DNA of 64,000 nucleotides from Luteococcus japonicus (GCF_003752415.1 NZ_RKHG01000001.1:2418001-2482000); one strand, 5' to 3'. Numbered from the stretch's first letter, positions 1 through 64,000 are shown. Notes: generated from the sequence alone by a model not told the origin. Numbers and translations: made by a program.

Positions 1-297
1 CCGATTGCCAATGCGGTCTGGAAGTACGACACCCGTCCCGACGGTGTCTATGGCGAGGTCTACTGGGACCGGCTGCAGCAGCTGTCGCTTGATCTTGGCG
101 ACGATCCCCTGGCCTTCGCCCTGCGGTTCAGCGCCTTCGCGCCGGGTGTCTGCGCGGCCATCATGGGCACCGCAAAGGTCGACAACCTCAGAAAGGCCGT
201 CGCCACAGTGGAACAAGGGCCCCTGCCCGAGGACCAGCTCGCCGACGTCGAGCGCCGCTGGTCCCAGAACGGGCAAGGCTTCGACGGGCAGGTCTGA
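1..297 (+). CDS. Aldo/keto reductase, C-terminal part only (5' end outside window)
   Basis: Frame 1 reads from the window edge to TGA at 295-297 and gives 98 residues. The stretch ending VCAAIMGTAKVDNLRKAV is the usual aldo/keto reductase segment that binds the NADPH 2'-phosphate end, followed by the family's 'GPLPEDQL' tail. Family knowledge: cytosolic TIM-barrel oxidoreductases that reduce carbonyls with NADPH. The active-site tetrad lies upstream of the window, so substrate cannot be guessed. It runs in the same direction as the kinase gene 37 bp downstream. Confidence 0.75.
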   Translation, partial: PIANAVWKYDTRPDGVYGEVYWDRLQQLSLDLGDDPLAFALRFSAFAPGVCAAIMGTAKVDNLRKAVATVEQGPLPEDQLADVERRWSQNGQGFDGQV

Positions 298-334
298 GAC
301 GCAGGCGCCAGCCCCTGCCTCTAGGCTCAACGAT

Positions 335-1066
335 GTGAGCATCCCCAGCCTGCCCCGCGCCATTCCGGAACTCGTACTCCGGGAAGCCGCAGGGCAGCGG
401 GTTGAGGCCGTCTGGACCAATGGATTGGGCGGCACGACATGGCAGATCGGAGAAGGGGAAGATCGGGACTTCATCAAGATGGGTCCCGAGCACCCGGAAT
501 TCGACATTACCGGTGAGATCCAGCGGCTCGACTGGTTGGCGGAATTCCTGCCGGTGCCCTCTCTGGTCAGCTGTGGCTTTGATGACGACGGGGTGTGGAT
601 CAGGACCAAGGGCCTGCCGGGGAGCAATGCCGTCGCTCCGCGGAATGTGACCAATGCCGCGCCCGTCGTTCCCGCACTTGGCCGGGGACTTCGCCGTTTC
701 CACGACGCACTTCCCGTCGACGAATGCCCCTTCGACTGGTCCGTCGAGAGCCGTTCGTCCTTGCTGCGAAATCCATTCGAGGTGAGCATTCCCGCCCCAC
801 GAGCGGAGCATGTGGTGGTCTGCCACGGCGACGCCTGCAATCCCAACTTCCTGATCGGCGACGACGGGGAGGTCAGCGGCTTTGTGGACCTGGGCCGGAC
901 GGGCGTCGCGGACCGCCATGCAGACCTTGCGCCAGCGGTCCTGAGCCTGGGCTGGAACTTCGGTGACGGGTGGACGGACGCCTTCCTGAGTGCCTACTGC
1001 GCGGATGGCCTCACCGTCGACCGGGATCTGCTGGAGCTCTACATCCGCCTGTGGAATGCGGAATAG
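335..1066 (+). CDS. Aminoglycoside 3'-phosphotransferase-like kinase (APH family)
   Basis: 243 residues from a GTG start that follows the stop of the preceding reductase by 37 bp. The kinase-like fold is marked by the Brenner motif HGDACNPN and by FVDLGRTGVADRHADLA, which supplies the Mg-binding Asp and the conserved C-terminal 'GRxGxADRxxDLA' typical of APH(3') enzymes. Family role: ATP-dependent phosphorylation of the 3'-hydroxyl of kanamycin-type aminoglycosides in the cytoplasm. It is about 20 residues shorter than classic APH(3') and has no mobile element beside it, so it may be a chromosomal homologue with another small-molecule substrate. The open frame extends upstream into the reductase gene, but only this part looks like protein. 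Confidence 0.8.
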   Translation: MSIPSLPRAIPELVLREAAGQRVEAVWTNGLGGTTWQIGEGEDRDFIKMGPEHPEFDITGEIQRLDWLAEFLPVPSLVSCGFDDDGVWIRTKGLPGSNAVAPRNVTNAAPVVPALGRGLRRFHDALPVDECPFDWSVESRSSLLRNPFEVSIPAPRAEHVVVCHGDACNPNFLIGDDGEVSGFVDLGRTGVADRHADLAPAVLSLGWNFGDGWTDAFLSAYCADGLTVDRDLLELYIRLWNAE

Positions 1067-1072
1067 CCGACC

Positions 1073-1705
1073 TCACAGACCCAGCAGCGGGCGAAGCTCG
1101 TCGAGGGTGGCGACGGTGTACTCGGCATCGTCGTCCACGGGTGCCTCGGCAGACTCCAGCATGGCGGCGGCCATCCCCGCGCGATGGGCGGCTGTCGCGT
1201 CGATCGGGCGGTCTCCGACGGCCAGGCAGTCCGAAGCCCGCAGCCCGTGCCGCTCCAGGAGCACCTGGTACATCGTCGGGTCGGGCTTGCGGGGGAACCC
1301 GTCGGCGGTGGAGATGAGGTCGTCGACGGCCAGCCCGAGACCGCCGAGCAATGCCGTCGCGCTCACACGATCCCGGTGGGTGACAACCAGGTTGAGCCCT
1401 CGTCCGAGGGCGATGTCCCGCATCAGGGTCTTGGCGCCCGGCATGGACGGTGGGGGGTCGTGTTCCCACAGGTTCTTCAGCTGCTGGTTGGCGCTCTCGA
1501 AAAGACCGATGTCCAGGCCGAAGCGCTCCGAAAGGGCGGCCATTGCCGCGTGCGTGGAGCGGCGCGTCAGCTGCGCCACTTCCTGGACGATTACCTCTCC
1601 ACCGCCGCGGCGAACCACCTCCACGAAGGCGGCGTCCAGCTGTGGGTAGGTGTCGACGAGGGTTCCGCCCAGGTCCCAGAAGACGTTGCGGTACATGGCG
1701 CCCAC
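1073..1705 (-). CDS. HAD-superfamily phosphatase (HAD-IA, phosphoglycolate-phosphatase-like)
   Basis: 210 residues. Motif I near the N-terminus is FWDLGGTLVDT, motif II is the VVTHRD region, and motifs III/IV are PRKPDPTMY and AVGDRPIDATAAHRAGM. In most HAD phosphatases motif I is DxDGT with a second Asp acting as general acid; here that position is Gly, a variant also seen in some HAD-IA proteins, so catalytic efficiency is uncertain. A second start (MYRNVF) lies three codons in. It sits one base after the stop of the acetyltransferase gene on the same strand, so the two are probably one transcript. It converges on the APH gene with a 6-bp gap. Confidence 0.8.
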   Translation of the reverse strand: MGAMYRNVFWDLGGTLVDTYPQLDAAFVEVVRRGGGEVIVQEVAQLTRRSTHAAMAALSERFGLDIGLFESANQQLKNLWEHDPPPSMPGAKTLMRDIALGRGLNLVVTHRDRVSATALLGGLGLAVDDLISTADGFPRKPDPTMYQVLLERHGLRASDCLAVGDRPIDATAAHRAGMAAAMLESAEAPVDDDAEYTVATLDELRPLLGL

Positions 1706-1706
1706 T

Positions 1707-2285
1707 CTACGGGCGCGGGTCGTCTGCGAGGCGGCTGAACAGCACCAGGTCGGTCGGCCCGGCGTGGGTGAATCCGGCGCGACGCATCAGCCCTTCCTCG
1801 ATGAATCCGGCACGACGGGCGACGCCCAGGGAGGCCCCATTCTCCGGCGCCACGTGCGCCTCCACCCGCCCGATGCCCTGGGTGTCCAGCGCCCAGTCCG
1901 TCAGCAGGCGCAAGGCCCTCGTCATCACTCCCTGCCCGCGGCCCCACGGAGCCAGCCAGTACCCGGCCTCGGTCTTCGCGGCCGCCCGGCTGGTCTCCTT
2001 CAGGCCGATCACGCCGACGAAGTCCCCGTCCAGTCGGATGGCGCGCTCGATCCCGTCGCCGCTGTCGAGGCTGTGGTGAGCCATCTGATTGACGTAGAAG
2101 AGCGCATCGTCGTGTGAATAGGGCGTGGGAAGCGGCAGCCAACGTTGGGTCTGCGGGTCATTGCACGCCTCGGCAATCCTGGGGGCATCAAGGACGGTGA
2201 GGGCATCGAGCAGGAGATCTCCATCGCGGAGGACCGCGTCCTCGAAGCGGGGCGGAGCAGACGTGTGCATGCCCCATTCAAGCAC
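1707..2285 (-). CDS. GNAT N-acetyltransferase, RimJ/RimL type
   Basis: 192 residues. The acetyl-CoA-binding motif A is visible as YWLAPWGRGQGVMTRAL (R/Q-x-x-G-x-G/A), followed by the RimJ/L-like RVEAHVAPENGASLGVARRAGF helix pair and a C-terminal DLVLFSRL strand. Family role: transfer of acetyl from acetyl-CoA to a protein N-terminus or small amine; the substrate cannot be read from sequence. Two starts are possible (2285, or Met at 2270). It is the upstream gene of a two-gene unit with the HAD phosphatase and is preceded by a GC-rich hairpin at 2311-2342. Confidence 0.8.
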   Translation of the reverse strand: MLEWGMHTSAPPRFEDAVLRDGDLLLDALTVLDAPRIAEACNDPQTQRWLPLPTPYSHDDALFYVNQMAHHSLDSGDGIERAIRLDGDFVGVIGLKETSRAAAKTEAGYWLAPWGRGQGVMTRALRLLTDWALDTQGIGRVEAHVAPENGASLGVARRAGFIEEGLMRRAGFTHAGPTDLVLFSRLADDPRP

Positions 2286-2310
2286 TGCGCGACGGGTGTG
2301 AATATGACTC

Positions 2311-2342
2311 CGGGCCCGTTGACAGATGTGCCAACGGGCCCG
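2311..2342. terminator. GC-rich hairpin upstream of the acetyltransferase gene
   Basis: Perfect 11-bp arms CGGGCCCGTTG (2311-2321) and CAACGGGCCCG (2332-2342) around a 10-nt loop. There is no T-tract on either side, so termination is only a guess; a boundary element is equally possible. Confidence 0.4.
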
Positions 2343-2362
2343 GGGGGTCAGTGCCGATGATC

Positions 2363-2507
2363 ATTCCCCCGAAATCTCATCGACCGTGTTCAAGGTCCGG
2401 ACCAATTCCCCCGAAGCGGCCCGGTGGCCACCGTCTTCCCCCGAATTGGATGTCCTGGAATCCCTTCCCCCCCAATGGATTCCTGCAGTTCATGATCCCC
2501 CGATCAC
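2363..2507. repeat. Periodic TTCCCCCGAA motif array (possible IS21-type end)
   Basis: The 10-bp word TTCCCCCGAA begins at 2364, 2406 and 2436. Degenerate versions follow at 2465 and 2495, giving steps of 42, 30, 29 and 30 bp. No gene covers the array. Several bound protein subunits spaced three helical turns apart would explain it. IS21-family ends carry comparable multiple internal repeats, so a relic transposon end is my leading reading, but no transposase gene is left beside it. Confidence 0.45.
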
Positions 2508-2523
2508 TGACTGCGACATGTAG

Positions 2524-3156
2524 TTGGGATTGCGGGGTGCTGCGGGGCATCATGGGGCCCGACACGAGCACGGGAGGCCCATCATCGCCTGGAAGTGGTT
2601 GGAGACCGACGCCGAGACCGCGGCCAAGCGGCTGCTGGGTTGTGAACTCGTCCATGAGGTCGAGGGGCACCGCCTGCGCGTGCGCATCGTCGAGACAGAG
2701 GCCTACGACGAGGCCGATCCCGCCAGTCATAGCCACCGCGGCCGCACGGCGCGCAATGACGCCATGTTCCTGTCCGCTGGCCATGCCTACGTCTACCTGA
2801 TCCACGGACTGCACCACTGCATGAACGTCGTTGCCGGGTTCGAGGGGCACGGCTGCGGAGTGCTGATCCGTGCGGCCGAGCCGCTGGAAGGCCTGGCGGA
2901 GATGGAACGGCGTCGAGGTCGCGGTGGGGCTGAGCTGACCAATGGCCCCGGCAAGCTCTGCCAGGCGATGGGGATCACCCTGCCGATGCGGGGGCATGAT
3001 CTTGGCGAGCCGCCCTTGATCTTGATCAGGAGGTCACCAGTCGACCAAGATCAAATTGTTGTGACAAGGCGCGTCGGAATCGCGAAGAATGCCGACGCAC
3101 CCCGCCGCTTCTATCTGCGCGGCGATCCGTGGGTGTCTCGGCCCTGGACCACCTGA
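2524..3156 (+). CDS. 3-methyladenine DNA glycosylase (AAG/MPG family)
   Basis: 210 residues counting from a TTG start; the true N-terminus may be later, since the family-like part begins near WKWLETDAETAAKRLLG. The catalytic motif RIVETEAYDEADPASHSHRG contains the Glu that activates water, followed by TARNDAMF, YVYLIHGLHHCMNVV and LTNGPGKLCQAMGI, the normal order for the family. Role: removes alkylated purines (3-methyladenine, hypoxanthine) in base-excision repair. Length is normal and the gene looks intact. The upstream 150 bp are the C-rich repeat array rather than a clear promoter, which may mean that the original promoter was displaced. Confidence 0.88.
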   Translation: MGLRGAAGHHGARHEHGRPIIAWKWLETDAETAAKRLLGCELVHEVEGHRLRVRIVETEAYDEADPASHSHRGRTARNDAMFLSAGHAYVYLIHGLHHCMNVVAGFEGHGCGVLIRAAEPLEGLAEMERRRGRGGAELTNGPGKLCQAMGITLPMRGHDLGEPPLILIRRSPVDQDQIVVTRRVGIAKNADAPRRFYLRGDPWVSRPWTT

Positions 3157-3159
3157 GGA

Positions 3160-3412
3160 TCACTCGGCGGTCTGGCCGCCCATCGCGTTGTGGCCCGGCC
3201 GGGGGAGCAGACCAACATGCGGGTGCGGCTGGTACGGCTCCTCCAGATAGCTGGTCCTCGTCGGTGAGCTGAAGGTCCAGAGCGCGTACGGCGTCGTCGA
3301 CGCGGCTGGGCTTCGAGCAACCGACGATCGGTGCCTCGACGCCACGCGCCCAGTGCCATGCCAACGCCCCGGCGTGCACGTGCACGCTGTGCCGACGTGC
3401 TGGATCGACTCT
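3160..3412 (-). pseudogene. Aldo/keto reductase remnant, C-terminal third, frameshifted
   Basis: Two reading frames on the minus strand join into one recognisable tail. One frame gives WHWARGVEAPIVGCSKPSR followed by VDDAVRALDLQLTDED. After a frameshift near 3250 another frame gives YLEEPYQPHPHVGLL and continues to a stop at 3160. Together these match the cofactor-binding end and 'LEEPYxPHP' tail of aldo/keto reductases. The N-terminal two thirds are missing, replaced by the Doc-like gene that starts at 3417. A decayed gene cut by a past rearrangement. Confidence 0.65.
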
Positions 3413-3416
3413 GGCA

Positions 3417-3779
3417 GTGACCGAATACCTGTCGCTGGAGGACCTGCTCGGCCTCATTGGCGAGCTGGGTGTCGGACCGCTGCGCGACCTGGGGCTCTTG
3501 GACTCGGCTGCCCAGCGTCCCAGGACGAGTCTGTGGGGTCGTGAGGCGTGCCCGAGCCTGGACGAGAAGACTGCTGCGCTGTTGGAATCGCTGGTCCGCA
3601 ACGATCCTCGGGTGGACGGAAACAAGCGCCTGGGGTGGCTCGCCACGATCGTCCTCCTCGACATCAATGGCGTGTGGGTCGAGGCGCCCGATGACGACGC
3701 CTACGACTTGGTCATCGAGGTGGCCAGCGGACGCCTGTCACTCGCCGAGATTGCCGAAGTGCTTGCCCGCTGGCGCTAG
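3417..3779 (+). CDS. Doc-like (Fic fold) toxin with altered catalytic motif
   Basis: 120 residues from GTG. The Fic/Doc core appears as VRNDPRVDGNKRLGWLA, followed by LLDINGVWVEAPDDDAYDLVIEVASG, the usual Doc C-terminal helices. Family role: Doc phosphorylates elongation factor Tu and halts translation until neutralised by a Phd-type antitoxin. The family motif begins HxFx(D/A)xNKR; here the His codon position is GAT (Asp), one base from CAT. Loss of this His abolishes activity in characterised Doc/Fic proteins, so this copy is probably inactive or tolerated without its antitoxin. No Phd-like gene lies upstream, where a reductase fragment sits instead. Confidence 0.75.
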   Translation: MTEYLSLEDLLGLIGELGVGPLRDLGLLDSAAQRPRTSLWGREACPSLDEKTAALLESLVRNDPRVDGNKRLGWLATIVLLDINGVWVEAPDDDAYDLVIEVASGRLSLAEIAEVLARWR

Positions 3780-3960
3780 ATCAACGCGGCAGATGCGTGT
3801 GTTCAATCGGATGCGGCGTCTCAGGTGGCCAACACGCCTTGCCCACCCGAGAAGGTGACTCCTGGGATTGTGAAGTCGCGGGTGATTTCGCGATATCCAA
3901 GGTGTGCGTGAAGGAGGCGTATCCATTGGAACTCTGAGAATTTCGTAATACAGTCTCTGC

Positions 3961-4206
3961 ATGGAGGCGATCAACGGAGTGCCCGTCACCGAGGACATGA
4001 TCCAGGCTTGGGCCGACGAGGCCGAGCGTGGCTACGACATCGACGCGCTCCGCAAGCGTGGGCGCAAGCCCAAGGGCGATGGTCCTGCCAGGGTGGTGCC
4101 TGTGCGTCTCGATGACTCACTCGTGAGGGCGCTTGATGCCCGTGCCGAGGAGGACAAGACCAGCCGTTCTGACGTGATCCGCGCGGCCATACGCGCCTAC
4201 CCCTGA
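3961..4206 (+). CDS. Ribbon-helix-helix antitoxin, 3' end altered by IS insertion
   Basis: 81 residues. The C-terminal half PVRLDDSLVRALDARAEED plus TSRSDVIRAAIRAY is a clear ribbon-helix-helix DNA-binding domain, and the N-terminal half (INGVPVTEDMIQAWADEAE) is typical of actinobacterial RHH antitoxins. Its usual partner, a small BrnT-like toxin, is found at 5710 on the far side of an IS3 element. The current last codons (CCC TGA) come from the IS. Joining the TAC at 4198-4200 to the sequence after the IS restores a C-terminus AYVA and a GTGA overlap with the toxin start. Antitoxin function is probably kept because only the last residues changed. Confidence 0.8.
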   Translation: MEAINGVPVTEDMIQAWADEAERGYDIDALRKRGRKPKGDGPARVVPVRLDDSLVRALDARAEEDKTSRSDVIRAAIRAYP

Positions 4207-4241
4207 TTGGCAAGCTGGTTGTGAGTCAGGGAGGTGCCGTG

Positions 4242-4622
4242 ATGATTGAGCAGCGGACCGCGAGGGAGCGGGCGGAGTTGGTGGCTGAGTACTTGGTGTT
4301 GCCGCAGGGGTCGAAGGGGCGGTGGCTGGATGAGCATGGGGTTTCCCAGCGGCGGATGCAGTCGTGGCGTCGGCAGTACTTGTATGGGGACTTGGAGTTG
4401 GGGTTGGAGCCTCGCGATACTGCGCGTATGAGTGCCACGGATGGGGCGGAGTTCGCCCGGTTGAAGGCGCAGTTGGCCATCGAGCGTCAGGCTCGTGAGG
4501 AAGAGGCGCGGCAGGCTCGGGAGCAGATCGAGTCGTTGACCCGGGCCAATGATGCGTTGGGAAAAGCTATCGGGCTCTTGCAGCAGCTGTCCGTCAGGCA
4601 GGGGCCCACCAACGGCGAGTGA
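4242..4622 (+). CDS. IS3-family transposase OrfA (helix-turn-helix)
   Basis: 126 residues from the ATG at 4242, which has GGGAGG eight bases upstream; a GTG at 4221 is a weaker option. The N-terminal half (ERAELVAEYLVLPQGSKGRW, HGVSQRRMQSWRRQY) is a helix-turn-helix, and the C-terminal half is a leucine/charge-rich coiled coil (ARLKAQLAIERQAREEEARQ), used in IS3 elements for subunit contact. The stop overlaps the GTG start of orfB in a GTGA, so OrfB may be made by re-initiation or a frameshift fusion. Confidence 0.8.
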   Translation: MIEQRTARERAELVAEYLVLPQGSKGRWLDEHGVSQRRMQSWRRQYLYGDLELGLEPRDTARMSATDGAEFARLKAQLAIERQAREEEARQAREQIESLTRANDALGKAIGLLQQLSVRQGPTNGE

Positions 4623-5692
4623 CGGGGCAGGTCAGCGCCGAGCAGGAGCGGTTCTTGGCGGCCGAACAGGCGCTGGTGGACGACCTGCGCCAGGCGGGTT
4701 GGAGCCTGCGGCGATCGTTGTCGGTGATCGGGTTGTCGCGTTCGTCGTGGCACTACCGCAGTCATCCCCGTCCCGGGATCGCCAGCCCGACACCACACCG
4801 GGGGCGGGCCTACCCGAACCGGGTCGGGGAGCAGGACCAGCAGCGCATCATCGGCCTGTTGCGCTCGGCGGCGCAGCAGGGAATCAGCGCGTATCAGGCG
4901 TGGTTCGACGCGTTGGACGCCGGGGATCCGGTGGCGTCGTTGTCGACCTGGTACCGCATCGCCCGCGCCGAACGGATCCGTTGCACCACTGCTCGACGTT
5001 CCCGCAAGCGCTCGTCGGCGATGCCGCAGTGGCATGCCACCGGCCCCAACCAGGTGTGGTGCTGGGACATCACCAAGCTGCCCGGCCGGTACAAGGGCCA
5101 ATGGTTCAACCTGTATGCCGTCATTGACGTGTTCTCCCGCCGGATCATGGCTTGGCGTGTCGAGGACTGCGAGGATGACCAGCTGGCTGCCGACATGTTC
5201 ACCACCGCATTCACCACGCACGGCGTCCATCCCCGCATCGTCCACTCCGATGGAGGTCCGTCGATGATGTCCGACGAACTCGCCCGCGTGTTCCGCGCGA
5301 TGGGCATCACCCGCTCCCGCAACCGGCCGCGGGTCTCCAACGACAACCCCCACATGGAGTCATGGTTCAAGACCGCGAAGTACCACCGTGACTGGCCCGG
5401 ATACTTCACCGACCTCGACGCCGCCCGGTCTTGGGCCGCACGTCGGGTCACCGACTACAACCAGCACCACGCCCACTCATCCCTGGCCGGCCACACGCCC
5501 CAGTCGGTTCACGACGGCACCTGGCACCAGGTCCACCACCGACGCCAAGCCACTCTTGAGGCCCTCGCCCACCGATATCCCCAACGATTCACTCAGCCAC
5601 CCCACCTGGCCACACCACCCGCACATGCCTGGCTCAACCCCGACGGCATCCTCGACGAGCAAACCCGCCGCGAGTGTCTCCACACAGGTTGA
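4619..5692 (+). CDS. IS3-family transposase OrfB (DDE integrase)
   Basis: 357 residues. The rve-type catalytic core shows VWCWDITKLPG (first Asp), VHSDGGPSMMSDELARVF (second Asp) and RVSNDNPHMESWFKT (Glu, with the conserved 'DNPxxES/AxFKT' block), and ends with the HHAHSSLAGHTPQSVH strand common in this group. Role: cuts and rejoins the IS ends through a circular intermediate. The reading frame is intact, so the element may still be mobile. It is related to, but clearly different from, the second IS3 element at 10-11.6 kb. Confidence 0.9.
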   Translation: MTGQVSAEQERFLAAEQALVDDLRQAGWSLRRSLSVIGLSRSSWHYRSHPRPGIASPTPHRGRAYPNRVGEQDQQRIIGLLRSAAQQGISAYQAWFDALDAGDPVASLSTWYRIARAERIRCTTARRSRKRSSAMPQWHATGPNQVWCWDITKLPGRYKGQWFNLYAVIDVFSRRIMAWRVEDCEDDQLAADMFTTAFTTHGVHPRIVHSDGGPSMMSDELARVFRAMGITRSRNRPRVSNDNPHMESWFKTAKYHRDWPGYFTDLDAARSWAARRVTDYNQHHAHSSLAGHTPQSVHDGTWHQVHHRRQATLEALAHRYPQRFTQPPHLATPPAHAWLNPDGILDEQTRRECLHTG

Positions 5693-5709
5693 CAGCTTCC
5701 GTACGTCGC

Positions 5710-5949
5710 GTGAAGATCAACCCGCCGGCACTAAAACACGGCATCGCCGAGGCCGACATCCTGCACGCCCTGGCCCACCGCGCCTACGGGAGCGAGCCAG
5801 ATGACGACATGCCAGCCAAGCAGTTCGTCTTGGGATTCGACAGCCATGGACGCCTACTGGAACTCTCGGTGCTGACCTTCGACAGCGGCAACCAGCTGGT
5901 GATCCAGGCCATGAAGGCTCGGCGTCATTTCCGCAGCCTCCTCGATTGA
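5710..5949 (+). CDS. BrnT-like small toxin, separated from its antitoxin by an IS
   Basis: 79 residues from GTG at 5710 (VKINPPALKHGI). The pattern 'ALKHGIxxxDxxHA ... FVLGFDSHGRLLELSVLTFDSG ... VIQAMKARRHF' matches small RNase-like toxins that pair with RHH antitoxins in actinomycetes; function is inferred from that pairing. The matching antitoxin is at 3961-4206. The IS placed 1.5 kb between them and removed the translational coupling and the native ribosome-binding site, so the toxin may be silent or driven from the IS. Only a short gap separates it from the IS256 copy downstream. Confidence 0.7.
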   Translation: MKINPPALKHGIAEADILHALAHRAYGSEPDDDMPAKQFVLGFDSHGRLLELSVLTFDSGNQLVIQAMKARRHFRSLLD

Positions 5950-5986
5950 GGCATTCGTGGTGGGACGCATTGCAGCGCAGATTGCC

Positions 5987-7392
5987 GGTCAAGTCCCGGC
6001 ACGTGGTGTAACTGTTCGTGATCCTGTGCGCGGTTAGCTGGTGAGTGCTGGCATCTGGGGTTCCTCTGGTTGGGGTTGGTGGGTGGTGGTGAGGGTCATG
6101 CGGCTCCTGGCGAGGACTTCGAGGCCGAGGTAGCGGCGGCCTTCGGCCCATTCGTCGGTTTGCTCGGCCAGGACGGCGCCGACGAGCCGGACGATCGCGG
6201 CCCTGTTGGGGAAGATCCCCACGGAATCGGTTCGGCGCCGGATCTCTCGGTTGAGGCGTTCGGTGGGGTTGTTCGACCAGATCTGCTGCCAGACCTCGAC
6301 GGGGAACCGGGTGAACGCGAGGATGTCGGTCCGGGCAGCGTCGAGGTGGTCGGTGACCTCGGGCAGCTTCTCGGTGGTGTAGTCCAGCAGCCGGTCGAAC
6401 TGGGCCTGGACACTGGCCGCGTCGGGCTGGTCGTAGACGGAGTGGAGCATCGCCTTCACCGCGGGCCAGAGGCTTTTCGGGGTGATGGCCATCAGGTTCG
6501 CCGCGTAGTGGGTGCGGCAGCGTTGCCAGCTGGCCCCGGGCAGGTTCGCCGCGGCAGCTTCCACGAGTCCTTGGTGGGCGTCGGAGGTGACCAGGCGGAC
6601 CCCGCAGAGTCCTCGGGCGACCAGGTCGGCGAAGAACTCGTTCCAGGCCGGGCCGGTCTCGCTGGTCGCGACACGCATCCCGAGGACTTCGCGATGCCCG
6701 TCCGCGTTGACGCCGGTGGCGAGCATCACCACCGAGTTGATCACGCGGCCGCCCTCGCGGACCTTCATGGTCAACGCGTCGGCAGCGATGAAGGTGAACG
6801 GCCCAGCCTCTGTCAGGGAACGGTGGCGGAACTGCTCGACGTGCTCATCGAGCTCAGTGGCCATTCGACTGACCTGGGACTTCGACAACCGGTCGATGCC
6901 GAGGGTCTTGACCAGTTTGTCCATGCGTCGGGTGGAGACACCGGCGAGGTAGCAATCGGCGACCACCGTGATCAGGGCTGATTCGGCGCGCTTGCGGCGT
7001 TCCATCAGCCAGTCCGGGAAGTAGCTGCCGGTGCGCAGTTTCGGGACCTGCAGGTCGATGGTGCCGGCGCGGGTGTCCAGAGCTCGGTGGCGGTAGCCGT
7101 TGCGTTGCGCGAGCCGTCCTGGGGTGGGCTGGTTGTACTCGGCGCCAACCACCGCGTCAGCGTCGGCGGAGAGCAGGGCGTTCAGCATGGTCTGCAACAG
7201 GCTGCGCATCATGTCGGGCGATGCCTCGGTGAGCAGCTCGCCAAGAACGGCAGCGGGGTCGACAATGTGTGGAGCGGTCATCGTGATGATCCCTTCGAGG
7301 GTGCTGTGAGAGGTGAACTCGAGGATCACGCGATGACCGCCCTGTCGTCCAGAGCCAACCACCACGGTTACACCACTATGAGGGACTCAACT
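5987..7392 (-). mobile_element. IS256-family element copy 1 (1406 bp) with 8-bp target duplication
   Basis: Ends are defined by comparison with the second copy at 11637-13042: identity begins at GGTCAAGTCCCGGCACGTGG and ends at GAGGGACTCAACT. These termini are imperfect inverted repeats of each other, sharing GTCCC and GTGGTGTAAC. The 8-bp sequence AGATTGCC flanks both sides (5979-5986 and 7393-7400), the duplication length expected for IS256. This shows that copy 1 inserted by itself as a simple transposition. Confidence 0.9.
6034..7281 (-). CDS. IS256-family (mutator-type) transposase, copy 1
   Basis: 415 residues from the ATG at 7281; the frame is open 28 codons further up. Catalytic-core landmarks are TFIAADALTMKVREGGRV (first Asp), RLVTSDAHQGLVEA (second Asp), SWQRCRTHYAANLM, and WSNNPTERLNREIRRRTDSVGIFPN, the mutator-family signature carrying the Glu. 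It differs from copy 2 at only three residues (two Thr/Ala and one Pro/Leu, in the segment between the second Asp and the signature). Cut-and-paste or replicative IS256 transposition with 8-9 bp duplications is known for the family. Confidence 0.93.
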   Translation of the reverse strand: MTAPHIVDPAAVLGELLTEASPDMMRSLLQTMLNALLSADADAVVGAEYNQPTPGRLAQRNGYRHRALDTRAGTIDLQVPKLRTGSYFPDWLMERRKRAESALITVVADCYLAGVSTRRMDKLVKTLGIDRLSKSQVSRMATELDEHVEQFRHRSLTEAGPFTFIAADALTMKVREGGRVINSVVMLATGVNADGHREVLGMRVATSETGPAWNEFFADLVARGLCGVRLVTSDAHQGLVEAAAANLPGASWQRCRTHYAANLMAITPKSLWPAVKAMLHSVYDQPDAASVQAQFDRLLDYTTEKLPEVTDHLDAARTDILAFTRFPVEVWQQIWSNNPTERLNREIRRRTDSVGIFPNRAAIVRLVGAVLAEQTDEWAEGRRYLGLEVLARSRMTLTTTHQPQPEEPQMPALTS

Positions 7393-7503
7393 AGATTGCC
7401 ATCAAGGCCAAGTCCCACTCATGGTTGTTCGCCCGTATAGACAACGGTGCTGGACGTCTGCTGGCAACGCCATCGCCTTCTGTCCCTCCACACACGACCT
7501 TCG

Positions 7504-7790
7504 GCGGTTGAGGATGCTCACGCACGGCCGCGCAGCCCTTGGCGCGGACGTTCCCGCCAGCGCCCGGCTCTCAGCTTCTTCTTCCTATGTTGGATACGGA
7601 GGCCCGTTTTCAATCTTCGCTGCATCTCGTGTCGAGATGCAGCGCTCTTTGCACGCTTGCCCGCTCACTACTTTGAACACCGGGTCCTTGGCGAGGTCGC
7701 TGTTCAAAGTAGAAGGCTGAGAAAACCTACGGGTTGGGGCCCCTTGAGGTCCCCAGGGGCAACCTTGCCGGCGGCTCGACTAGCGGCTAC
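7504..7790 (+). repeat. Dispersed MITE-like repeat, copy A (core 7568-7722)
   Basis: Fullest of four related sequences. The outer left part starts at GGTTGAGGATGCTCACGCACG. The core runs from CTCTCAG (7568) to GCTGAGAA (7716-7723), whose ends are imperfect inverted repeats. Inside is a perfect 12-bp hairpin, CGCTGCATCTCG / CGAGATGCAGCG around tgt, then CTACTTTGAAC and its inverse GTTCAAAGTAG. The outer right part contains a palindromic CAACCTTGCCGGC stretch. No protein-like frame is seen. Confidence 0.6.
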
Positions 7791-7799
7791 TAGTTCCAT

Positions 7800-8034
7800 T
7801 GACTGCAGATCGGGCCTTGGCCGAGGCTCGGTTCAGGTGGTTCGGGGCGGTCGCTCCACTTTGCGGCTGTCCACCCAGTGGGTGTGACTTTCAATTGGCG
7901 TGCGCTACCCCGGACCACCGACCCGGGCGGGAGAGGCTGAAGAGGGGAATGCGCAACAACCGGCACCATCGAGGCCAGTAGTAGCGGTGCCCTCCCGGCC
8001 CATCCACTCACTGTCGAGATTCGAGGGATCGGGC
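7800..8034 (+). ncRNA. Possible IS110 bridge-RNA region upstream of the transposase
   Basis: 235 bp without a convincing reading frame lie directly before an IS110 transposase. Elements of this family encode a structured guide ('bridge') RNA in the non-coding end of the IS that base-pairs with donor and target DNA. The stretch is GC-rich with several short inverted segments, for example CCCGGCC/GGGCGG-type pairs, but I did not fold it. The assignment rests on position only. Confidence 0.3.
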
Positions 8035-9204
8035 ATGGACGAACACGTCATTATCGGGATGGATCCACACAAACGCACCGTCACGATCGAGGTGATGGAC
8101 GCCCACGAGCACATTCACGGGCACCGGCAGTTCACCACCGACACCGCGGGCTTCGCCGAGATGCTCGTCTTTGCGCAGGAGTGGCCGCAGCGGACCTGGG
8201 CGGTCGAGGGCTGCAACGGCATCGGCCATCACGTTGCTGAACGACTCCTGCTCGCCGGCGAGCAGGTGGTCGATGTCCCGGCGAAACTGTCGGCCAGGAT
8301 GCGGATGTTTGCGACCGGCCAGGGGCGCAAGACCGACGACACCGACGCCCACTCGATCGCGCTGGTCGGGGTCCGTATTGCGGGGCTGCAGCCGGTGGTC
8401 TCCGACGAGCAGGTCGAGGTGCTGCGTCTGTTGGTCGACCGTCGCCGCCGACTGGGCCAGGAACACACCGCGAAGGTCTGCCAGCTCCACCAGGTCCTGC
8501 TCGACCTGATACCCGGCGGAGCACCGAAGTCCTTGTCAGCAGCCCAAGCGCGGCGGATCCTCGCCGGCATTCGCCCCAAGGACGTGGTCGGCAAGACCCG
8601 CAAGCGCGTTGCTCTGGAACTGGTCGAGGACCTCGAACGGATCTACGCCCGCAAGAAGGCAGCGAACAAGGAACTCGTTGGCCTGGTCCGCGAGACCCGC
8701 AGCGCCCTGCTGGACCTGCACGGCATCGGACCATCCGGGGCCGCACGGCTGTTGGTCGAGGTCGGTGACATCACCCGGTTTCCCGACAAGGGACACTTCG
8801 CGTCCTGGACCGAGACCGCACCGGTCGACGTGTCCTCGGGTGACCATCCGCACCACCGGCTGTCGCGGGGCGGGAATCGGCAGATCAACCGGGTCCTGCA
8901 CATGATGGGCGTGGTCCAACTGCGGAACCCGACCGAGGGCCGGGCCTACTACGACCGCAAGAGGGCCGAGGGAAAGAGTCCGAACGAGGCGATGAGGGCG
9001 TTGAAACGACGCCTGTCCGACATCGTCTACCGGACCTTGCTCAACGACTACGTCGCCCGAGCTGGGGCGGGTTCGGGAGGACACCGGGGCGCGTCTACTG
9101 GCTCCAGCGCGGCCGGCTCACAGCCCCATGCCAGCACTTCGGAGAAGTCACTTCCCGAACCCGCTGCACCCAATCCTAGAACCCGGCTCCCGCTTGCTTC
9201 ATGA
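8035..9204 (+). CDS. IS110-family transposase (DEDD)
   Basis: 389 residues from the ATG at 8035 with GAGGGA upstream. The RuvC-like DEDD domain is visible: VIIGMDPHKRTVTIEVMD (Asp), WAVEGCNGIGHHVAERLL (Glu) and GRKTDDTDAHSIALVGV (two Asp). The C-terminal Transposase_20 part includes LLDLHGIGPSGAARLLVEVG and the serine-containing SSGDHPHHRLSRGGNRQINR. Role: RNA-guided DNA recombination without a target duplication. The last 45 residues are low-complexity and may be read-through of flanking DNA. Distinct from the fragment at 9748-10014, which is another IS110 subtype. Confidence 0.9.
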   Translation: MDEHVIIGMDPHKRTVTIEVMDAHEHIHGHRQFTTDTAGFAEMLVFAQEWPQRTWAVEGCNGIGHHVAERLLLAGEQVVDVPAKLSARMRMFATGQGRKTDDTDAHSIALVGVRIAGLQPVVSDEQVEVLRLLVDRRRRLGQEHTAKVCQLHQVLLDLIPGGAPKSLSAAQARRILAGIRPKDVVGKTRKRVALELVEDLERIYARKKAANKELVGLVRETRSALLDLHGIGPSGAARLLVEVGDITRFPDKGHFASWTETAPVDVSSGDHPHHRLSRGGNRQINRVLHMMGVVQLRNPTEGRAYYDRKRAEGKSPNEAMRALKRRLSDIVYRTLLNDYVARAGAGSGGHRGASTGSSAAGSQPHASTSEKSLPEPAAPNPRTRLPLAS

Positions 9205-9288
9205 CCCTCCTTGACACAGAGGGGTGCCAGTTGAGCGTGTTCTGCGAGCAGCGGGCGTCAGCGCGAGTGTTGCCGGAATACTGAAGGC

Positions 9289-9705
9289 ATGCGCGGAGAC
9301 AATGACAGGACTTGGAGCGGTGACGGTGTGGAGCTGGTCGGCCTCAGACCCTTCACTGTGGACAACGTGTACGAGTTCGTCCTGGATAACGGTTCGCTGG
9401 TCCATCTGCATGACGGTGACTGCACCCAAGTGAGTTACCAGCCGACCGAACAGACGATGACTCTGACCTTCGACTTCGACCCGCAGTGGTCTCCACAGAG
9501 CCACCCGGCGGGTTGTCGCGTGTGGCTCGTCTTCGGCGGGGCAACGCTCATCCAGTGGGAGCACGAAGACGGCCCGAGCGAGTACGCGGGCCAGTGCGGC
9601 GACCTGGGACATCACCGGCCCCGAGTCTTCAGCCTTGAGTTGGTCAATGATCGGGTGTTCTTCACCGCAACCCGAGTCACGGTCTTCGTAGAAGGTCCGG
9701 CCTAG
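9289..9705 (+). CDS. Hypothetical protein, beta-rich
   Basis: 138 residues, ATG start, no transmembrane segment or signal peptide. The sequence is rich in short hydrophobic strands and aromatic residues (VYEFVLDNGSLVHLHDG, TMTLTFDFDPQW, CRVWLVFGGATLIQWEHE). I do not recognise the family. Size, acidity and solitary position among mobile elements resemble small immunity-type proteins, but nothing proves this. It lies between the IS110 transposase and a second IS110 remnant and may be cargo or a stranded host gene. Confidence 0.5.
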   Translation: MRGDNDRTWSGDGVELVGLRPFTVDNVYEFVLDNGSLVHLHDGDCTQVSYQPTEQTMTLTFDFDPQWSPQSHPAGCRVWLVFGGATLIQWEHEDGPSEYAGQCGDLGHHRPRVFSLELVNDRVFFTATRVTVFVEGPA

Positions 9706-9747
9706 CGCCGTCGGGATCAGCGGCAGATATCCCAGGTTCTTGTTCTG

Positions 9748-10014
9748 TCAAGCAGCGACCTCGAGAGCAGGGTCGGGACTGGGCTCCAGGATGTGGGCCC
9801 AGGCGGTGTGTTCGTCGTAGCGGGTGCCGGTCTTGAGGCAGCCATGGAGGATCCGGACCCAGCGGTTCGCGAGTTGACGCAAGGAGGCCTGGTGGCCCAT
9901 CTCCCGGGCTCGGAGTTGCTGGTAGTAGGCCTTCGCCCCGGCTGAGCCTCTCATCGAGGAGAACGCCCATTGCTGCGCCGCGTCGGACAGGCGCTTGTTG
10001 CGGGCATACGGAAT
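9748..10014 (-). pseudogene. IS110-family transposase remnant (C-terminus only)
   Basis: The minus-strand frame encodes PYARNKRLSDAAQQWAFSS, then MRGSAGAKAYYQQLRARE, then LANRWVRILHGCLKTGTRYD and a stop at 9748. This is the C-terminal helical end of an IS110 transposase of a different subtype from the intact one upstream. Everything before PYARNKR is replaced by the end of the IS3 element starting at 10016, so that insertion truncated it. The missing N-terminal part does not reappear beyond the far end of the IS3 element. Confidence 0.75.
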
Positions 10015-10042
10015 TTGTCAAGGTGGATGAGGCCATTGGGAG

Positions 10043-11056
10043 TCAGGCGGCGGGCTGGTAGGTCTGCTGGTCGTCTCGGTTGGCGGGATTGTTGATCCAG
10101 GCTGCGTCGGGCAGAGCGAGGATCTTCGGGACGGCATCTGGGGTGCTGAACCGTTCGGGGTGGGCGGCCCGCGCGGTATTCAGGACGTCGGCGCGGTCGG
10201 CGGCCTTCGCGGCGGCGAGGCCATAATGGACCTCGGCCGGCGTATGCAGGCCCAGGCCGGAGTGGTGGTGCTCGTGGTTGTAGCGGTCCCGGAACTCGTC
10301 CATGAAGGCCCTGGCGTCGCTGAGGGAGCCGAACCGATCGGGGAAGACCGGGGCGTATTCCAGGGTCTTGAACCAGGCCTCGGAGTAGGGGTTGTCATTG
10401 GAGACCTTCGGCCTTGAGTGCGAGCGGGTGACCTCCAGGTCGGCGAGCAAGGTGGCGACGGACTTCGAGGTCATCGAGGTGCCGCGGTCGGCGTGGACCA
10501 CCTCGGGGATGCCGTGGATGGCGAACACTTCGCGCATCATCTCTTCGGCCAGGGGCCCGGACTCTCGGGCGTGGACGTGGACGCCGACGAGGTAGCGGGA
10601 GTAGATATCGATCATCACGTACGCGTCGTAGTAGACACCCCGGATGGGGCCTGGCAGCTTGGTGATGTCCCAGGTATAGACCTGCCCCGGTGCGGTGGCG
10701 ACCAGCTCGGGGACCGTTCGGGCCGGGTGTCTGGCCTGCCTACGGCGCTCTTTGACCAGGGTGTTCTCCCGCAGCACCCGATACATCGTGGAGACCGAGC
10801 ACAGGTAGATCCCGCGGTCCAGCAGCTCGGCGAAGATCTGCAGCGGGGTGGCATCGACGAACTCGTCGCTGGTCAGCACCGCCAGCACCTTCGCGCGTTC
10901 GGTGCAGGACAGCCGGTTGGCCGGGACCATCTCGCGCGGCGTGGGTGGCCCCGGGCGCTGCTGCCGGCGACTGGCTGTCGCCCGGGAGATACCGGTCAAG
11001 ACCGATGCCTGCCGGGTGGGAGTCCCCTGCGCGGTGAGGTCGGCGTAGGCGCCCAT
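10043..11056 (-). CDS. IS3-family transposase OrfB (second element)
   Basis: 337 residues from the ATG that overlaps the orfA stop (ATGA at 11053-11056). It has an N-terminal HTH_21-like region (QASVLTGISRATASRRQ, LQIFAELLDRGIYLCSVSTMYR) and a DDE core: VYTWDITKLPGP (Asp), VVHADRGTSMTSKSVATLL (Asp) and KVSNDNPYSEAWFKTLEY (Glu). It ends in HHHSGLGLHTPAEVHYG. The longer open frame upstream of 11056 is a shadow of orfA. The gene is intact and may be active. Confidence 0.9.
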   Translation of the reverse strand: MGAYADLTAQGTPTRQASVLTGISRATASRRQQRPGPPTPREMVPANRLSCTERAKVLAVLTSDEFVDATPLQIFAELLDRGIYLCSVSTMYRVLRENTLVKERRRQARHPARTVPELVATAPGQVYTWDITKLPGPIRGVYYDAYVMIDIYSRYLVGVHVHARESGPLAEEMMREVFAIHGIPEVVHADRGTSMTSKSVATLLADLEVTRSHSRPKVSNDNPYSEAWFKTLEYAPVFPDRFGSLSDARAFMDEFRDRYNHEHHHSGLGLHTPAEVHYGLAAAKAADRADVLNTARAAHPERFSTPDAVPKILALPDAAWINNPANRDDQQTYQPAA

Positions 11057-11499
11057 CAGCGCTTCTTGCGCTTGGTCTCGAGATCCGCGCTCTCGGAGAT
11101 GTCCTCCAAGAGCGCGCGTGCTTTTCCCATGATCTCCAGCGCGGTCTCGGTGCGGTCCAGGCGCTGGCGGGTCTGGTCCAGCTCGCGCCGTAACCGGGCG
11201 ATCTCGGCCTGCTCCTTGCTGGGCCGGCCGACCGCCTGCCCGGGCTGCTTGCCCTGCAGCACGTCGGCATCGCGCAGCCGCCGCCACTCAGTGATCAACG
11301 AGGAATACAGGCCCTCCCGGCGCAGGTAGGCACCGCCCTGCTGCTGCTCGCAGGCCTCCTCGTAAGCGGCCAGGTGGGCTAGCTTCTGCTCGGGCGTGAA
11401 CCGGCGCCGGCGCGGACCATCCGCGCGGGGATGCGAACTGCTCATGGACCCATCATCGTGGGTCGGTGATGGCTGTGAAGAGACAGTCGAGATGCTCAT
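11056..11499 (-). CDS. IS3-family transposase OrfA (second element)
   Basis: 147 residues, or 129 if the ATG at 11445 is used. After a polar N-terminus the helix-turn-helix region RRFTPEQKLAHLAAYEEACE plus REGLYSSLITEWRRL is followed by a leucine-zipper-like coiled coil (EIARLRRELDQTRQRLDRTE). Overlaps orfB by ATGA, so translational coupling is likely. Confidence 0.8.
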   Translation of the reverse strand: MSISTVSSQPSPTHDDGSMSSSHPRADGPRRRRFTPEQKLAHLAAYEEACEQQQGGAYLRREGLYSSLITEWRRLRDADVLQGKQPGQAVGRPSKEQAEIARLRRELDQTRQRLDRTETALEIMGKARALLEDISESADLETKRKKR

Positions 11500-11636
11500 C
11501 GGGGTCTTTCCTGATCTCGCCCTGTGGAGGCGGACTTGCTATGAACCACTGGTCTCAACTCACCCTGACACGCAGGGATAGCGTGACATCACCACCTCCC
11601 ACACTGGCTCAAGGTCACGCCAATGGTGAGCCGGAG

Positions 11637-13042
11637 AGTTGAGTCCCTCATAGTGGTGTAACCGTGGTGGTTGGCTCTGGACGACAGGGCGGTCATCGCG
11701 TGATCCTCGAGTTCACCTCTCACAGCACCCTTGAAGGGATCATCACGATGACCGCTCCACACATTGTCGACCCCGCTGCCGTTCTTGGCGAGCTGCTCAC
11801 CGAGGCATCGCCCGACATGATGCGCAGCCTGTTGCAGACCATGCTGAACGCCCTGCTCTCCGCCGACGCTGACGCGGTGGTTGGCGCCGAGTACAACCAG
11901 CCCACCCCAGGACGGCTCGCGCAACGCAACGGCTACCGCCACCGAGCTCTGGACACCCGCGCCGGCACCATCGACCTGCAGGTCCCGAAACTGCGCACCG
12001 GCAGCTACTTCCCGGACTGGCTGATGGAACGCCGCAAGCGCGCCGAATCAGCCCTGATCACGGTGGTCGCCGATTGCTACCTCGCCGGTGTCTCCACCCG
12101 ACGCATGGACAAACTGGTCAAGACCCTCGGCATCGACCGGTTGTCGAAGTCCCAGGTCAGTCGAATGGCCACTGAGCTCGATGAGCACGTCGAGCAGTTC
12201 CGCCACCGTTCCCTGACAGAGGCTGGGCCGTTCACCTTCATCGCTGCCGACGCGTTGACCATGAAGGTCCGCGAGGGCGGCCGCGTGATCAACTCGGTGG
12301 TGATGCTCGCCACCGGCGTCAACGCGGACGGGCATCGCGAAGTCCTCGGGATGCGTGTCGCGACCAGCGAGACCGGCCCGGCCTGGAACGAGTTCTTCGC
12401 CGACCTGGTCGCCCGAGGACTCTGCGGGGTCCGCCTGGTCACCTCCGACGCCCACCAAGGACTCGTGGAAGCTGCCGCGGCGAACCTGCCCGGGGCCAGC
12501 TGGCAACGCTGCCGCACCCACTACGCGGCGAACCTGATGGCCATCACCCCGAAAAGCCTCTGGCCCGCGGTGAAGGCGATGCTCCACTCCGTCTACGACC
12601 AGCCCGACGCGGCCAGTGTCCAGGCCCAGTTCGACCGGCTGCTGGACTACACCGCCGAGAAGCTGCCCGAGGTCACCGACCACCTCGACGCTGCCCGGGC
12701 CGACATCCTCGCGTTCACCCGGTTCCTCGTCGAGGTCTGGCAGCAGATCTGGTCGAACAACCCCACCGAACGCCTCAACCGGGAGATCCGGCGCCGAACC
12801 GATTCCGTGGGGATCTTCCCCAACAGGGCCGCGATCGTCCGGCTCGTCGGCGCCGTCCTGGCCGAGCAAACCGACGAATGGGCCGAAGGCCGCCGCTACC
12901 TCGGCCTCGAAGTCCTCGCCAGGAGCCGCATGACCCTCACCACCACCCACCAACCCCAACCAGAGGAACCCCAGATGCCAGCACTCACCAGCTAACCGCG
13001 CACAGGATCACGAACAGTTACACCACGTGCCGGGACTTGACC
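11637..13042 (+). mobile_element. IS256-family element copy 2 (1406 bp), no target duplication
   Basis: Same length and almost the same sequence as copy 1 but inverted. Left end AGTTGAGTCCCTCATAGTGG at 11637, right end GGCACGTGGTG-type repeat finishing at 13042. The flanking octamers are AGCCGGAG and GATTCCGG, which do not match. The right side interrupts a monooxygenase gene whose remainder is absent from the left side. That fits an IS-mediated deletion or recombination after insertion. Confidence 0.9.
11748..12995 (+). CDS. IS256-family (mutator-type) transposase, copy 2
   Basis: 415 residues from the ATG at 11748, matching copy 1 except for Ala, Ala and Leu at three positions. All catalytic landmarks are kept (AADALTMK, TSDAHQGL and the NNPTERLNREIRRR signature), so both copies could supply transposase in trans to each other's ends. 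The inverted pair brackets 4.2 kb (7393-11636) containing the IS110 and IS3 elements and the hypothetical gene. Confidence 0.93.
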   Translation: MTAPHIVDPAAVLGELLTEASPDMMRSLLQTMLNALLSADADAVVGAEYNQPTPGRLAQRNGYRHRALDTRAGTIDLQVPKLRTGSYFPDWLMERRKRAESALITVVADCYLAGVSTRRMDKLVKTLGIDRLSKSQVSRMATELDEHVEQFRHRSLTEAGPFTFIAADALTMKVREGGRVINSVVMLATGVNADGHREVLGMRVATSETGPAWNEFFADLVARGLCGVRLVTSDAHQGLVEAAAANLPGASWQRCRTHYAANLMAITPKSLWPAVKAMLHSVYDQPDAASVQAQFDRLLDYTAEKLPEVTDHLDAARADILAFTRFLVEVWQQIWSNNPTERLNREIRRRTDSVGIFPNRAAIVRLVGAVLAEQTDEWAEGRRYLGLEVLARSRMTLTTTHQPQPEEPQMPALTS

Positions 13043-13177
13043 GATTCCGGCAGGTCCGGCCCCGACGATGAGCACGTCCATCGTGTCCGGCAGCTCTTCG
13101 GTGCGGTCGATGCCCGTGCCTGCCGGGTCCTTGATGAGCGGATCGTGCGCGACGTAACCGTGGTGGTGGTACTGCAT
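13043..13177 (-). pseudogene. FAD-dependent aromatic monooxygenase, first 45 residues only
   Basis: From the ATG at 13177 the frame reads MQYHHHGYVAHDPLIKDPAG, then TGIDRTEELPDTMDVLIVGA and GPAGI, where it runs into the IS256 end. The N-terminal 'MQYHHxGYV' block and the dinucleotide-binding GxGPAG are characteristic of phenol 2-monooxygenase and 3-hydroxybenzoate 4-monooxygenase flavoproteins (about 600 residues). About 93 per cent of the gene is lost. The promoter side, with a 14-bp palindrome, is still there. Confidence 0.8.
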
Positions 13178-13308
13178 GGGATGGCCCCTGTCCTCATTGA
13201 CTGATGGTGGCGCTTCGCGGGTGAAGGACTGTGGCGGCGATCGGGTGCCGCGGTGGAGTGTCCGGTGAGAAGCGGTGCACCCTGTGGCGTTGTCCTCCAC
13301 GCTAGGGG

Positions 13309-13322
13309 GCCACCTAGGTGGC
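13309..13322. promoter_or_regulatory. 14-bp palindrome upstream of the truncated monooxygenase
   Basis: GCCACCTAGGTGGC is a perfect palindrome within the 202-bp gap between ohrR and the monooxygenase start. A second dyad, ATCAGT/ACTGAT, lies 20 bp away at about 13335-13352. Either could be the operator of a regulator of the lost aromatic-degradation gene; the cognate regulator is not evident. Confidence 0.35.
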
Positions 13323-13379
13323 GTCCAGTATCAATCAGTGATGACTGATCTCCTCCGTGTTATCAATCGAGGTGATGGT

Positions 13380-13808
13380 TCAGGCGAGTTGCGCGGCCAG
13401 GTCATCGAGGAAGGTCTTGAGCTCGTCGATCTCACGCGGCGCATCGGGGTAGCGGGCGGCCATTCGTGCCGGCACCGTTGCCGCGCGCTCGCGCAGCTCG
13501 CGGCCTGCTTCGGTGAGGGAGACCTCTCGTCGGCGTTCGTCCTTGCCGCGCGCTCGGATGATCAGTCCGCTCTGCTCCAGGCGTCGCAGTAGTGGTGTGA
13601 GCGTGCCGCTGTCCAGGCCCAGGTGCTCCCCGATCTCCCCGACGCCCGCTGGCTCGTCGCGCTGCCACAGGACGAGCATGACGAGGTACTGCGGGTAGGT
13701 CAGGCCCAGCTCGTCGAGCAGGGGGCGGTAGGCGCGGGTGACTGCCCGGCTGGCGCGGTAGAGCGAGAAGCACAGCTGGCGGTCCAGTTCGAGCTGGGGG
13801 TGTGACAT
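13380..13808 (-). CDS. ohrR: MarR-family organic-peroxide sensor OhrR
   Basis: 142 residues from the ATG at 13808. The reactive cysteine sits in the hallmark N-terminal sequence LDRQLCFSLYRASRAVTRAY, followed by LGLTYPQYLVMLVLW and the winged helix LGLDSGTLTPLLRRLEQSGL with wing RARGKDERRREVSLTEAG, all close to characterised OhrR proteins. Role: represses ohr until the cysteine is oxidised by organic hydroperoxides. Transcribed divergently from ohr with a perfect inverted repeat between them, so it probably also controls itself. Confidence 0.92.
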   Translation of the reverse strand: MSHPQLELDRQLCFSLYRASRAVTRAYRPLLDELGLTYPQYLVMLVLWQRDEPAGVGEIGEHLGLDSGTLTPLLRRLEQSGLIIRARGKDERRREVSLTEAGRELRERAATVPARMAARYPDAPREIDELKTFLDDLAAQLA

Positions 13809-13828
13809 GACCCCATGGTATCTCGCCA

Positions 13829-13856
13829 ACAATTAGATTGCGCACAATCTAATTGT
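13829..13856. promoter_or_regulatory. OhrR operator between ohrR and ohr
   Basis: ACAATTAGATTG (13829-13840) and CAATCTAATTGT (13845-13856) are perfect 12-bp inverted arms around CGCA. The AT-rich dyad resembles the known OhrR box type with repeated ATTAGATTG-like words. A further half site, GGTTAGATTGAG, follows at once. Position between the divergent genes fits repression of both promoters. Confidence 0.85.
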
Positions 13857-13929
13857 GGGTTAGATTGAGTTTCACGAAGACATCACGCCCGCCCCGGTAC
13901 TGCGGGTGGCCGATCCCCAGGAGCACCCC

Positions 13930-14358
13930 ATGACCGACATCACTCCCGTCTACACCACCGAGGCCATCGCCACCGGCGCCGGTCGCAATGGCCATGTCCA
14001 GACCGCCGATGGTCGCGTCTCGATGGATCTCGCCACCCCGAAGGAGATGGGCGGCACTGGCAATGGCGCCAACCCCGAGCAGCTCTTTGCCGCCGGGTAT
14101 GCGGCCTGCTTCCACTCCGCCCTGCAGATGGTTGCCCGCAATGCCAAGAAGGACCTTGGTGACTCCTCCGTGGGTGCCCGCGTATCCATCGGCAAGGCCG
14201 GCGAGGGCTTCGGCCTGGCCGTGGTCCTCGAGGTCGTCATCCCCAACCTGCCGCAGGACGAGGCCCAGCAGCTGGCCGACGCCGCCCACCAGGTCTGCCC
14301 CTACTCCAATGCCACCCGCGGCAACATCCGCGTCGACGTGGTCGTCGCCAACGACTGA
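13930..14358 (+). CDS. ohr: Organic hydroperoxide resistance protein Ohr (OsmC family)
   Basis: 142 residues from the ATG at 13930; the frame is open further upstream, but MTDITPVYTTEAIATGAGRN is the normal Ohr start. Both peroxidatic and resolving cysteines are present, in FAAGYAACFHSALQMVA and HQVCPYSNATRGNI, and the RNGHVQ and EQLFAAG motifs are intact. Role: thiol peroxidase, reduced by lipoylated partners, that removes organic and lipid hydroperoxides in the cytoplasm. Its last ~70 bp are duplicated in degenerate form at 17391-17445, downstream of the copper ATPase. Confidence 0.94.
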   Translation: MTDITPVYTTEAIATGAGRNGHVQTADGRVSMDLATPKEMGGTGNGANPEQLFAAGYAACFHSALQMVARNAKKDLGDSSVGARVSIGKAGEGFGLAVVLEVVIPNLPQDEAQQLADAAHQVCPYSNATRGNIRVDVVVAND

Positions 14359-14401
14359 CCGCAACCGTCCCCAGAACGATGAAGCACTCCAAGGAGGAAA
14401 G

Positions 14402-14878
14402 ATGAACAACCGAACCGAGTTGATCGACGCCCTGCAGATGATCGTGACGGGGCTCCAGGGGCAGGTGAATGCCCATCGCATGCAGGGGCTCGTCTTCGGG
14501 GCCAAGGGGCTGACGGCCCTTGCGGAGCAGTACGAGGCCCACGCCGAGGAGAAGTTGGGCTGGATGAAGAAGTTCGCCAATCGAATCCTTGACCTGGGAG
14601 GCGAGCTCAAGATCGAGGCGACGCCTGCGGTGGATGTCCATGACGACATCGTGGAGCACCTCAAGGCCGAGAAGCGGACCTCGGAGGAGGGTATTGCCCA
14701 GGTGACCGGGCTGCTGCCGGTCTTCGCCCAGGACCTGGTGGCCCACGAGGACATGAAGGCCTACCTGATCGACGAGGATGGCGACCTGCAGGAGACGAAC
14801 CAGAACCTGGAGTTGATCGAGCTGATCGGCGTGCAGAACTGGCTGGTCCAGAAGTTGGCGGGGGCTGCCCAGGCCTGA
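14402..14878 (+). CDS. Ferritin-like protein (bacterioferritin/Dps superfamily)
   Basis: 158 residues with a very good Shine-Dalgarno (AAGGAGGAAAG) directly before the ATG. The sequence forms four amphipathic helices: [20 protein letters not shown], then [20 protein letters not shown] with the DLGGELKIE turn typical of the superfamily, then two more. The usual helix-A glutamate and the ExxH of helix B cannot be placed with confidence, so ferroxidase activity is uncertain. It lies 43 bp after ohr, suggesting peroxide-coupled iron sequestration, and before the copper ATPase. Confidence 0.7.
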
Positions 14879-14998
14879 GTCGTTCGGCTCCATCGCGCAG
14901 TCACGACGTCCGCGAGAAGGGCGGCGGCTGTGGACCATCGGGTCCGCGGCCGCCGCCCTTCCTTGTCTGTGTAGGGGATGCCGGGGTGGGCTTGATTG

Positions 14999-15015
14999 AT
15001 ACCCTATGGGGGTAT
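14999..15015 (+). promoter_or_regulatory. CsoR-type copper operator
   Basis: ATACCCTATGGGGGTAT is an inverted repeat TACCC-N5-GGGTA located 28 bp before the ATPase start. The same spacing recurs upstream of csoR at 41417-41431. Copper-sensing CsoR proteins bind G-rich boxes of this design, so derepression by Cu(I) is expected. Confidence 0.75.
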
Positions 15016-15042
15016 AGCGTATTTCCCATGGAGGGAGACCTG

Positions 15043-17385
15043 ATGAACCACCACGTGACCCCACAGCCCGAGTACACCTGCCCGATGCATCCGCAGGTGC
15101 GCCAACCAGGCCCCGGACGATGCCCGGAGTGCGAGATGTTCCTCGTGCCGGCCGATGGACCGGGCTCCGCCGGTCACCACGAACACAGCCACTGCGCGGA
15201 GCCGGCCCATGCCGGCCATGAGTCCGCCGACGCCTCGGGGAACCGCGAGCAGGCACGGGAAGCCGCCGCTGCTGGCGAAGCCGTGGACTACACCTGCCCG
15301 ATGCACCCGGAGATCCGACAGGACCACCCGGGCAGCTGCCCCCTGTGCGGCATGGCCCTGGAACCGGTCCGGATCACCAAGGACTCCGGCCCCAACCCGG
15401 AGCTGGCCGACATGACCCGCCGGACATGGATCTCAGCCGCGCTGGCGCTGCCGGTCCTGCTCCTCTCGATGGTGGTCCCGCTCGTCCCAGCACTGGAGCG
15501 AGCCATCCCGATGGGGCTTTCCCAGTGGGTGCAGTTCCTCTTGGCCACCCCCATCGTCTGGTGGGCAGCCAAGCCCTTCTTCGAGCGAGGGTGGGCCTCC
15601 TTGAGGCGCCGGTCGTTGAACATGTTCACGTTGGTGTCGATGGGGGTTGGCGCCGCCTACCTGTACAGCTTGGTCGCGCTGTTCGCGCCCAGCCTGTTCC
15701 CGGCCTCGATGCGGGTGGATGGTCGCGTCGAGGTCTACTTCGAGGCCGCAGCGGTGATCGTGGCGCTGGTGGCGCTGGGGCAGGTCCTGGAACTGCGCGC
15801 CCGCGAGAACACCTCGGGTGCGATTCGGGCGCTGATGGACCTCGCTCCGGCCACGGCCCGCCGGATCGAGACCAACGGCAGCGAGTCCGAAGTGCCTGTG
15901 GCCCAGCTGCAGGCGGGGGACCTGGTGCGAGTGCGCCCGGGGGACAAGATGCCGGTGGACGGCCAGATCGTGGAAGGGCGTTCCGCCGTGGACGAGTCCA
16001 TGGTCACCGGGGAATCGATGCCGGTCACCAAGGAGGCTGGTGACCGGGCAGTGGGTGGCACGGTCAACCAGTCTGGCTCGCTCGTCGTACGTGCCGACAA
16101 GCTCGGCTCCGATTCCGTGCTCGCACGCATCGTCGAGCTGGTCACCAATGCCCAGCGCTCCCGCGCCCCGATCCAGAGCCTCGTCGACAAGGTCTCGGGC
16201 ATCTTCGTCCCCGTCGTCATCGGCATCGCCCTGGTGGCCTTCGTCGTCTGGATGCTGCTCGGTCCTGCGCCTCGCCTGCCACACGCACTCGTGGTCCTGG
16301 TCAGCGTGTTGATCATCGCCTGCCCTTGCGCGCTCGGCCTGGCCACGCCCATGTCGATCATGGTCGGTGTGGGGCGCGGGGCCAATGCGGGCGTGCTGGT
16401 GAAGGATGCGGAAGCCCTGGAGCAGCTGGAGAAGGTCGACACCATCGTGGTCGACAAGACCGGAACCCTCACCGAGGGGCATCCGTCGCTTGCCCGTGTC
16501 ATCACCATCGGGCAGCTCGACGAGCAGGAGGTGGTGCGGCTGGCTGCCGGTGTGGAGCGCAACTCCGAGCATCCGCTCGGCCAGGCCGTGGTGACCGCAG
16601 CCCAGTCGCGTGGCCTGGACATCCCAGCCTCCAAGGACTTCACCAGCGAGGCAGGAGGCGGCGTCCGCGCCGTCGTCGAGGGCCGGGACGTGAGGATCGG
16701 CAATGCAGGCCACGTGCTGGACAGCCAGCACAAGGACCTGCAGGAGCAGGCCGATGCCCTGCGCGCGGACGGTGCCACGGTGGTCTTCCTGTCCGTCGAT
16801 GACAGCCCGTCGGCGATCCTGGCCATCGAGGACTCCATCAAGCAGACCACCCCACAGGCCCTGGCCGAACTGCGGCAGATGGGCATCGACGTCGTGATGC
16901 TCACGGGTGACACCCACGCCACCGCCCAGGCCGTGGCCCATCACCTGGGCATCGAACAGGTGCGAGCCGACGTGCAGCCCGAGGACAAGGCGGCGGTGGT
17001 CGACGAACTCACTCGTCAGGGGCACGTGGTTGCCATGGCGGGCGATGGCGTCAATGACGCTCCGGCCCTGGCTGCTGCTGCGGTCGGCATCGCGATGGGC
17101 ACCGGCACCGACGTCGCGATGGAGAGCGCTGGCATCACCCTGCTGGGAGGAGACCTGACCGGCATTGCCCGGGCACGTCGCCTGTCGCGTGCCACGATGT
17201 CCAACATCCGCCAGAACCTGCTGTTCGCCTTCCTCTACAACGCCATCGGCATCCCCATCGCCGCCGGCTTGTTGTACCCGGTGTGGGGCGTGCTGCTCTC
17301 GCCGATGCTGGCGGCCCTGGCCATGGCCCTGTCCAGTGTCAGCGTCATCACCAATGCCTCACGTCTGCGCCTGGCGACGGTGTAG
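15043..17385 (+). CDS. Copper-translocating P1B-ATPase with two N-terminal heavy-metal-binding domains
   Basis: 780 residues; the ATG at 15043 is chosen because GGGAGA precedes it at good distance and it lies beyond the operator (ATG 15028 is an alternative). The N-terminus has two CPMHP-type metal-binding repeats ([20 protein letters not shown] and [20 protein letters not shown]) separated by a His-rich linker. Then come eight membrane helices with the CPC ion site in [26 protein letters not shown] (phosphorylated Asp), the HP motif in [11 protein letters not shown] and [10 protein letters not shown]. Role: ATP-driven export of Cu(I) or Ag(I). It differs from the HMA-type copA at 42108. Confidence 0.93.
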
Positions 17386-17390
17386 CCCAC

Positions 17391-17445
17391 CAGGTCTGCC
17401 TCCTGCTCCAGTGCCACCCTCGACGTGGTTGTCGCCAACGACTGA
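17391..17445 (+). pseudogene. Degenerate duplicate of the ohr 3' end
   Basis: CAGGTCTGCC, CTCCAGTGCCACCC and CGACGTGGTTGTCGCCAACG ending in TGA correspond base for base (with few changes and a short deletion) to the last ~70 bp of ohr at 14290-14358. Nothing else of ohr is present, so this is a relic rather than a gene. Confidence 0.75.
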
Positions 17446-17461
17446 CTGAAGCGCCGTCAAC

Positions 17462-17477
17462 CGTTCCACGTGGAACG
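17462..17477. promoter_or_regulatory. parS-like 16-bp palindrome
   Basis: CGTTCCACGTGGAACG is perfectly palindromic. The parS consensus bound by ParB is TGTTTCACGTGAAACA, and known natural variants carry GTTCCACGTGGAAC, so 12 of 16 positions match the consensus and the inner 14 match the variant. It is the only such site I noticed in the window. Confidence 0.45.
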
Positions 17478-17666
17478 AGCCCGGCACCTCCGCCCAGTAG
17501 GGGCGGGGTGCCGGATGATCGCGAACGCGGCAGTCTCGAGGCGCTTCAGGTCGTAGACGCCTCACAGCTGCCTGTTTCCGGGGCGAACCGCCGTCGTACT
17601 AGGGTCAATGCCCCGACCGCCAGTCCCGTGGCACTCTGTGGCGGTCCGACCCAGGACAGGAGCTTC

Positions 17667-19397
17667 ATGACGACGCTGCCCTCGAACCAACCCACCTGGG
17701 CGCTGGGCGAAGGCCCCGCCCGTCTGCTTGGCGACGACGGACCGGCACGGCTGCGCATCGAACTCATGGGCACGCTCGAGCTGCGCGATGGGTGGCTGGC
17801 CTGCGTCGACCCCTACACGCTGGCTTCGCAGGTCGAGCTGGAGGTCCCCGCGGGGGAGCACGAGGTCTACGTCACCGTCGCCGACGTCTCCGAGGAGCAG
17901 GACGGCAGCCACTGCCGCAATTCCGCGCTCAGTCTGCTGCTGGCGCCCCTGGAGGAGGTCCGGACCTCGACGGCGAGCCTGGACGCCCTGCTCGACGAGG
18001 ACGGGGACGTACAGGCCGTCGGGGTGGATGCCGGGGTGGCCGCGATGATGGACCGCAGCACCTTCCGCAGCCTCCACGAGATGGGCGACCAGCTCGAGCA
18101 GGTCAATGATCGCTGGCTCGAGTTGGCCGAGTCCCGGCACGCCACGGTCGACGGCTTCGTCGACGACGTCAATGCTGCCGGACGGGTGGTGGCAGTCGAC
18201 GCCGGCTGGGGCGACGGGGGTTATGCCGTCGTGCGCGCCTTCGACGCCGACGGACGCCTGCTCGCGGTCCACCTCGACTTCGAGGTGATCGACGGCCCCC
18301 GGCCCAAGGAATTGCTGGAGGATGGAGACGACGTCGACGACGAGTTCGACGACGAAGACCAGACCCAACCAACCACCGCCGACAAGCCGAAGACGCCCAT
18401 GTCAGCGCCCATTCGCGCCTTCGGCGCCGTACTGCTCATCACCCTGTTCACCATCCCCGGCCTGGTGCTCTGGAGCCACCTCCACGGGCGTTCCCCTGGC
18501 GCCCTCGCCTGGGCGGCCCTCCTGCCGCCGATCGCGCTGAGCGTCGTGTTGGCCATGGGCCGTCGTCGTCGGGGTGACGACGGGCAGGAGGATGATGACG
18601 CCGCCTCCACCATGTTCTGGTTCGCCGGGATCTTCTTGCTGGGCGGAATCCTCCTGCTGAAGGTGTCCTGGCCGGTTCCGGTGCTGCTGCACCTGCTGGC
18701 CGGTGGCGCGGCCGGCATGGTGGTGAGCTTCCTGCTGGGGAGCCGGGACGGCACGAGGACCAATGTGCCCCTCTGGGCGCACGGCCCGTTGGCACTGGCA
18801 GGCTCGTCGCTGCTGCACCTGGCCGCTGCAGGTCGGTTGTCGTGGAGTCCGCAGCTGGGTGCATGGGCGGCGATCCTGCTCGGACAGGCCTTGCTGCCGG
18901 CGTGGCTTGCCCTGAAGCCGCTGACCGTCTTCCCCGAGTTCCGGGAGGAGCTGGGGGAGCACTGGGGAACGGTGGACGGGGTGCATCCCCATGACGCCCT
19001 GGTCTGGCACGTCGAGGAGGGACGGCGCGAACCCATGGGCATGTGTTCCCTGGTCCTGGCGCTGGTGGGGGCGCTGGTCGTGGTGCCGCTCAGCATGTCC
19101 TGGCCGTGGATCGCCTGGGGATTCCTGGCGGTGGTGCTGGTGGTGACGGTGCGTGATCGCCTCCGACTGGGCACTGCCGAGCGGGCGCTCGGGGAGCGAC
19201 GCGCAGCCGTCAGGCAGCAGCTTGATCGGCTCTACCCGAACTTGCGGGCGCAATCCCTGGCCACGGCCGTCGCACAGGTGCTCCTAGTGGTGGGCGCGTG
19301 CCTGTGCCCCGTCGCACCCTTGGCGACGCTGGGTCTGTACGCCTTGGCCGCGGCCCAGTGGGTGGCCATCTTCCTGCGCGGTGGCCGGAGGGTGTGA
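17667..19397 (+). CDS. DUF4241 domain fused to a multi-span membrane domain
   Basis: 576 residues from the ATG at 17667. Residues 1 to about 215 look like a DUF4241 domain: a GTLELRDGWLACVDPYTL start, VPAGEHEVYVTVADV, VGVDAGVAAMMDRSTF, and the closing AGWGDGGYAVVRAFDADGR. A strongly acidic linker (EDGDDVDDEFDDEDQ) follows, then about eight hydrophobic segments to the C-terminus. DUF4241 has no established function but often appears in polymorphic-toxin or immunity settings; fusion to a membrane domain is uncommon in my knowledge. It stands alone, with the parS-like site upstream and the Phd/PIN pair downstream. Confidence 0.65.
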   Translation: MTTLPSNQPTWALGEGPARLLGDDGPARLRIELMGTLELRDGWLACVDPYTLASQVELEVPAGEHEVYVTVADVSEEQDGSHCRNSALSLLLAPLEEVRTSTASLDALLDEDGDVQAVGVDAGVAAMMDRSTFRSLHEMGDQLEQVNDRWLELAESRHATVDGFVDDVNAAGRVVAVDAGWGDGGYAVVRAFDADGRLLAVHLDFEVIDGPRPKELLEDGDDVDDEFDDEDQTQPTTADKPKTPMSAPIRAFGAVLLITLFTIPGLVLWSHLHGRSPGALAWAALLPPIALSVVLAMGRRRRGDDGQEDDDAASTMFWFAGIFLLGGILLLKVSWPVPVLLHLLAGGAAGMVVSFLLGSRDGTRTNVPLWAHGPLALAGSSLLHLAAAGRLSWSPQLGAWAAILLGQALLPAWLALKPLTVFPEFREELGEHWGTVDGVHPHDALVWHVEEGRREPMGMCSLVLALVGALVVVPLSMSWPWIAWGFLAVVLVVTVRDRLRLGTAERALGERRAAVRQQLDRLYPNLRAQSLATAVAQVLLVVGACLCPVAPLATLGLYALAAAQWVAIFLRGGRRV

Positions 19398-19484
19398 CCT
19401 GACAGGCGCATCGCGGGGGACGTCGTTGCCCCGCTGGCCGGTGATGGTCAGCGGCAACTGTGTGCGTCCCACTCCGGGCGTATT

Positions 19485-19502
19485 GTGTACACATCGGTAC
19501 AC
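19485..19502 (+). promoter_or_regulatory. Inverted repeat in the phd promoter
   Basis: GTGTAC (19485-19490) and GTACAC (19497-19502) form a dyad that overlaps the probable -10 region and lies 12 bp before the antitoxin start. Phd-type antitoxins repress their own promoters through such palindromes, so this is the likely autoregulatory operator. Confidence 0.6.
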
Positions 19503-19514
19503 ATGGGAGGTGTC

Positions 19515-19763
19515 ATGACCGCGAGCGTCGGTATTCGTGAGTTCCGGGCGGGGCTGGCGGATTACGTGGCCGGTTCGGAGCCGGTGGCGGTCACCCGTCA
19601 TGGGGTGACGGTCGGGTGGTTCATCCCGACTCCGGTGGATCGTGTGGCGCAGGTGGAGTCGCTCCGTCTGGCCGGGCAGCGGCTGGACGCGCTGCTGGCT
19701 GCTCAGGGAGTCGACGTCGACGAAGTCGTGGACGCCTTCAAGGCCGCTCGCGCCACTCGGTGA
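19515..19763 (+). CDS. Phd/YefM-family antitoxin
   Basis: 82 residues from the ATG preceded by GGGAGG. The N-terminal SVGIREFRAGLADYVAGSEP plus VAVTRHGVTVGWFIP is the canonical Phd/YefM DNA-binding fold; the C-terminal helix DALLAAQGVDVDEVVDAFKA would wrap the toxin. The stop overlaps the start of the PIN gene (TGATG). Role: neutralises the partner toxin and represses the operon. Confidence 0.88.
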   Translation: MTASVGIREFRAGLADYVAGSEPVAVTRHGVTVGWFIPTPVDRVAQVESLRLAGQRLDALLAAQGVDVDEVVDAFKAARATR

Positions 19764-20266
19764 TGGACCAGTCGAAGAGCATCGTGCTGGATGCCAACAT
19801 CCTGATCCGCCTGGTACTTGGTCGCCGAGTGCGGGCGTTGGTGCTCGACCACGTCGACCAGGTGGAGTTCTTCACGCCTGGCGTGTGTTTCGACGACGCC
19901 CGCAAGTACCTGCCCTCGATCCTGGACCGCCGGGGCGTCGCATCGGATGGGATCCAGGATGCGCTCGAGGTGTTGGACGGCTTCGAGGGCGTGGTGCGTC
20001 CACTGGATGAGTCGGTGTACGGCTCGGCGAGGGTGGATGCCTTGGCGCGGATCGCGTCGCGTGACGCGGCTGATTGGCCGATCTTGGCAGTTGAGGATGC
20101 TCACACACGCCCGCGCAGCCCTTGGCGTGGACGTTCCCGCCAGCGCCCGGCTGGATACGGAGGCCCGTCGACAGCTGTCGAGATGCAGCGAACTTTGAAC
20201 GCCGGCCCGCTGCGTACGTTGGACAACCGCCCCGTTCGGCGCGGGCCGTTCAAAGTAGAATGCTGA
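19763..20266 (+). pseudogene. PIN-domain toxin with its C-terminus replaced by a repeat element
   Basis: Start ATG overlaps the antitoxin stop. Residues 1-107 are a good PIN domain: SIVLDANILIRLVLG with the first acidic residue, VEFFTPGVCFDDARKYLPSI, and ASRDAADWPILAV. Complete PIN proteins continue with a strand and the last conserved Asp residues; here the frame instead runs into repeat copy B (EDAHTRPRSPWRGRSRQRP...) and ends at 20266 with unrelated residues. The active site is incomplete, so the toxin is probably dead while the antitoxin remains. Confidence 0.75.
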
Positions 20267-20345
20267 GAAGACCTCCGGGTTCGGGTGGCCAAAGGATGCA
20301 CCAAGGGCAACCCTGCCGGCAGCTTGTCCCGCGGACCTGTGGCCG
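20088..20345 (+). repeat. Dispersed MITE-like repeat, copy B
   Basis: Shares the left block GTTGAGGATGCTCAC...CGCCCGGCT with copy A, then jumps to GGATACGGAGGCCCGT. It keeps only the right arm of the hairpin (TGTCGAGATGCAGCG), the ACTTTGAAC box, CGTTCAAAGTAGAA, GCTGAGAA and the outer CAAGGGCAACCCTGCCGGCAG. About 35 bp of the core, including the left hairpin arm, are deleted. Confidence 0.6.
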
Positions 20346-20366
20346 CCTTCGGGGCGCTTTGCGCAG

Positions 20367-21404
20367 TCAGGGACGCTCGGTCGACGATGAGACGACTGCG
20401 GCGGCTGGTGCCGGCGTGGGGTGCCACAGGGGCAGGTCCTGCCAGCCATCCGGGAAGCCTGCAGCGTGTTTCAAACTGACCCGGTCAATGTTGGGGAAGG
20501 TGGCCATCACCTCTCGGAATTCGGCTGGCCAGCTAGTTGCAGGGTTTGCGCGGCGGAGTAGGTAGGCGGTCAGAGCGGCCAGGAAGTAGATCTTGTCTGA
20601 GTCTGCTGCACGCAGGTGGTGGAGGTCTGTCTGCACCATGCGCGTGTTGATCTTGTCTGGCGGGTAGACGGTGCTCCGGTTCCACAGGCGGGCGTTGTGC
20701 GCGCAGTGGTTGCGGGTCACGTTGAGGGCTCGCAGCCAGCCCTCGAACACCTCGGGGCTCTTGACTCCGAACTCCTTGGCCACACGGCGGCGGTCGACCG
20801 GGGCCATGAGCCCGAAGAGCGAGATGAGGCAGCCCATGGTCATGAACTCGCAGGCTGCCCAGATGGGAACCTGGCCGTCGTACTTGTGGGTGAAGTGCTT
20901 GACGTACTCCTCATTCCTGGCCTTGCTCTGGAGGGCGTCATACTCCGCTCGCCACACGTCGTACGCCGTGCGCGCTCGGTCGTGTCGGCGGCGGGGCGGT
21001 CGGCTGCAGGCGGTGGCATCCAGTGAGGTGCGGTCGAGGTGGCCGGTGGGGCTATGTGTGCTCAGGCGGTAGGCGATTCGCGCGCGGAGAGCGACTTCGA
21101 GTGATTCGAGACCGGCGAAGATGGTGCACCGCAGCCGCTCGTCGAAGTCGTGCAGGGCAAGGATGGCGTCGAAGGTGGTTCCTTTACGGAATGTGTCCAA
21201 GCGCTGGGGCTTCGTGGACGACTTGTCCGCGTCGTCGCCGGCAGAGGCCATCTGCCGGAAAGGGTAGCTGTATCCGGACAAGCGGTAGTAGCCGATGCGT
21301 TGCAGCGCTGCGACGGCCGCGGCATCGTCGGGGACGACCATGCCGCGGGACTTGAGCAGCTTCACCTGTTCGTCCCACGGAAGGTGTGGCTTGGTGTACC
21401 CCAT
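20367..21404 (-). CDS. Abi_2 family protein with HEPN RNase motif (AbiD/AbiF-like)
   Basis: 345 residues from the ATG at 21404 with a GGGGGG stretch upstream. Abi_2 landmarks: YTKPHLPWDEQVKLLKSRGM, IGYYRLSGYSYPFRQ, a KGTTFDAILALHDFDERLR block, and near residue 260 the R-N-x-C-A-H motif (VTRNHCAHNARLWNR) of HEPN ribonucleases. AbiD/F proteins give abortive phage resistance in lactococci, and related HEPN proteins cleave RNA on infection. It stands as a single gene next to repeat copy B and the disabled PIN module, within an accessory stretch. Confidence 0.82.
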   Translation of the reverse strand: MGYTKPHLPWDEQVKLLKSRGMVVPDDAAAVAALQRIGYYRLSGYSYPFRQMASAGDDADKSSTKPQRLDTFRKGTTFDAILALHDFDERLRCTIFAGLESLEVALRARIAYRLSTHSPTGHLDRTSLDATACSRPPRRRHDRARTAYDVWRAEYDALQSKARNEEYVKHFTHKYDGQVPIWAACEFMTMGCLISLFGLMAPVDRRRVAKEFGVKSPEVFEGWLRALNVTRNHCAHNARLWNRSTVYPPDKINTRMVQTDLHHLRAADSDKIYFLAALTAYLLRRANPATSWPAEFREVMATFPNIDRVSLKHAAGFPDGWQDLPLWHPTPAPAAAVVSSSTERP

Positions 21405-21634
21405 CGGCAGCCCCCCAGAAAAAGAAAACCGACCCATGCACGACTGGTGGCCTTCGCCGGTAGCCGAGAGAGGGGTCGGTGTTTGTGGAGCTAGTTTCGC
21501 ACATCCGGGTGCCAGAACCAAGAGCGACGGGCGTGGCTATGTCAACTCCATCCGGCCCCGGGATGACGGGGAGTCACAGCGGGGCCAAACCAAGCTGTCA
21601 CAGCCATTCCCCAGAGCTGGCGCGTCAATCAGTC

Positions 21635-22600
21635 TCAGTTGGCCGCGATGAGGTCTTCAGCGACCGTCGTGCGTTCGTAGAGCACGTACCGACCGAAACG
21701 TGACGTCTGCAGCAGTCCTGCCGCAGCAAGGGCGCGGAGGTGCTGGTTCGCGGCCGGTGTGGTGACGCCCATGAACAGTGCCACAGCGGTGGATGACGCG
21801 GGTTCTTCGAGGCTGAGGAGGAGTTCAGTGCGGGTCCGGCCGAGGATGCCGACGAGGCCTGGCGCCGTGTCCGAATGGTTGTCACTGAGTCGACCTCGTC
21901 CGCGGGCCCGGTAGCTGAACACGGCGTCGGCTGCGCTCGAGTTGGGCAGGTTCATGCCCCACTTCACCAGCGTGGGGAGCATCGTGAAGCCGCTGCCTGC
22001 CGTGTCCCTCTCGTAGGGGTCCCAGGGCGCGTTGCCCAGTGGCATGAGGATGTCGTGGCCGTCGATGACGAAGTGTGGCTGGACCTCGGCCAGGGCGGCG
22101 GCTGGCCCCAGCGCAGCCAGGGTCTGGGCGCGGTAGGTGATGTCGGCGTCCAGCACCTGTCGAAAGCGTGGCCAGTAGCCCTCGAAGCACTCCCGCCAGA
22201 AGTCGTCCAGGATGGCCAGCAGGTTCTGTTTCACCTGCGCGTCCGTGCGACCGAGCACATCGGGGATGTCACGCCCCCAGACCTGCTCCACGTCGTGCCG
22301 GTAGCGGGCCGCCGGAATGTCGTCGAGGACGCGACGTTCCGATGCGAAGGTCGCGGCCCGCCGGCTCGCCGGACGCATGAACACGTCCACCAGGCTCTTC
22401 TCCCGGTTGAGCAGCGCCAGGATGCGCTCCTCGCCCACGACGGCCCTGCCAGCGGCCGTCTCCTCGTACCACTTCGCATGGAAGGGGTGCCGGTGGGGAT
22501 AGCGCACGATCATCGAGGCGAGGGCACACTCACTGACCGGGTTCGGCGCGAAACGAAGGTTCGCCAGACCGTTCCGGAAGACATGCGCGCGGAGTTCCAT
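21635..22600 (-). CDS. ArsR-type transcription regulator with DUF5937-like N-terminal domain
   Basis: 321 residues from the ATG at 22600. The C-terminal 80 residues form a winged helix (LVGILGRTRTELLLSLEEPA, TPAANQHLRALAAAGLLQTS, RFGRYVLYERT). The N-terminal ~230 residues (LRAHVFRNGLANLRFAPNPV, HGHD-like segment in FVIDGHDILMPLGNAP) correspond to the DUF5937 architecture common in actinomycete regulators, which may bind a ligand. It is divergent from the ABC exporter genes; a palindrome abuts its start codon. Confidence 0.78.
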   Translation of the reverse strand: MELRAHVFRNGLANLRFAPNPVSECALASMIVRYPHRHPFHAKWYEETAAGRAVVGEERILALLNREKSLVDVFMRPASRRAATFASERRVLDDIPAARYRHDVEQVWGRDIPDVLGRTDAQVKQNLLAILDDFWRECFEGYWPRFRQVLDADITYRAQTLAALGPAAALAEVQPHFVIDGHDILMPLGNAPWDPYERDTAGSGFTMLPTLVKWGMNLPNSSAADAVFSYRARGRGRLSDNHSDTAPGLVGILGRTRTELLLSLEEPASSTAVALFMGVTTPAANQHLRALAAAGLLQTSRFGRYVLYERTTVAEDLIAAN

Positions 22601-22616
22601 GTAGCAAAACGCTACA
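22600..22616. promoter_or_regulatory. Palindromic operator between regulator and ABC exporter
   Basis: TGTAGCAAAACGCTACA is a perfect 6-bp dyad (TGTAGC/GCTACA) separated by AAAAC. It sits exactly at the start of the regulator gene and 41 bp upstream of the exporter, which suits autorepression plus control of the divergent operon. Confidence 0.65.
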
Positions 22617-22656
22617 TCCATGGACGTGTCCACAGGAGCCCGGTCAGAGTGCTCGC

Positions 22657-23562
22657 ATGAGCACCGCCATCCGTCTCGACGCCCTCACCCGCACGTTCGG
22701 GAGGGGCCAGAACCAGGTGACCGCACTGGACAGGATCAGCCTCGAGGTTCCCGAAGGACAGCTCATTGCCGTCCTCGGCGAGAACGGTGCAGGCAAGACC
22801 ACGCTCACCAAGATCCTGTCCACCATGCTCTACCCGAGCAGCGGTACCGCCCAGGTCTTCGGCCATGACGTCGTGCAGGCCGCCCGGCAGGTCCGACAGG
22901 ACACCACCGTCATCTTCGGAGGCGACCGCGGCCTCTACGAGATGCTCACCGTCCGCGACAACCTGGCCTACTTCGGCGCCCTCCATGGTGTTCGCCGACG
23001 TGACCTGAGAAGCAGGATCCCCGCCCTGCTGGAACAAGTGGGGCTGGCCGACGCCGGTACCCGCAAGGTACAGACCTACTCCAAGGGCATGCGGCAGCGA
23101 CTCCACATCGCCGTGGGCCTGCTCACCCGGCCCAGGCTCCTGCTGCTCGACGAGCCCACTGTCGGCCTTGACCCCAACGAGTCTGAACGCCTGCGCGGCG
23201 TCATCGCCCAGATGCATGCCGACGGCACGACGGTGCTTTTGACCTCGCACAACCTCCTTGACGTGGAACGGCTGGCCGAGCGGGTCGTCATGGTCAGCCG
23301 CGGCGCGATCACGCACGACCTGGGCCTCGCCGAGTTCCGACGTCTGACCGGGCTCGACGCCGTCGTCACCGCGCAGCTCCGCACGCCGGACGGCGCCAGC
23401 GAGGTCGTCGTCCCAGTGGAGCGGTGGAGCGCAGACACTCTGGCCGCGCTCGCCAGACGGTTCCAGGACGAGGAACTCGTCGCGCTCGATGTGCGGCCTT
23501 CGTCGCTGGAGGATGCCTTCGCGCTCGCCTCCGGCCAGTCCGTCGGCGGGGACGCGCGATGA
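22657..23562 (+). CDS. ABC exporter ATP-binding protein (DrrA-like)
   Basis: 301 residues. Walker A is GENGAGKTT (near residue 43), Q-loop region DTTVIFGGDRG, signature YSKGMRQRL, Walker B LLLLDEPTVGLD and a switch His in LTSHNLLDVERLAE. The C-terminal ~80 residues resemble the regulatory extension of drug/ABC-2 exporters. It opens a three-gene operon with two permeases; the stop overlaps the next start (ATGA). Substrate unknown; DUF5937-regulated exporters often handle lipophilic drugs or peptides, which is only an analogy. Confidence 0.9.
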   Translation: MSTAIRLDALTRTFGRGQNQVTALDRISLEVPEGQLIAVLGENGAGKTTLTKILSTMLYPSSGTAQVFGHDVVQAARQVRQDTTVIFGGDRGLYEMLTVRDNLAYFGALHGVRRRDLRSRIPALLEQVGLADAGTRKVQTYSKGMRQRLHIAVGLLTRPRLLLLDEPTVGLDPNESERLRGVIAQMHADGTTVLLTSHNLLDVERLAERVVMVSRGAITHDLGLAEFRRLTGLDAVVTAQLRTPDGASEVVVPVERWSADTLAALARRFQDEELVALDVRPSSLEDAFALASGQSVGGDAR

Positions 23563-24317
23563 CCGGCTTCTGGGCGATGGCCGAGTCGCAGCTGCGGGTG
23601 GTCATGTCGAGACCGATGAACCTGGTCACCGGGGTGGTCAACCCGCTGATGTGGCTGGTGCTCGTGATGGTCCCTCGTCTCGACACCCTGTCACCGGACC
23701 AGGCAACACGGGCCTTCACGGGCGTGCTCCTCGCCTCGTTCTGGGGCTCCTCGCTGTGGTCCGGCGCCGGAATCATCCGTCGCGAACGACAGTCGGGAAC
23801 GCTCGCGGTCTCCTTCACCGGACGGCTCTCGCCGCTGAGCGTGCTCGTGGGCAAGACCTTGGGCGGCGTGGTCTACGACACCGGCCTCATCCTTGCGACC
23901 AACACCGTCTTCGTCCTCGCCATGGGTATCCAGCTCAGCGTCGCCTCGCCTGCGGCGCTTGCGGTCGGACTTGCCACCGTGGTGGCCGGTGGTGTCGCGT
24001 CCAGCCTGATGATCGGCGCCTGCCTGATGCTCACCAAGCACGCCTTCCAGCTCACCACCGCCGTCGGGGCGCCGGTGCTGCTGTTCGCCGGCACGATCAT
24101 CCCCTACGACCAACTGCCGCAGTGGATCGAGTGGATCGGCTCGGTCCTCAACATCTCGTGGCTTCAACGGTTCCTGGCCAGCACGGCCACCCATCCCGAC
24201 TGGACCTGTTGGTTGATCGCCGTCGCCATCTCCCTCGCGTATGCCGCACTGGGCGCCTGGGCCCTCGACGTGCTGCTGCGTCGCGCACGAAAGGACGCCA
24301 CCCTTGAACTCGGCTGA
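23559..24317 (+). CDS. ABC-2 type permease, first subunit
   Basis: 252 residues, start ATG overlapping the ATPase stop. Six hydrophobic segments can be counted, beginning with PMNLVTGVVNPLMWLVLVMV and ending with the LIAVAISLAYAALGAWALDV helix; the cytosolic loop after helix 2 has the ABC-2 'GIIRRERQSGTL' motif. Works as the membrane half of the exporter, probably as a heterodimer with the next gene product. Confidence 0.85.
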   Translation: MTGFWAMAESQLRVVMSRPMNLVTGVVNPLMWLVLVMVPRLDTLSPDQATRAFTGVLLASFWGSSLWSGAGIIRRERQSGTLAVSFTGRLSPLSVLVGKTLGGVVYDTGLILATNTVFVLAMGIQLSVASPAALAVGLATVVAGGVASSLMIGACLMLTKHAFQLTTAVGAPVLLFAGTIIPYDQLPQWIEWIGSVLNISWLQRFLASTATHPDWTCWLIAVAISLAYAALGAWALDVLLRRARKDATLELG

Positions 24318-25083
24318 GATCCTCACCGCGAACACCCAGCTGTGGCGCCGCGTCCAGTCCGACGAACTCCCGCCACGGTTCTGGCTCATGGGAGTCCTGG
24401 TGCCACTGCTCTTCCGCAGCCTCGTGTACGTCCTGCTCGGACGCATGATCGGCGGCGCAGACGGGCTGACCTGGACCTACGTCGGCGTGGTCTTCCTTGC
24501 CGTCACCGGCTCGACCATCTCCCACACCTCCGACATCCCGATCTACGACGTGTGGATGCGCACCTACCCGGCCGTGAGCCGGGCCTACGCACCCGTCGTG
24601 CTGCAGTACCTGTCCCGTAGCGTGGTCCTCATGGGAAGAGCCCTCGTCGAGGCAATAGTCGTCGGCGTCGCCATCGGGCTGGTCACCTCCAACACGTCCC
24701 TGATGCTCCCCGTCCTCGAACGAGCATGGATCCTGCTCCCCGCGATCGTCTCGTGCACCGTGTTCGGGCTCGCGATCATCGCCCCCGCCATCGGCAACGG
24801 CTCTCAGGACCTCATCCACAACACCGCAGGAACCCTGCTCGTCCTCACCTCCGGCGCACTCCTCACCCCAGGCCTGGCCCCATGGCTGCACACCCTCGGC
24901 CACGTGCTGCCCCTGACTCACGCCATCGCCGCCATGCGCGCCAGCCTCGACGGGCGCAGCCCGTGGCCCGGAACCGGCCGAGAACTCCTCGTCGCGGCTG
25001 GCTGGCTCTTGGTCGCGACCCTGGCCTACTGGCTCGTCGACCGTCGCACCAAGACAACCGGACGAGGTGCCATGCAGGGATAG
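24304..25083 (+). CDS. ABC-2 type permease, second subunit
   Basis: 259 residues if translation starts at TTG 24304, which overlaps the end of the previous permease by 14 bp; no ATG near the beginning fits better. Hydrophobic segments include FWLMGVLVPLLFRSLVYVLL, AILLPAIVSCTVFGLAIIAP-like helices and LLVAAGWLLVATLAYWLV. The loop YDVWMRTYPAVSRAY takes the place of the usual ABC-2 cytosolic loop. Same operon as the ATPase. Confidence 0.8.
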   Translation: MNSAEILTANTQLWRRVQSDELPPRFWLMGVLVPLLFRSLVYVLLGRMIGGADGLTWTYVGVVFLAVTGSTISHTSDIPIYDVWMRTYPAVSRAYAPVVLQYLSRSVVLMGRALVEAIVVGVAIGLVTSNTSLMLPVLERAWILLPAIVSCTVFGLAIIAPAIGNGSQDLIHNTAGTLLVLTSGALLTPGLAPWLHTLGHVLPLTHAIAAMRASLDGRSPWPGTGRELLVAAGWLLVATLAYWLVDRRTKTTGRGAMQG

Positions 25084-25155
25084 ACCTACGCCCCGCGCAG
25101 GTGTTGCCTGCTGGTCCCTGCTCAGAGGTTCGTTCCACTTCCCCTCGAGTGGGCG

Positions 25156-26067
25156 TCAGACTGTGACGGTGGCCTCTGTCGTGTGTTCACCGGAGCTGTC
25201 GGACCAGTGGACCAGACACTGTGCTTGGCTCTGAGAACCCATGACGAACAGGAGACTGAAGCGGGTCTCTCCATTGGGTGGCATTGTGGCGATGGTTCGC
25301 TCGCTGCTTCGATCATGTGCGTCGAACATCTGGCCGGGCGGAAGGTGGAATTCGTACCTGACGTTGTGGACCGGCCCCCCAGTCTGATTGGAGAGCACCA
25401 GGTGATGCCGGCGCCGAGTCTTGAGCCGCCCCTTGCTGTCGGTCTCTATATGTTCGGAACTCTCGATACGTGGCCAAACGCCCTTGGAGGGATCTTCAGC
25501 TGTCAAAGGGGCAATCGCCCGGTTCTCCTTCTCGATGTCCGCGGAACGTTGGGCCTGGCTTGTGAAGCGCGTGAGGAACGCATCCACATGGTTCTGCAAG
25601 GCAGCCATGTCAGCGAACGACAGCACCAGCGCTTGGGGGAAGACATCTGATTCGAAGTGCTTCTGCAGGCGGAGCGACTCAGCAGCTGCATCGCTTCCTT
25701 GGAGTGCGGGGCGAGGTGTCAAATCGCGCAGAATCCCCACGGGGCGTCCCCCGCCCGCCAAGCGCTCGATCTCTTCCCACGTTCCCGAGGCTGCATGCCC
25801 AGTGGGACTGCCGAGCTTGTCCCGGAAGATGGCCAGACACGCGTCGGCCTCATCGGTGAGTTGTTCATTGATGAGGGCTTGGGGACGGTCGCCGAATGCC
25901 GCCACTGCACTGTCAGTCCAAGCCATGGGGATGATGACGGCACTGAAAGCAGCACCGTGCTGGACGTTCCATCGGGCGATGGCCTCGCGAATCTTGGCGA
26001 GAGTCTCGTGCGGAACATCGCTGGGGCATGAGATCAGCAGCCTGAAAGCCATGCACTGGTAACTCAC
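25156..26067 (-). CDS. DUF4062-like domain protein with C-terminal beta domain
   Basis: 303 residues from GTG 26067 (ATG 26052 is possible). Residues 1-120 (FRLLISCPSDVPHETLAKIR, IIPMAWTDSAVAAFGDRPQA, IFRDKLGSPTGHAASGTWEE) have the pattern of DUF4062-type Rossmann-like domains, which occur as the N-terminal module of many NLR- and defence-associated proteins. A helical middle (residues 120-190) and a beta-rich end (HHLVLSNQTGGPVHNVRYEF) follow. The start overlaps the stop of a 31-codon ORF (GTGA). It lies downstream of the Tn7-like operon on the same strand and may be cargo. Confidence 0.6.
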   Translation of the reverse strand: MSYQCMAFRLLISCPSDVPHETLAKIREAIARWNVQHGAAFSAVIIPMAWTDSAVAAFGDRPQALINEQLTDEADACLAIFRDKLGSPTGHAASGTWEEIERLAGGGRPVGILRDLTPRPALQGSDAAAESLRLQKHFESDVFPQALVLSFADMAALQNHVDAFLTRFTSQAQRSADIEKENRAIAPLTAEDPSKGVWPRIESSEHIETDSKGRLKTRRRHHLVLSNQTGGPVHNVRYEFHLPPGQMFDAHDRSSERTIATMPPNGETRFSLLFVMGSQSQAQCLVHWSDSSGEHTTEATVTV

Positions 26068-26159
26068 GCCGCACCGCCCTGGTCGATGGTGGTGTCGGGG
26101 TGGTGCTGGGCGGTGGTCTGCGTCACAAACCGTCCGGTTGGTGCGCTTCCTGCGGCCAT
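26064..26159 (-). CDS. 31-residue leader ORF coupled to the DUF4062-like gene
   Basis: ATG at 26159 has a strong AGGAGG at ideal spacing, and the stop overlaps the GTG of the next gene. The peptide (MAAGSAPTGRFVTQTTAQHH...) has no recognisable domain. The good ribosome-binding site and the 4-bp overlap suggest that it is translated and couples translation to the downstream gene. Confidence 0.5.
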   Translation of the reverse strand: MAAGSAPTGRFVTQTTAQHHPDTTIDQGGAA

Positions 26160-26421
26160 GGTGGCCTCCTGTCTCCTCGCGGGCGCGGGGTCTGGTCGAA
26201 GCACTGCGTGGCGGGGTACCGTCGGTGGCCTACCTGGCCCGTAGAGCCAGCCCCGGATCCCGTCACCCCGGCGGGTTGCCGGGGTTTGGCGCTTCTGCCG
26301 AACACCATAGATGAGCCCTCTGACAGTTTTTCGGGCCATTCGCTAGGGGTAGTGGTCGAGCTGTGCAGTGGCGTCTACATGTTGTAGTCATTGGGCGCGG
26401 GTGCTTCTCCGGTTCGGGACA

Positions 26422-26736
26422 CTACTGGGGCGGCGGGACGGGGACGGGTACGCCGTGCGTGGCGGCGAGTGAGGTGTAGCGACGGCAGGGCTGGAGTGCG
26501 GGGCATGCGAGGCATAGTTCGGCGAGTCGGTCGAGATGTTGCGCGCGTTGTCGGCGGCCGGCCAGTGAGCTGGGCAGGCGTTCCCAGTCCTGGAAGAGGC
26601 CGGGGTCGGTGGTGCAGGGGATGAGGTGCCCGTCGTCCTGGTGGTCTTGGATGGCGTCGGCGAGGGAGTGCCAGGCCTGGGTGACGACCACGGCGATGTC
26701 GCGTTTGCGGATGCGGGCTTGGCTATTGGAGGTCAT
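26422..26736 (-). CDS. WhiB-like iron-sulphur protein inside the Tn7-like operon
   Basis: 104 residues. Cysteines at 41, 75, 78 and 84 give the WhiB spacing C...C-x2-C-x5-C, and the context IPCTTDPGLFQDW ... LAELCLACPALQPCRRYTSL matches the family ('C-x-x-x-D-P-x-x-F' and 'C-x-x-C-P-x-x-x-x-C'). The G-(V/I)-W-G-G turn of classical Wbl proteins is reduced to HGVPVPV. Wbl proteins hold a [4Fe-4S] cluster and bind region 4 of the principal sigma factor. The start overlaps the TniQ2 stop by ATGA, so it is made with the transposition proteins. It may be the element's transcription regulator or a redox-sensing subunit. Confidence 0.78.
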   Translation of the reverse strand: MTSNSQARIRKRDIAVVVTQAWHSLADAIQDHQDDGHLIPCTTDPGLFQDWERLPSSLAGRRQRAQHLDRLAELCLACPALQPCRRYTSLAATHGVPVPVPPPQ

Positions 26737-28115
26737 GGCCGGCTTCCGGGGCTGGTGTTGGCGAGTTGTCGGGCGAGGGTTGCGAGGCCGTGGGTGAAGG
26801 TGTCGTGGTGTGTGCGCATGGCGGCGGAGCAGAGCCGCGCGGTGCGGATGCCGCTGTCGCCGGGCAGGCCGAGGGCCTCGGCTGCTTGGGCCCAGGTGGT
26901 GACGTCGGGTAGGTGTCGGGCGAGGCAGAGGGCGGCGTAGGCGTTGCGGGTGCGGTTGGTGACGCCGGGTAGTGCGGGCAGGTGTCGGGCGGCGAGGGTT
27001 TCGGGGATGATCCACGGGATCTGCTCGGCGCTCAGCTCGGGCAGTGCGAGGGCGGTGATACGTCGGCCGGGGCGCCGGCGTACGAGGGCGGCCGCGTTGA
27101 CCAGGGCGGTGACGTGGTGGTTGGTGGGCAGCCGGTCGCGGGTCCAGGTGGTGAGGGCTTCGGTGCTGCTGGGGATGCGCAGGATCCATGCCTGGAGGGC
27201 GTGGGCGGCGCTGTCGGGGTCGGGTCTGGTGAGGATGCTGTGGGCTTCGGCCAGCGCATGGCCACGGATCCATGGGCTGGCAGGTGGGGTGATGCCCCAG
27301 CGGGGTCCGCGCACGTCGGTGCGGCGGGTGGCTTCGTCGAGCAGCGCGGTCTGCCAGGGCTGGGTGCGGTCGGGGTTGTGGGTGGTGATGTGGCAGATGA
27401 GGCTCGCGAGGGCGCGGTGTTCGGACAGCCAGGTGGCGCCTTGGGCGGGTTGTCCGAGCAGGCGGGGTCGGTGACCGGCCAGGACGTGGTCGAGGGCGTG
27501 TTGGTAGGCGCTGGTCTCGGTTGTCATGGCGGGGGTGGTGATGGTGGCGAGGTTGTGCAGGCAGTGTTGCCCGCGCACGTCTTGGGGGTTCTGGCAGGCG
27601 GTGCTGGCGCCGTGGGGGCGCAGCGGGCTGTGGCGGGAGTCGCGTAGCGGGCGCTGGCAGCGCGGGCAGGTGGCGGTGAGTGTGCGGTGGTGGCGGGTGC
27701 AGCCGATGCTGGCGTAGAGCATCCAGCTGGTTTGCCAGGTGCCGTGCGCGGCGAGGCAGTCGGGGCAGGCCTGGGTGCCGTGGCCCATGACCCAGCCGGT
27801 GGCGGCGATGGCCCGGTAAGAGGCTGCGGGGCGGGCGGGTTCGAGGCGGGAGAAGTCTGCGGGGGCGAGCGGTCCGTAGCCGGCCTGGGTGGCGGCGTGC
27901 AGCGCGCCGACGTCCTGGCCGGACAGGTCGCTGATGGCTCGGAGGGCTGTCGGGCTGGGTGCGAGGGTGAGGTAGCGCAGTTCTTCGCGGCTCAGGGTGG
28001 ATTGCAGCACGTTGAGCAGGTCGAAGGGTTCGAGGTGGTTGGCCTCGGCGAGGTGCTCGAGGTAGCAGTCGAGGGCTTGGCCCGGCTGCAGGGGCGGCCG
28101 GGTGGGGAGCCTCAT
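26733..28115 (-). CDS. Second TniQ-family target-selection protein
   Basis: 460 residues from the ATG overlapping the TniQ1 stop. TniQ features: leucine-rich N-terminal helices (FDLLNVLQSTLSREELRYLT), then a zinc-binding region ACPDCLAAHGTWQTSWMLYA / GCTRHHRTLTATCPRCQRPL with CxxC, CxxH and CxxC pairs, and a helical, HTH-like C-terminus (ALGLPGDSGIRTARLCSAAM). In Tn7-like elements TniQ/TnsD proteins recruit TnsC to the chosen target. Together with the first TniQ this gives two potential target selectors. Confidence 0.75.
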   Translation of the reverse strand: MRLPTRPPLQPGQALDCYLEHLAEANHLEPFDLLNVLQSTLSREELRYLTLAPSPTALRAISDLSGQDVGALHAATQAGYGPLAPADFSRLEPARPAASYRAIAATGWVMGHGTQACPDCLAAHGTWQTSWMLYASIGCTRHHRTLTATCPRCQRPLRDSRHSPLRPHGASTACQNPQDVRGQHCLHNLATITTPAMTTETSAYQHALDHVLAGHRPRLLGQPAQGATWLSEHRALASLICHITTHNPDRTQPWQTALLDEATRRTDVRGPRWGITPPASPWIRGHALAEAHSILTRPDPDSAAHALQAWILRIPSSTEALTTWTRDRLPTNHHVTALVNAAALVRRRPGRRITALALPELSAEQIPWIIPETLAARHLPALPGVTNRTRNAYAALCLARHLPDVTTWAQAAEALGLPGDSGIRTARLCSAAMRTHHDTFTHGLATLARQLANTSPGSRP

Positions 28116-29632
28116 GCGAGAAGGCCGTCGGCAGTGACGTGGGCTGCGGCTCGGGTGATTTCGAGGTGGGGGTTGAGGAGGTCTTTGGCGGCGTCGGCCA
28201 TGTCGAGCAAGGTGGTGGCGTCGAGGCTGTAATGGAAGTCCCAGATGGCGCGGGTGGGGAACCAGCCGGCGGGTTTGGCCCATGGGGGTGCGCTGCGCAG
28301 GTCGTCGCCGGTGAGGTAGCACCAGAACCAGCCGTGGCTGAGTGCGGGGTCGGTGCGCGTGGGCAGGAAGTGGTGCCGCTGGACGGGTAGGGCTTTGTTG
28401 GCGCGCAGCAGGTGGCGGCGGTGGGCGAGGTCGGGGTTGCTGGCGAGCAGGGGCAGGGCGTCGCGGATAGCGGCGTCGGTGGCGGGGGTGATCTGGCGTC
28501 GGGCGAGGTCACGCAGGAGCAGGCTGGGGGCGGTGTCGGGTTCGCCGAAGTGGCAGTGCGCGTCGCACAGCAGGCCGGGGCGTCCTGTGTCTTCGGTGTG
28601 TAGCAGCATGTCGACGGCCAGGGCGAGGTCGTGACGCAGCGGCCACTGGTCGGGCGGCGGCATGAATCCGTCCCCGGCAAGGCGCAGCAGGCCGGGGATC
28701 TGCCCGGCTGTGACGGTGGCCTGGACGTCGCGCGACAGGTGCCAGAACAGTCGTTCTTGCTGGCTGGTGCGGGGGCTGACGGGTGGGGTGTAGATGCCGC
28801 TGCCCGGGTAGTGGGCTTCGGGGCTGGCTCCTGCTTCCCATGCGGTGCGGTACTGGCGTCGGCGGATGGGGCGTTGGCCGCGGCTGGGCGGCGTGGTGGT
28901 GTGCGTGGCGAGGCGTCGGGTGCCGTCGATCTGGAGCCAGCGCTCGTAGCTGGGACTGCGGTCGCTGAGGGTGGCGATGAGGACCTCGGCGACCGCGGCC
29001 GGGTCTGCCGGGGGCCGATCTGCCCAGGTGCGGCAGGCGGTGTAGTCGTCGAGCAGCCCCGTCGCGGGGCGTGGCGGCCAGCGGGCGTCGATGGTGGCGG
29101 CCACCAGGCAACACATGCGGTGCATGCGCCGGAACCGGTACATGACACTGCTGCTGGATCTGGAGCGTTCGAGGCGCCGCAGCAGTGAGTAGCTGAGGTT
29201 GAGCAGTTCGGGCGGTGCTTCCACGGGGTCGCCGGCTGGCTGGCCGGGGTGGGTGAGGAGGACTTCGCAGTCGAGGCAGCAGGGGCACAGCCCCGTCTCC
29301 CAGGCCTTCTGCCAGGTGCGTCGTCGGGGTTGGCAGACGGGGCAGGTCCACGGGGTGTTGACCAGCCAGCGTTGGCGGCGTCGGGTGCCGACGCCAACGG
29401 CCGGGTAGTCGCTCCAGGTCATGGCGCGCAGGGCTTCGGGGCCAGTTCCGGACAGGCGTGACAGTGCTTCCAGCTGGGCTGGGGTGATGGGTGTTGTCGG
29501 GGACGACGGCAGCCATGCCGCGAGGGGGAATCCGGCGAGGTCTTGTTGGCGGGTGGCCCAGGAGCCGAAGGCTTCCCCCGGTAGGGGCACCGCCCGCGCC
29601 GGCAAGACCTGCTGTGCTGGTCGGGTGGTCAT
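28112..29632 (-). CDS. First TniQ-family target-selection protein
   Basis: 506 residues. The N-terminus PLPGEAFGSWATRQQDLAGF is the TniQ start pattern ('PxxxESxxSWxxRxA'), followed by LSRLSGTGPEALRAMTW, the zinc region TPWTCPVCQPRRRTWQKAWE / GLCPCCLDCEVLLTHPG, and a long helical C-terminal half with many Arg and Trp residues. Role in known systems: bridges TnsC to DNA or to a target-recognition partner. It overlaps TnsC upstream and TniQ2 downstream by four bases each. Confidence 0.82.
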   Translation of the reverse strand: MTTRPAQQVLPARAVPLPGEAFGSWATRQQDLAGFPLAAWLPSSPTTPITPAQLEALSRLSGTGPEALRAMTWSDYPAVGVGTRRRQRWLVNTPWTCPVCQPRRRTWQKAWETGLCPCCLDCEVLLTHPGQPAGDPVEAPPELLNLSYSLLRRLERSRSSSSVMYRFRRMHRMCCLVAATIDARWPPRPATGLLDDYTACRTWADRPPADPAAVAEVLIATLSDRSPSYERWLQIDGTRRLATHTTTPPSRGQRPIRRRQYRTAWEAGASPEAHYPGSGIYTPPVSPRTSQQERLFWHLSRDVQATVTAGQIPGLLRLAGDGFMPPPDQWPLRHDLALAVDMLLHTEDTGRPGLLCDAHCHFGEPDTAPSLLLRDLARRQITPATDAAIRDALPLLASNPDLAHRRHLLRANKALPVQRHHFLPTRTDPALSHGWFWCYLTGDDLRSAPPWAKPAGWFPTRAIWDFHYSLDATTLLDMADAAKDLLNPHLEITRAAAHVTADGLLA

Positions 29633-30639
29633 GTTCCGATGGTCATGTCGGCTTCGCGTTGCATGGCCCGGTCGGACAGGGTGATGGCGTTGAGGTGGTC
29701 GGTGGTCACTTCGTCCAGGTGGCGCGTGGCGACGTCGAGGATGACGTCAGCGAGCAGTTGGGTGACGTCGCCGGGGAATCCTTGGGTGCGGTCCCAGATG
29801 GTCTTGGCATGGGTCGCGGAGAAGGTGCCGGGCGTGATCCAGGGCACCACCGGCAACAGGATCTGCTCGGCGCCGTGCAGGAACCGCTGCCAGGCCTTCG
29901 CGCTGGAGGCGTTCTCGATGCGGAACGGGTCGAGGTGGAAGGTGCGCAGTCGTGCCTGGATCTGCGGGTCGGTGGTGATGTCGCTCTCGCGCAGGTCTGC
30001 GCCGACGAGCACGAGGGTGCCGTTGCGTTCACCCAGCACGGTGTTGAGGAATTTCAGGTAGTCAAGGGTCTGCCGGGAGGCTTTCTCGCTGCGTTTGATG
30101 AGGTGGACGTCGTCGAGGATGATCAGGCGCACCTTGTGGCGCTGCAGGGCAGAGTCGAGCCGAGCCGTGGTGGCGCGGGTGATGCCCTCGCCCGGGTAGC
30201 CGAGGAAGGTGAGCAGCTGGGCGTTGAGTTCCTTGATGCCGGCGGCACTGGGCACCGTGATGTAGACCACGGGGGTCAGGTCGGCGGTCACGCCCGGTTC
30301 CGGGGACCATTCGGGGCGGCTGTGGCCGGCGCGCCCACCGAGTAGCTGCAGACGGCGTTGGTAGCCCCACTGCAAGGCAAAGGTGCTCTTCCCGGCGCCG
30401 TAGGGGGCGCCGATCGCGATGATCGTCTGCGAGCCGGGCGGCCGGCGCAGGTTGCGCTGCATGATGCGCTCCATGGCCACGCCGGTCTGGGTCGCGAGCT
30501 CGCGGGGTAGCACCAGGCTGTCGAGCGCGTAGGACAGCATGTCCAGGTAGCTGTCGGGGTACGGGCCGTCGGCGGTCGGGGGCGGCGGCAAGGTGGTGCG
30601 CTGGTCGATCACGCGCTGGTACCACAACGTTGTGTCCAC
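29629..30639 (-). CDS. TnsC-like AAA+ ATPase
   Basis: 336 residues. Walker A GAPYGAGKST (near residue 78), Walker B VRLIILDDVHLI, sensor-like NGTLVLVGADL and a C-terminal lid with IWDRTQGFPGDVTQLLADVI. TnsC proteins form ATP-dependent filaments on target DNA, receive the signal from TniQ and activate TnsAB. It begins three bases after the TnsB stop. Confidence 0.88.
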   Translation of the reverse strand: MDTTLWYQRVIDQRTTLPPPPTADGPYPDSYLDMLSYALDSLVLPRELATQTGVAMERIMQRNLRRPPGSQTIIAIGAPYGAGKSTFALQWGYQRRLQLLGGRAGHSRPEWSPEPGVTADLTPVVYITVPSAAGIKELNAQLLTFLGYPGEGITRATTARLDSALQRHKVRLIILDDVHLIKRSEKASRQTLDYLKFLNTVLGERNGTLVLVGADLRESDITTDPQIQARLRTFHLDPFRIENASSAKAWQRFLHGAEQILLPVVPWITPGTFSATHAKTIWDRTQGFPGDVTQLLADVILDVATRHLDEVTTDHLNAITLSDRAMQREADMTIGT

Positions 30640-30642
30640 GGG

Positions 30643-32760
30643 TCATTCTCCTGGGTTGGGTTCGTCGAGGGATGGCCACGGCCCGGTGCCTGCCCACCAC
30701 GTGGTCTGTGCCGGTGCAGTGGGGGCGGGCAGGTCGTGGCTGGTGACGTCTGCGCGGGGCTCGAGAGCCATGCGTTGGTGGGCGGCCATGACCTCGTCGT
30801 GGTCGCGTTGGGCTTGTTCCCAGCGCAGGCGGGTTGCGGCCATGTCGGTGGCCCACTCGTCGGCGGTCTTGGGGGTGGTGAGTTGGCCCAGGGCGTCGAT
30901 GATCTGGTGGGTGGCGGTGCTGCGGCGCAGTTTTCGGCCGTCGCGTTCACGCAGCAGTTCCAGTGCCCTGTCGCGCATGCGGTTGGTCATGGGTGCGTTG
31001 AGCAGGTGGCGACCACGCCAGGGAATCTCGTGGATGCGGTCGGTGTCGGGGTCGCGGAACCACAGCCTGGACACGTCGCGGGGGTCGGTGTGGAAGGGCA
31101 CCTTGCGCGAATGGGGCTGGAACCTGCCGGTCCTCATCACACGCGGCTCGTCGAGGACGGCCGCATCGTAGGTGAGGTTGCGATACTCCACACCGGAATG
31201 CCTCGGGGTGAGCCAGACAATCGGCAGGAATTGGTAGATCAGGTCCGGGTGCTGAGGGACGTCGATACGGCCCGTGGCGGCGAGCTGGATGTCGAAGAAC
31301 TCGATCGGCGTCCACCGGGCGTCTCGCTGCTGCGGAATCAGCAACCCGTCGTGCGGGGCGCGGTGGTAGTCGAGGGCGATGAACTTGTGCAGGTGGGTCT
31401 CGAGTTCGCTGGCGGTTAATAGCACCTGTTTGGCGACGAACCGGCCGCGCTCCTTCACATTGCGCCCCTTGTAGCCGGGTAGTTCCTGCAGGGCGCGCTG
31501 GAGGGTCTCGTGCCAGCGTTCCACGAAGGAGTTGTCGGTGGAAGCGCCGACCCGTGAGGGCAGGTAGTCGATGGCGAAGTCCCGCAACAGTGCCTGGAAG
31601 TGGGCCGAGACGAAGATGGCGCCGTGGTCGGTGCGCACGGCCGTCGGTTCGACGCTGGGGATGTGGTGTTCGCCTTGAAGGTCGGGCCGCATGTTCACAT
31701 ACGAGTGTCCCGTCGAGGCCCGGGTCATCTGCAGCGACTGCGGGAGACCGGCCCAGGCCCAGTCCGTGACCTTGGTGCCCGTCACGTGCAGGGAGAACGG
31801 CCGCATCGTGTCGTAGAGCGCCAGACCGGCCTCGACCGATGACGCGGAGCGGGGAACGACCCGGCAGGCCAGGACCACCCGGGTGGAGACGCTCAGCACG
31901 GTGATGATCTCGACGCTGACCGGTTTGGCCAGCACCGGGTCGTAGACCAGGTTGTCGGCGCGGGTGACGTCCATGCAGACGTGACTGGGATGGATGGCCG
32001 GGAAACTGGTCCGCCCCGCACGGGCACGGACCTTGGTGGCCTTGTGGCCACGCGGATTGTTGCCCAAGGCCTTGTATCGCAGCGAGATGTACTCCTTGGC
32101 GAGGCGCTCGGGAACAGCGTCACGTGGAAGGCCGCGCTGTCGCAGACCCAACCACGCGCGGCGTTCGAGCTCCGTGCGATTCACCGTCGACACGTCTCCA
32201 TCGAAGGGAGTGAGGACATCATCGACAGCGGCCTTGAAGTCATCGGGGAGTCGTTCGAAGTTGCCGACAGGACGAGCTCGTCGGCCGTCCACCAAACCGC
32301 GGAGGCCTTCTCGTTCCCAAGCGCGGAGCCACGTGAAGATGGTTCGCTGCGTGACTTTCTGCCCGTGCCGCTCCAGCTGCTTTGCCATCAGCATCCGCTG
32401 GGTCTTCTCGTGCGCGCCATAACCCGGCCCGAAGGGTTCGAATGGCTCGCCGGGCTCAGCGAGACTGGCGTGGCCCGACCTGAAGCCGGTCAGGATCTCC
32501 AGAACCACCCGCATGCGCTCCAGCGCCTCGGTGCGGGCGGCCTCTGGGAGCCCCTCCCACCACGGGCTCAACGACACCTCTTGGGCTTGGAGCTCACCGT
32601 CCGTGAACGGCGACACGACCAAGCTGCCCCAGTCGATGAAGGCATCCTGCCCATGAGGCAGCACGATGGTCACGCCGTCTCGCTCGATACGCTCCACGAT
32701 GCCGATACCGCGGTTGGTGAGGACCCGCTGTCCCGGGTCGAGCAAGACTCGTGCCGTCAT
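30643..32760 (-). CDS. TnsB-like DDE transposase
   Basis: 705 residues. The helix-turn-helix part (QKVTQRTIFTWLRAWEREG, residues 134-152) precedes the rve catalytic core with Asp264 (HVCMDVTRADN), Asp378 (AVRTDHGAIF) and Glu414 (DNSFVERWHETL), giving the D-(35)-E spacing. The C-terminal Mu-type domain contains PIVWLTPRHSGVEYRNLTYD, and the last ~100 residues are a helical tail that may contact TnsC. Role: binds the transposon ends and performs 3'-end cleavage and strand transfer. All catalytic residues are present. Confidence 0.92.
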   Translation of the reverse strand: MTARVLLDPGQRVLTNRGIGIVERIERDGVTIVLPHGQDAFIDWGSLVVSPFTDGELQAQEVSLSPWWEGLPEAARTEALERMRVVLEILTGFRSGHASLAEPGEPFEPFGPGYGAHEKTQRMLMAKQLERHGQKVTQRTIFTWLRAWEREGLRGLVDGRRARPVGNFERLPDDFKAAVDDVLTPFDGDVSTVNRTELERRAWLGLRQRGLPRDAVPERLAKEYISLRYKALGNNPRGHKATKVRARAGRTSFPAIHPSHVCMDVTRADNLVYDPVLAKPVSVEIITVLSVSTRVVLACRVVPRSASSVEAGLALYDTMRPFSLHVTGTKVTDWAWAGLPQSLQMTRASTGHSYVNMRPDLQGEHHIPSVEPTAVRTDHGAIFVSAHFQALLRDFAIDYLPSRVGASTDNSFVERWHETLQRALQELPGYKGRNVKERGRFVAKQVLLTASELETHLHKFIALDYHRAPHDGLLIPQQRDARWTPIEFFDIQLAATGRIDVPQHPDLIYQFLPIVWLTPRHSGVEYRNLTYDAAVLDEPRVMRTGRFQPHSRKVPFHTDPRDVSRLWFRDPDTDRIHEIPWRGRHLLNAPMTNRMRDRALELLRERDGRKLRRSTATHQIIDALGQLTTPKTADEWATDMAATRLRWEQAQRDHDEVMAAHQRMALEPRADVTSHDLPAPTAPAQTTWWAGTGPWPSLDEPNPGE

Positions 32761-33494
32761 GAGCCGCAGGCCCTGCGCACGCGGCTGTCCTGGTCGAGGG
32801 GCTCGTCGAGATCGCAGTCCAGCGCGCCGGTCCAGATGAGGTGCCAGGCGACACGCAAGCGCAGATCAGCCTCGGAGCCGGTGAACAGCCGTCTGAGCGG
32901 GACGGGTTCGCTGTCGAGCTCCGCAAGCATCTGATCGGCGATCGATCGGGTCCCTGCGGGTAGGCGCCGCGAATGTGACAGCCACTGCAGATTCAGACGC
33001 CGCCGCTCGTGCTCGTCGGAGAAGACCTCATATCCCCAACCCACGCTGCGACAAGCCTCCGCCGTCTTCTCCGCGACCGCACGAAAGCGGGAATCCTGTC
33101 GGTGCTCGGGTCTCACGTCCCAGACCGTGACGTCACCGTGGGCGGTGACGGTGAGCAGGTCAGGAGTGTGGTGACTGCCGTCAGGCCAGCGCAGCTTGAG
33201 GGGCTGCGACACCAACCACCTGATCGCCGGATCGCAATCCACCGCGCGGAGCAGGTCCGCTTCGAGTCCCGACTCGACGGGGACCAGGTCACCCGTCGTG
33301 GTGCAGAAGGGACTCGCCGGTAGGTGCTTCGACAGCGCCCTCGCCACGAAGTCACGGCACGGCTGCATCTCCTGCAACGGTGGTGCTCCATCAACGCACC
33401 ACCGCCACTGGCGTAGGGCGCCCCGGGTCTTGATCACCCATTGCGGGCACGACGGATCTGGCCCCATGGCGGGGCCACCGATAGAATCGGTCAC
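32757..33494 (-). CDS. TnsA-like endonuclease with altered catalytic motif
   Basis: 245 residues from GTG with AAGGAA upstream. The PD-(D/E)xK fold is read as VESGLEADLLRAVDCDPAIR (Glu), WPDGSHHTPDLLTVTA (PD with Asp) and VTVWDVRPEHR. In TnsA the last motif is (E/D)-x-K; here the Lys position is Arg. A C-terminal helical region (RLFTGSEADLRLRVAWHLIW) resembles the TnsA winged part that meets TnsB and TnsC. Role: 5'-strand nicking at the transposon ends, allowing cut-and-paste. If the Arg disables it, the element would move by cointegrates. Confidence 0.8.
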   Translation of the reverse strand: MTDSIGGPAMGPDPSCPQWVIKTRGALRQWRWCVDGAPPLQEMQPCRDFVARALSKHLPASPFCTTTGDLVPVESGLEADLLRAVDCDPAIRWLVSQPLKLRWPDGSHHTPDLLTVTAHGDVTVWDVRPEHRQDSRFRAVAEKTAEACRSVGWGYEVFSDEHERRRLNLQWLSHSRRLPAGTRSIADQMLAELDSEPVPLRRLFTGSEADLRLRVAWHLIWTGALDCDLDEPLDQDSRVRRACGS

Positions 33495-33533
33495 AGCGGT
33501 TCCTTATGAGCTTTGAGACAGGTTCGAACCGCG

Positions 33534-33575
33534 TGATGGGGTGTCCTCGGGCCAACGGGGGCACCCCATTTTTTG
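33534..33575 (+). terminator. Intrinsic terminator upstream of the tnsA-like gene
   Basis: ATGGGGTG and CACCCCAT pair around a GC-rich loop, and the second arm is followed by TTTTTTG. As a terminator it works on the plus strand, away from the transposition operon, and would stop transcripts running toward 34 kb. Confidence 0.6.
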
Positions 33576-33735
33576 TCCACGACGGCTGTCGACAGTATCC
33601 ACCGTTCCTCAGCTGTCCGGCAAGTACTCGGGAACTTTTTGATCGCCAGCGACCGTTGGATGATGGCTCGCCTCTCCGTTCCGTGCTTGGCTTGGCGGGC
33701 GTCTCGGCGTGTAGGACCGCGCGGGTCGATCAGGG

Positions 33736-33795
33736 CAAATTGTGATCACTTTGAAGTGATCTCTGCGGGTGTGGCGACTGCTGGTGCACAATTTG
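33736..33795. promoter_or_regulatory. Nested inverted repeats between the Tn7-like operon and the zinc-cluster gene
   Basis: Outer arms CAAATTGTG (33736-33744) and CACAATTTG (33787-33795) enclose an inner perfect palindrome, GATCACTTTGAAGTGATC (33744-33761). They lie in the 453-bp gap 33495-33947, which has no gene. Possible roles: a transposase binding site at the transposon end, or an operator for the gene at 33948. Confidence 0.45.
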
Positions 33796-33947
33796 TCCCG
33801 GGCGCAGGGTTATCCGGCCCAGCGTTCCATCTGCAGGCCTCACCAGCCTGCCAAGCATGAGAGTGGCGCCCGCTTGGGGCCGCACGCTCTGTTGCCTACA
33901 GTGCCAACTGCGGAGCCGGCCCGCACATCCAGAACTGGAGACTTGGT

Positions 33948-34337
33948 ATGCCCCAAACCCTCATCAGCGTGCTCAACAGGCGTGAGACGCCCAGCGTTCA
34001 AGATGTCATCGAGGCGGAGGACGAGGCGTTCATCAAGGTTCCGGGCAGCTTCACCTGCTTGAACCCCGAATGCCAGCAGATCTGCTCATGGAAGCCGGGG
34101 CGAGGCCGCCCCCAAGTGTTCTGTTCACGCCGATGCAAGAAGCGTTACGACGCAGTTCAAGCCCGGCTGATGCAAGAAGTGGAGCGGATCGAGGCGGTGC
34201 TGGAGCGCTCGCCGGCCTCGACTACCGCTGAACAGAAGGCCATTCGATCCATGTTGGCCCAGCGCCGCTACGCACTCCGCCACTACGGTATCGACTACCA
34301 GGAGTTTCAAGGCGAAGCCAACCAAGGCACCGCCTGA
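33948..34337 (+). CDS. Small zinc-cluster protein next to the Gabija-like pair
   Basis: 129 residues. A four-cysteine cluster, TCLNPECQQICSWKPGRGRP followed by QVFCSRRCKKRYDAVQARL, resembles the zinc-binding tail of CGNR-type or CHC2-like proteins; a helical C-terminus follows. It is transcribed toward the helicase gene and overlaps its 3' end by 31 bp. No exact family is recognised. It may be part of the defence module or a transcription factor for it. Confidence 0.6.
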   Translation: MPQTLISVLNRRETPSVQDVIEAEDEAFIKVPGSFTCLNPECQQICSWKPGRGRPQVFCSRRCKKRYDAVQARLMQEVERIEAVLERSPASTTAEQKAIRSMLAQRRYALRHYGIDYQEFQGEANQGTA

Positions 34338-35665
34338 CCTTCCTTCACGACGATGGTGCAGGTCTGCTTGGCCCGCGTGAGCGCGACGTAGATCTCCTCT
34401 GGCGAATCCAGACGTTCGGGTTGGACGATGATGACGTGGTCGAACTCTAAACCCTTCATTCTCAAGACGCTGCCCACCACGGGACCGTTGCCGGGGTTGT
34501 TGCCCATGTGCCGGAGCTGGTTGTCCACGCGGGCCAGAGCAGCGAGCAGCGGGGTCTGCTCCGTCTGGGCGATGCACAGCGCTCGTTGGGCCCGGGATAA
34601 GAGTTGAGGGCGGTAGAGATGGGTGTCGGGGTGATCGAGAACGATGTCGATGAGTGCCAGTGCAGCCTCGGGTGATGCCTGCTCTACCAGTTGGTTTGCA
34701 AGGGCTGCGAGGGGGGCGTTGGACCGGCTGGGCTTGTTGGTCGCCGCGTTTGCGTGGCAGGAGGTGAAGCCTGGGACCTTCGTTGTGTTCGATGCGCACT
34801 GCTTGATCAGCTGCAGGACGGCCAGTGTGCGCCTGCCGGACTCCCACGCATCGGTGAAGTCAACGAGTTCTTTGGGCTGACCCACCTCCAGGACTGTCAG
34901 GCGGTTCCAAGGGTGGGTCTTGGCCAGGGTGCTGGGCAGGTTCGGGTTCTTGGCGTCTCCGGCGATAACGGCCCACGAACCGGGGCCACGCATGAGGCGG
35001 GACAAGTAGGCGCCGTGCTGCTGGGAGACCCGGTGAACCCGGGTCGACGGGTCGTCAAGCTCGACGGGTGATCCTTCGAGTAGGGCCGTGCGAGTTCGGG
35101 AAATCCAAGCGCCTCGGTCAGGTTGGTCGTGCCAGCGCCACGGATAGGTCAGCTCCTCCTGATCGACCCAAGCAGAGGTCTTCGCTTCCCAAGTGGCGGC
35201 TTGCGTGGGGTCCAGCAAGTCGAACAGAGACTGCAGCGGATCCCCCAGGGCCAGCGTGGGAAGGAGCGCTGCAAGTGCGTGGAGCAAAGCCACCTGCTTC
35301 TTCGAGCAGTCCTGGAACTCGTCCACGACCACTTGGTCATACGAAGCGGCCAATGCCGTCGCCACTGCAGGACTGTGGAGCACCGCGGTGGCGCCTTCTT
35401 CGAAGACTCTCCAGTCGGTGGTCTCTGTTGGAACCCCACTCAGCGTGGGGAAGCACAAACACAATCGGCGCGCGAAAGCATCGATGGTCTCCAGCTTCAC
35501 GCCATGCGGCACTCCTTGGCGTCGGCGGGCGTTGTTGACTGCAACGTGAGTATGGGTCAGGACGAGAACGCGCAGTCCACTGCGGATGATCTCGGAGACG
35601 CGGTGGGTCTTCCCATAGCCGGCAGGTGCGACCACGACACCAGCGCGGGGGAGGCTCCCCGTCAT
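34307..35665 (-). CDS. gajB: GajB-like UvrD-type helicase (Gabija defence)
   Basis: 452 residues from the ATG overlapping the gajA stop (ATGA). Superfamily 1 motifs in order: Walker A VVVAPAGYGKTHRV, VVVDEFQDCSKKQ (motif II), LALGDPLQSLFDL (motif III), RMKGLEFDHVIIVQPE (motif V) and EEIYVALTRAKQTCTIV (motif VI). The known partner of GajA in Gabija is a UvrD-like helicase of about 490 residues that detects DNA ends or replication intermediates. The order GajA-GajB and coupling agree. Other OLD/helicase pairings exist, so the name rests on architecture. Confidence 0.78.
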   Translation of the reverse strand: MTGSLPRAGVVVAPAGYGKTHRVSEIIRSGLRVLVLTHTHVAVNNARRRQGVPHGVKLETIDAFARRLCLCFPTLSGVPTETTDWRVFEEGATAVLHSPAVATALAASYDQVVVDEFQDCSKKQVALLHALAALLPTLALGDPLQSLFDLLDPTQAATWEAKTSAWVDQEELTYPWRWHDQPDRGAWISRTRTALLEGSPVELDDPSTRVHRVSQQHGAYLSRLMRGPGSWAVIAGDAKNPNLPSTLAKTHPWNRLTVLEVGQPKELVDFTDAWESGRRTLAVLQLIKQCASNTTKVPGFTSCHANAATNKPSRSNAPLAALANQLVEQASPEAALALIDIVLDHPDTHLYRPQLLSRAQRALCIAQTEQTPLLAALARVDNQLRHMGNNPGNGPVVGSVLRMKGLEFDHVIIVQPERLDSPEEIYVALTRAKQTCTIVVKEGQAVPWLASP

Positions 35666-37401
35666 CCCGCCATCCATTGCTGAAGGCCCAGAACGGTCTG
35701 CTGCATCGTCGAGCCCTCCCGCAGGCTCGGGTACGCGCATGTCAGCAGAAGTTCCCCGGAGGCAATGTTCTTGAACCACTTGTCCTTGTTGGCTGTGGCT
35801 CCGAGGGCCTTCCGTAGGGAGGAGGTCGGTTCCGCGGTCCACTGGGCGGTGGTCAAGCAGTCGATCTCGGCTGTGGTGACATTTCGACTGAGGAGCCTCT
35901 GGCGAAGCGCTGGCCCTGTCGTCGCCCCCAACTCCGATGCGAGCCGGATGAGTTCACTCATTCCGGTCGGCGAGACATCGGCGAACAGCTGATGTTCGGT
36001 TGCGTTGCCATCCTCCGCTGGGAACTTGACGACGTCGGGATTCAGCGAGGCGAGGTTGTCGGGAACTTCGTCCATGTCGAAGACGCAGGCCACGGGGAAG
36101 CCCAGGCCAGCGAAGTCGTTTGCCCGCCTCACCAAGTTGCTTCTGCCGCCGGCATCAACGGGTTCGGCGATGACGTACATGGGTGTGCGGGACTCCTCCA
36201 TCAACGCGATCACAGCACGGACAAGCCCCACCTCAGTCGCGCCCTCGCACACCACCACTCGTGGTGCCAAGAGCCCCTCGGGCGCCGACCGGACGGTGCC
36301 CTGGTGCTCGGTCGTCAGCCTTCGGAACTCGACCTGGCCTGAACTGTCTTGACGTGTGAGGACGATGGCGTGTGACGGGAGCTCGCGGATAGCTCGGGGT
36401 GAGTGCGTGGTAGCGAGCACTTGGCCGGCATGACCGTCCCGGATCTCACGCTGCAGGGAATGGATGAGTGCTTGAACTCGCTGGGGGGCAAGCCCGTGCT
36501 CAAGGTCGTCAAGAAGTAGCAGCGCCGGGGATTCAGAGACCCCCAGCTGCGCCGCGATCGCGACCGTCCGTTGTGTCCCCAGCCCCGCCCGCGAGACGGG
36601 GATGCCGTTGTCCCCATGGAGCGTGATGTTGCCCAAACCCCGAGCAAGGCCATCGAGGTCTTCGGCTGCCTCGAGGTGCACACGTTGAGGGATCGCTCGC
36701 AGCCGATGCGCAGCAGCTGTAATGGTTGAAGTGGGTGCCGCGAGAGCCTCACGCAACGCCGTGCTCGAGGCGGTGCGAGCTCCTCGCGCGGCTTCACGCA
36801 CAACGCTGAGGGCCCCCTCTGTGTCCTGGGTCTGGCGTGTCAGGGACGAGCCCCGGCCCCATCGCAGGTCTTGCGGCAAGCCTCTTCCGACGCGTTGCAT
36901 GCCAAGGGCGGCGCGATCGGTCGTCCGGATCGCTCGCGGCTCCTGCCCGTTCTTGACTACTTCCCAGACGGGCTCCAGATCCCGTCCGATGGTGAGACGG
37001 ATGTTCAGCGCGGTCAGGTCGCGAGGGTCTCGTGACGGGTCGGGCAGGAGCTCCCCGTCGAGGAAACCCAAGAGATATCCCAAGAACTTGCTGTCGGTCC
37101 TCAGGGCCAGCGGTGGGTTGGCCACCCACACATCGATGACGATCTCTTGCTCGAGCCGCCCCATGTGAAAGTCGTTGTCGGTGACTGAAAGGGCGTACAG
37201 CGGCCACAAGGCGTACTCGATCGCGGTCAACATGGTCGACTTGCCCGAGTCTCCTGGACCAATGAGGAGGTTGAAGCCAGGTTCTAGCTGGAGCTCAGCC
37301 GTCGCGTGAGATCGGAAGTTGGTGGTGCGGACGCGATGCACCCACGGAGCCGGGACTGGCAGGGGCAGGCTGGCTGGACCCTTGGCAAGGACCGACGTCA
37401 T
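35662..37401 (-). CDS. gajA: GajA-like OLD-family ATPase-TOPRIM nuclease (Gabija defence)
   Basis: 579 residues from the ATG at 37401, preceded by AGGAGG at 8 bases; this equals the size of characterised GajA (about 578). N-terminal ABC-type ATPase: FNLLIGPGDSGKSTMLTAIE (Walker A), signature region SRAGLGTQRTVAIAAQL, Walker B ALLLLDDLEHGLAPQRV, switch His in ATTHSPRAI. C-terminal TOPRIM: VVVCEGATEVGLVRAV (Glu) and VACVFDMDEVPDN (DxD). GajA nicks DNA when nucleotides are depleted during phage replication. Coupled to the helicase downstream. Confidence 0.82.
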   Translation of the reverse strand: MTSVLAKGPASLPLPVPAPWVHRVRTTNFRSHATAELQLEPGFNLLIGPGDSGKSTMLTAIEYALWPLYALSVTDNDFHMGRLEQEIVIDVWVANPPLALRTDSKFLGYLLGFLDGELLPDPSRDPRDLTALNIRLTIGRDLEPVWEVVKNGQEPRAIRTTDRAALGMQRVGRGLPQDLRWGRGSSLTRQTQDTEGALSVVREAARGARTASSTALREALAAPTSTITAAAHRLRAIPQRVHLEAAEDLDGLARGLGNITLHGDNGIPVSRAGLGTQRTVAIAAQLGVSESPALLLLDDLEHGLAPQRVQALIHSLQREIRDGHAGQVLATTHSPRAIRELPSHAIVLTRQDSSGQVEFRRLTTEHQGTVRSAPEGLLAPRVVVCEGATEVGLVRAVIALMEESRTPMYVIAEPVDAGGRSNLVRRANDFAGLGFPVACVFDMDEVPDNLASLNPDVVKFPAEDGNATEHQLFADVSPTGMSELIRLASELGATTGPALRQRLLSRNVTTAEIDCLTTAQWTAEPTSSLRKALGATANKDKWFKNIASGELLLTCAYPSLREGSTMQQTVLGLQQWMAG

Positions 37402-37452
37402 CACGAACCTCCTAGCATCGAGGGAACGAGGATAACTGACCAACCGGTCAGA

Positions 37453-37690
37453 TTCTCAGAATTTTCCTATGAAACATTCTTGGGGCTCCGTGAAATCTTC
37501 GCTGCATCTCGACAACAGCAACAAAGGTGTCGAGATGCAGCGCACTTTGAACGGGCGCACGCTCAGCACTTTGAACAGCTCGGTCTTCGCCGGTTGCCCG
37601 TTCCAAGTAGAAAGCTGAGAGAACCCTCGGATTCGGGCGGTGAAGGACGAACCAGGGCAACCCTGCTGGTAGCTCGCCTCGCGGCAAAAC
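37453..37690 (+). repeat. Dispersed MITE-like repeat, copy D
   Basis: The core runs from TTCTCAG (37453) to CTGAGAG (37621). It has the hairpin CGCTGCATCTCGACA / TGTCGAGATGCAGCG around a 13-nt loop, two CACTTTGAAC boxes, CGTTCCAAGTAG, and the outer right block CAGGGCAACCCTGCTGGTAG. The outer left block is absent. It starts 52 bp before the gajA start, possibly within its promoter region. Confidence 0.6.
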
Positions 37691-37713
37691 AGGACGGGCC
37701 GAGGCAAGGGATC

Positions 37714-38076
37714 CTATGAGTCGCCGCCTTGGCCGCGCACAGCATCGACCACCGCGACGGCTTGGTCCAGGGTGTCCACCACCACTGCGTACCGTTCCCC
37801 GGCCTTGGTCTCCAGATCGACACGGGCCTTGCCGCCGGTGTTGAGGCGAACGCCTTGGGGTGATGTCGCCTTCCCCGTGACATACCAGTTGAGGAGGCCA
37901 CGGTTCAGACCGTCATCTGTGTGTGAGGAGACGCTGGCTACGTCCTGCAGTGGGATCGAGCGCCGGTAGAACGGAGCTCCCAACGTGATCATTCCAGCCT
38001 GGCGATCGACATCGACCGTGATCGACTGGCCAAGGGATGCGAAACGGTTTCCTCGGGCGGTGATGCGCAGATCCAT
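37714..38076 (-). CDS. Small PH-like hypothetical protein
   Basis: 120 residues from the ATG at 38076, which has AGGAGG six bases upstream. The alternating strands (NRFASLGQSITVDVDRQAG, ITLGAPFYRRSIPLQDVASV, KARVDLETKAGERYAVVVDT) and a final helix (LDQAVAVVDAVRG) fit a pleckstrin-homology-like beta-barrel. No membrane segment. It sits between repeat copies D and C and is not in an operon with neighbours, so its function cannot be deduced. Confidence 0.6.
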   Translation of the reverse strand: MDLRITARGNRFASLGQSITVDVDRQAGMITLGAPFYRRSIPLQDVASVSSHTDDGLNRGLLNWYVTGKATSPQGVRLNTGGKARVDLETKAGERYAVVVDTLDQAVAVVDAVRGQGGDS

Positions 38077-38167
38077 TGCTGACCTCCTATGTCGGGATGT
38101 CTCGATCATGCACTGAAAACCCACCGCCGTACTCCGTCTCGAGAGGGAACAGAGGCCGTCCGCCTCT

Positions 38168-38300
38168 CGGCGGTTGAGGGTGCTCACGCACGCCGCGCCG
38201 ACCTGGGCATGGGCGCTGGCGGGCGTCCGGCTCTCAGGTTCTTCCTATGTTGCATATCGAGACCTGCGTGCAATCTTCGCTGCATCTCGACAAAAGCCGA
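38168..38300 (+). repeat. Dispersed MITE-like repeat, copy C (left half only)
   Basis: Has the outer left block (GGTTGAGGGTGCTCACGCACG) and the left part of the core, CTCTCAGGTTCTTCCTATG and AATCTTCGCTGCATCTCGAC. It stops within about 15 bp of the dnaB stop codon. The right half, including the second hairpin arm, is missing. Confidence 0.55.
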
Positions 38301-40934
38301 TCAGTGCTGCATGTCCACGAAGCGCGAGTAGTGGCCCTGGAAGGCGGTCACGACGGTGTCGGTGCGGCCATTTCGGTGCTTGGCGACGATCAGGTCGGCC
38401 TCGCCGGCGCGGCTGGATTCCTTGTCGTACACGTCATCGCGGTGCAGCAGGATCACCATGTCCGCGTCCTGTTCCAAGCTGTTGTGGACAATGATCCCGT
38501 CGGCTATGAAATTGTGAGTCCCAAGCACCGTCGCGTCGTAGACCGGCTGCTCTCCAAGCGGCTCGATGCTCTTGACCGCATCCCAGTAGACATCGCTCGT
38601 GGCGTGTCGCTCCAGGACCGGATCGGCCAAGAGCGTGGCGGCCCGGCCCAGTCGTTCGCGACTCGGAGCGTGCTTCCACATTGTCGACCCACAGAACTGG
38701 GTCCCCATCGCCTCGGCAAATGCGCGGTGGGTCATGCCCTGATCTGTCAGTCCAGTCCGAACCAGATCCCATACATCGCGAGGCACTGTGTCGAGATTCG
38801 TATTGGCGCAGATGTTGGTCAAGGCCATGTAGACCTCGTCGCACTTGGCGCCGCGGGCTCCATGAACGCCGATTCGTTCGGAGAAGGCCTTCTGCTGCTG
38901 CGCCCCATTGATGATCACGTGGTAGCCGTCGCGGTATCCGTTCTTGCGAGCTGTCTTGATGCGAGCGACGATCCCGAAGCGGAGCAGGAGCCGCGCGACA
39001 TCATCAGCCAGACGACGGCTGGTGGACGCGTAGTAGATTCGCCCCTGCCCGGCCTTGTCATCCCAGCGCACAGACCCATCCGTGGCCCACAAGTGCCGCA
39101 GGAATGTGGCGACCTGTTCGGTCGGAGCCTGGAAGACCAGGGCGGGAACGAACTTCTCGTGACTTCGTAGGCCGAAGAGTCCAAGATCATCCAGCCAGGC
39201 CGCGATGGGATTGCGCCGGCCATGGGTGAGCCGGAAGGGCGCAGGGAGGCGCAGCGTCGTCACGCGTGCAGCTGCATATTCGTCGCGCACTCCCGTGATG
39301 CCGAAGCGCCGGGCTGCGGCCTCAGTGACGGCCTGGAGGTTGGCTTCGTCAATCGAGGCGTACCGAATGGGTTGGCGCTTCACGAAGGAGCCGTCACCGG
39401 TCAGGTGAGCCAGCAGGACCAGTTCGTCCTCATCCATGGACAACGGATCCAGCGGTTCGGGGGTGATCCGGGGTGTGGCAAGACGCGCTCCGGGAACAAG
39501 TTCTCCCAGCGGCATCCACCCGTCCCACGTCAGGAATGGGTGGTTGGCCGTGGCCTCGATCACTCGGCCCGACGTCAGCGTCAGCCGGAAGACGGGCTTG
39601 GTTCCGCTGGGGAATGCGTGCGTCATCGGAGCAGCAACGAGCTTGTGCTGCTCGTCCAAGGACCACACGGGGATGTTCTGGGCACCGGATTGCAGAAGTT
39701 CACCCATGGTGATCTCGGCGCCCGTGTCAGCCCGGAGCACCCGGGTGTTCGCGGTCAGACAGCCCGACTCGCGAAGGTCGGAGAGCATCGGCTTCTTGTC
39801 GGTGCGCTGCTCGGGGCCACGGTTCAGCTGGGAGAGCGCGATCACAGGGATCTGCAGCTCCTTGGCCAGCAGCTTGATCTGGCGGCTGAACTCCGAGACC
39901 TCCAGCTGGCGGCTCTCCACCTTCTTGCCGGAGCTCATCAGCTGCATGTAGTCGATGATCACGAGCTTCAGGTCATGCCGCTGCTTGAGGCGACGCGCTT
40001 TGGCGCGGATCTCCATCATGGTCAGGTTCGGCGAATCGTCGATGAAGAAGGGCGCCTCGGAGACCTGGGCGGTCTTGCGCACCACCCGGCTCCAGTCCTC
40101 CTCGGTCATCTTGCCGCCACGAATGTGGTTCAACGGCACCTGCGCCTCGGCCGAGAGCAGACGCATCACGATCTCGGTCTGGCTCATCTCCAACGAGAAG
40201 AAAGCCGTTGTCAGCTTGTGTTTGATGGACGCCGCGCGGGCGAAGTCCAGGGCCAGCGTGCTCTTGCCGACGGCAGGTCGCGCGGCAATGATGATCATCT
40301 GACCGGAGTGGAGGCCGTTGGTCAGTTCATCGAGTTCGGCGAAGCCCGTCGGCACGCCGCTCATCTCACCGCCACGGTTCGCAATCGACTCGATCTCGTC
40401 GATCGCGGGTTCGATCAGGACGCTCAGCGGCTTGTAGTCGTCGCTGGTCTTGCCCTCACTGACCTCGTAGATGCTCTGCTGGGCCGCATCGACGATGTCG
40501 GTCACATCACCCTGGCCCTGGTATCCCATCTGGGCAATCTTGATCGAGGCCTCCACCAGGCGTCGCAGCACCGCCTTGTCGCGCACGATCTCGGCGTAGT
40601 ACCCGGCATTCGCGGCAATCGAGACGCTGGCCAGCAGGTCCGCCAGGTAGACATGGCCGCCCACCTTGGAGATCTCGCCGCGCTTGCTCAGCTCGTCGGC
40701 GACGGTGACCGGGTCGGCTGGTTCACCACGGCCGTAGAGGTCGAGGACGGCGTCGTAGATGAGTTCGTGCGCGGGGCGGTAGAAGTCACGGCCCTTGAGC
40801 ACCTCCACGACGTCGGCGATGGCGTCCTTGCTCATCAGCATCGCGCCCAAGACGCTCTGCTCGGCGGCAAGGTCCTGCGGCGGCGTACGGTCGATCCCGC
40901 CCGCGGGCCGGGCCTCGTGGGATGACTCGCTCAT
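38301..40934 (-). CDS. dnaB: Replicative DNA helicase DnaB with an inserted intein
   Basis: 877 residues as translated; 450 after splicing. N-extein 1-391: primase-interaction domain (PPQDLAAEQSVLGAMLMSKD) and RecA-like ATPase with Walker A ARPAVGKST (near 218-226), Walker B LVIIDYMQL and the motif LSDLRESG. The intein occupies 392-818. C-extein 819-877 starts SLEQDADMVILLHRDDVYD and finishes the arginine-finger region. Role: hexameric helicase unwinding DNA at the replication fork. A leftover of a repeat element abuts the stop, and a DnaA-box cluster lies upstream. Confidence 0.95.
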   Translation of the reverse strand: MSESSHEARPAGGIDRTPPQDLAAEQSVLGAMLMSKDAIADVVEVLKGRDFYRPAHELIYDAVLDLYGRGEPADPVTVADELSKRGEISKVGGHVYLADLLASVSIAANAGYYAEIVRDKAVLRRLVEASIKIAQMGYQGQGDVTDIVDAAQQSIYEVSEGKTSDDYKPLSVLIEPAIDEIESIANRGGEMSGVPTGFAELDELTNGLHSGQMIIIAARPAVGKSTLALDFARAASIKHKLTTAFFSLEMSQTEIVMRLLSAEAQVPLNHIRGGKMTEEDWSRVVRKTAQVSEAPFFIDDSPNLTMMEIRAKARRLKQRHDLKLVIIDYMQLMSSGKKVESRQLEVSEFSRQIKLLAKELQIPVIALSQLNRGPEQRTDKKPMLSDLRESGCLTANTRVLRADTGAEITMGELLQSGAQNIPVWSLDEQHKLVAAPMTHAFPSGTKPVFRLTLTSGRVIEATANHPFLTWDGWMPLGELVPGARLATPRITPEPLDPLSMDEDELVLLAHLTGDGSFVKRQPIRYASIDEANLQAVTEAAARRFGITGVRDEYAAARVTTLRLPAPFRLTHGRRNPIAAWLDDLGLFGLRSHEKFVPALVFQAPTEQVATFLRHLWATDGSVRWDDKAGQGRIYYASTSRRLADDVARLLLRFGIVARIKTARKNGYRDGYHVIINGAQQQKAFSERIGVHGARGAKCDEVYMALTNICANTNLDTVPRDVWDLVRTGLTDQGMTHRAFAEAMGTQFCGSTMWKHAPSRERLGRAATLLADPVLERHATSDVYWDAVKSIEPLGEQPVYDATVLGTHNFIADGIIVHNSLEQDADMVILLHRDDVYDKESSRAGEADLIVAKHRNGRTDTVVTAFQGHYSRFVDMQH
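38481..39761 (-). other. DnaB intein with LAGLIDADG-type endonuclease domain (427 residues)
   Basis: Begins with Cys (CLTANTRVLRADTGAEI, block A), block B TANHPFLTWDGW, ends with NFIADGIIVHN (blocks F and G, terminal His-Asn) and is followed by Ser as +1 nucleophile. These are the residues needed for splicing. Internal LLAHLTGDGSF and LRHLWATDGSV are the two dodecapeptide motifs of a DOD homing endonuclease with their acidic residues in place. The site (RESG / SLEQ) is the one occupied by the well-known cyanobacterial DnaB intein. Confidence 0.92.
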
Positions 40935-41050
40935 CTGTACTCCTGACCTTCGCCGGCGCCCAGGCGGCGTCGATGGTCCCCATGCTAGGGACCGTCACCG
41001 ACAGTTCCGGCGAGCCCCCAAAGTACCCCTGCCCTCACGTCTCGACAAGC

Positions 41051-41336
41051 TCGTCCACGGAAGTTTTCCACAGGCCATGTGGACAACCTGGGGAAAGGTG
41101 TGGACCGCCCCGCGGTGTCCTTGTGGAGAACCGGGGATGAACTGTGGGTAATTCAATAGAGCGGTCAACATGAATCGCGGTGGCTACGGGTTTCACTGGT
41201 TTTCGCGACCTGTCGACAAATTTCTCGCGTTGACTTTGGTTAACACTTTGTGCGGGGCGGGCGCGTTTGCCTCGCCCCCGGATGTTGCGCTATGGCGGGT
41301 TGTCCACACGGCTTGTCCACAGGGGATTGTGGGTAT
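41051..41336. promoter_or_regulatory. Cluster of DnaA boxes in the dnaB-csoR gap
   Basis: The gap 40935-41442 (508 bp) has no gene. TTGTCCACA occurs perfectly at 41300-41308 and 41313-41321 and, on the other strand, at 41078-41086. Near matches are TTTTCCACA 41064-41072, TTCTCCACA (reverse) 41122-41130, TTACCCACA (reverse) 41153-41161 and ATACCCACA (reverse) 41328-41336. An AT-richer tract with TTGACTTTGGTTAACACTTT lies near 41230-41252. Confidence 0.6.
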
Positions 41337-41416
41337 CCCCAGCGAAGATCAACAGCGGCTGACGGCGCGTGTCGGGTCCCGACGGGGAGCCGCTGGTGGG
41401 GCGGGATTTGAATTCA

Positions 41417-41431
41417 TACCCAAGGGGGGTA
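41417..41431 (+). promoter_or_regulatory. CsoR-type operator upstream of csoR
   Basis: TACCC-AAGGG-GGGTA matches the TACCC-N5-GGGTA arrangement found before the ATPase at 14999-15015. It is 12 bp from the csoR start, suitable for autorepression. Confidence 0.75.
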
Positions 41432-41442
41432 CCGTAGCGCCC

Positions 41443-41736
41443 ATGGAACACGCGCACCACGGTTACATCGAGAACAAGGATGCCTACCTCAATCGTCTCA
41501 AGCGGATCGAGGGGCAGGCCCGTGGACTGCAGAAGATGGTGGAGGATGAGAAGTACTGCATTGACATCCTCACCCAGATCTCCGCGATGACCAGTGCCCT
41601 GGAATCGGTGGCGCTCGGCCTTCTCGACGAGCACCTGAACCACTGCGTGCTGCACGCCGCCCAGCGGGGTGGCCCCGAGGCGGACCAGAAGATCAAGGAA
41701 GCCAGTCTGGCCATCGCCCGCCTGGTGCGCAGCTGA
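41443..41736 (+). CDS. csoR: Copper-sensing repressor CsoR
   Basis: 97 residues from the ATG at 41443. All-helical CsoR/RcnR fold: YLNRLKRIEGQARGLQKMVE (helix 1 with the conserved R-x-x-G-Q) and the Cu(I) ligands Cys, His and Cys in EKYCIDILTQISAM and LLDEHLNHCVLHA (H-x3-C). Role: binds its operator without copper and releases on Cu(I) binding. First gene of csoR-copZ-copA; an identical box layout at 15 kb suggests a second target. Confidence 0.92.
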   Translation: MEHAHHGYIENKDAYLNRLKRIEGQARGLQKMVEDEKYCIDILTQISAMTSALESVALGLLDEHLNHCVLHAAQRGGPEADQKIKEASLAIARLVRS

Positions 41737-41809
41737 TCGCCCTGGGCAAGGCCAAGAACGACAGCTGAAAGATCAAGATTCGCAACATCCACACCACAAG
41801 GAGAAGACC

Positions 41810-42019
41810 ATGATCACCAATTACGTCGTCACCGGCATGACCTGCGGCCACTGCGTCAACCACGTCACCGAAGAGGTGGAGGCTCTGGACGGCGTCCAGG
41901 CCGTCGACGTCCAGCTCGAGGGCGGCACCATGGCCGTCACCAGCGACGCGGAGATCGACTTCGCCGCCATCACGGAGGCCGTCGCCGAGGCCGGGGACTA
42001 CACCGTCGCCAAGGCCTGA
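41810..42019 (+). CDS. copZ: Copper chaperone CopZ (HMA domain)
   Basis: 69 residues with AAGGAG before the ATG. A single heavy-metal-associated domain: TGMTCGHCVNHVTEEVEALD carries the MxCxxC copper ligands, followed by GVQAVDVQLEGGTMAVTSD and the second helix. Role: delivers Cu(I) to the ATPase encoded next and to CsoR. Lies 73 bp after csoR and 88 bp before copA. Confidence 0.92.
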   Translation: MITNYVVTGMTCGHCVNHVTEEVEALDGVQAVDVQLEGGTMAVTSDAEIDFAAITEAVAEAGDYTVAKA

Positions 42020-42107
42020 ATCCCGCAGGCTGGCCGGCCGATGCCGGCCAGCCGCACCCGGGCTCCCTCGTCAGGAGCCAGAACCTGAACACCTGGAAGG
42101 CAACATC

Positions 42108-44363
42108 TTGAGCACCGGCACCATGACGGCACCAGCCCGCGACGTGCGACAGTCGATCGAACTCGACCTGCAGGGCATGACCTGCGCCTCATGTGCCGCG
42201 CGGATCGAGAAGAAGCTCAACAAGGTCGACGGGGTCCAGGCCAGCGTCAACTACGCCACGGAGAAGGCGCACCTGCTCGCACCGCCCGAGGTGAGCGTTC
42301 CGGACCTGATCGGCGTCGTGCAGAAGGCCGGATACGGCGCGTCGGTTCCCGTCCCCGACGCCGTCCCCGTCGACCACGCCAGTGATCTCAAGCTGCGGAT
42401 GATCAGGGCCTTCGTCTGGTCCATCCCGGTGATCCTGATGGCCATGGTGCCGCCCCTGCAGGTGCCCGGCTGGCAGTGGTTCAGCTGGATCCTGGCCACC
42501 CCCGTCGTCTTCTGGGCCGGTTGGCCCTTCCACAGGTCCGCCTTCGTCAACGCCAGGCACGGCACCACGACGATGGACACCCTGGTGAGCATGGGAACGC
42601 TGGCCTCCTACTTCTGGAGCGTCTACTCGCTGTTCTTCAGCTATGCCGGCTACATCCCGTACAAGCACAGCTTCGAACTGCACCTGGGGCACATGTCCCC
42701 GGCCGGCAACATCTACTTCGAGGCCTCCGTGGCCATCATCGCCTTCCTGCTGCTCGGCCGCTGGATCGAGGCCCGCAGCCGTCAGGAGGCGGGTGCTGCC
42801 CTGCGCGCCCTGTTGGAGATGGGTGCCAAGGAGGTCTGCATCCTGAGCGACGGCGCCGAGGTCATGCAGCCGATCAGCGCCCTGAAGGTGGGCGACGAGT
42901 TCGTCGTGCGCCCCGGCGAGAAGGTGGCCACCGACGGCGTCGTCGTCGAGGGTGCCAGCTCCGTGGACAACTCCATGATCACCGGAGAGTCCGTGCCGGT
43001 CGACGTCGCGGTGGACGACGAGGTGATCGGCGCAACCATGAACACCACGGGTCGCCTGGTGGTGCGGGCCACTGCCATCGGCAGCGACACCCAGCTCGCC
43101 CAGATCTCCCGCCTGGTGGAGCAGGCGCAGACCGGCAAGGCCCAGGCGCAGGCCCTGGCCGACCGCATCTCCGGCATCTTCGTGCCCATCGTGCTGGGCA
43201 TTGCCCTGCTCACCCTGGTGGGGTGGCGCGTCTACGGCACCGGCATCGCCTTCGCCTTCTCGGCGGCCGTGGCCGTCCTGATCATCGCCTGCCCCTGCGC
43301 CCTCGGCCTGGCGACCCCCGTCGCCCTGCTGGCCGGTACCGGCCGTGGCGCCCAACTGGGCATCATGATCCGCGGCGCGCAGACGCTGGAGCGGGCCCGT
43401 GCCATCGGCACCATCATCATGGACAAGACGGGCACCATCACCTCGGGTGAGATGAACGTGACCGCCATCGCACCCGTGGCCGGTGGGGATCCCGACGAAC
43501 TGCTGCGCATTGCCGGGGCCCTGGAACGGCCCTCCGAGCATCCCATCGCCCAGGCCATCTCGCGACGGGCTGCAGATGCCGGTGCATTGCCCGCTGCCGA
43601 GCACTTCATCAACCTGCCGGGCCGCGGCGTGAGCGCCTTGATCGAGGGACGCGAGGCGCTGGCGGGCAACCAGCTGCTGCTGCAGGAGCGTGGCATCAGC
43701 ATTCCCGAGGGCCTTGGCCGGGCCGTCGAGGACGGCAACGCCCAGGGGCAGACGGTGATCCTGGTGGCATGGGACGGCCAGGCGCGTGGCGCCATCGCCG
43801 TCAGTGACACCATCAAGCCCACCAGCAAGGCCGCCATCGCCCAGATGAAGAAGCTGGGCCTTCGCACGGTGATGCTCACCGGCGACAACGAGCGCGCGGC
43901 CCAAGCCATCGCCGAGGGTCTGGACATCGACGAGGTGCACGCGAACGTCCTCCCGGCAGACAAGGTGGCCGTCGTCGCCGCCGCCCAGGAGGCCGGCCGA
44001 GGGCAGAAGAGTGGCCAGGTGGCCATGGTGGGTGACGGCGTGAACGACGCTGCGGCCCTCACCCAGGCGGACCTGGGGATTGCCATGGGGTCCGGAACGG
44101 ATGCTGCGATCGCGGCCAGCGACATCACCCTGATGCGCTCGGACCTGATGCTGGCCGCCGATGCGGTCCGGTTGAGCCGCCGCACCCTGTCCATCATCAA
44201 GTCGAACCTGTTCTGGGCCTTCTTCTACAACGTGGTCTCCATCCCGGTGGCGGCGGCCGGCTACATGAACCCGATGTTCGCGGGCGCGGCCATGGCCTTC
44301 AGCTCGGTCTTCGTGGTGCTGAACAGCCTGCGGCTACGGGCTTTTCGCCCGCTGGCCGGCTGA
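42108..44363 (+). CDS. copA: Copper-exporting P1B-type ATPase CopA
   Basis: 751 residues from TTG 42108, the codon with GGAAGG at correct distance; ATG 42123 is an alternative. One N-terminal HMA domain (LQGMTCASCAARIEKKLNKV), eight transmembrane helices with CPC in [14 protein letters not shown], the phosphatase loop ITGESVPVD, phosphorylation site MDKTGTITSGE, SEHPIAQAI and VGDGVNDAAALTQAD. Role: Cu(I) export across the plasma membrane. Together with the ATPase at 15 kb the window holds two copper pumps of different N-terminal design. Confidence 0.94.
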   Translation: MSTGTMTAPARDVRQSIELDLQGMTCASCAARIEKKLNKVDGVQASVNYATEKAHLLAPPEVSVPDLIGVVQKAGYGASVPVPDAVPVDHASDLKLRMIRAFVWSIPVILMAMVPPLQVPGWQWFSWILATPVVFWAGWPFHRSAFVNARHGTTTMDTLVSMGTLASYFWSVYSLFFSYAGYIPYKHSFELHLGHMSPAGNIYFEASVAIIAFLLLGRWIEARSRQEAGAALRALLEMGAKEVCILSDGAEVMQPISALKVGDEFVVRPGEKVATDGVVVEGASSVDNSMITGESVPVDVAVDDEVIGATMNTTGRLVVRATAIGSDTQLAQISRLVEQAQTGKAQAQALADRISGIFVPIVLGIALLTLVGWRVYGTGIAFAFSAAVAVLIIACPCALGLATPVALLAGTGRGAQLGIMIRGAQTLERARAIGTIIMDKTGTITSGEMNVTAIAPVAGGDPDELLRIAGALERPSEHPIAQAISRRAADAGALPAAEHFINLPGRGVSALIEGREALAGNQLLLQERGISIPEGLGRAVEDGNAQGQTVILVAWDGQARGAIAVSDTIKPTSKAAIAQMKKLGLRTVMLTGDNERAAQAIAEGLDIDEVHANVLPADKVAVVAAAQEAGRGQKSGQVAMVGDGVNDAAALTQADLGIAMGSGTDAAIAASDITLMRSDLMLAADAVRLSRRTLSIIKSNLFWAFFYNVVSIPVAAAGYMNPMFAGAAMAFSSVFVVLNSLRLRAFRPLAG

Positions 44364-44389
44364 CGGGCGCATCTGTTGCCCACGCAGGC

Positions 44390-44419
44390 AATGGTCGCAC
44401 CTCATGGGGTGCGACCATT
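44390..44419 (+). terminator. Terminator hairpin after copA
   Basis: AATGGTCGCACC and GGTGCGACCATT form a 12-bp perfect stem with a six-base loop, 26 bp after the copA stop. It is followed by C/G/T-rich sequence rather than a strong T-tract. Confidence 0.65.
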
Positions 44420-44433
44420 CGTCGTCTGGGGGT

Positions 44434-44640
44434 CACCCACGGGTGTCACCCGCGTCACCCGGACAATCACCCGTGGGTGGTAGTTGAACGCAGAACCTGA
44501 TGACACCATTGAAACGTTCAAGCAGTGGCAGACACTGTGGAAACCTGCGGGACCTCGAAATTGCTCGGGGGAGTGGCGAGTGCTCGCAGTCCTGCAAATG
44601 GCCGGATCCAGGCGCGGAGAGCGCAGGAGCCGGCCATTTG
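44434..44640. repeat. Two further long hairpins in the copA / DHOD-like gap
   Basis: CACCCACGGGTG (44434-44445) and CACCCGTGGGTG (44468-44479) are perfect 12-bp arms. CAAATGGCCGG (44595-44605) and CCGGCCATTTG (44630-44640) are perfect 11-bp arms with a smaller GCGC-type hairpin inside. Between them GGCGAGTG can pair with CACTCGCC at about 44650. No reading frame is convincing; a structured RNA is possible. Confidence 0.4.
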
Positions 44641-44708
44641 TGTTCGCGGGACCACTCGCCGTCGTCCGGCCGGATCACGCGGGCCCGCAACATTGGAAAC
44701 AGATGCAG

Positions 44709-44749
44709 AACGACCCCCTCAGTGCATCGGTTGCACTGAGGGGGTCGTT
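44709..44749 (-). terminator. Strong hairpin downstream of the DHOD-like/nifJ operon
   Basis: AACGACCCCCTCAGTGCA and TGCACTGAGGGGGTCGTT are perfect 18-bp arms around a 5-nt loop, 33 bp after the last stop of the minus-strand operon. It probably ends that transcript. Confidence 0.75.
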
Positions 44750-44781
44750 CGGGATCTGTCCCGGATGCGGCCTCCGACGGC

Positions 44782-45951
44782 TCAACGGCCGTAGGTGGCC
44801 TTCGCCTTCTCCAGGGCCGCGACGTAGCCGGCCCGCTCGTAGGCGTCGGCCTGCGCATCGGCCGGCACCGCCAGCAGCCCGCGGGCCTGCTCCAGCGTCA
44901 GCTCCTTGCGCTTCAGCCAGGTGGCCAGCCCGTCGTTCAGCTGGGCGGCGTAGCCGGCGCCGTGGCGCACCAGCGACGACGTCGTCATCACGACGTCGGC
45001 ACCGGCCAGGACGTACTTGACCACGTCATCGGCCGTCTCGACACCCGTCGTGGCCGCCATCGACGCCTGGATCCGCCCGCGCAGCGCGGCGATCCAGGTG
45101 CGGGGCAGGCGCGCCTCGGAGGGCTGGGAGAGCTCCAGGCCGGCGACGACCTCCAGCTTCTCGATGTCGATGTCCGGCTGCAGGAAGCGGTTGAACAGCA
45201 CCAGGCCGTCGGCCCCCGCCTGGTCCAGCTCCACGGCCAGGTGGCCGAAGGAGCTGAAGAAGGGGGAGAGCTTCATGGCCACAGGCACACTCACCGCGTC
45301 CTTGACGCCCTGCAGGATGTCCAGGTGCCGCTGCTCCACGTCGCTGCCGGAGGTGCTGACATCACCGGGAACCATGTAGACATTCAGCTCGATGGCCGCC
45401 GCACCCGCGTCCTGCATGCGTCGTGCCACGTCCACCCAGCCGCCGTGCGTCGCACCGTTGACCGACGCGATCACGGGGATGTCCAGCTTCTTGGCCCCGG
45501 CCTCCAGCAGCTCCAGGTAGCGGCTGGTGATGCCACCCTCGTTCGCCGCGGGGGTGGGGAAGTAGCTCTGCGCCTCGGAGAAGCTCTCCTCGTGCAGTTC
45601 GGTCATCGCCTCGGCACGGGCCGCCTCATGCCGCAGCTGCTCCTCGAACAGCGAGTACATGACCACGGCGCCCACGCCGCCGTCCTGCAGCGCCTGCATG
45701 CCGTCCACGCTCTGCGAGAGCGGGCCGGCGGAGGCCACCACGGGCGTCTTGAGCTCAAGGCCCAGGTAGCTGGTGGTCAGGTCGATGCCGGTCACCTGCA
45801 TGCCGGCCGGCGCATTGGCCACCGGGGCAGCGGAGGCCTCCCGGATGGGCACGACTCCCGGCCGCAGCTGGTCGGTGGCATTGGATCCGGCGGCAGCCTT
45901 CGCGGCGGCCGAGGCCACGGCGGCCTTCAGGGCTTCACTCATCTCGGGCAT
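44782..45951 (-). CDS. Dihydroorotate dehydrogenase-like flavoprotein
   Basis: 389 residues. TIM-barrel FMN-binding pattern: LGLELKTPVVASAGPLSQSV, IPVIASVNGATHGGW, AIELNVYMVPGDV, VPVAMKLSPFFSSF, ADGLVLFNRFLQPD and the phosphate site TTGVETADDVVKYVLAGADVV. A 50-residue low-complexity N-terminal extension is unusual. It belongs to the 'dihydroorotate dehydrogenase-like' branch often found with NifJ rather than in pyrimidine operons, so a redox role tied to ferredoxin is likelier than UMP synthesis. Two bases separate it from nifJ. Confidence 0.85.
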   Translation of the reverse strand: MPEMSEALKAAVASAAAKAAAGSNATDQLRPGVVPIREASAAPVANAPAGMQVTGIDLTTSYLGLELKTPVVASAGPLSQSVDGMQALQDGGVGAVVMYSLFEEQLRHEAARAEAMTELHEESFSEAQSYFPTPAANEGGITSRYLELLEAGAKKLDIPVIASVNGATHGGWVDVARRMQDAGAAAIELNVYMVPGDVSTSGSDVEQRHLDILQGVKDAVSVPVAMKLSPFFSSFGHLAVELDQAGADGLVLFNRFLQPDIDIEKLEVVAGLELSQPSEARLPRTWIAALRGRIQASMAATTGVETADDVVKYVLAGADVVMTTSSLVRHGAGYAAQLNDGLATWLKRKELTLEQARGLLAVPADAQADAYERAGYVAALEKAKATYGR

Positions 45952-45953
45952 GG

Positions 45954-49681
<3,728 letters not shown>

Positions 49682-49682
<1 letters not shown>

Positions 49683-51370
49683 CAGTTCTCCGGAATCATC
49701 TCGATGGCATGCACGGGGCACTGGTCGTAACAGCTCGCACAGCCGGTGCACTTGGAGTAGTCGAAGCGGTAGCGGTGGCCGGTACCGAGCTTGATCACGG
49801 CATCCTCGGGGCAGGCGCCCAGGCAGCCGTCACACTCGAAGCAGTTGCCGCAGCTCAGGCACCGCTTGGCCTCGAAGACGGCCTGGTCGGCGCTCAGTCC
49901 ACCGACCACCTCGTCGAAGCTGTGGCGGTCGTCGTCGGCCAGCTCGGGCTGTTCCCGACGGGTGTGATCGGCCCCGAAGTACCACAGGTGCAGGTCGTCG
50001 AAGCCGACGACCGGGTGCTTGACCTTGGGCTCGCCGATGTACTGGTTGAGCCAGCGGTCGATCTGCTTGGCGGCCTTCTTGCCGTGGCCGACCCCGATCG
50101 TGACGGTGCGGTCACTGGGCACCGCGTCGCCGCCGGCGAAGATGCCGGGAACGTCGGTCATCAGGGTCTCGATGTCCACGTTGACCACGTCGCCGTTGAA
50201 GCGCATGCCGGGAATGTTGTGCAGGAAGCGGGTGTCGGCATCCTGACCGATCGCCAGGATGACCGTGTCGGCCTCCAGCTTCTCGAACTTGCCGGTGCCA
50301 CGGGCCTTGCCGTTCTCGTCGAGCTCCATGATCTCGACGGTGAGGTCCTCCTCGTCCATCGAGCTGATGGTGCGCAGCCAGTTCATCTTGACGCCCTCAC
50401 GCTCGGCCTCGCTGGCCTCCTCCTCGTGTGCGGGCATCTGCTCCTGGGTGCGTCGGTAGACGATCACCGACTCCTCGGCGCCCAGTCGGCGGGCGACGCG
50501 GGCCGCGTCCATGGCGGTGTTGCCGGCGCCGTAGACCGCGACCTTGCGGCCCAGCACCGGACGCTCGCCGGAGGCGACGTCACGCAGGAAGCTGACCGCG
50601 TCCACCATGCGGGAGGCGTCCTGGTTGGGGATGTCCACGCGCTTGGACAGGTGGGCGCCGACGGCGACGAAGACCGCGTCGAAGCCACCCTCGGAACGCT
50701 CCTTCTCGAGGTCCTCGACGGTGTGGTTGAGGGTGATGGTGACACCCATGTCCACCAGACGCTTCACCTCCGCGTCCAGCACATTGCGGGGCAGGCGGTA
50801 CTCCGGGATGCCCCAGCGCATCATGCCGCCGGGCTTGTCCCCGGAGTCGCGGATCTCCACCTGGTGGCCCAGACGGGTGAGGTGGTAGGCGGCGCTCAGG
50901 CCCGACGGGCCGGCGCCGATGACCAGCACCTTGAAACCGGTGTTGTTGCGGGGCTTCTCGAAGGACCAGCCCTTCTCGATGGCCGTGTCACCCAGGAAGC
51001 GCTCCACCGAGTGGATGCTGACCGAGCCGTCGAGCTCCACGCGATTGCAGACGTTCTCGCACGGGTGGTAGCAGACGCGACCGTGGATCGCCGGGAAGGG
51101 ATTGTCGCGGGTGAGCTGACGCCACGCCGCCTCCTCCTGACCATGCTTGATCAGGCGGAGCCACTCCTGGATGTTCTCGCCGGCCGGGCAACCGGCATTG
51201 CACGGCGGGAGCATGTCCAGGTAGACGGGCATCCGGGTCCGCACGGGACCGACGCGCCCTGCGGCACTGGCGAGGTCTGGTAGTTGGGTGATGTCCCGCG
51301 CCGGGGCGGGAACCTGGTTGGCCGGGGCGAGTTCCTGCTCGCCCTGCGAGCCCTGTACTGGCTGGGTCAT
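49682..51370 (-). CDS. GltD-like NAD(P)H oxidoreductase with ferredoxin domain
   Basis: 562 residues from the ATG at 51370 with GGAAGGG upstream. N-terminal cysteine region PCNAGCPAGENIQEWLRLIK and YHPCENVCNR, FAD-binding GAGPSGLSAAYHLTRLG, NAD(P)-binding YGAGNTAMDAARVARRLG, and a C-terminal two-cluster ferredoxin domain (CLSCGNCFECDGCLGACPEDA, CTGCASCYDQCPVHAIE). Related to glutamate synthase small subunit and NfnB-type proteins. First gene of the operon with nifJ and the DHOD-like gene; it may pass electrons between NADPH and the ferredoxin used by NifJ. This link is inferred. Confidence 0.85.
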
Positions 51371-51521
51371 GCTGCGTCCCTTCCACGTCGGACGCGACCG
51401 GGTTGCGTCCACTACAGCCGATAGTAACCACGCCGTGGAAAGAGACGATTGTTAAGGGTTGCCTAAGTCATGCAGCGGTCCCCGAGCGTGTCGCTCAACG
51501 ATCCCCGCGCCTGTCGAGGGG

Positions 51522-51845
51522 TCACGCCTGCGCGTCGAGCGCCGCCTCCAGCCGCTCCAACTTTCCGGTCATCTCGCCGGTGTGGCCCGGCCGGACATCC
51601 GCCTTCAGCACCAGCGCTACGCGGGAGCCGTACTCGCCGACCGCCTCGGTGGCGCGCTTGATGACGTCCATGCACTCGTCCCAGTCGCCCTCGATGGTGG
51701 TGAACATGGAGTCGGTGCGGTTCGGCAGGCCGGACTCACGCACGATCCTGACGGCCGCGGCGACGGCGTCGTGGACGCTCGCCTCAGGATTGTCCCCGCC
51801 CTTCGGGCCGGTTCCGGACGGTGCAACGCTGAAGGCAACAAGCAT
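51522..51845 (-). CDS. MTH1187-family thiamine-binding protein
   Basis: 107 residues starting MLVAFSVAPSGTG at 51845. The family pattern continues with EASVHDAVAAAVRIVRESGL, NRTDSMFTTIEGDWDECMDV and a final helix. This ferredoxin-like fold (YkoF/MTH1187) binds thiamine or its derivatives in characterised members. Single gene, transcribed toward the start of the redox operon; thiamine handling would suit the ThDP-dependent NifJ next door, though that is speculative. Confidence 0.85.
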   Translation of the reverse strand: MLVAFSVAPSGTGPKGGDNPEASVHDAVAAAVRIVRESGLPNRTDSMFTTIEGDWDECMDVIKRATEAVGEYGSRVALVLKADVRPGHTGEMTGKLERLEAALDAQA

Positions 51846-51912
51846 GGCGCCAGTGTAGGCCGGGGTGGGGCTCCCGCGGGAAGCCCCACCCCGGCCGGGC
51901 AACCGGCCACCG

Positions 51913-52678
51913 TCAGCTGCAGCAGGACCCTTCGCCGGTCTCCTTCTTCGCCGAGCGCAGTGCGGCGTCGACGATCAGGAAGCCCGCCAGGCTGGTGGCG
52001 AACAACGGCGCCAGCCACCACACCGATCCGACGGTGACTGCGCAGTGTCCTGCCGCGGGCGCTCAGGGTTTTGCCGCCGGCGCTGAGGGTTTTGCCGCCG
52101 GCGGTCTGGTTGCGGCGTCCCCGCCACCACAGGATCAGCCCGACGAGGGTGATCGGGGCCAGCCACGAGGCGGCCAGTTCGGAATAGATCCGGCCCACAT
52201 CACCCAGCAGCAGGCGACGGTGCAGCTCGGAGAGCCAGGCGCGCTCCGGGAAGCTCTGGCCGCTGCCGTAGAGCACGGTGTCGCCGCGCACCGCACCGGT
52301 GCCGGGGTCGACGAAGACGGCGCGACGGTAGCTGGATGACTTCAGGGTGGCGTCGTCGAACATCACCCGGGTGGTGTCGCCGGGCTTGCCGACGATGACC
52401 CCGCTGACCTGCAGGGCCGGGTGCTGCTCCTGCGCCGTGGCGACCTGTCGGTCGAGGGCGACGGTCTGGGCCGTGGAGCTGGCGTGGATCTGGTCGGCAT
52501 GGATCACCTGCTCGGCCGCCGGCGCCAGCGCGTAGAGGAAGCCGGTGATGGCGGTGACCAGCAGGAAGGGGCCGACGAGGATGCCGGCATGGAAGTGGAT
52601 GCGTCGTAACAGCTGGATGAATGTGGTGCGCTCGTCGCGCGCACGCGTCGGGGTCTTGATTGGGGCAAGGGTGGCCAT
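51913..52678 (-). pseudogene. PepSY-associated membrane protein gene, frameshifted
   Basis: Residues 1-190 (RRIHFHAGILVGPFLLVTAI, SGVIVGKPGDTTRVMFDD, AVFVDPGTGAVRGD, WLSELHRRLLLGDVGRIYSE, WLAPITLVGLILWWRGRR) match PepSY-TM proteins. Three 21-bp tandem repeats encoding SAGGKTL-like heptads follow; past them the frame degenerates into Arg/Pro-rich sequence. The expected membrane helix continues in another frame as SVWWLAPLFATSLAGFLIVD and ends in CCS at the stop at 51913. A shift in or just after the repeats near 52050 is the simplest cause. PepSY proteins are linked to metal or iron reduction. Confidence 0.65.
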
Positions 52679-52809
52679 GGTGGAACTCCCTGAAATCCCG
52701 TGAGGGCTGGTGTGTGGGGTCGTCGTCCCGCGACGGGGCAGGATGCGACGAGGCGCGCGGGCAGGCTCGCGCGAACCACGGATCGGTCACGATCCGTGGA
52801 ATGGGGTTC

Positions 52810-53454
52810 TCACACCAGGACGGGGGGTCCGCTTCGGGGCGGCGGGGCAGGCAGGGCCCACCGGCTGGGGCGCATCACCACATGGACGGCCGGCCGGAAG
52901 GCGGGTGTGACCATCAATGGGGTGAGCCTGACGGGCTGCAGCCGGTGCAGCCACGCACCGAGCTGTGTGACCAAGTGGCCGAGTACCAGCAGGAGCAGCG
53001 CGGAGATCGCGGCCGCGGCGACGTGGTTGACCAGCATCGCGGGTGGCATCGCCAGCGGGCCGGCGGTGCCGTGGTCCATCCCCGCCATGCCGGCGTGACC
53101 TGCCATGCCGGCGTGCATCGTGGAGTGGTCCATGGTCTCGGCGAGGCGGTTCATGCCATGCGGGATGGTCGAGACGGCCCCGGGTGAGACCACAACGTCC
53201 GGGGGCCCCAGAGTGCCGGCCTGGTAGCCGAGGTGTCCGGCCAGCTGGCCCAAGCACAGGGAGATGAAGGTGCCACCGCGGCGGGGCGCAAGACGGTTCG
53301 AGCAGAGCCACAGCAGGGCCATCATCAGCAGCAGGGCCGAGCAGCCGGGAAGGTCCGGCAGTGCCCCGCCCGCCTCCAGATGCGCGGAGGCCGATGTCAG
53401 CACCGACAACGCCACCACGGCGGTGGCGTCGAAGGTCTTTCGGCGGGTTGACAC
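52810..53454 (-). CDS. Membrane protein with Met/His-rich metal-binding segment
   Basis: 214 residues from GTG. Four hydrophobic segments (ATAVVALSVLTSASAHL, CSALLLMMALLWLC, a weaker ISLCLGQLAGHLGYQ, and VNHVAAAAISALLLLVLGHL). Between the third and fourth lies METxMDHSTMHAGMAG-like sequence, MAGHAGMAGMDHGT, which with its Met and His residues is typical of periplasmic copper-binding loops. It is upstream of the PepSY gene on the same strand, 131 bp away. A role in copper or metal handling is probable but no family is recognised. Confidence 0.6.
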   Translation of the reverse strand: MSTRRKTFDATAVVALSVLTSASAHLEAGGALPDLPGCSALLLMMALLWLCSNRLAPRRGGTFISLCLGQLAGHLGYQAGTLGPPDVVVSPGAVSTIPHGMNRLAETMDHSTMHAGMAGHAGMAGMDHGTAGPLAMPPAMLVNHVAAAAISALLLLVLGHLVTQLGAWLHRLQPVRLTPLMVTPAFRPAVHVVMRPSRWALPAPPPRSGPPVLV

Positions 53455-53479
53455 CGCGCAAGCCTAGGGGTTCCCGCGG

Positions 53480-55849
53480 TCAGGAACGCAGGCCCATCAC
53501 CCGGGCCCGGTCGATCGCCTCGTCGCGATTGGCCACTCCCAATTTCTTGTAGATCCGGCGCAGATGGGTCTTGAGGGTGTTGAGGCTGATGAACAGCTCC
53601 TCGGCGGTCTCGCCGAGGGTCTGGGATGAGTCCAGGTTGGCCAGTACATGGCGCTCCGCCTCGGTCAGCGGCACCTCCTTGCGGCTGGCGACGGCCATCC
53701 GGGTGTGCCGTGCATTGGGGGTGTTCACCCCCAGGCGGTCGGCCAGCACCCCGGCCCGCTGGAAGGCCTGCAGCGCCTCGTCCCCGCGATGCATGTCGTC
53801 GGCGGCCACCCCGAATATCATCAGCGCGTGGAGCGTGTGGCGAGCATTGTCCAGGGCGGAACCGCCCTGCTCCGCGACCGGTTCCAGCAGGCCGTAGGCG
53901 GTGCGGGAGTCGCCCTTGGTCAGGGCCAGACGGGCCCGGAGCACCACGAGGCCGGACTTGCCCTCGGGGAGGTCCATGGCCTCCATCCGGTCGAACTCCT
54001 GCTGTGCGGCCGCCACATCACCCATCGCCAGGGACGCGTCGAAGGCCGCGCGGGCAATCAGCGAATCGTGCATCACCGTGCTGGTGGGGCGCGGCTGGTC
54101 ACGGTAGGCGTCCACCAGGCGCCGGGCGCCGGCTGGATCGCCAAGCGCCATCAACAGGTTGGCGTTGGTGTGGGTACGGAAGGCGTCGTTCTCCGCCAAG
54201 TGGTCCTCGTGCTGGTTGAGCTGGTCCAGCCAGCGTCGTGCCGCGGCCAGGTCTCCGGTGTCGATGGCCGTCCTGGCCAGTGCCATCAGGGCGAACTCGT
54301 CCAGACCATCGGTGGTGAAGAGGGTGTCCGACGAGATGAGGATGGCCTCGTCGGCCAGCCGGTGTGCGTCGGAGACGGCGCCGTGCTCCGCGTGGATGAG
54401 GGACAGGGCGGACAGGGTGATCACGATGGCCCACGGCACGTTCACCACACGCGCCATCCCCAGGGCGGACATCAGGACCTCGCGTGCCTCGGACAGCCGG
54501 CCCTGGTGGAGCAGCCACAGGCCGTACTCGGTACGCACCACGGACAGCAGGGCCAGGTCCAGCTCGTGCACTCCCGACGAATCCGCTTCGCGGGCGATCT
54601 CCAGGGCGCGGCCGATGTCGAACTCGTCGGGGTAGCCCACCCGGCGCACCATGCCGAGCGCGAGTGCCGTGTAGCCCAGCCGGCCCGTGGTGTTGCGTTC
54701 GATCATCTGGTGCGGATCCACCGTCGCGATCTGGGCAATCATCGTCTGGGGTGTGGCAAGCCCACGGGAGATGCTGCGCACCATGTCCAGCTCCCAGCCG
54801 GGTGGCAGCAGCTCGACGAGCTGCGGCAGGGCGTGCATCAGTTCCGGACGGTTCAGGTGGACGGTGATGAACTCGGCGGCCAGCATCCAGGCCAGGTCCG
54901 CCAGCCCCACCGTCATGGCGAGATCGATCGCCTCCAGCTGTTGGCCACGGTTGCGCAACCACAGGGCGGCGCGCTGGCTCAGCTCCGCATGACGATCGGG
55001 CCGGTTGCGCGCCAGTTCACGGATCAGGTAGCCGCGCAGCATCGGGTTGAGCTGAATGGTGTTGGCGTCGTCCCAGGTGATGGGCACGCCGTGGGCCTGC
55101 AGCCGGCTCAGCTGGGCGGCGGCATCGCCGCGCCCGGTCATCCAGGCGGCGGCCAAGGGGGCAAGGGAGGGCAGCGCCGCGAGTTCCTGCAGCAGGTCGA
55201 CATCGGCCGACGACAGGCCGGCGAGCACCTCGTCGGCAATGTAGCTGTCGGCCAGCCGGGTCATCTTCGACGTGTGGGACCAGGTCAGTTCCTCCGCGGC
55301 GAGCATCGTCACGATCGCGGGCCAGCCCCGCATGCCGGCCATGATCTGGTCCAGCGCCTCGTCCGGGAGGTTCGGGTTGTTCTCCAGCAGGGCCCTGCGC
55401 ACCTCGTCGCGGGTCCAGGCCAGCTGGTTGGCGTCAAGGTCAACCAGCAGCCCTCGGGCGGCCAAAGTCCCCAGCGGGGCCTCCGGGCGCGAGCGGCCGG
55501 TGAAGACCATCCGCAGCCGCGCGTCGCGTTCCGCCAGATCCAGGGCATGGGCGACGAGGGCCTGGTCCGCAATCAGCTCGCCGTGGGCCAGCACCAGGAC
55601 CAGCAGGTCGTGTCCTTCTTCGTGCCCGGCGACGGCCTCGTCTAGGTCAGTGCTGTCGCGTACCCAGTGGGAACTGAATTCCGGGTGGGTGGAGAGCCAG
55701 GCCTCGACCAGGGTGCTCTTTCCGTGCCCTGCGGGAGCGGAGATCACGGCGACGCGGCCACGCAGCAGCCTGTCGAGGGAGCGCACGAGCCGCGGAGGTG
55801 TCCCCAGCCCATGCCCGGGGGTGTAGCGGTTGTCCTCCTGCTGCCCCAT
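53480..55849 (-). CDS. LuxR-family regulator with MalT-like ATPase (LAL type)
   Basis: 789 residues. N-terminal STAND-type NTPase with Walker A AVISAPAGHGKSTLVEAW (residues 33-50) and a degenerate Walker B LLVLVLAHGELI. A long TPR-like helical region (residues 300-710) follows, then a C-terminal LuxR helix-turn-helix LTEAERHVLANLDSSQTLGE plus AEELFISLNTLKTHLRRIYKK. Role by analogy with MalT: ligand-responsive transcription activation. The target is not evident; the nearest operon on the same strand is cydABDC, and its own start is 164 bp from the cydC stop. Confidence 0.88.
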   Translation of the reverse strand: MGQQEDNRYTPGHGLGTPPRLVRSLDRLLRGRVAVISAPAGHGKSTLVEAWLSTHPEFSSHWVRDSTDLDEAVAGHEEGHDLLVLVLAHGELIADQALVAHALDLAERDARLRMVFTGRSRPEAPLGTLAARGLLVDLDANQLAWTRDEVRRALLENNPNLPDEALDQIMAGMRGWPAIVTMLAAEELTWSHTSKMTRLADSYIADEVLAGLSSADVDLLQELAALPSLAPLAAAWMTGRGDAAAQLSRLQAHGVPITWDDANTIQLNPMLRGYLIRELARNRPDRHAELSQRAALWLRNRGQQLEAIDLAMTVGLADLAWMLAAEFITVHLNRPELMHALPQLVELLPPGWELDMVRSISRGLATPQTMIAQIATVDPHQMIERNTTGRLGYTALALGMVRRVGYPDEFDIGRALEIAREADSSGVHELDLALLSVVRTEYGLWLLHQGRLSEAREVLMSALGMARVVNVPWAIVITLSALSLIHAEHGAVSDAHRLADEAILISSDTLFTTDGLDEFALMALARTAIDTGDLAAARRWLDQLNQHEDHLAENDAFRTHTNANLLMALGDPAGARRLVDAYRDQPRPTSTVMHDSLIARAAFDASLAMGDVAAAQQEFDRMEAMDLPEGKSGLVVLRARLALTKGDSRTAYGLLEPVAEQGGSALDNARHTLHALMIFGVAADDMHRGDEALQAFQRAGVLADRLGVNTPNARHTRMAVASRKEVPLTEAERHVLANLDSSQTLGETAEELFISLNTLKTHLRRIYKKLGVANRDEAIDRARVMGLRS

Positions 55850-56013
55850 CCGATGTCCTCCCCTGCGGGCCTGTCGCTCCTTCCGGCCGACGGTCCCGGA
55901 ACGGATGTCTCATCAGGCTAGCCTTCCGTCGGGACCATGTCACCCGGTGTGTCACCCCTGAATGCGGGCGAGCCTCACCCCCCGGTGTTCCTGTTGGGGG
56001 TGTGAGGGGGGAG

Positions 56014-57624
56014 TCACCGACGGGCGGTGGATCCGGCCCTTGACGGCGCCATCTGCACCACTCGGCTGCACTGCGCCACGACTTCGGGATCGTGCGTCAC
56101 CACGATGACGGGGGAGTCCCCACAGACTCTCCACAGGTCTTCCATCAGGGTCTCGGCCGTCTCCGCGTCGAGGTGTTCAGTGGGTTCATCCAGAACGAAG
56201 ACCTGGGCCGTCTGGGGCGTGCCCGGATCACCCGCCAGCAATCGGGCCAGGGCAAGCCTCCGGACCTCCCCACCGCTGAGCGTGGCGCCCTGTTCCCCGA
56301 CGATGCGGTCGGCGGGCAGGTCCAGCCCTGCCGCGGCCAGTGCGGCCGCCACCCGAGCCTCGTCGGCATCCCGGTTGCCGATCCGCACATTCTCCGCGAC
56401 GCTCGTCGCGAAGATGTGGGCGTCCTGAGCCAGGAAGCCCACCTGGCCCCGGGTGATGACCCGTCCGGAGAGCGGCGGGATGAGCCCCATCACCGTCGCG
56501 GCCAGGGTGGTCTTGCCCACCCCGGAGGGCCCGGTGATCGCCACCCGGTCCCCGCGGCGCACCACCAGGTTGAGGTCTTCGGCCAGCGCGTGACCGCCGG
56601 GCCAGCCGATCGTCACGCCGCACAGCTCCAGGCCCGGCTCGTCGCAGGCCTCGGCCGGCGGCCGGTCACCACGCCCGACGCTGGGGGCATCCAGCAGTGA
56701 CTGGACACGGACCAGGCTGGTGCGTGCCCGGGTCCACGTCTGGGCGGCCTGCGTGAAGGTGGCCAGCACCTCGTGCAGGGCCAGCGGGGTGAGCACCAGC
56801 ACCGCAAGATTGCGGCCGAGGAGCATGCCGCCGGCCACGGCCCTTCCGCCGACCCACAGGGCGGCGATGACGGCAATGCCTGCGGCCAGCACCTGGCCCG
56901 CGGTCGCCAGGCCGCGCGTCCAGGCGGCCCGTCGATCGGCGGTCTCCAACCGGTCCTGCAGTGCCGCCTGCCGGTCCAACCTCGCGCGGCCCCGGCCATA
57001 GGCCACCAGGTCCGGGGCATTGCGGGCGAGCTCGTGCATTGCGACGGCCAGCTCCGCCCGCGCCGCCACCGCTCGCGCATCCGCCGTCCGGCTCAGGCGC
57101 TGAGCCAGCCACGGCAGCAGGATCCCCGCCGCCAGGGCGCTTGCCAGCAGCACGGCGGCGGAGCCGGGGCTGAAGAAGGCCAGGGCGATGCTGGTCCCCA
57201 GCATCACGATGCTCGCCGAGCACAGTGGCACCAGCACGCGCACCACGACGTCCTGCACCGCCTCCACATCGGCGACCAGGCGGGTGAGCAGGTCTCCCTG
57301 CCGGGAGCCCAGAAGAGTGGTGCGGCTCAGCCGGTCGTAGGCGTGCAGGCGCAGGGCTCCCTGCATCCGCAGCGCCAGGTCGTGGCCCACCAGTCGTTCC
57401 GCATACCGGGCGACGCCCCGCAGGATGCCGAAGAAGCGCACCCCGACGGCCGCAGCCTCCAGGTAGAGCACCGGCGGGTGCTCGGCGGCCCGGCTCAAGA
57501 GCCAGGCCGAAACCGCCATCAGGGCCACCGACGCCCCGCTGGCCAGGCTGGCGAGCAGCACTGACAGGGCCAGCCGTCGGCGCCCCCGGGGCACCACGTC
57601 GAGGGTCCGCATCACGAGCCTCAC
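56014..57624 (-). CDS. cydC: Thiol-reductant ABC exporter subunit CydC
   Basis: 536 residues from GTG 57624 (overlapping the cydD stop by GTGA); ATG 57612 is an alternative. Six-helix transmembrane domain, then NBD with Walker A ITGPSGVGKTTLAATVM, signature TLSGGEVRRLALARLL, Walker B VFVLDEPTEHLD and VVTHDPEVV. CydDC exports cysteine or glutathione and is needed to assemble haem in cytochrome bd. Last gene of cydABDC. Confidence 0.9.
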   Translation of the reverse strand: MRLVMRTLDVVPRGRRRLALSVLLASLASGASVALMAVSAWLLSRAAEHPPVLYLEAAAVGVRFFGILRGVARYAERLVGHDLALRMQGALRLHAYDRLSRTTLLGSRQGDLLTRLVADVEAVQDVVVRVLVPLCSASIVMLGTSIALAFFSPGSAAVLLASALAAGILLPWLAQRLSRTADARAVAARAELAVAMHELARNAPDLVAYGRGRARLDRQAALQDRLETADRRAAWTRGLATAGQVLAAGIAVIAALWVGGRAVAGGMLLGRNLAVLVLTPLALHEVLATFTQAAQTWTRARTSLVRVQSLLDAPSVGRGDRPPAEACDEPGLELCGVTIGWPGGHALAEDLNLVVRRGDRVAITGPSGVGKTTLAATVMGLIPPLSGRVITRGQVGFLAQDAHIFATSVAENVRIGNRDADEARVAAALAAAGLDLPADRIVGEQGATLSGGEVRRLALARLLAGDPGTPQTAQVFVLDEPTEHLDAETAETLMEDLWRVCGDSPVIVVTHDPEVVAQCSRVVQMAPSRAGSTARR

Positions 57625-59303
57625 CGCACACCCCCAATGGTGACGACGCGGTCCGCGCCCGCCAGCACCGCCGGCCGGTGGCTCACGATGACGGCACCCG
57701 CCCCGCTGGTGCGCACGGCATCGATCACGGCCGCCTCCGCCGCGGCATCGAGACCCGCGGTGGGTTCATCCATCACCAGCAGGTGTGCGCCACCGTGGCG
57801 GATCCGCAACAGGGCCCGCGCCGTGGCCACCCGTCGCAGTTCGCCCGCGGAAAGGCCCTCCGCCTCGTCGCCCACTGGCCGGTCAAGGTCCAGTTCGGCC
57901 CCGCCGGCCAGATCCAGTACCTCACGGAGCCGCTCCCGGCTGGCGCCCGGGCAACCCATCTCGATGTTGGCGGCGATGGTGGCCTCCGGCATGCCGGGCT
58001 GCTGACCTACCCAGGCCAGACCCGCTCTCCAGGCTTCGGGGTCCTCGGCGGTGTCAGCTCCGGCGTGGAGCACCCGGCCGGAGTCAGGCGCCAAGAAGCC
58101 CATCAGTACGGCCAGCAGGGTGGACTTGCCGCCACCCGACGGTCCCTGGAGGGCGACGACCTCCCCCGGGGCAATCGTCAGGTCCACGTCGTCGAGGACG
58201 GGTGCGGGCGCTCCAGGCCACGTCAGGCGAATGCCCTCCAGCGTGACCTGGCCCGGACTCAGCAGAACGGACCGGGACGCCCGTCCAGGAGGCGCGGTCT
58301 CGGGGACACCGGACCCCTGGTCGTCTGCCCCGGACCGGCCTGCCGAGTCCATCCGCGAGGCCTCGATGATCCCCAGCGCCTGGTCCGCTGCGGCCATCCC
58401 GTCGGCGGCATCGTGGTAGTGGGTGCCCACCTGGCGCACCGGGAGATAGGCCTCGGGGGCAAGGATCAGCACGAACAGGGCGGTGCGCAGGTCCATCTGG
58501 GCGAAGACCACGCGAAAGCCCACCGTCACCGCCACCAGGGCGACGCTCAGGGTGGCGAGCAGCTCCAGGGCGAAGGAGGACAGGAAGCTGATCCGCAGCG
58601 TGCGCATCGTCTCGTCACGGTTGCGTCCTTCGGTGATCCGCAGGCCCTCCAGCTGGCCGCGCGCCCGGCCGAAGACCTGCAGCGTCGCCAGCCCGGCCAC
58701 CAGGTCCGCGAAGTGGTTCGCCAGCCGGGTCTGCACCTTCCACCGTCGCTCCACCTGCTGCTCCGTGGTCCAGCCGATCAGGGCCATGAAGACCGGGATC
58801 AGGGGCAGGGTGACGGCGATGATCACGGCGCTCGCAGTGTCCTGGCGCAGCACCATGACGCCCACCACCAGCGGAACCACCACCGCCAGCACCAGCTGTG
58901 GAAGGTACTTCGAGTAGTAGCCGTCCAGCGCGTCCAGTCCCTGCGTGGCCAGGGTCACCAGCGTCGACGAGCTCACCGAGGCATCCAAGGGACGGGACAG
59001 ACGGGCGGCCGCCAGGTCTCGTCGGAGGCCGGCCTTGACAGCGGCCGACGCGTGGTGGGCCAGCGTCTGGTGCAACCAACCCAGGGCCGCCCGGAGCAGG
59101 AAGACCCCGGCCAGGCCCAGGGTCCAACCCCGCATTCCGTTCAGGTCATGGGTGGCGAAGACGTGGCTGATCGCGTCGGCCAGCAGCTGCGCCTGGGCGA
59201 CGATGGCGCCGGCCTGCACGGCCCCGACCACGGCAAGGGCGACCAGGAAGAACCTGGTCGCCCTGCCACGTCGCACGAGGCGAGCGTCGATCGGACCTGC
59301 CAT
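57621..59303 (-). CDS. cydD: Thiol-reductant ABC exporter subunit CydD
   Basis: 560 residues. ABC exporter fold with LDGYYSKYLPQLVLAVVVPL in the membrane part, a family hallmark of CydD, and an NBD with Walker A LQGPSGGGKSTLLAVLM, signature GLSAGELRRVATARALL, Walker B LLVMDEPTAGLD and VIVSHRPAVL. The linker contains a low-complexity insertion after ASRMDSAGRSGADD. Pairs with CydC; starts 27 bp after the cydB stop. Confidence 0.9.
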   Translation of the reverse strand: MAGPIDARLVRRGRATRFFLVALAVVGAVQAGAIVAQAQLLADAISHVFATHDLNGMRGWTLGLAGVFLLRAALGWLHQTLAHHASAAVKAGLRRDLAAARLSRPLDASVSSSTLVTLATQGLDALDGYYSKYLPQLVLAVVVPLVVGVMVLRQDTASAVIIAVTLPLIPVFMALIGWTTEQQVERRWKVQTRLANHFADLVAGLATLQVFGRARGQLEGLRITEGRNRDETMRTLRISFLSSFALELLATLSVALVAVTVGFRVVFAQMDLRTALFVLILAPEAYLPVRQVGTHYHDAADGMAAADQALGIIEASRMDSAGRSGADDQGSGVPETAPPGRASRSVLLSPGQVTLEGIRLTWPGAPAPVLDDVDLTIAPGEVVALQGPSGGGKSTLLAVLMGFLAPDSGRVLHAGADTAEDPEAWRAGLAWVGQQPGMPEATIAANIEMGCPGASRERLREVLDLAGGAELDLDRPVGDEAEGLSAGELRRVATARALLRIRHGGAHLLVMDEPTAGLDAAAEAAVIDAVRTSGAGAVIVSHRPAVLAGADRVVTIGGVR

Positions 59304-59330
59304 GGGCGCGAGCCTAGCCAGCCGCCTTCG

Positions 59331-60425
59331 TCATCCGGCCGTCGACGCTCCGCGGCGCGGCTTCGTGATGGCCATCTGGGGCAGGTTGCCGACACCGAGG
59401 CGCTTGCGGAAGACCCAGTAGCTCCATGCCTGGTAGCCCACCACCACCGGCACCGCACAGCCGGAGGCGATGGTCATCAGTTTCAGCGTGTAGGGGGAGC
59501 TGGAGGCCGTCGTCATGTCCAGCGGCAGGCCGGTATCGGCGCTGATGAAGCCCAGGTTGCCGTACATCTTGGCGAAGATGTCGATCACCAGGAAGGCGAT
59601 GGCCAGGCCGGTGAAGGCGAAGGCCCAGCCGTCGCGCTCCTTCTTCACCATCGCAGCGGCGATGAACAAGTAGGCCACCGCCATGAGGCCGAAGACCCAG
59701 CAGATCGCCGTGGCGGCGGTGCCCAGCCACGAGGTCTCGGCGGCCGGCCATGCAATGTTCTGCCAGAGCACGAATGCAGCCATCAGCACGGCGCTGGCCA
59801 AGGTCGCCTTCAGCGCGAAGCCGTTGGCGCGGGTGCGGATCTCGCCCTTGGTCTTCAGCGCGATGAAGACGGCGCCGTGGGCCAGGAAGAGCACCACGAA
59901 CAGGACGCCACCCAGCAGGGCGAAGGGATTGAACAGGCTCCAGAAGCCCTGGGCGATCAGCTGGTCCGGGCCCACCTTGATGCCCTTGACGAAGTTCGCG
60001 AAGCCGATGCCGAAGACCAGCGAGGGCAGGAAGGAACCGATCGTGGCGCACCAGTCGAGGCCCGCCTTCCACTCCTTGGAGTCCCGCTTGGTGCGGTACT
60101 CGAAGGCGATGCCGCGCAGGATCAGGCCCAGCAGCACCAGGAAGAGCGGCAGGTAGAGGCCGCTGAACAGCGACGCGTACCAGCCCGGGAAGGCGGCGAA
60201 CATGGCGCCACCCGCGGTGAGCAGCCACACCTCGTTGCCGTCCCAGACGGGGCCGATGGTGTTGATCATCACGCGCCGCTCGTCGTCGTCGCGGGCCAGC
60301 ACGGGCAGCAACATGCCCACGCCGTAGTCGAAGCCCTCCAGGAAGAAGTAGCCGAGCCACAGCACGGCGGACAGTCCGAACCACACCATCTGCAGGGTGG
60401 TCGGGTCAGCATGCATCGGGGTCAT
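59331..60425 (-). CDS. cydB: Cytochrome bd ubiquinol/menaquinol oxidase subunit II
   Basis: 364 residues with about eight to nine hydrophobic helices. Family features: MVWFGLSAVLWLGYFFLEGF (helix 1 with conserved Glu/Phe), GVGMLLPVLARDDDERRVMI, GPVWDGNEVWLLTAGGAMFA and TASSSPYTLKLMTIA. It stabilises subunit I; with CydA it forms the high-affinity terminal oxidase that lets cells respire at low oxygen. Starts 16 bp after cydA. Confidence 0.94.
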   Translation of the reverse strand: MTPMHADPTTLQMVWFGLSAVLWLGYFFLEGFDYGVGMLLPVLARDDDERRVMINTIGPVWDGNEVWLLTAGGAMFAAFPGWYASLFSGLYLPLFLVLLGLILRGIAFEYRTKRDSKEWKAGLDWCATIGSFLPSLVFGIGFANFVKGIKVGPDQLIAQGFWSLFNPFALLGGVLFVVLFLAHGAVFIALKTKGEIRTRANGFALKATLASAVLMAAFVLWQNIAWPAAETSWLGTAATAICWVFGLMAVAYLFIAAAMVKKERDGWAFAFTGLAIAFLVIDIFAKMYGNLGFISADTGLPLDMTTASSSPYTLKLMTIASGCAVPVVVGYQAWSYWVFRKRLGVGNLPQMAITKPRRGASTAG

Positions 60426-60441
60426 GGGTGGTCAGCCTTCC

Positions 60442-61974
60442 TCAGTACGCGAAGGACAAGGGGGCATCCTCGTCCTCGACCATCTCGACGGGGGCCACTT
60501 CGGGCAGGCCGGCCCGGTTCCATTTCAGGATCAGGCCCATCTCGATGACGGCCAGCACTCCGTAGACCAGGGTGAACAGCACCATCGTCGTGATGGCCTC
60601 ACCGGCGCTCACCGACGGGCTGACGGCGGTCCAGGTGGGCAGCACACCGGCCACGATCCAGGGCTGGCGGCCCATCTCGGTGAAGATCCAGCCGAAGGAG
60701 TTGGCGAAGACCGGGAGGAAGGGGAGCGTTCCCATGGCGATCATCCACACGCGGCCCGGCATCGGGTTGCGGCCCTTGCGCAGCGCCCACAGGATCCAGG
60801 CGGAGATGGCCATGCCCGCGAAGCCGAGGCCCATCATGATGCGGAAGGTCCAGTAGCTGAGGGCCACATTCGGGCGGGCATCGACGGGCAGCGTCTTGAG
60901 CACCTGCGCGTACTGCTTCTGCAGCTCGGTCTGGCTGCCATCGTCGCGGATGAAGCCCTTGTCCTTGTACTGGGCCTCCAGGTCGTTGATGCCCTGCACC
61001 TGGGAGTCGAAGTTGCCGTGGGCCAGGAAGGACAGCAGCTTGGGCACCTTCAGGCTCCACACCTCCTTGGTCCCGTCGAGGGAGCCGAGGGTGAAGATGG
61101 AGAAGTCCGGGCTGTCGGAGGTCTCGTAGTGGGCCTCGGCGGCGGCCATCTTCATCGGCTGCACCTCGGTCATCACCTTGCCCTGCAGGTCACCAGAGCC
61201 AACCACGGCCAGCGAGGCGCCCAGCAGGACCAGGGCCCCGAACTTGGCCGCCCAGCGCCAGGTGGTGATGTCACGCTCGATGTGCTCGGCCTTCACGGTG
61301 GTGCCGGTGTAGTGGAGGTCCTCGCCGGCGACGGCGTGCAGGCGTGCCTTGTGCAGGCGCGCCAGGTGCCAGCCAGAAAGCCCGGCCACCAGGCCGCCAC
61401 CCACCATGTAGGAGGCGCTGATCTGGTGCGGGAAGGTGGCCAGGAAGACCGGGTTGGTGAGCAGGGCACCGAAGTCGGTGAGCTCGGCGCGGCCATTGCG
61501 GAAGACGGCACCCACCGGGTTCTGCATCCAGCTGTTGGCGGCCAGGATGAAGATGGCGCTGAGCATGGTGCCGATGGCCGCCAGGTAGATGGCCATCAGG
61601 TGCAGCTTCTTGGGCAGCCGGTCCCAGCCGAAGATCCACAGCCCGATGAAGGTGGACTCGAGGAAGAAGGCCAGCAGGGCCTCCAGCGCGAGGGGCGCGC
61701 CGAAGACGTCGCCGACGAAGCGGGAGTACTCGCTCCAGTTCATGCCGAACTGGAACTCCTGCACGATGCCGGTCACCACACCGGCCGCGAAATTGATCAA
61801 GAAGAGTTTTCCGAAGAATTTTGTGAGGCGGAGAAAATTGTCATTCCCGGTCTTGTACCAAATGGTCTGGAGTACCGCGACGAGCATGGAAAGCGAGATC
61901 GTCAGCGGTACGAACAGAAAGTGGTAGACCGTCGTGATCCCGAATTGCCATCGGGCGATGATCTGGGCGTCCAT
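60442..61974 (-). CDS. cydA: Cytochrome bd oxidase subunit I
   Basis: 510 residues from the ATG at 61974 (MDAQIIARWQFG). The haem-ligand His is seen in TTVYHFLFVPLTISL, the conserved EFQFGMNWSEYSRFVGDVFGAP, TFPHQISASYMV (second His) and SYWTFRIMMGLGFAG (Met ligand and Arg). The Q-loop between TEVQPMKMAAAEAHY and the last helices is of the short kind found in Gram-positives. Role: menaquinol oxidation and oxygen reduction without proton pumping. The promoter region contains a dyad shared with the divergent BlaI-like gene. Confidence 0.95.
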   Translation of the reverse strand: MDAQIIARWQFGITTVYHFLFVPLTISLSMLVAVLQTIWYKTGNDNFLRLTKFFGKLFLINFAAGVVTGIVQEFQFGMNWSEYSRFVGDVFGAPLALEALLAFFLESTFIGLWIFGWDRLPKKLHLMAIYLAAIGTMLSAIFILAANSWMQNPVGAVFRNGRAELTDFGALLTNPVFLATFPHQISASYMVGGGLVAGLSGWHLARLHKARLHAVAGEDLHYTGTTVKAEHIERDITTWRWAAKFGALVLLGASLAVVGSGDLQGKVMTEVQPMKMAAAEAHYETSDSPDFSIFTLGSLDGTKEVWSLKVPKLLSFLAHGNFDSQVQGINDLEAQYKDKGFIRDDGSQTELQKQYAQVLKTLPVDARPNVALSYWTFRIMMGLGFAGMAISAWILWALRKGRNPMPGRVWMIAMGTLPFLPVFANSFGWIFTEMGRQPWIVAGVLPTWTAVSPSVSAGEAITTMVLFTLVYGVLAVIEMGLILKWNRAGLPEVAPVEMVEDEDAPLSFAY

Positions 61975-61986
61975 GATGCGGACCGT

Positions 61987-62001
61987 ACTACTGGGGGTAG
62001 T
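61987..62001. promoter_or_regulatory. Dyad between cydA and the BlaI-like repressor gene
   Basis: ACTAC-TGGGG-GTAGT is an inverted repeat 13 bp upstream of the cydA start and 31 bp upstream of the repressor start. BlaI/MecI/CopY-family operators are TACA/TGTA or ACTAC-type dyads of this size, so control of both promoters is likely. Confidence 0.6.
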
Positions 62002-62031
62002 CAATTGCCTCTCGGCAACTAGGCTCTTCCC

Positions 62032-62394
62032 ATGGCGATTCTGGGTGGGCTTGAGATGCGGATCATGGAGATCCTTTGGCAGCAAGAGAATCCCGTGTCC
62101 GTGCGCGAGATCCATGAAGATCTGCTGAAGGACCGTACGTTGGCATACACGACGGTCATGACCGTGCTCGACCGGCTTGCCAAGAAGGGGATCACCCACC
62201 GTGATCGGGAGGGCCGGGCCTGGCTCTACGTCGCCGGATTCACCCGCGCGGAACTCGTCGTCACCGCCATGCGGGAGGCCCTGGCCGACTCCGGACCGGA
62301 GGAACGGACCGCGCTCACCCGCTTTGCCCAGACCCTGCCGGGGCATCAGCAGGACCTGTTGCGCAGCGCCCTGTCCGGACCGGCCCTGTCCTGA
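62032..62394 (+). CDS. BlaI/MecI/CopY-family repressor
   Basis: 120 residues. Winged helix: LGGLEMRIMEILWQQENPVS, VREIHEDLLKDRTLAYTTVM and TVLDRLAKKGITHRDREGRA, all typical of the Penicillinase_R family, followed by a short dimerisation region. There is no BlaR-like protease gene nearby. It is divergent from cydA with a dyad between them, so it may repress the cytochrome bd operon, or respond to copper or cell-wall stress as other family members do. The 3' end runs into a 15-bp tandem repeat. Confidence 0.88.
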   Translation: MAILGGLEMRIMEILWQQENPVSVREIHEDLLKDRTLAYTTVMTVLDRLAKKGITHRDREGRAWLYVAGFTRAELVVTAMREALADSGPEERTALTRFAQTLPGHQQDLLRSALSGPALS

Positions 62395-62427
62395 CCGGCC
62401 CTGTCCTGGCCGGCCCTGTCCTGACCG
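62371..62427 (+). repeat. 15-bp tandem repeat at the 3' end of the repressor gene
   Basis: Successive units of CCGGCCCTGTCCTGA (with single changes) occur about three and a half times, and the gene's own stop codon TGA (62392-62394) lies in the first full unit. Later units contain further in-frame-length TGA copies. Slippage here would alter the C-terminus or the intergenic distance to the permease gene. Confidence 0.7.
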
Positions 62428-62428
62428 C

Positions 62429-63952
62429 TCAGGCCACGGGCTCCGGTTCGGCCTCGCGGATCTCCGCATCGGCGGGCAGCGCCCTGCGGATGGGTGCGCC
62501 CAGCACGAAACCCACCAGCGCCAGCCCGATGATGAAGGCCAGGGTGCCCAGTGTCAGCAGCTCGAACTGGCCGAAGCTGACGCCCCAGGAGTCGACGAAG
62601 TCGTACTCGACGCCGGCCAGCCGCTCCAGGGTGCCGGGGAAGATCGCCACCCAGGAACCGAGCGCCACCCAGGCGGTGCACACCGTCGCCATCCCCACGA
62701 AGACGGCATCGGAGCCCGGCACCCGGAAGGGGCGGGGCTGCCACGGGAAGGCGATCCGCAGCTTCGCCGCGGCGGGGATGATCAACAGGTAGCTGAACAG
62801 GTAGGTGGTGATGGAGACGCTCAGCACCACGGAGAAGAGCGACGCGGAGGTGCCCGTCAGCTGCATGGCCGCCAGCATGAAGACCGTCGCCACCAGGCCG
62901 GACAGGATGTTGACCCGCACCGGGGTGCCGAGCGTCCGGTGGAATCGGCCGAAGAAGCCGCCGAAGAAGGAGCCGTCGGCCGCGGCCATCGCCTGCATGC
63001 GGTCGCTCATGATCATCCACGCCGCACCCTGGCCGGTGTTGGCCAGCAGGAACATCGCCGTCGCCAGGGTCATCATCAGCCCGTGCGCGCCGCCGTAGAC
63101 GCTGAAGACCGTGCTGGTGGCGGTCATCAGTCCGGACACCCCGTCGATCTTCTCGTCGGGGACCACAAGCAGGATGGTGAGGACCGGCACGATGTACAGC
63201 ACCGCGGCGCTGGCGGAGCTGCGCAGCACGGAGACCGCCACATCGCGCTGGGCATCCTTCATCTCACCCGACGCCGAGGAGGAGCTCTCGAAGCCCAGGA
63301 AGGCGAACAGCAGCAGGGGAGTGATCCCCAGGAAGCCGGCCACTGTCGGGCGCATGTCCCCCAGGCTGAAGGGCTGCAGGCCGTGGCGCGCGGCGTAGAC
63401 CAGCGCGGTGCCCAGGAAGAGCAGCAGGAAGGAGACCTTGAAGAAGGCGCCGACGGTGGGGATCCACTTCGCCTTCTTCAGGCTGAGCACGGCGGCCAGC
63501 ACCGTGACCCAGATGAAACCGAGCTTGAAGGCGTAGTCACCGGCGCCCCCCTCGGAGAAGTGCACCAGGTGGGTGCGGGCCGCCTCCGCGCACAGGAAGC
63601 TCATCGAGCCGCCCACCCACACCGGCTGGGTGATCCAGGTGAAGGCCGACGCGACGGCCGCCGCGGGCCGGCCGAAGGCCTGGCGGACCCACAGGTAGAC
63701 GCCGCCCTCCCCGACGAAGGCGGACCCGGTCTCCGCGAAGACCAGGGCATAGGGCACCAGGAAGAAGACCGTCAGCACCAGGAGCCAGGTGAAGGTCTGG
63801 CCCCCATAGGTGGACACCGAGCCCAGCATCTCCAGGCCGACGACGGCGGAGATGATGAGGAAGATGATGTCGAAACGCCCCAGGGTGCGATGCAGCAGTG
63901 CCACCTGTTCCTCTGCGTAGGCGGTACTGGTGGTCTGTGAGACCTCACTCAT
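62429..63952 (-). CDS. APC-superfamily amino-acid permease
   Basis: 507 residues with twelve probable membrane helices. Helix 1 is IIFLIISAVVGLEMLGSVST; the unwound-helix glycines and the helix 6 region LLLFAFLGFESSSSASGEMK are typical of glutamate/GABA antiporter-like APC proteins, as are EGGVYLWVRQAFGRP and the WHxRP-like FPWQPRPFRVPGSDAV after helix 11. Substrate cannot be set from sequence. It converges with the repressor gene and runs off with only about 50 bp of upstream sequence in the window. Confidence 0.88.
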   Translation of the reverse strand: MSEVSQTTSTAYAEEQVALLHRTLGRFDIIFLIISAVVGLEMLGSVSTYGGQTFTWLLVLTVFFLVPYALVFAETGSAFVGEGGVYLWVRQAFGRPAAAVASAFTWITQPVWVGGSMSFLCAEAARTHLVHFSEGGAGDYAFKLGFIWVTVLAAVLSLKKAKWIPTVGAFFKVSFLLLFLGTALVYAARHGLQPFSLGDMRPTVAGFLGITPLLLFAFLGFESSSSASGEMKDAQRDVAVSVLRSSASAAVLYIVPVLTILLVVPDEKIDGVSGLMTATSTVFSVYGGAHGLMMTLATAMFLLANTGQGAAWMIMSDRMQAMAAADGSFFGGFFGRFHRTLGTPVRVNILSGLVATVFMLAAMQLTGTSASLFSVVLSVSITTYLFSYLLIIPAAAKLRIAFPWQPRPFRVPGSDAVFVGMATVCTAWVALGSWVAIFPGTLERLAGVEYDFVDSWGVSFGQFELLTLGTLAFIIGLALVGFVLGAPIRRALPADAEIREAEPEPVA

Positions 63953-64000
63953 GCCATTCCCCTTGAAGATCTTGCGCTGGGGCGGGTTGTGGGGGCCTCG

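Follow-up and report, generated by a model that had tools for sequence, protein, structure and literature searches.

The window, by which we mean the whole stretch of 64,000 nucleotides of Luteococcus japonicus DNA that was analysed, carries on its minus strand, from 33494 to 26422, a six-gene transposition operon encoding TnsA, TnsB, TnsC, two TniQ proteins (TniQ1 and TniQ2) and a small four-cysteine protein. The genes overlap by 4 bp at the TnsA/TnsB, TnsC/TniQ1, TniQ1/TniQ2 and TniQ2/four-cysteine junctions, and a 3-bp gap separates TnsB from TnsC. All genes and junctions are as the original prediction, which had proposed a coupled operon of six genes, described them.

32757 to 33494, minus strand: TnsA-like endonuclease, 245 aa, GTG start (NCBIfam NF033179, "TnsA_like_Actin")
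30643 to 32760, minus strand: TnsB-like DDE transposase, 705 aa (identity to sister-element TnsB)
29629 to 30639, minus strand: TnsC-like AAA+ ATPase, 336 aa, GTG start (Pfam TniB, Walker motifs)
28112 to 29632, minus strand: TniQ1, 506 aa (Pfam TniQ, just under the cut-off)
26733 to 28115, minus strand: TniQ2, 460 aa (Pfam TniQ)
26422 to 26736, minus strand: WhiB-like (Wbl-like) protein, 104 aa, C-x33-C-x2-C-x5-C (Cys pattern, hhalign)

TnsA matches NF033179 at 138.6 bits (cut-off 110; E=2e-40), and TnsC matches Pfam TniB at 52.7 bits (cut-off 22.4). TnsB, which is weak by Pfam and NCBIfam alone, has 46-50% identity to the TnsB proteins of sister elements. The motifs linked to activity that are expected in TnsB and TnsC are present in both: D264, D378 and E414 of TnsB are invariant with respect to the sister elements, and the Walker A (APYGAGKS) and Walker B (LIILDDVH) motifs of TnsC are intact. 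Two TniQ proteins had been claimed, and two are found, TniQ2 with 49.2 bits against Pfam TniQ (cut-off 27) and TniQ1 with 22.5 bits (E=2e-4) under the same cut-off. TniQ2, at 460 aa, is shorter at its end than the forms of its relatives, which have 537-577 aa.

The operon is only part of a larger element, 20176-37514, whose true ends, tandem array and dnaB site were not in the original prediction. The right, tnsA-proximal end is at 37514 and the left, distal end at 20176; the ends are inverted, TGTCGAG...CTCGACA, of the TGT...ACA type. An exact 5-bp duplication, ACAGC, is found on both flanks, and it is because the 20176/37514 pair is flanked by these identical five bases that the element with the operon is taken to be 17,339 bp long. 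The element, its cargo and its neighbors are as follows.

20176 to 37514, minus strand: whole Tn7-like element, 17,339 bp (terminal inverted TGTCGAGATGCAGCG and 5-bp duplication)
37515 to 37519: target-site duplication, right copy, ACAGC on the plus strand
20171 to 20175: target-site duplication, left copy, ACAGC on the plus strand
35662 to 37443, minus strand: cargo, GajA of Gabija (PADLOC GajA, E=2.8e-128)
34307 to 35842, minus strand: cargo, GajB of Gabija (PADLOC GajB, E=5.8e-100)
33948 to 34337, plus strand: cargo or accessory, 129 aa, zinc-finger-like motif rich in Cys (ORF only)
25156 to 26067, minus strand: cargo, 303-aa protein, N-terminus like PADLOC PDC-S60 (E=5.9e-11, residues 8-102)
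22657 to 25083, plus strand: cargo, ABC exporter, an ATPase and two membrane proteins (Pfam ABC_tran, ABC2_membrane)
21635 to 22633, minus strand: cargo, DUF5937/HTH_20 regulator-like protein (Pfam)
20367 to 21404, minus strand: cargo, AbiD/Abi_2 abortive-infection protein (PADLOC AbiD, E=2.7e-57; Pfam Abi_2, E=2.4e-49)
37528 to 38292, minus strand: second element, 765 bp, same end type, between the 17.3-kb element and dnaB (end motifs on both sides)
7630 to 20175, minus strand: third, older element, about 12.5 kb (left end intact at 7630; right end truncated at about 20175)
38301 to 40934, minus strand: dnaB, the attachment gene, coding for an 877-aa replicative helicase with an intein; 3′ end towards the array

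The 129-aa protein has no match in Pfam or PADLOC. With TnsA, TnsB, TnsC, TniQ, inverted TGT...ACA ends and a 5-bp duplication, the element is Tn7-like (TnsABC-TniQ), and it is complete and probably functional. The claim that it lacks Cas also holds: the 17,339 bp contain no cas-like gene and no CRISPR-like spaced direct repeat and give no Rfam match, by which a guide RNA or a CAST remnant is ruled out.

At least three elements of one end type form a tandem array behind dnaB, at window positions 7630-38301. The 12-base core of the end motif has only five copies in the 3.45-Mb genome, all of them inside the window (at 7630, 20176, 37503, 37528 and 38281); the core was taken from the motif TGTCGAGATGCAGCGAAG, which stands directly past dnaB in sister loci. 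The 765-bp element has a single ORF, of 157 aa, and its flanks, GCTTT and CCTTT, form an imperfect duplication, while no tns genes were found in the third element. The left ends of all three elements have in common sub-terminal ACTTTGAAC/GTTCAAAGT repeats, which are probably TnsB sites.

The first right end of the array is 8 bp past the dnaB stop codon (38301). A profile search of contigs with the TnsB alignment gave 28 loci, and a contig search with TniQ2 alone as the query gave none. In 18 loci, that of the window among them, the right end follows the dnaB stop at a distance of 2-16 bp, and without exception the tnsA side faces dnaB; these include loci in Micropruina, Ornithinimicrobium, Phycicoccus, Cellulomonas, Flexivirga, Brevibacterium, Gordonia and Mycobacterium. 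The 18 represent fewer independent events, since some are near-copies (three from Gordonia). Insertion is thus specific in both site and orientation, and adjoins a conserved gene. Exact duplications flank two further elements: CAACC, of 5 bp, flanks Micropruina element 1, and CTCGT flanks a complete 23.7-kb element on CALMKG010000242.1, 11 bp past dnaB. The end motif is absent after dnaB in a genome of the same genus (G088) and in nearly all of 30 relatives. As a side observation, the dnaB of the window (38301-40934) has an intein-like insertion at about residues 394-818, and similar insertions occur in several of the sister dnaB genes at the attachment site.

The known Tn7-like sites that have been tabulated are glmS, yhiN, comM, parE and tRNA genes, and dnaB is not among them (PMC11406308). 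Our search of the literature, which covered open-licence papers only, found no report of dnaB as a Tn7-like or TnsD attachment site; given that coverage, "undescribed" is to be read as provisional. On these terms, both the dnaB attachment site and the coupling of a WhiB-like gene appear to be undescribed, and the dnaB site is the most solid new point of the analysis.

Not all copies are at dnaB. One is on plasmid pGKT2, one is in a locus with a TrwC relaxase gene, and one is in Gordonia spumicola, where TnsB, TnsC and TniQ2 give the matches also obtained for the dnaB-sited elements of three other Gordonia. The presence of copies at dnaB and elsewhere fits a life style of two routes, like that of Tn7 (PMC11406308). 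At L027 7475-10105, where the DNA carries a TrwC relaxase gene, an element end adjoins a tniQ2-like gene, with tnsABC missing; this arrangement looks like a deletion derivative on a plasmid.

Two TniQ proteins are ordinary in Tn7-like elements, given that 1,048 tandem tniQ/tnsD loci have been reported (PMC10293859). In this family the two are not equally conserved. TniQ2 is found in nearly every sister element, with 29-40% identity, whereas TniQ1, with 24-29% identity to the tniQ genes of sister elements, is far less conserved, and TniQ2 would therefore be the likelier selector of dnaB. Comparison of the elements of Cellulomonas humilata and C. terrae bears on the same protein: TnsB is 99.7%, TnsC 95%, TniQ1 91% and Wbl 96% identical, but TniQ2 just 60%, and the DNA identity of 94% stops about 400 bp inside tniQ2 (L092 15062-16708, L095 11417-13063). 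The divergence of TniQ2 in this pair suggests that a target-selector module may have been exchanged.

What, then, is the four-cysteine gene doing in the operon? Among 35 sampled elements, a Wbl-like gene is present in six of the 17 of one clade (clade I) and in none of the 18 of its sister clade. It follows TniQ2 in the window, in Micropruina element 1 and in Ornithinimicrobium cavernae, and stands between TniQ1 and TniQ2 in C. humilata, C. terrae and G155; in five of the six it is joined to its neighbors by 4-bp overlaps. The gene therefore recurs in five elements besides that of the window, so the refuting condition named in the original prediction, its absence from every other copy, does not hold, and the proposal that it is a coupled part is borne out as far as recurrence and translational coupling go. 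As a constituent, however, it is an optional accessory (6/35 elements, one clade only), and the TniQ/Wbl pair is conserved in part of clade I and nowhere in the sister clade. The 11 clade-I elements without the gene include Micropruina element 2, a tandem neighbor on the same chromosome, and transposition accordingly does not need it. On the element tree the gene needs several gains or losses, and its presence is not significantly clustered (130 of 500 shuffles were as low).

Chance adjacency was considered and rejected. With five Pfam Whib genes per 3.45-Mb genome, as in the genome of the window, and a tniQ region of about 3 kb, a naive binomial calculation gives six of 35 a probability of 1e-8; kinship makes this figure too small, yet the tree still needs several gains or losses. 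A search from the Wbl side recovered members of the subfamily (E 1e-13 to 1e-21) that for the most part lie apart from tns genes and often adjoin FtsK-type translocase genes of conjugative-like elements, by which the idea of a subfamily specific to Tn7-like elements was also rejected. Since the subfamily stands beside FtsK-type genes too, the Wbl-like gene is a recruited accessory and not a core part: a mobile-element accessory that repeatedly entered, or was lost from, the tns operon.

Several other arrangements were seen in passing. L173-L181 (genus g4 of the same family) are recombined pieces, present in multiple copies, that carry a Wbl-like gene from this subfamily; in L173 the gene is directly beside a TniQ-like fragment. 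In two genomes of genus g31 (L170 6528-7121 and L182 6800-7393), a protein of the same subfamily is encoded between proB- and proA-like genes, on the chromosome. In Micropruina element 1 (L070 16222-17262) the reading frame runs on for about 230 residues beyond the Wbl-like domain, and the gene is possibly a fusion. Several elements encode a different small protein in their tniQ part, likewise coupled and marked by a W-x-x-W/VWD-like motif (e.g., IWGLWDCEELLSVHLT), at the sort of location that the Wbl-like gene occupies in others:

L020 11951-12256; L024 7276-7581; L027 9866-10105; L074 14752-14961; L023 2104-2484 (minus strand): W-x-x-W/VWD-like small protein

The kinship of the small protein to WhiB has to be weighed with some care, given that it might be an unrelated zinc-ribbon, or a decaying reading frame, with the Cys pattern arising by chance. 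The window copy has no match to Pfam Whib (PF02467) at E<=1, nor to a profile of the relatives built without it, again at E<=1, and it is missing the G[VI]WGG turn (GxAAG/GVWGG) after the cysteines, in whose place the relatives have SG/TG-[ILF]-A-[AS]. The relatives themselves score 20.0-21.5 bits against Pfam Whib, under the cut-off of 23.6, with E=3.6e-4 to 1e-3 in three of them. The AlphaFold2 models were taken as evidence for neither side: that of the window protein (mean pLDDT 57.7), whose Foldseek/VIA-align matches include no WhiB chain, and that of its best relative (mean pLDDT 52.6) are both of low confidence. A tblastn search of plasmids with the window protein found nothing. On the other hand, the four cysteines are invariant across the six elements, and the place in the operon is the same as in Micropruina and Ornithinimicrobium. 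By hhalign the window copy is tied to the five in-operon relatives with a probability of 86% and a pairwise E=5e-6, and its CTTDPGLF resembles the CxxxDPExFF start of classical Wbl proteins, the host's own included. Against the PDB, the profile of all six copies matches WhiB chains only (best E=0.034), and the six best matches of the profile of the five relatives are all WhiB (best E=0.027). We consider an unrelated protein or a decaying frame very unlikely. Lacking the G[VI]WGG turn and with its first two cysteines far apart (C-x33-C), the window copy is best described as a degenerate WhiB member; phage Wbl forms are nearer to the classical Wbl proteins. The two Cellulomonas genes differ by 17 synonymous and four non-synonymous codon changes (dN/dS about 0.07), and judged from these counts the pair is under purifying selection.

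The Wbl-like protein could belong to the target-selection or transpososome complex, where it would bind TnsC, one of the TniQ proteins or the target (RNA polymerase being one conceivable intermediary) and act directly in the choice of site. The gene always lies within the tniQ part, between or after the two tniQ genes, and partner selectors, TnsF and Cas proteins among them, are known to act together with TniQ proteins (PMC10293859). However, the gene is present in a minority of elements, those without it use the same dnaB site, and its subfamily is also found away from any TniQ, so we hold such a role to be unlikely. Alternatively, the protein could act on the host or on rival elements, interfering with host WhiB or excluding other elements in the manner of phage TM4 WhiB, for which down-regulation of the host's whiB2 and a link to superinfection exclusion are reported (PMC8612146). 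That close relatives adjoin FtsK-type translocase genes in conjugative-like elements, and that the element carries other defense genes, would agree with this; but the gene is coupled to the tniQ genes and not placed in the cargo, and the protein is without the classical turn for sigma-factor contact. Action on the host or on rivals is, in our judgment, also a doubtful reading, of low probability.

The reading that we favor, and regard as reasonably probable, is that of an actinobacterial Tn7-like transposon that attaches at the 3′ end of dnaB by TniQ-directed insertion, in which the WhiB-like protein is an optional accessory whose likeliest function is regulatory. A TniQ protein, more likely TniQ2, would bind the 3′ end of the dnaB coding sequence, which is conserved, and recruit TnsA/TnsB by way of TnsC, so that insertion would occur just past the stop, as with TnsD at glmS. 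The other TniQ, TniQ1, would serve a second route to other targets, which would explain the copies on plasmids and elsewhere. The WhiB-like protein would have been recruited from the mobile-element WhiB-like subfamily, with translational coupling fixing it in the operon. Most likely it would regulate the tns operon or transposition, by analogy with CvkR/Arc of type V-K elements, transposon-borne regulators that provide a precedent (PMC9938897). Whether a [4Fe-4S] form of the protein, coupled to TniQ, gates transposition or the choice between dnaB and mobile DNA by redox or sigma-factor state is another matter: we think this improbable, and redox sensing, Fe-S binding and sigma-factor control are speculation. 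The evidence for the new kind of transposition control that had been proposed goes no further than recurrent coupling.

Comparison with known systems places the element more closely. With Tn7 of E. coli (TnsD/glmS) it has in common TnsA, TnsB, TnsC, a TniQ-family selector, a 5-bp duplication, a single orientation and insertion just past the stop of a conserved gene; a second route, as in Tn7, would also be shared by the family. The attachment gene, however, is dnaB and not glmS, which sets the element apart from Tn7 proper, and it has no TnsE that we could find, two TniQ proteins and an optional WhiB-like gene. The host phylum, the TnsABC core and defense cargo including Gabija are those of the Actinobacteria-dominated Tn7-like clade of Benler et al. 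2021, to which we liken the element by description; there the clade is termed uncharacterised, and the words "dnaB" and "WhiB" do not occur in the paper (PMC8649781). The dual TniQ-TnsD loci of Faure et al. 2023, such as Tn7017 (parE) and Tn6022/TnsF (comM), likewise have two TniQ/TnsD proteins, gene-specific attachment sites and modular selectors, again with no mention of dnaB or WhiB (PMC10293859). CvkR/Arc are, like the WhiB-like protein, small regulators on a Tn7-like element, but they are of the MerR or ribbon-helix-helix type, near cas12k, not Fe-S, and uncoupled from tniQ (PMC9938897). The Wbl proteins of phage TM4 and of actinobacterial integrative conjugative elements are four-Cys WhiB-like proteins as well, but unlike the window copy they lie outside any transposition operon (PMC8612146, PMC3218068).

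The site just past the stop of dnaB, an essential gene, is apparently undescribed and is easily testable for Tn7-like defense islands in Mycobacterium, Gordonia, Cellulomonas, Micropruina and others. It would let the actinobacterial Tn7-like elements, termed uncharacterised in the literature, be assayed directly, and dnaB-sited elements might perhaps serve as tools for safe insertion in high-GC bacteria. The WhiB-like gene inside the operon, if functional, would be the first case of an actinobacterial WhiB-type regulator tied to transposition.
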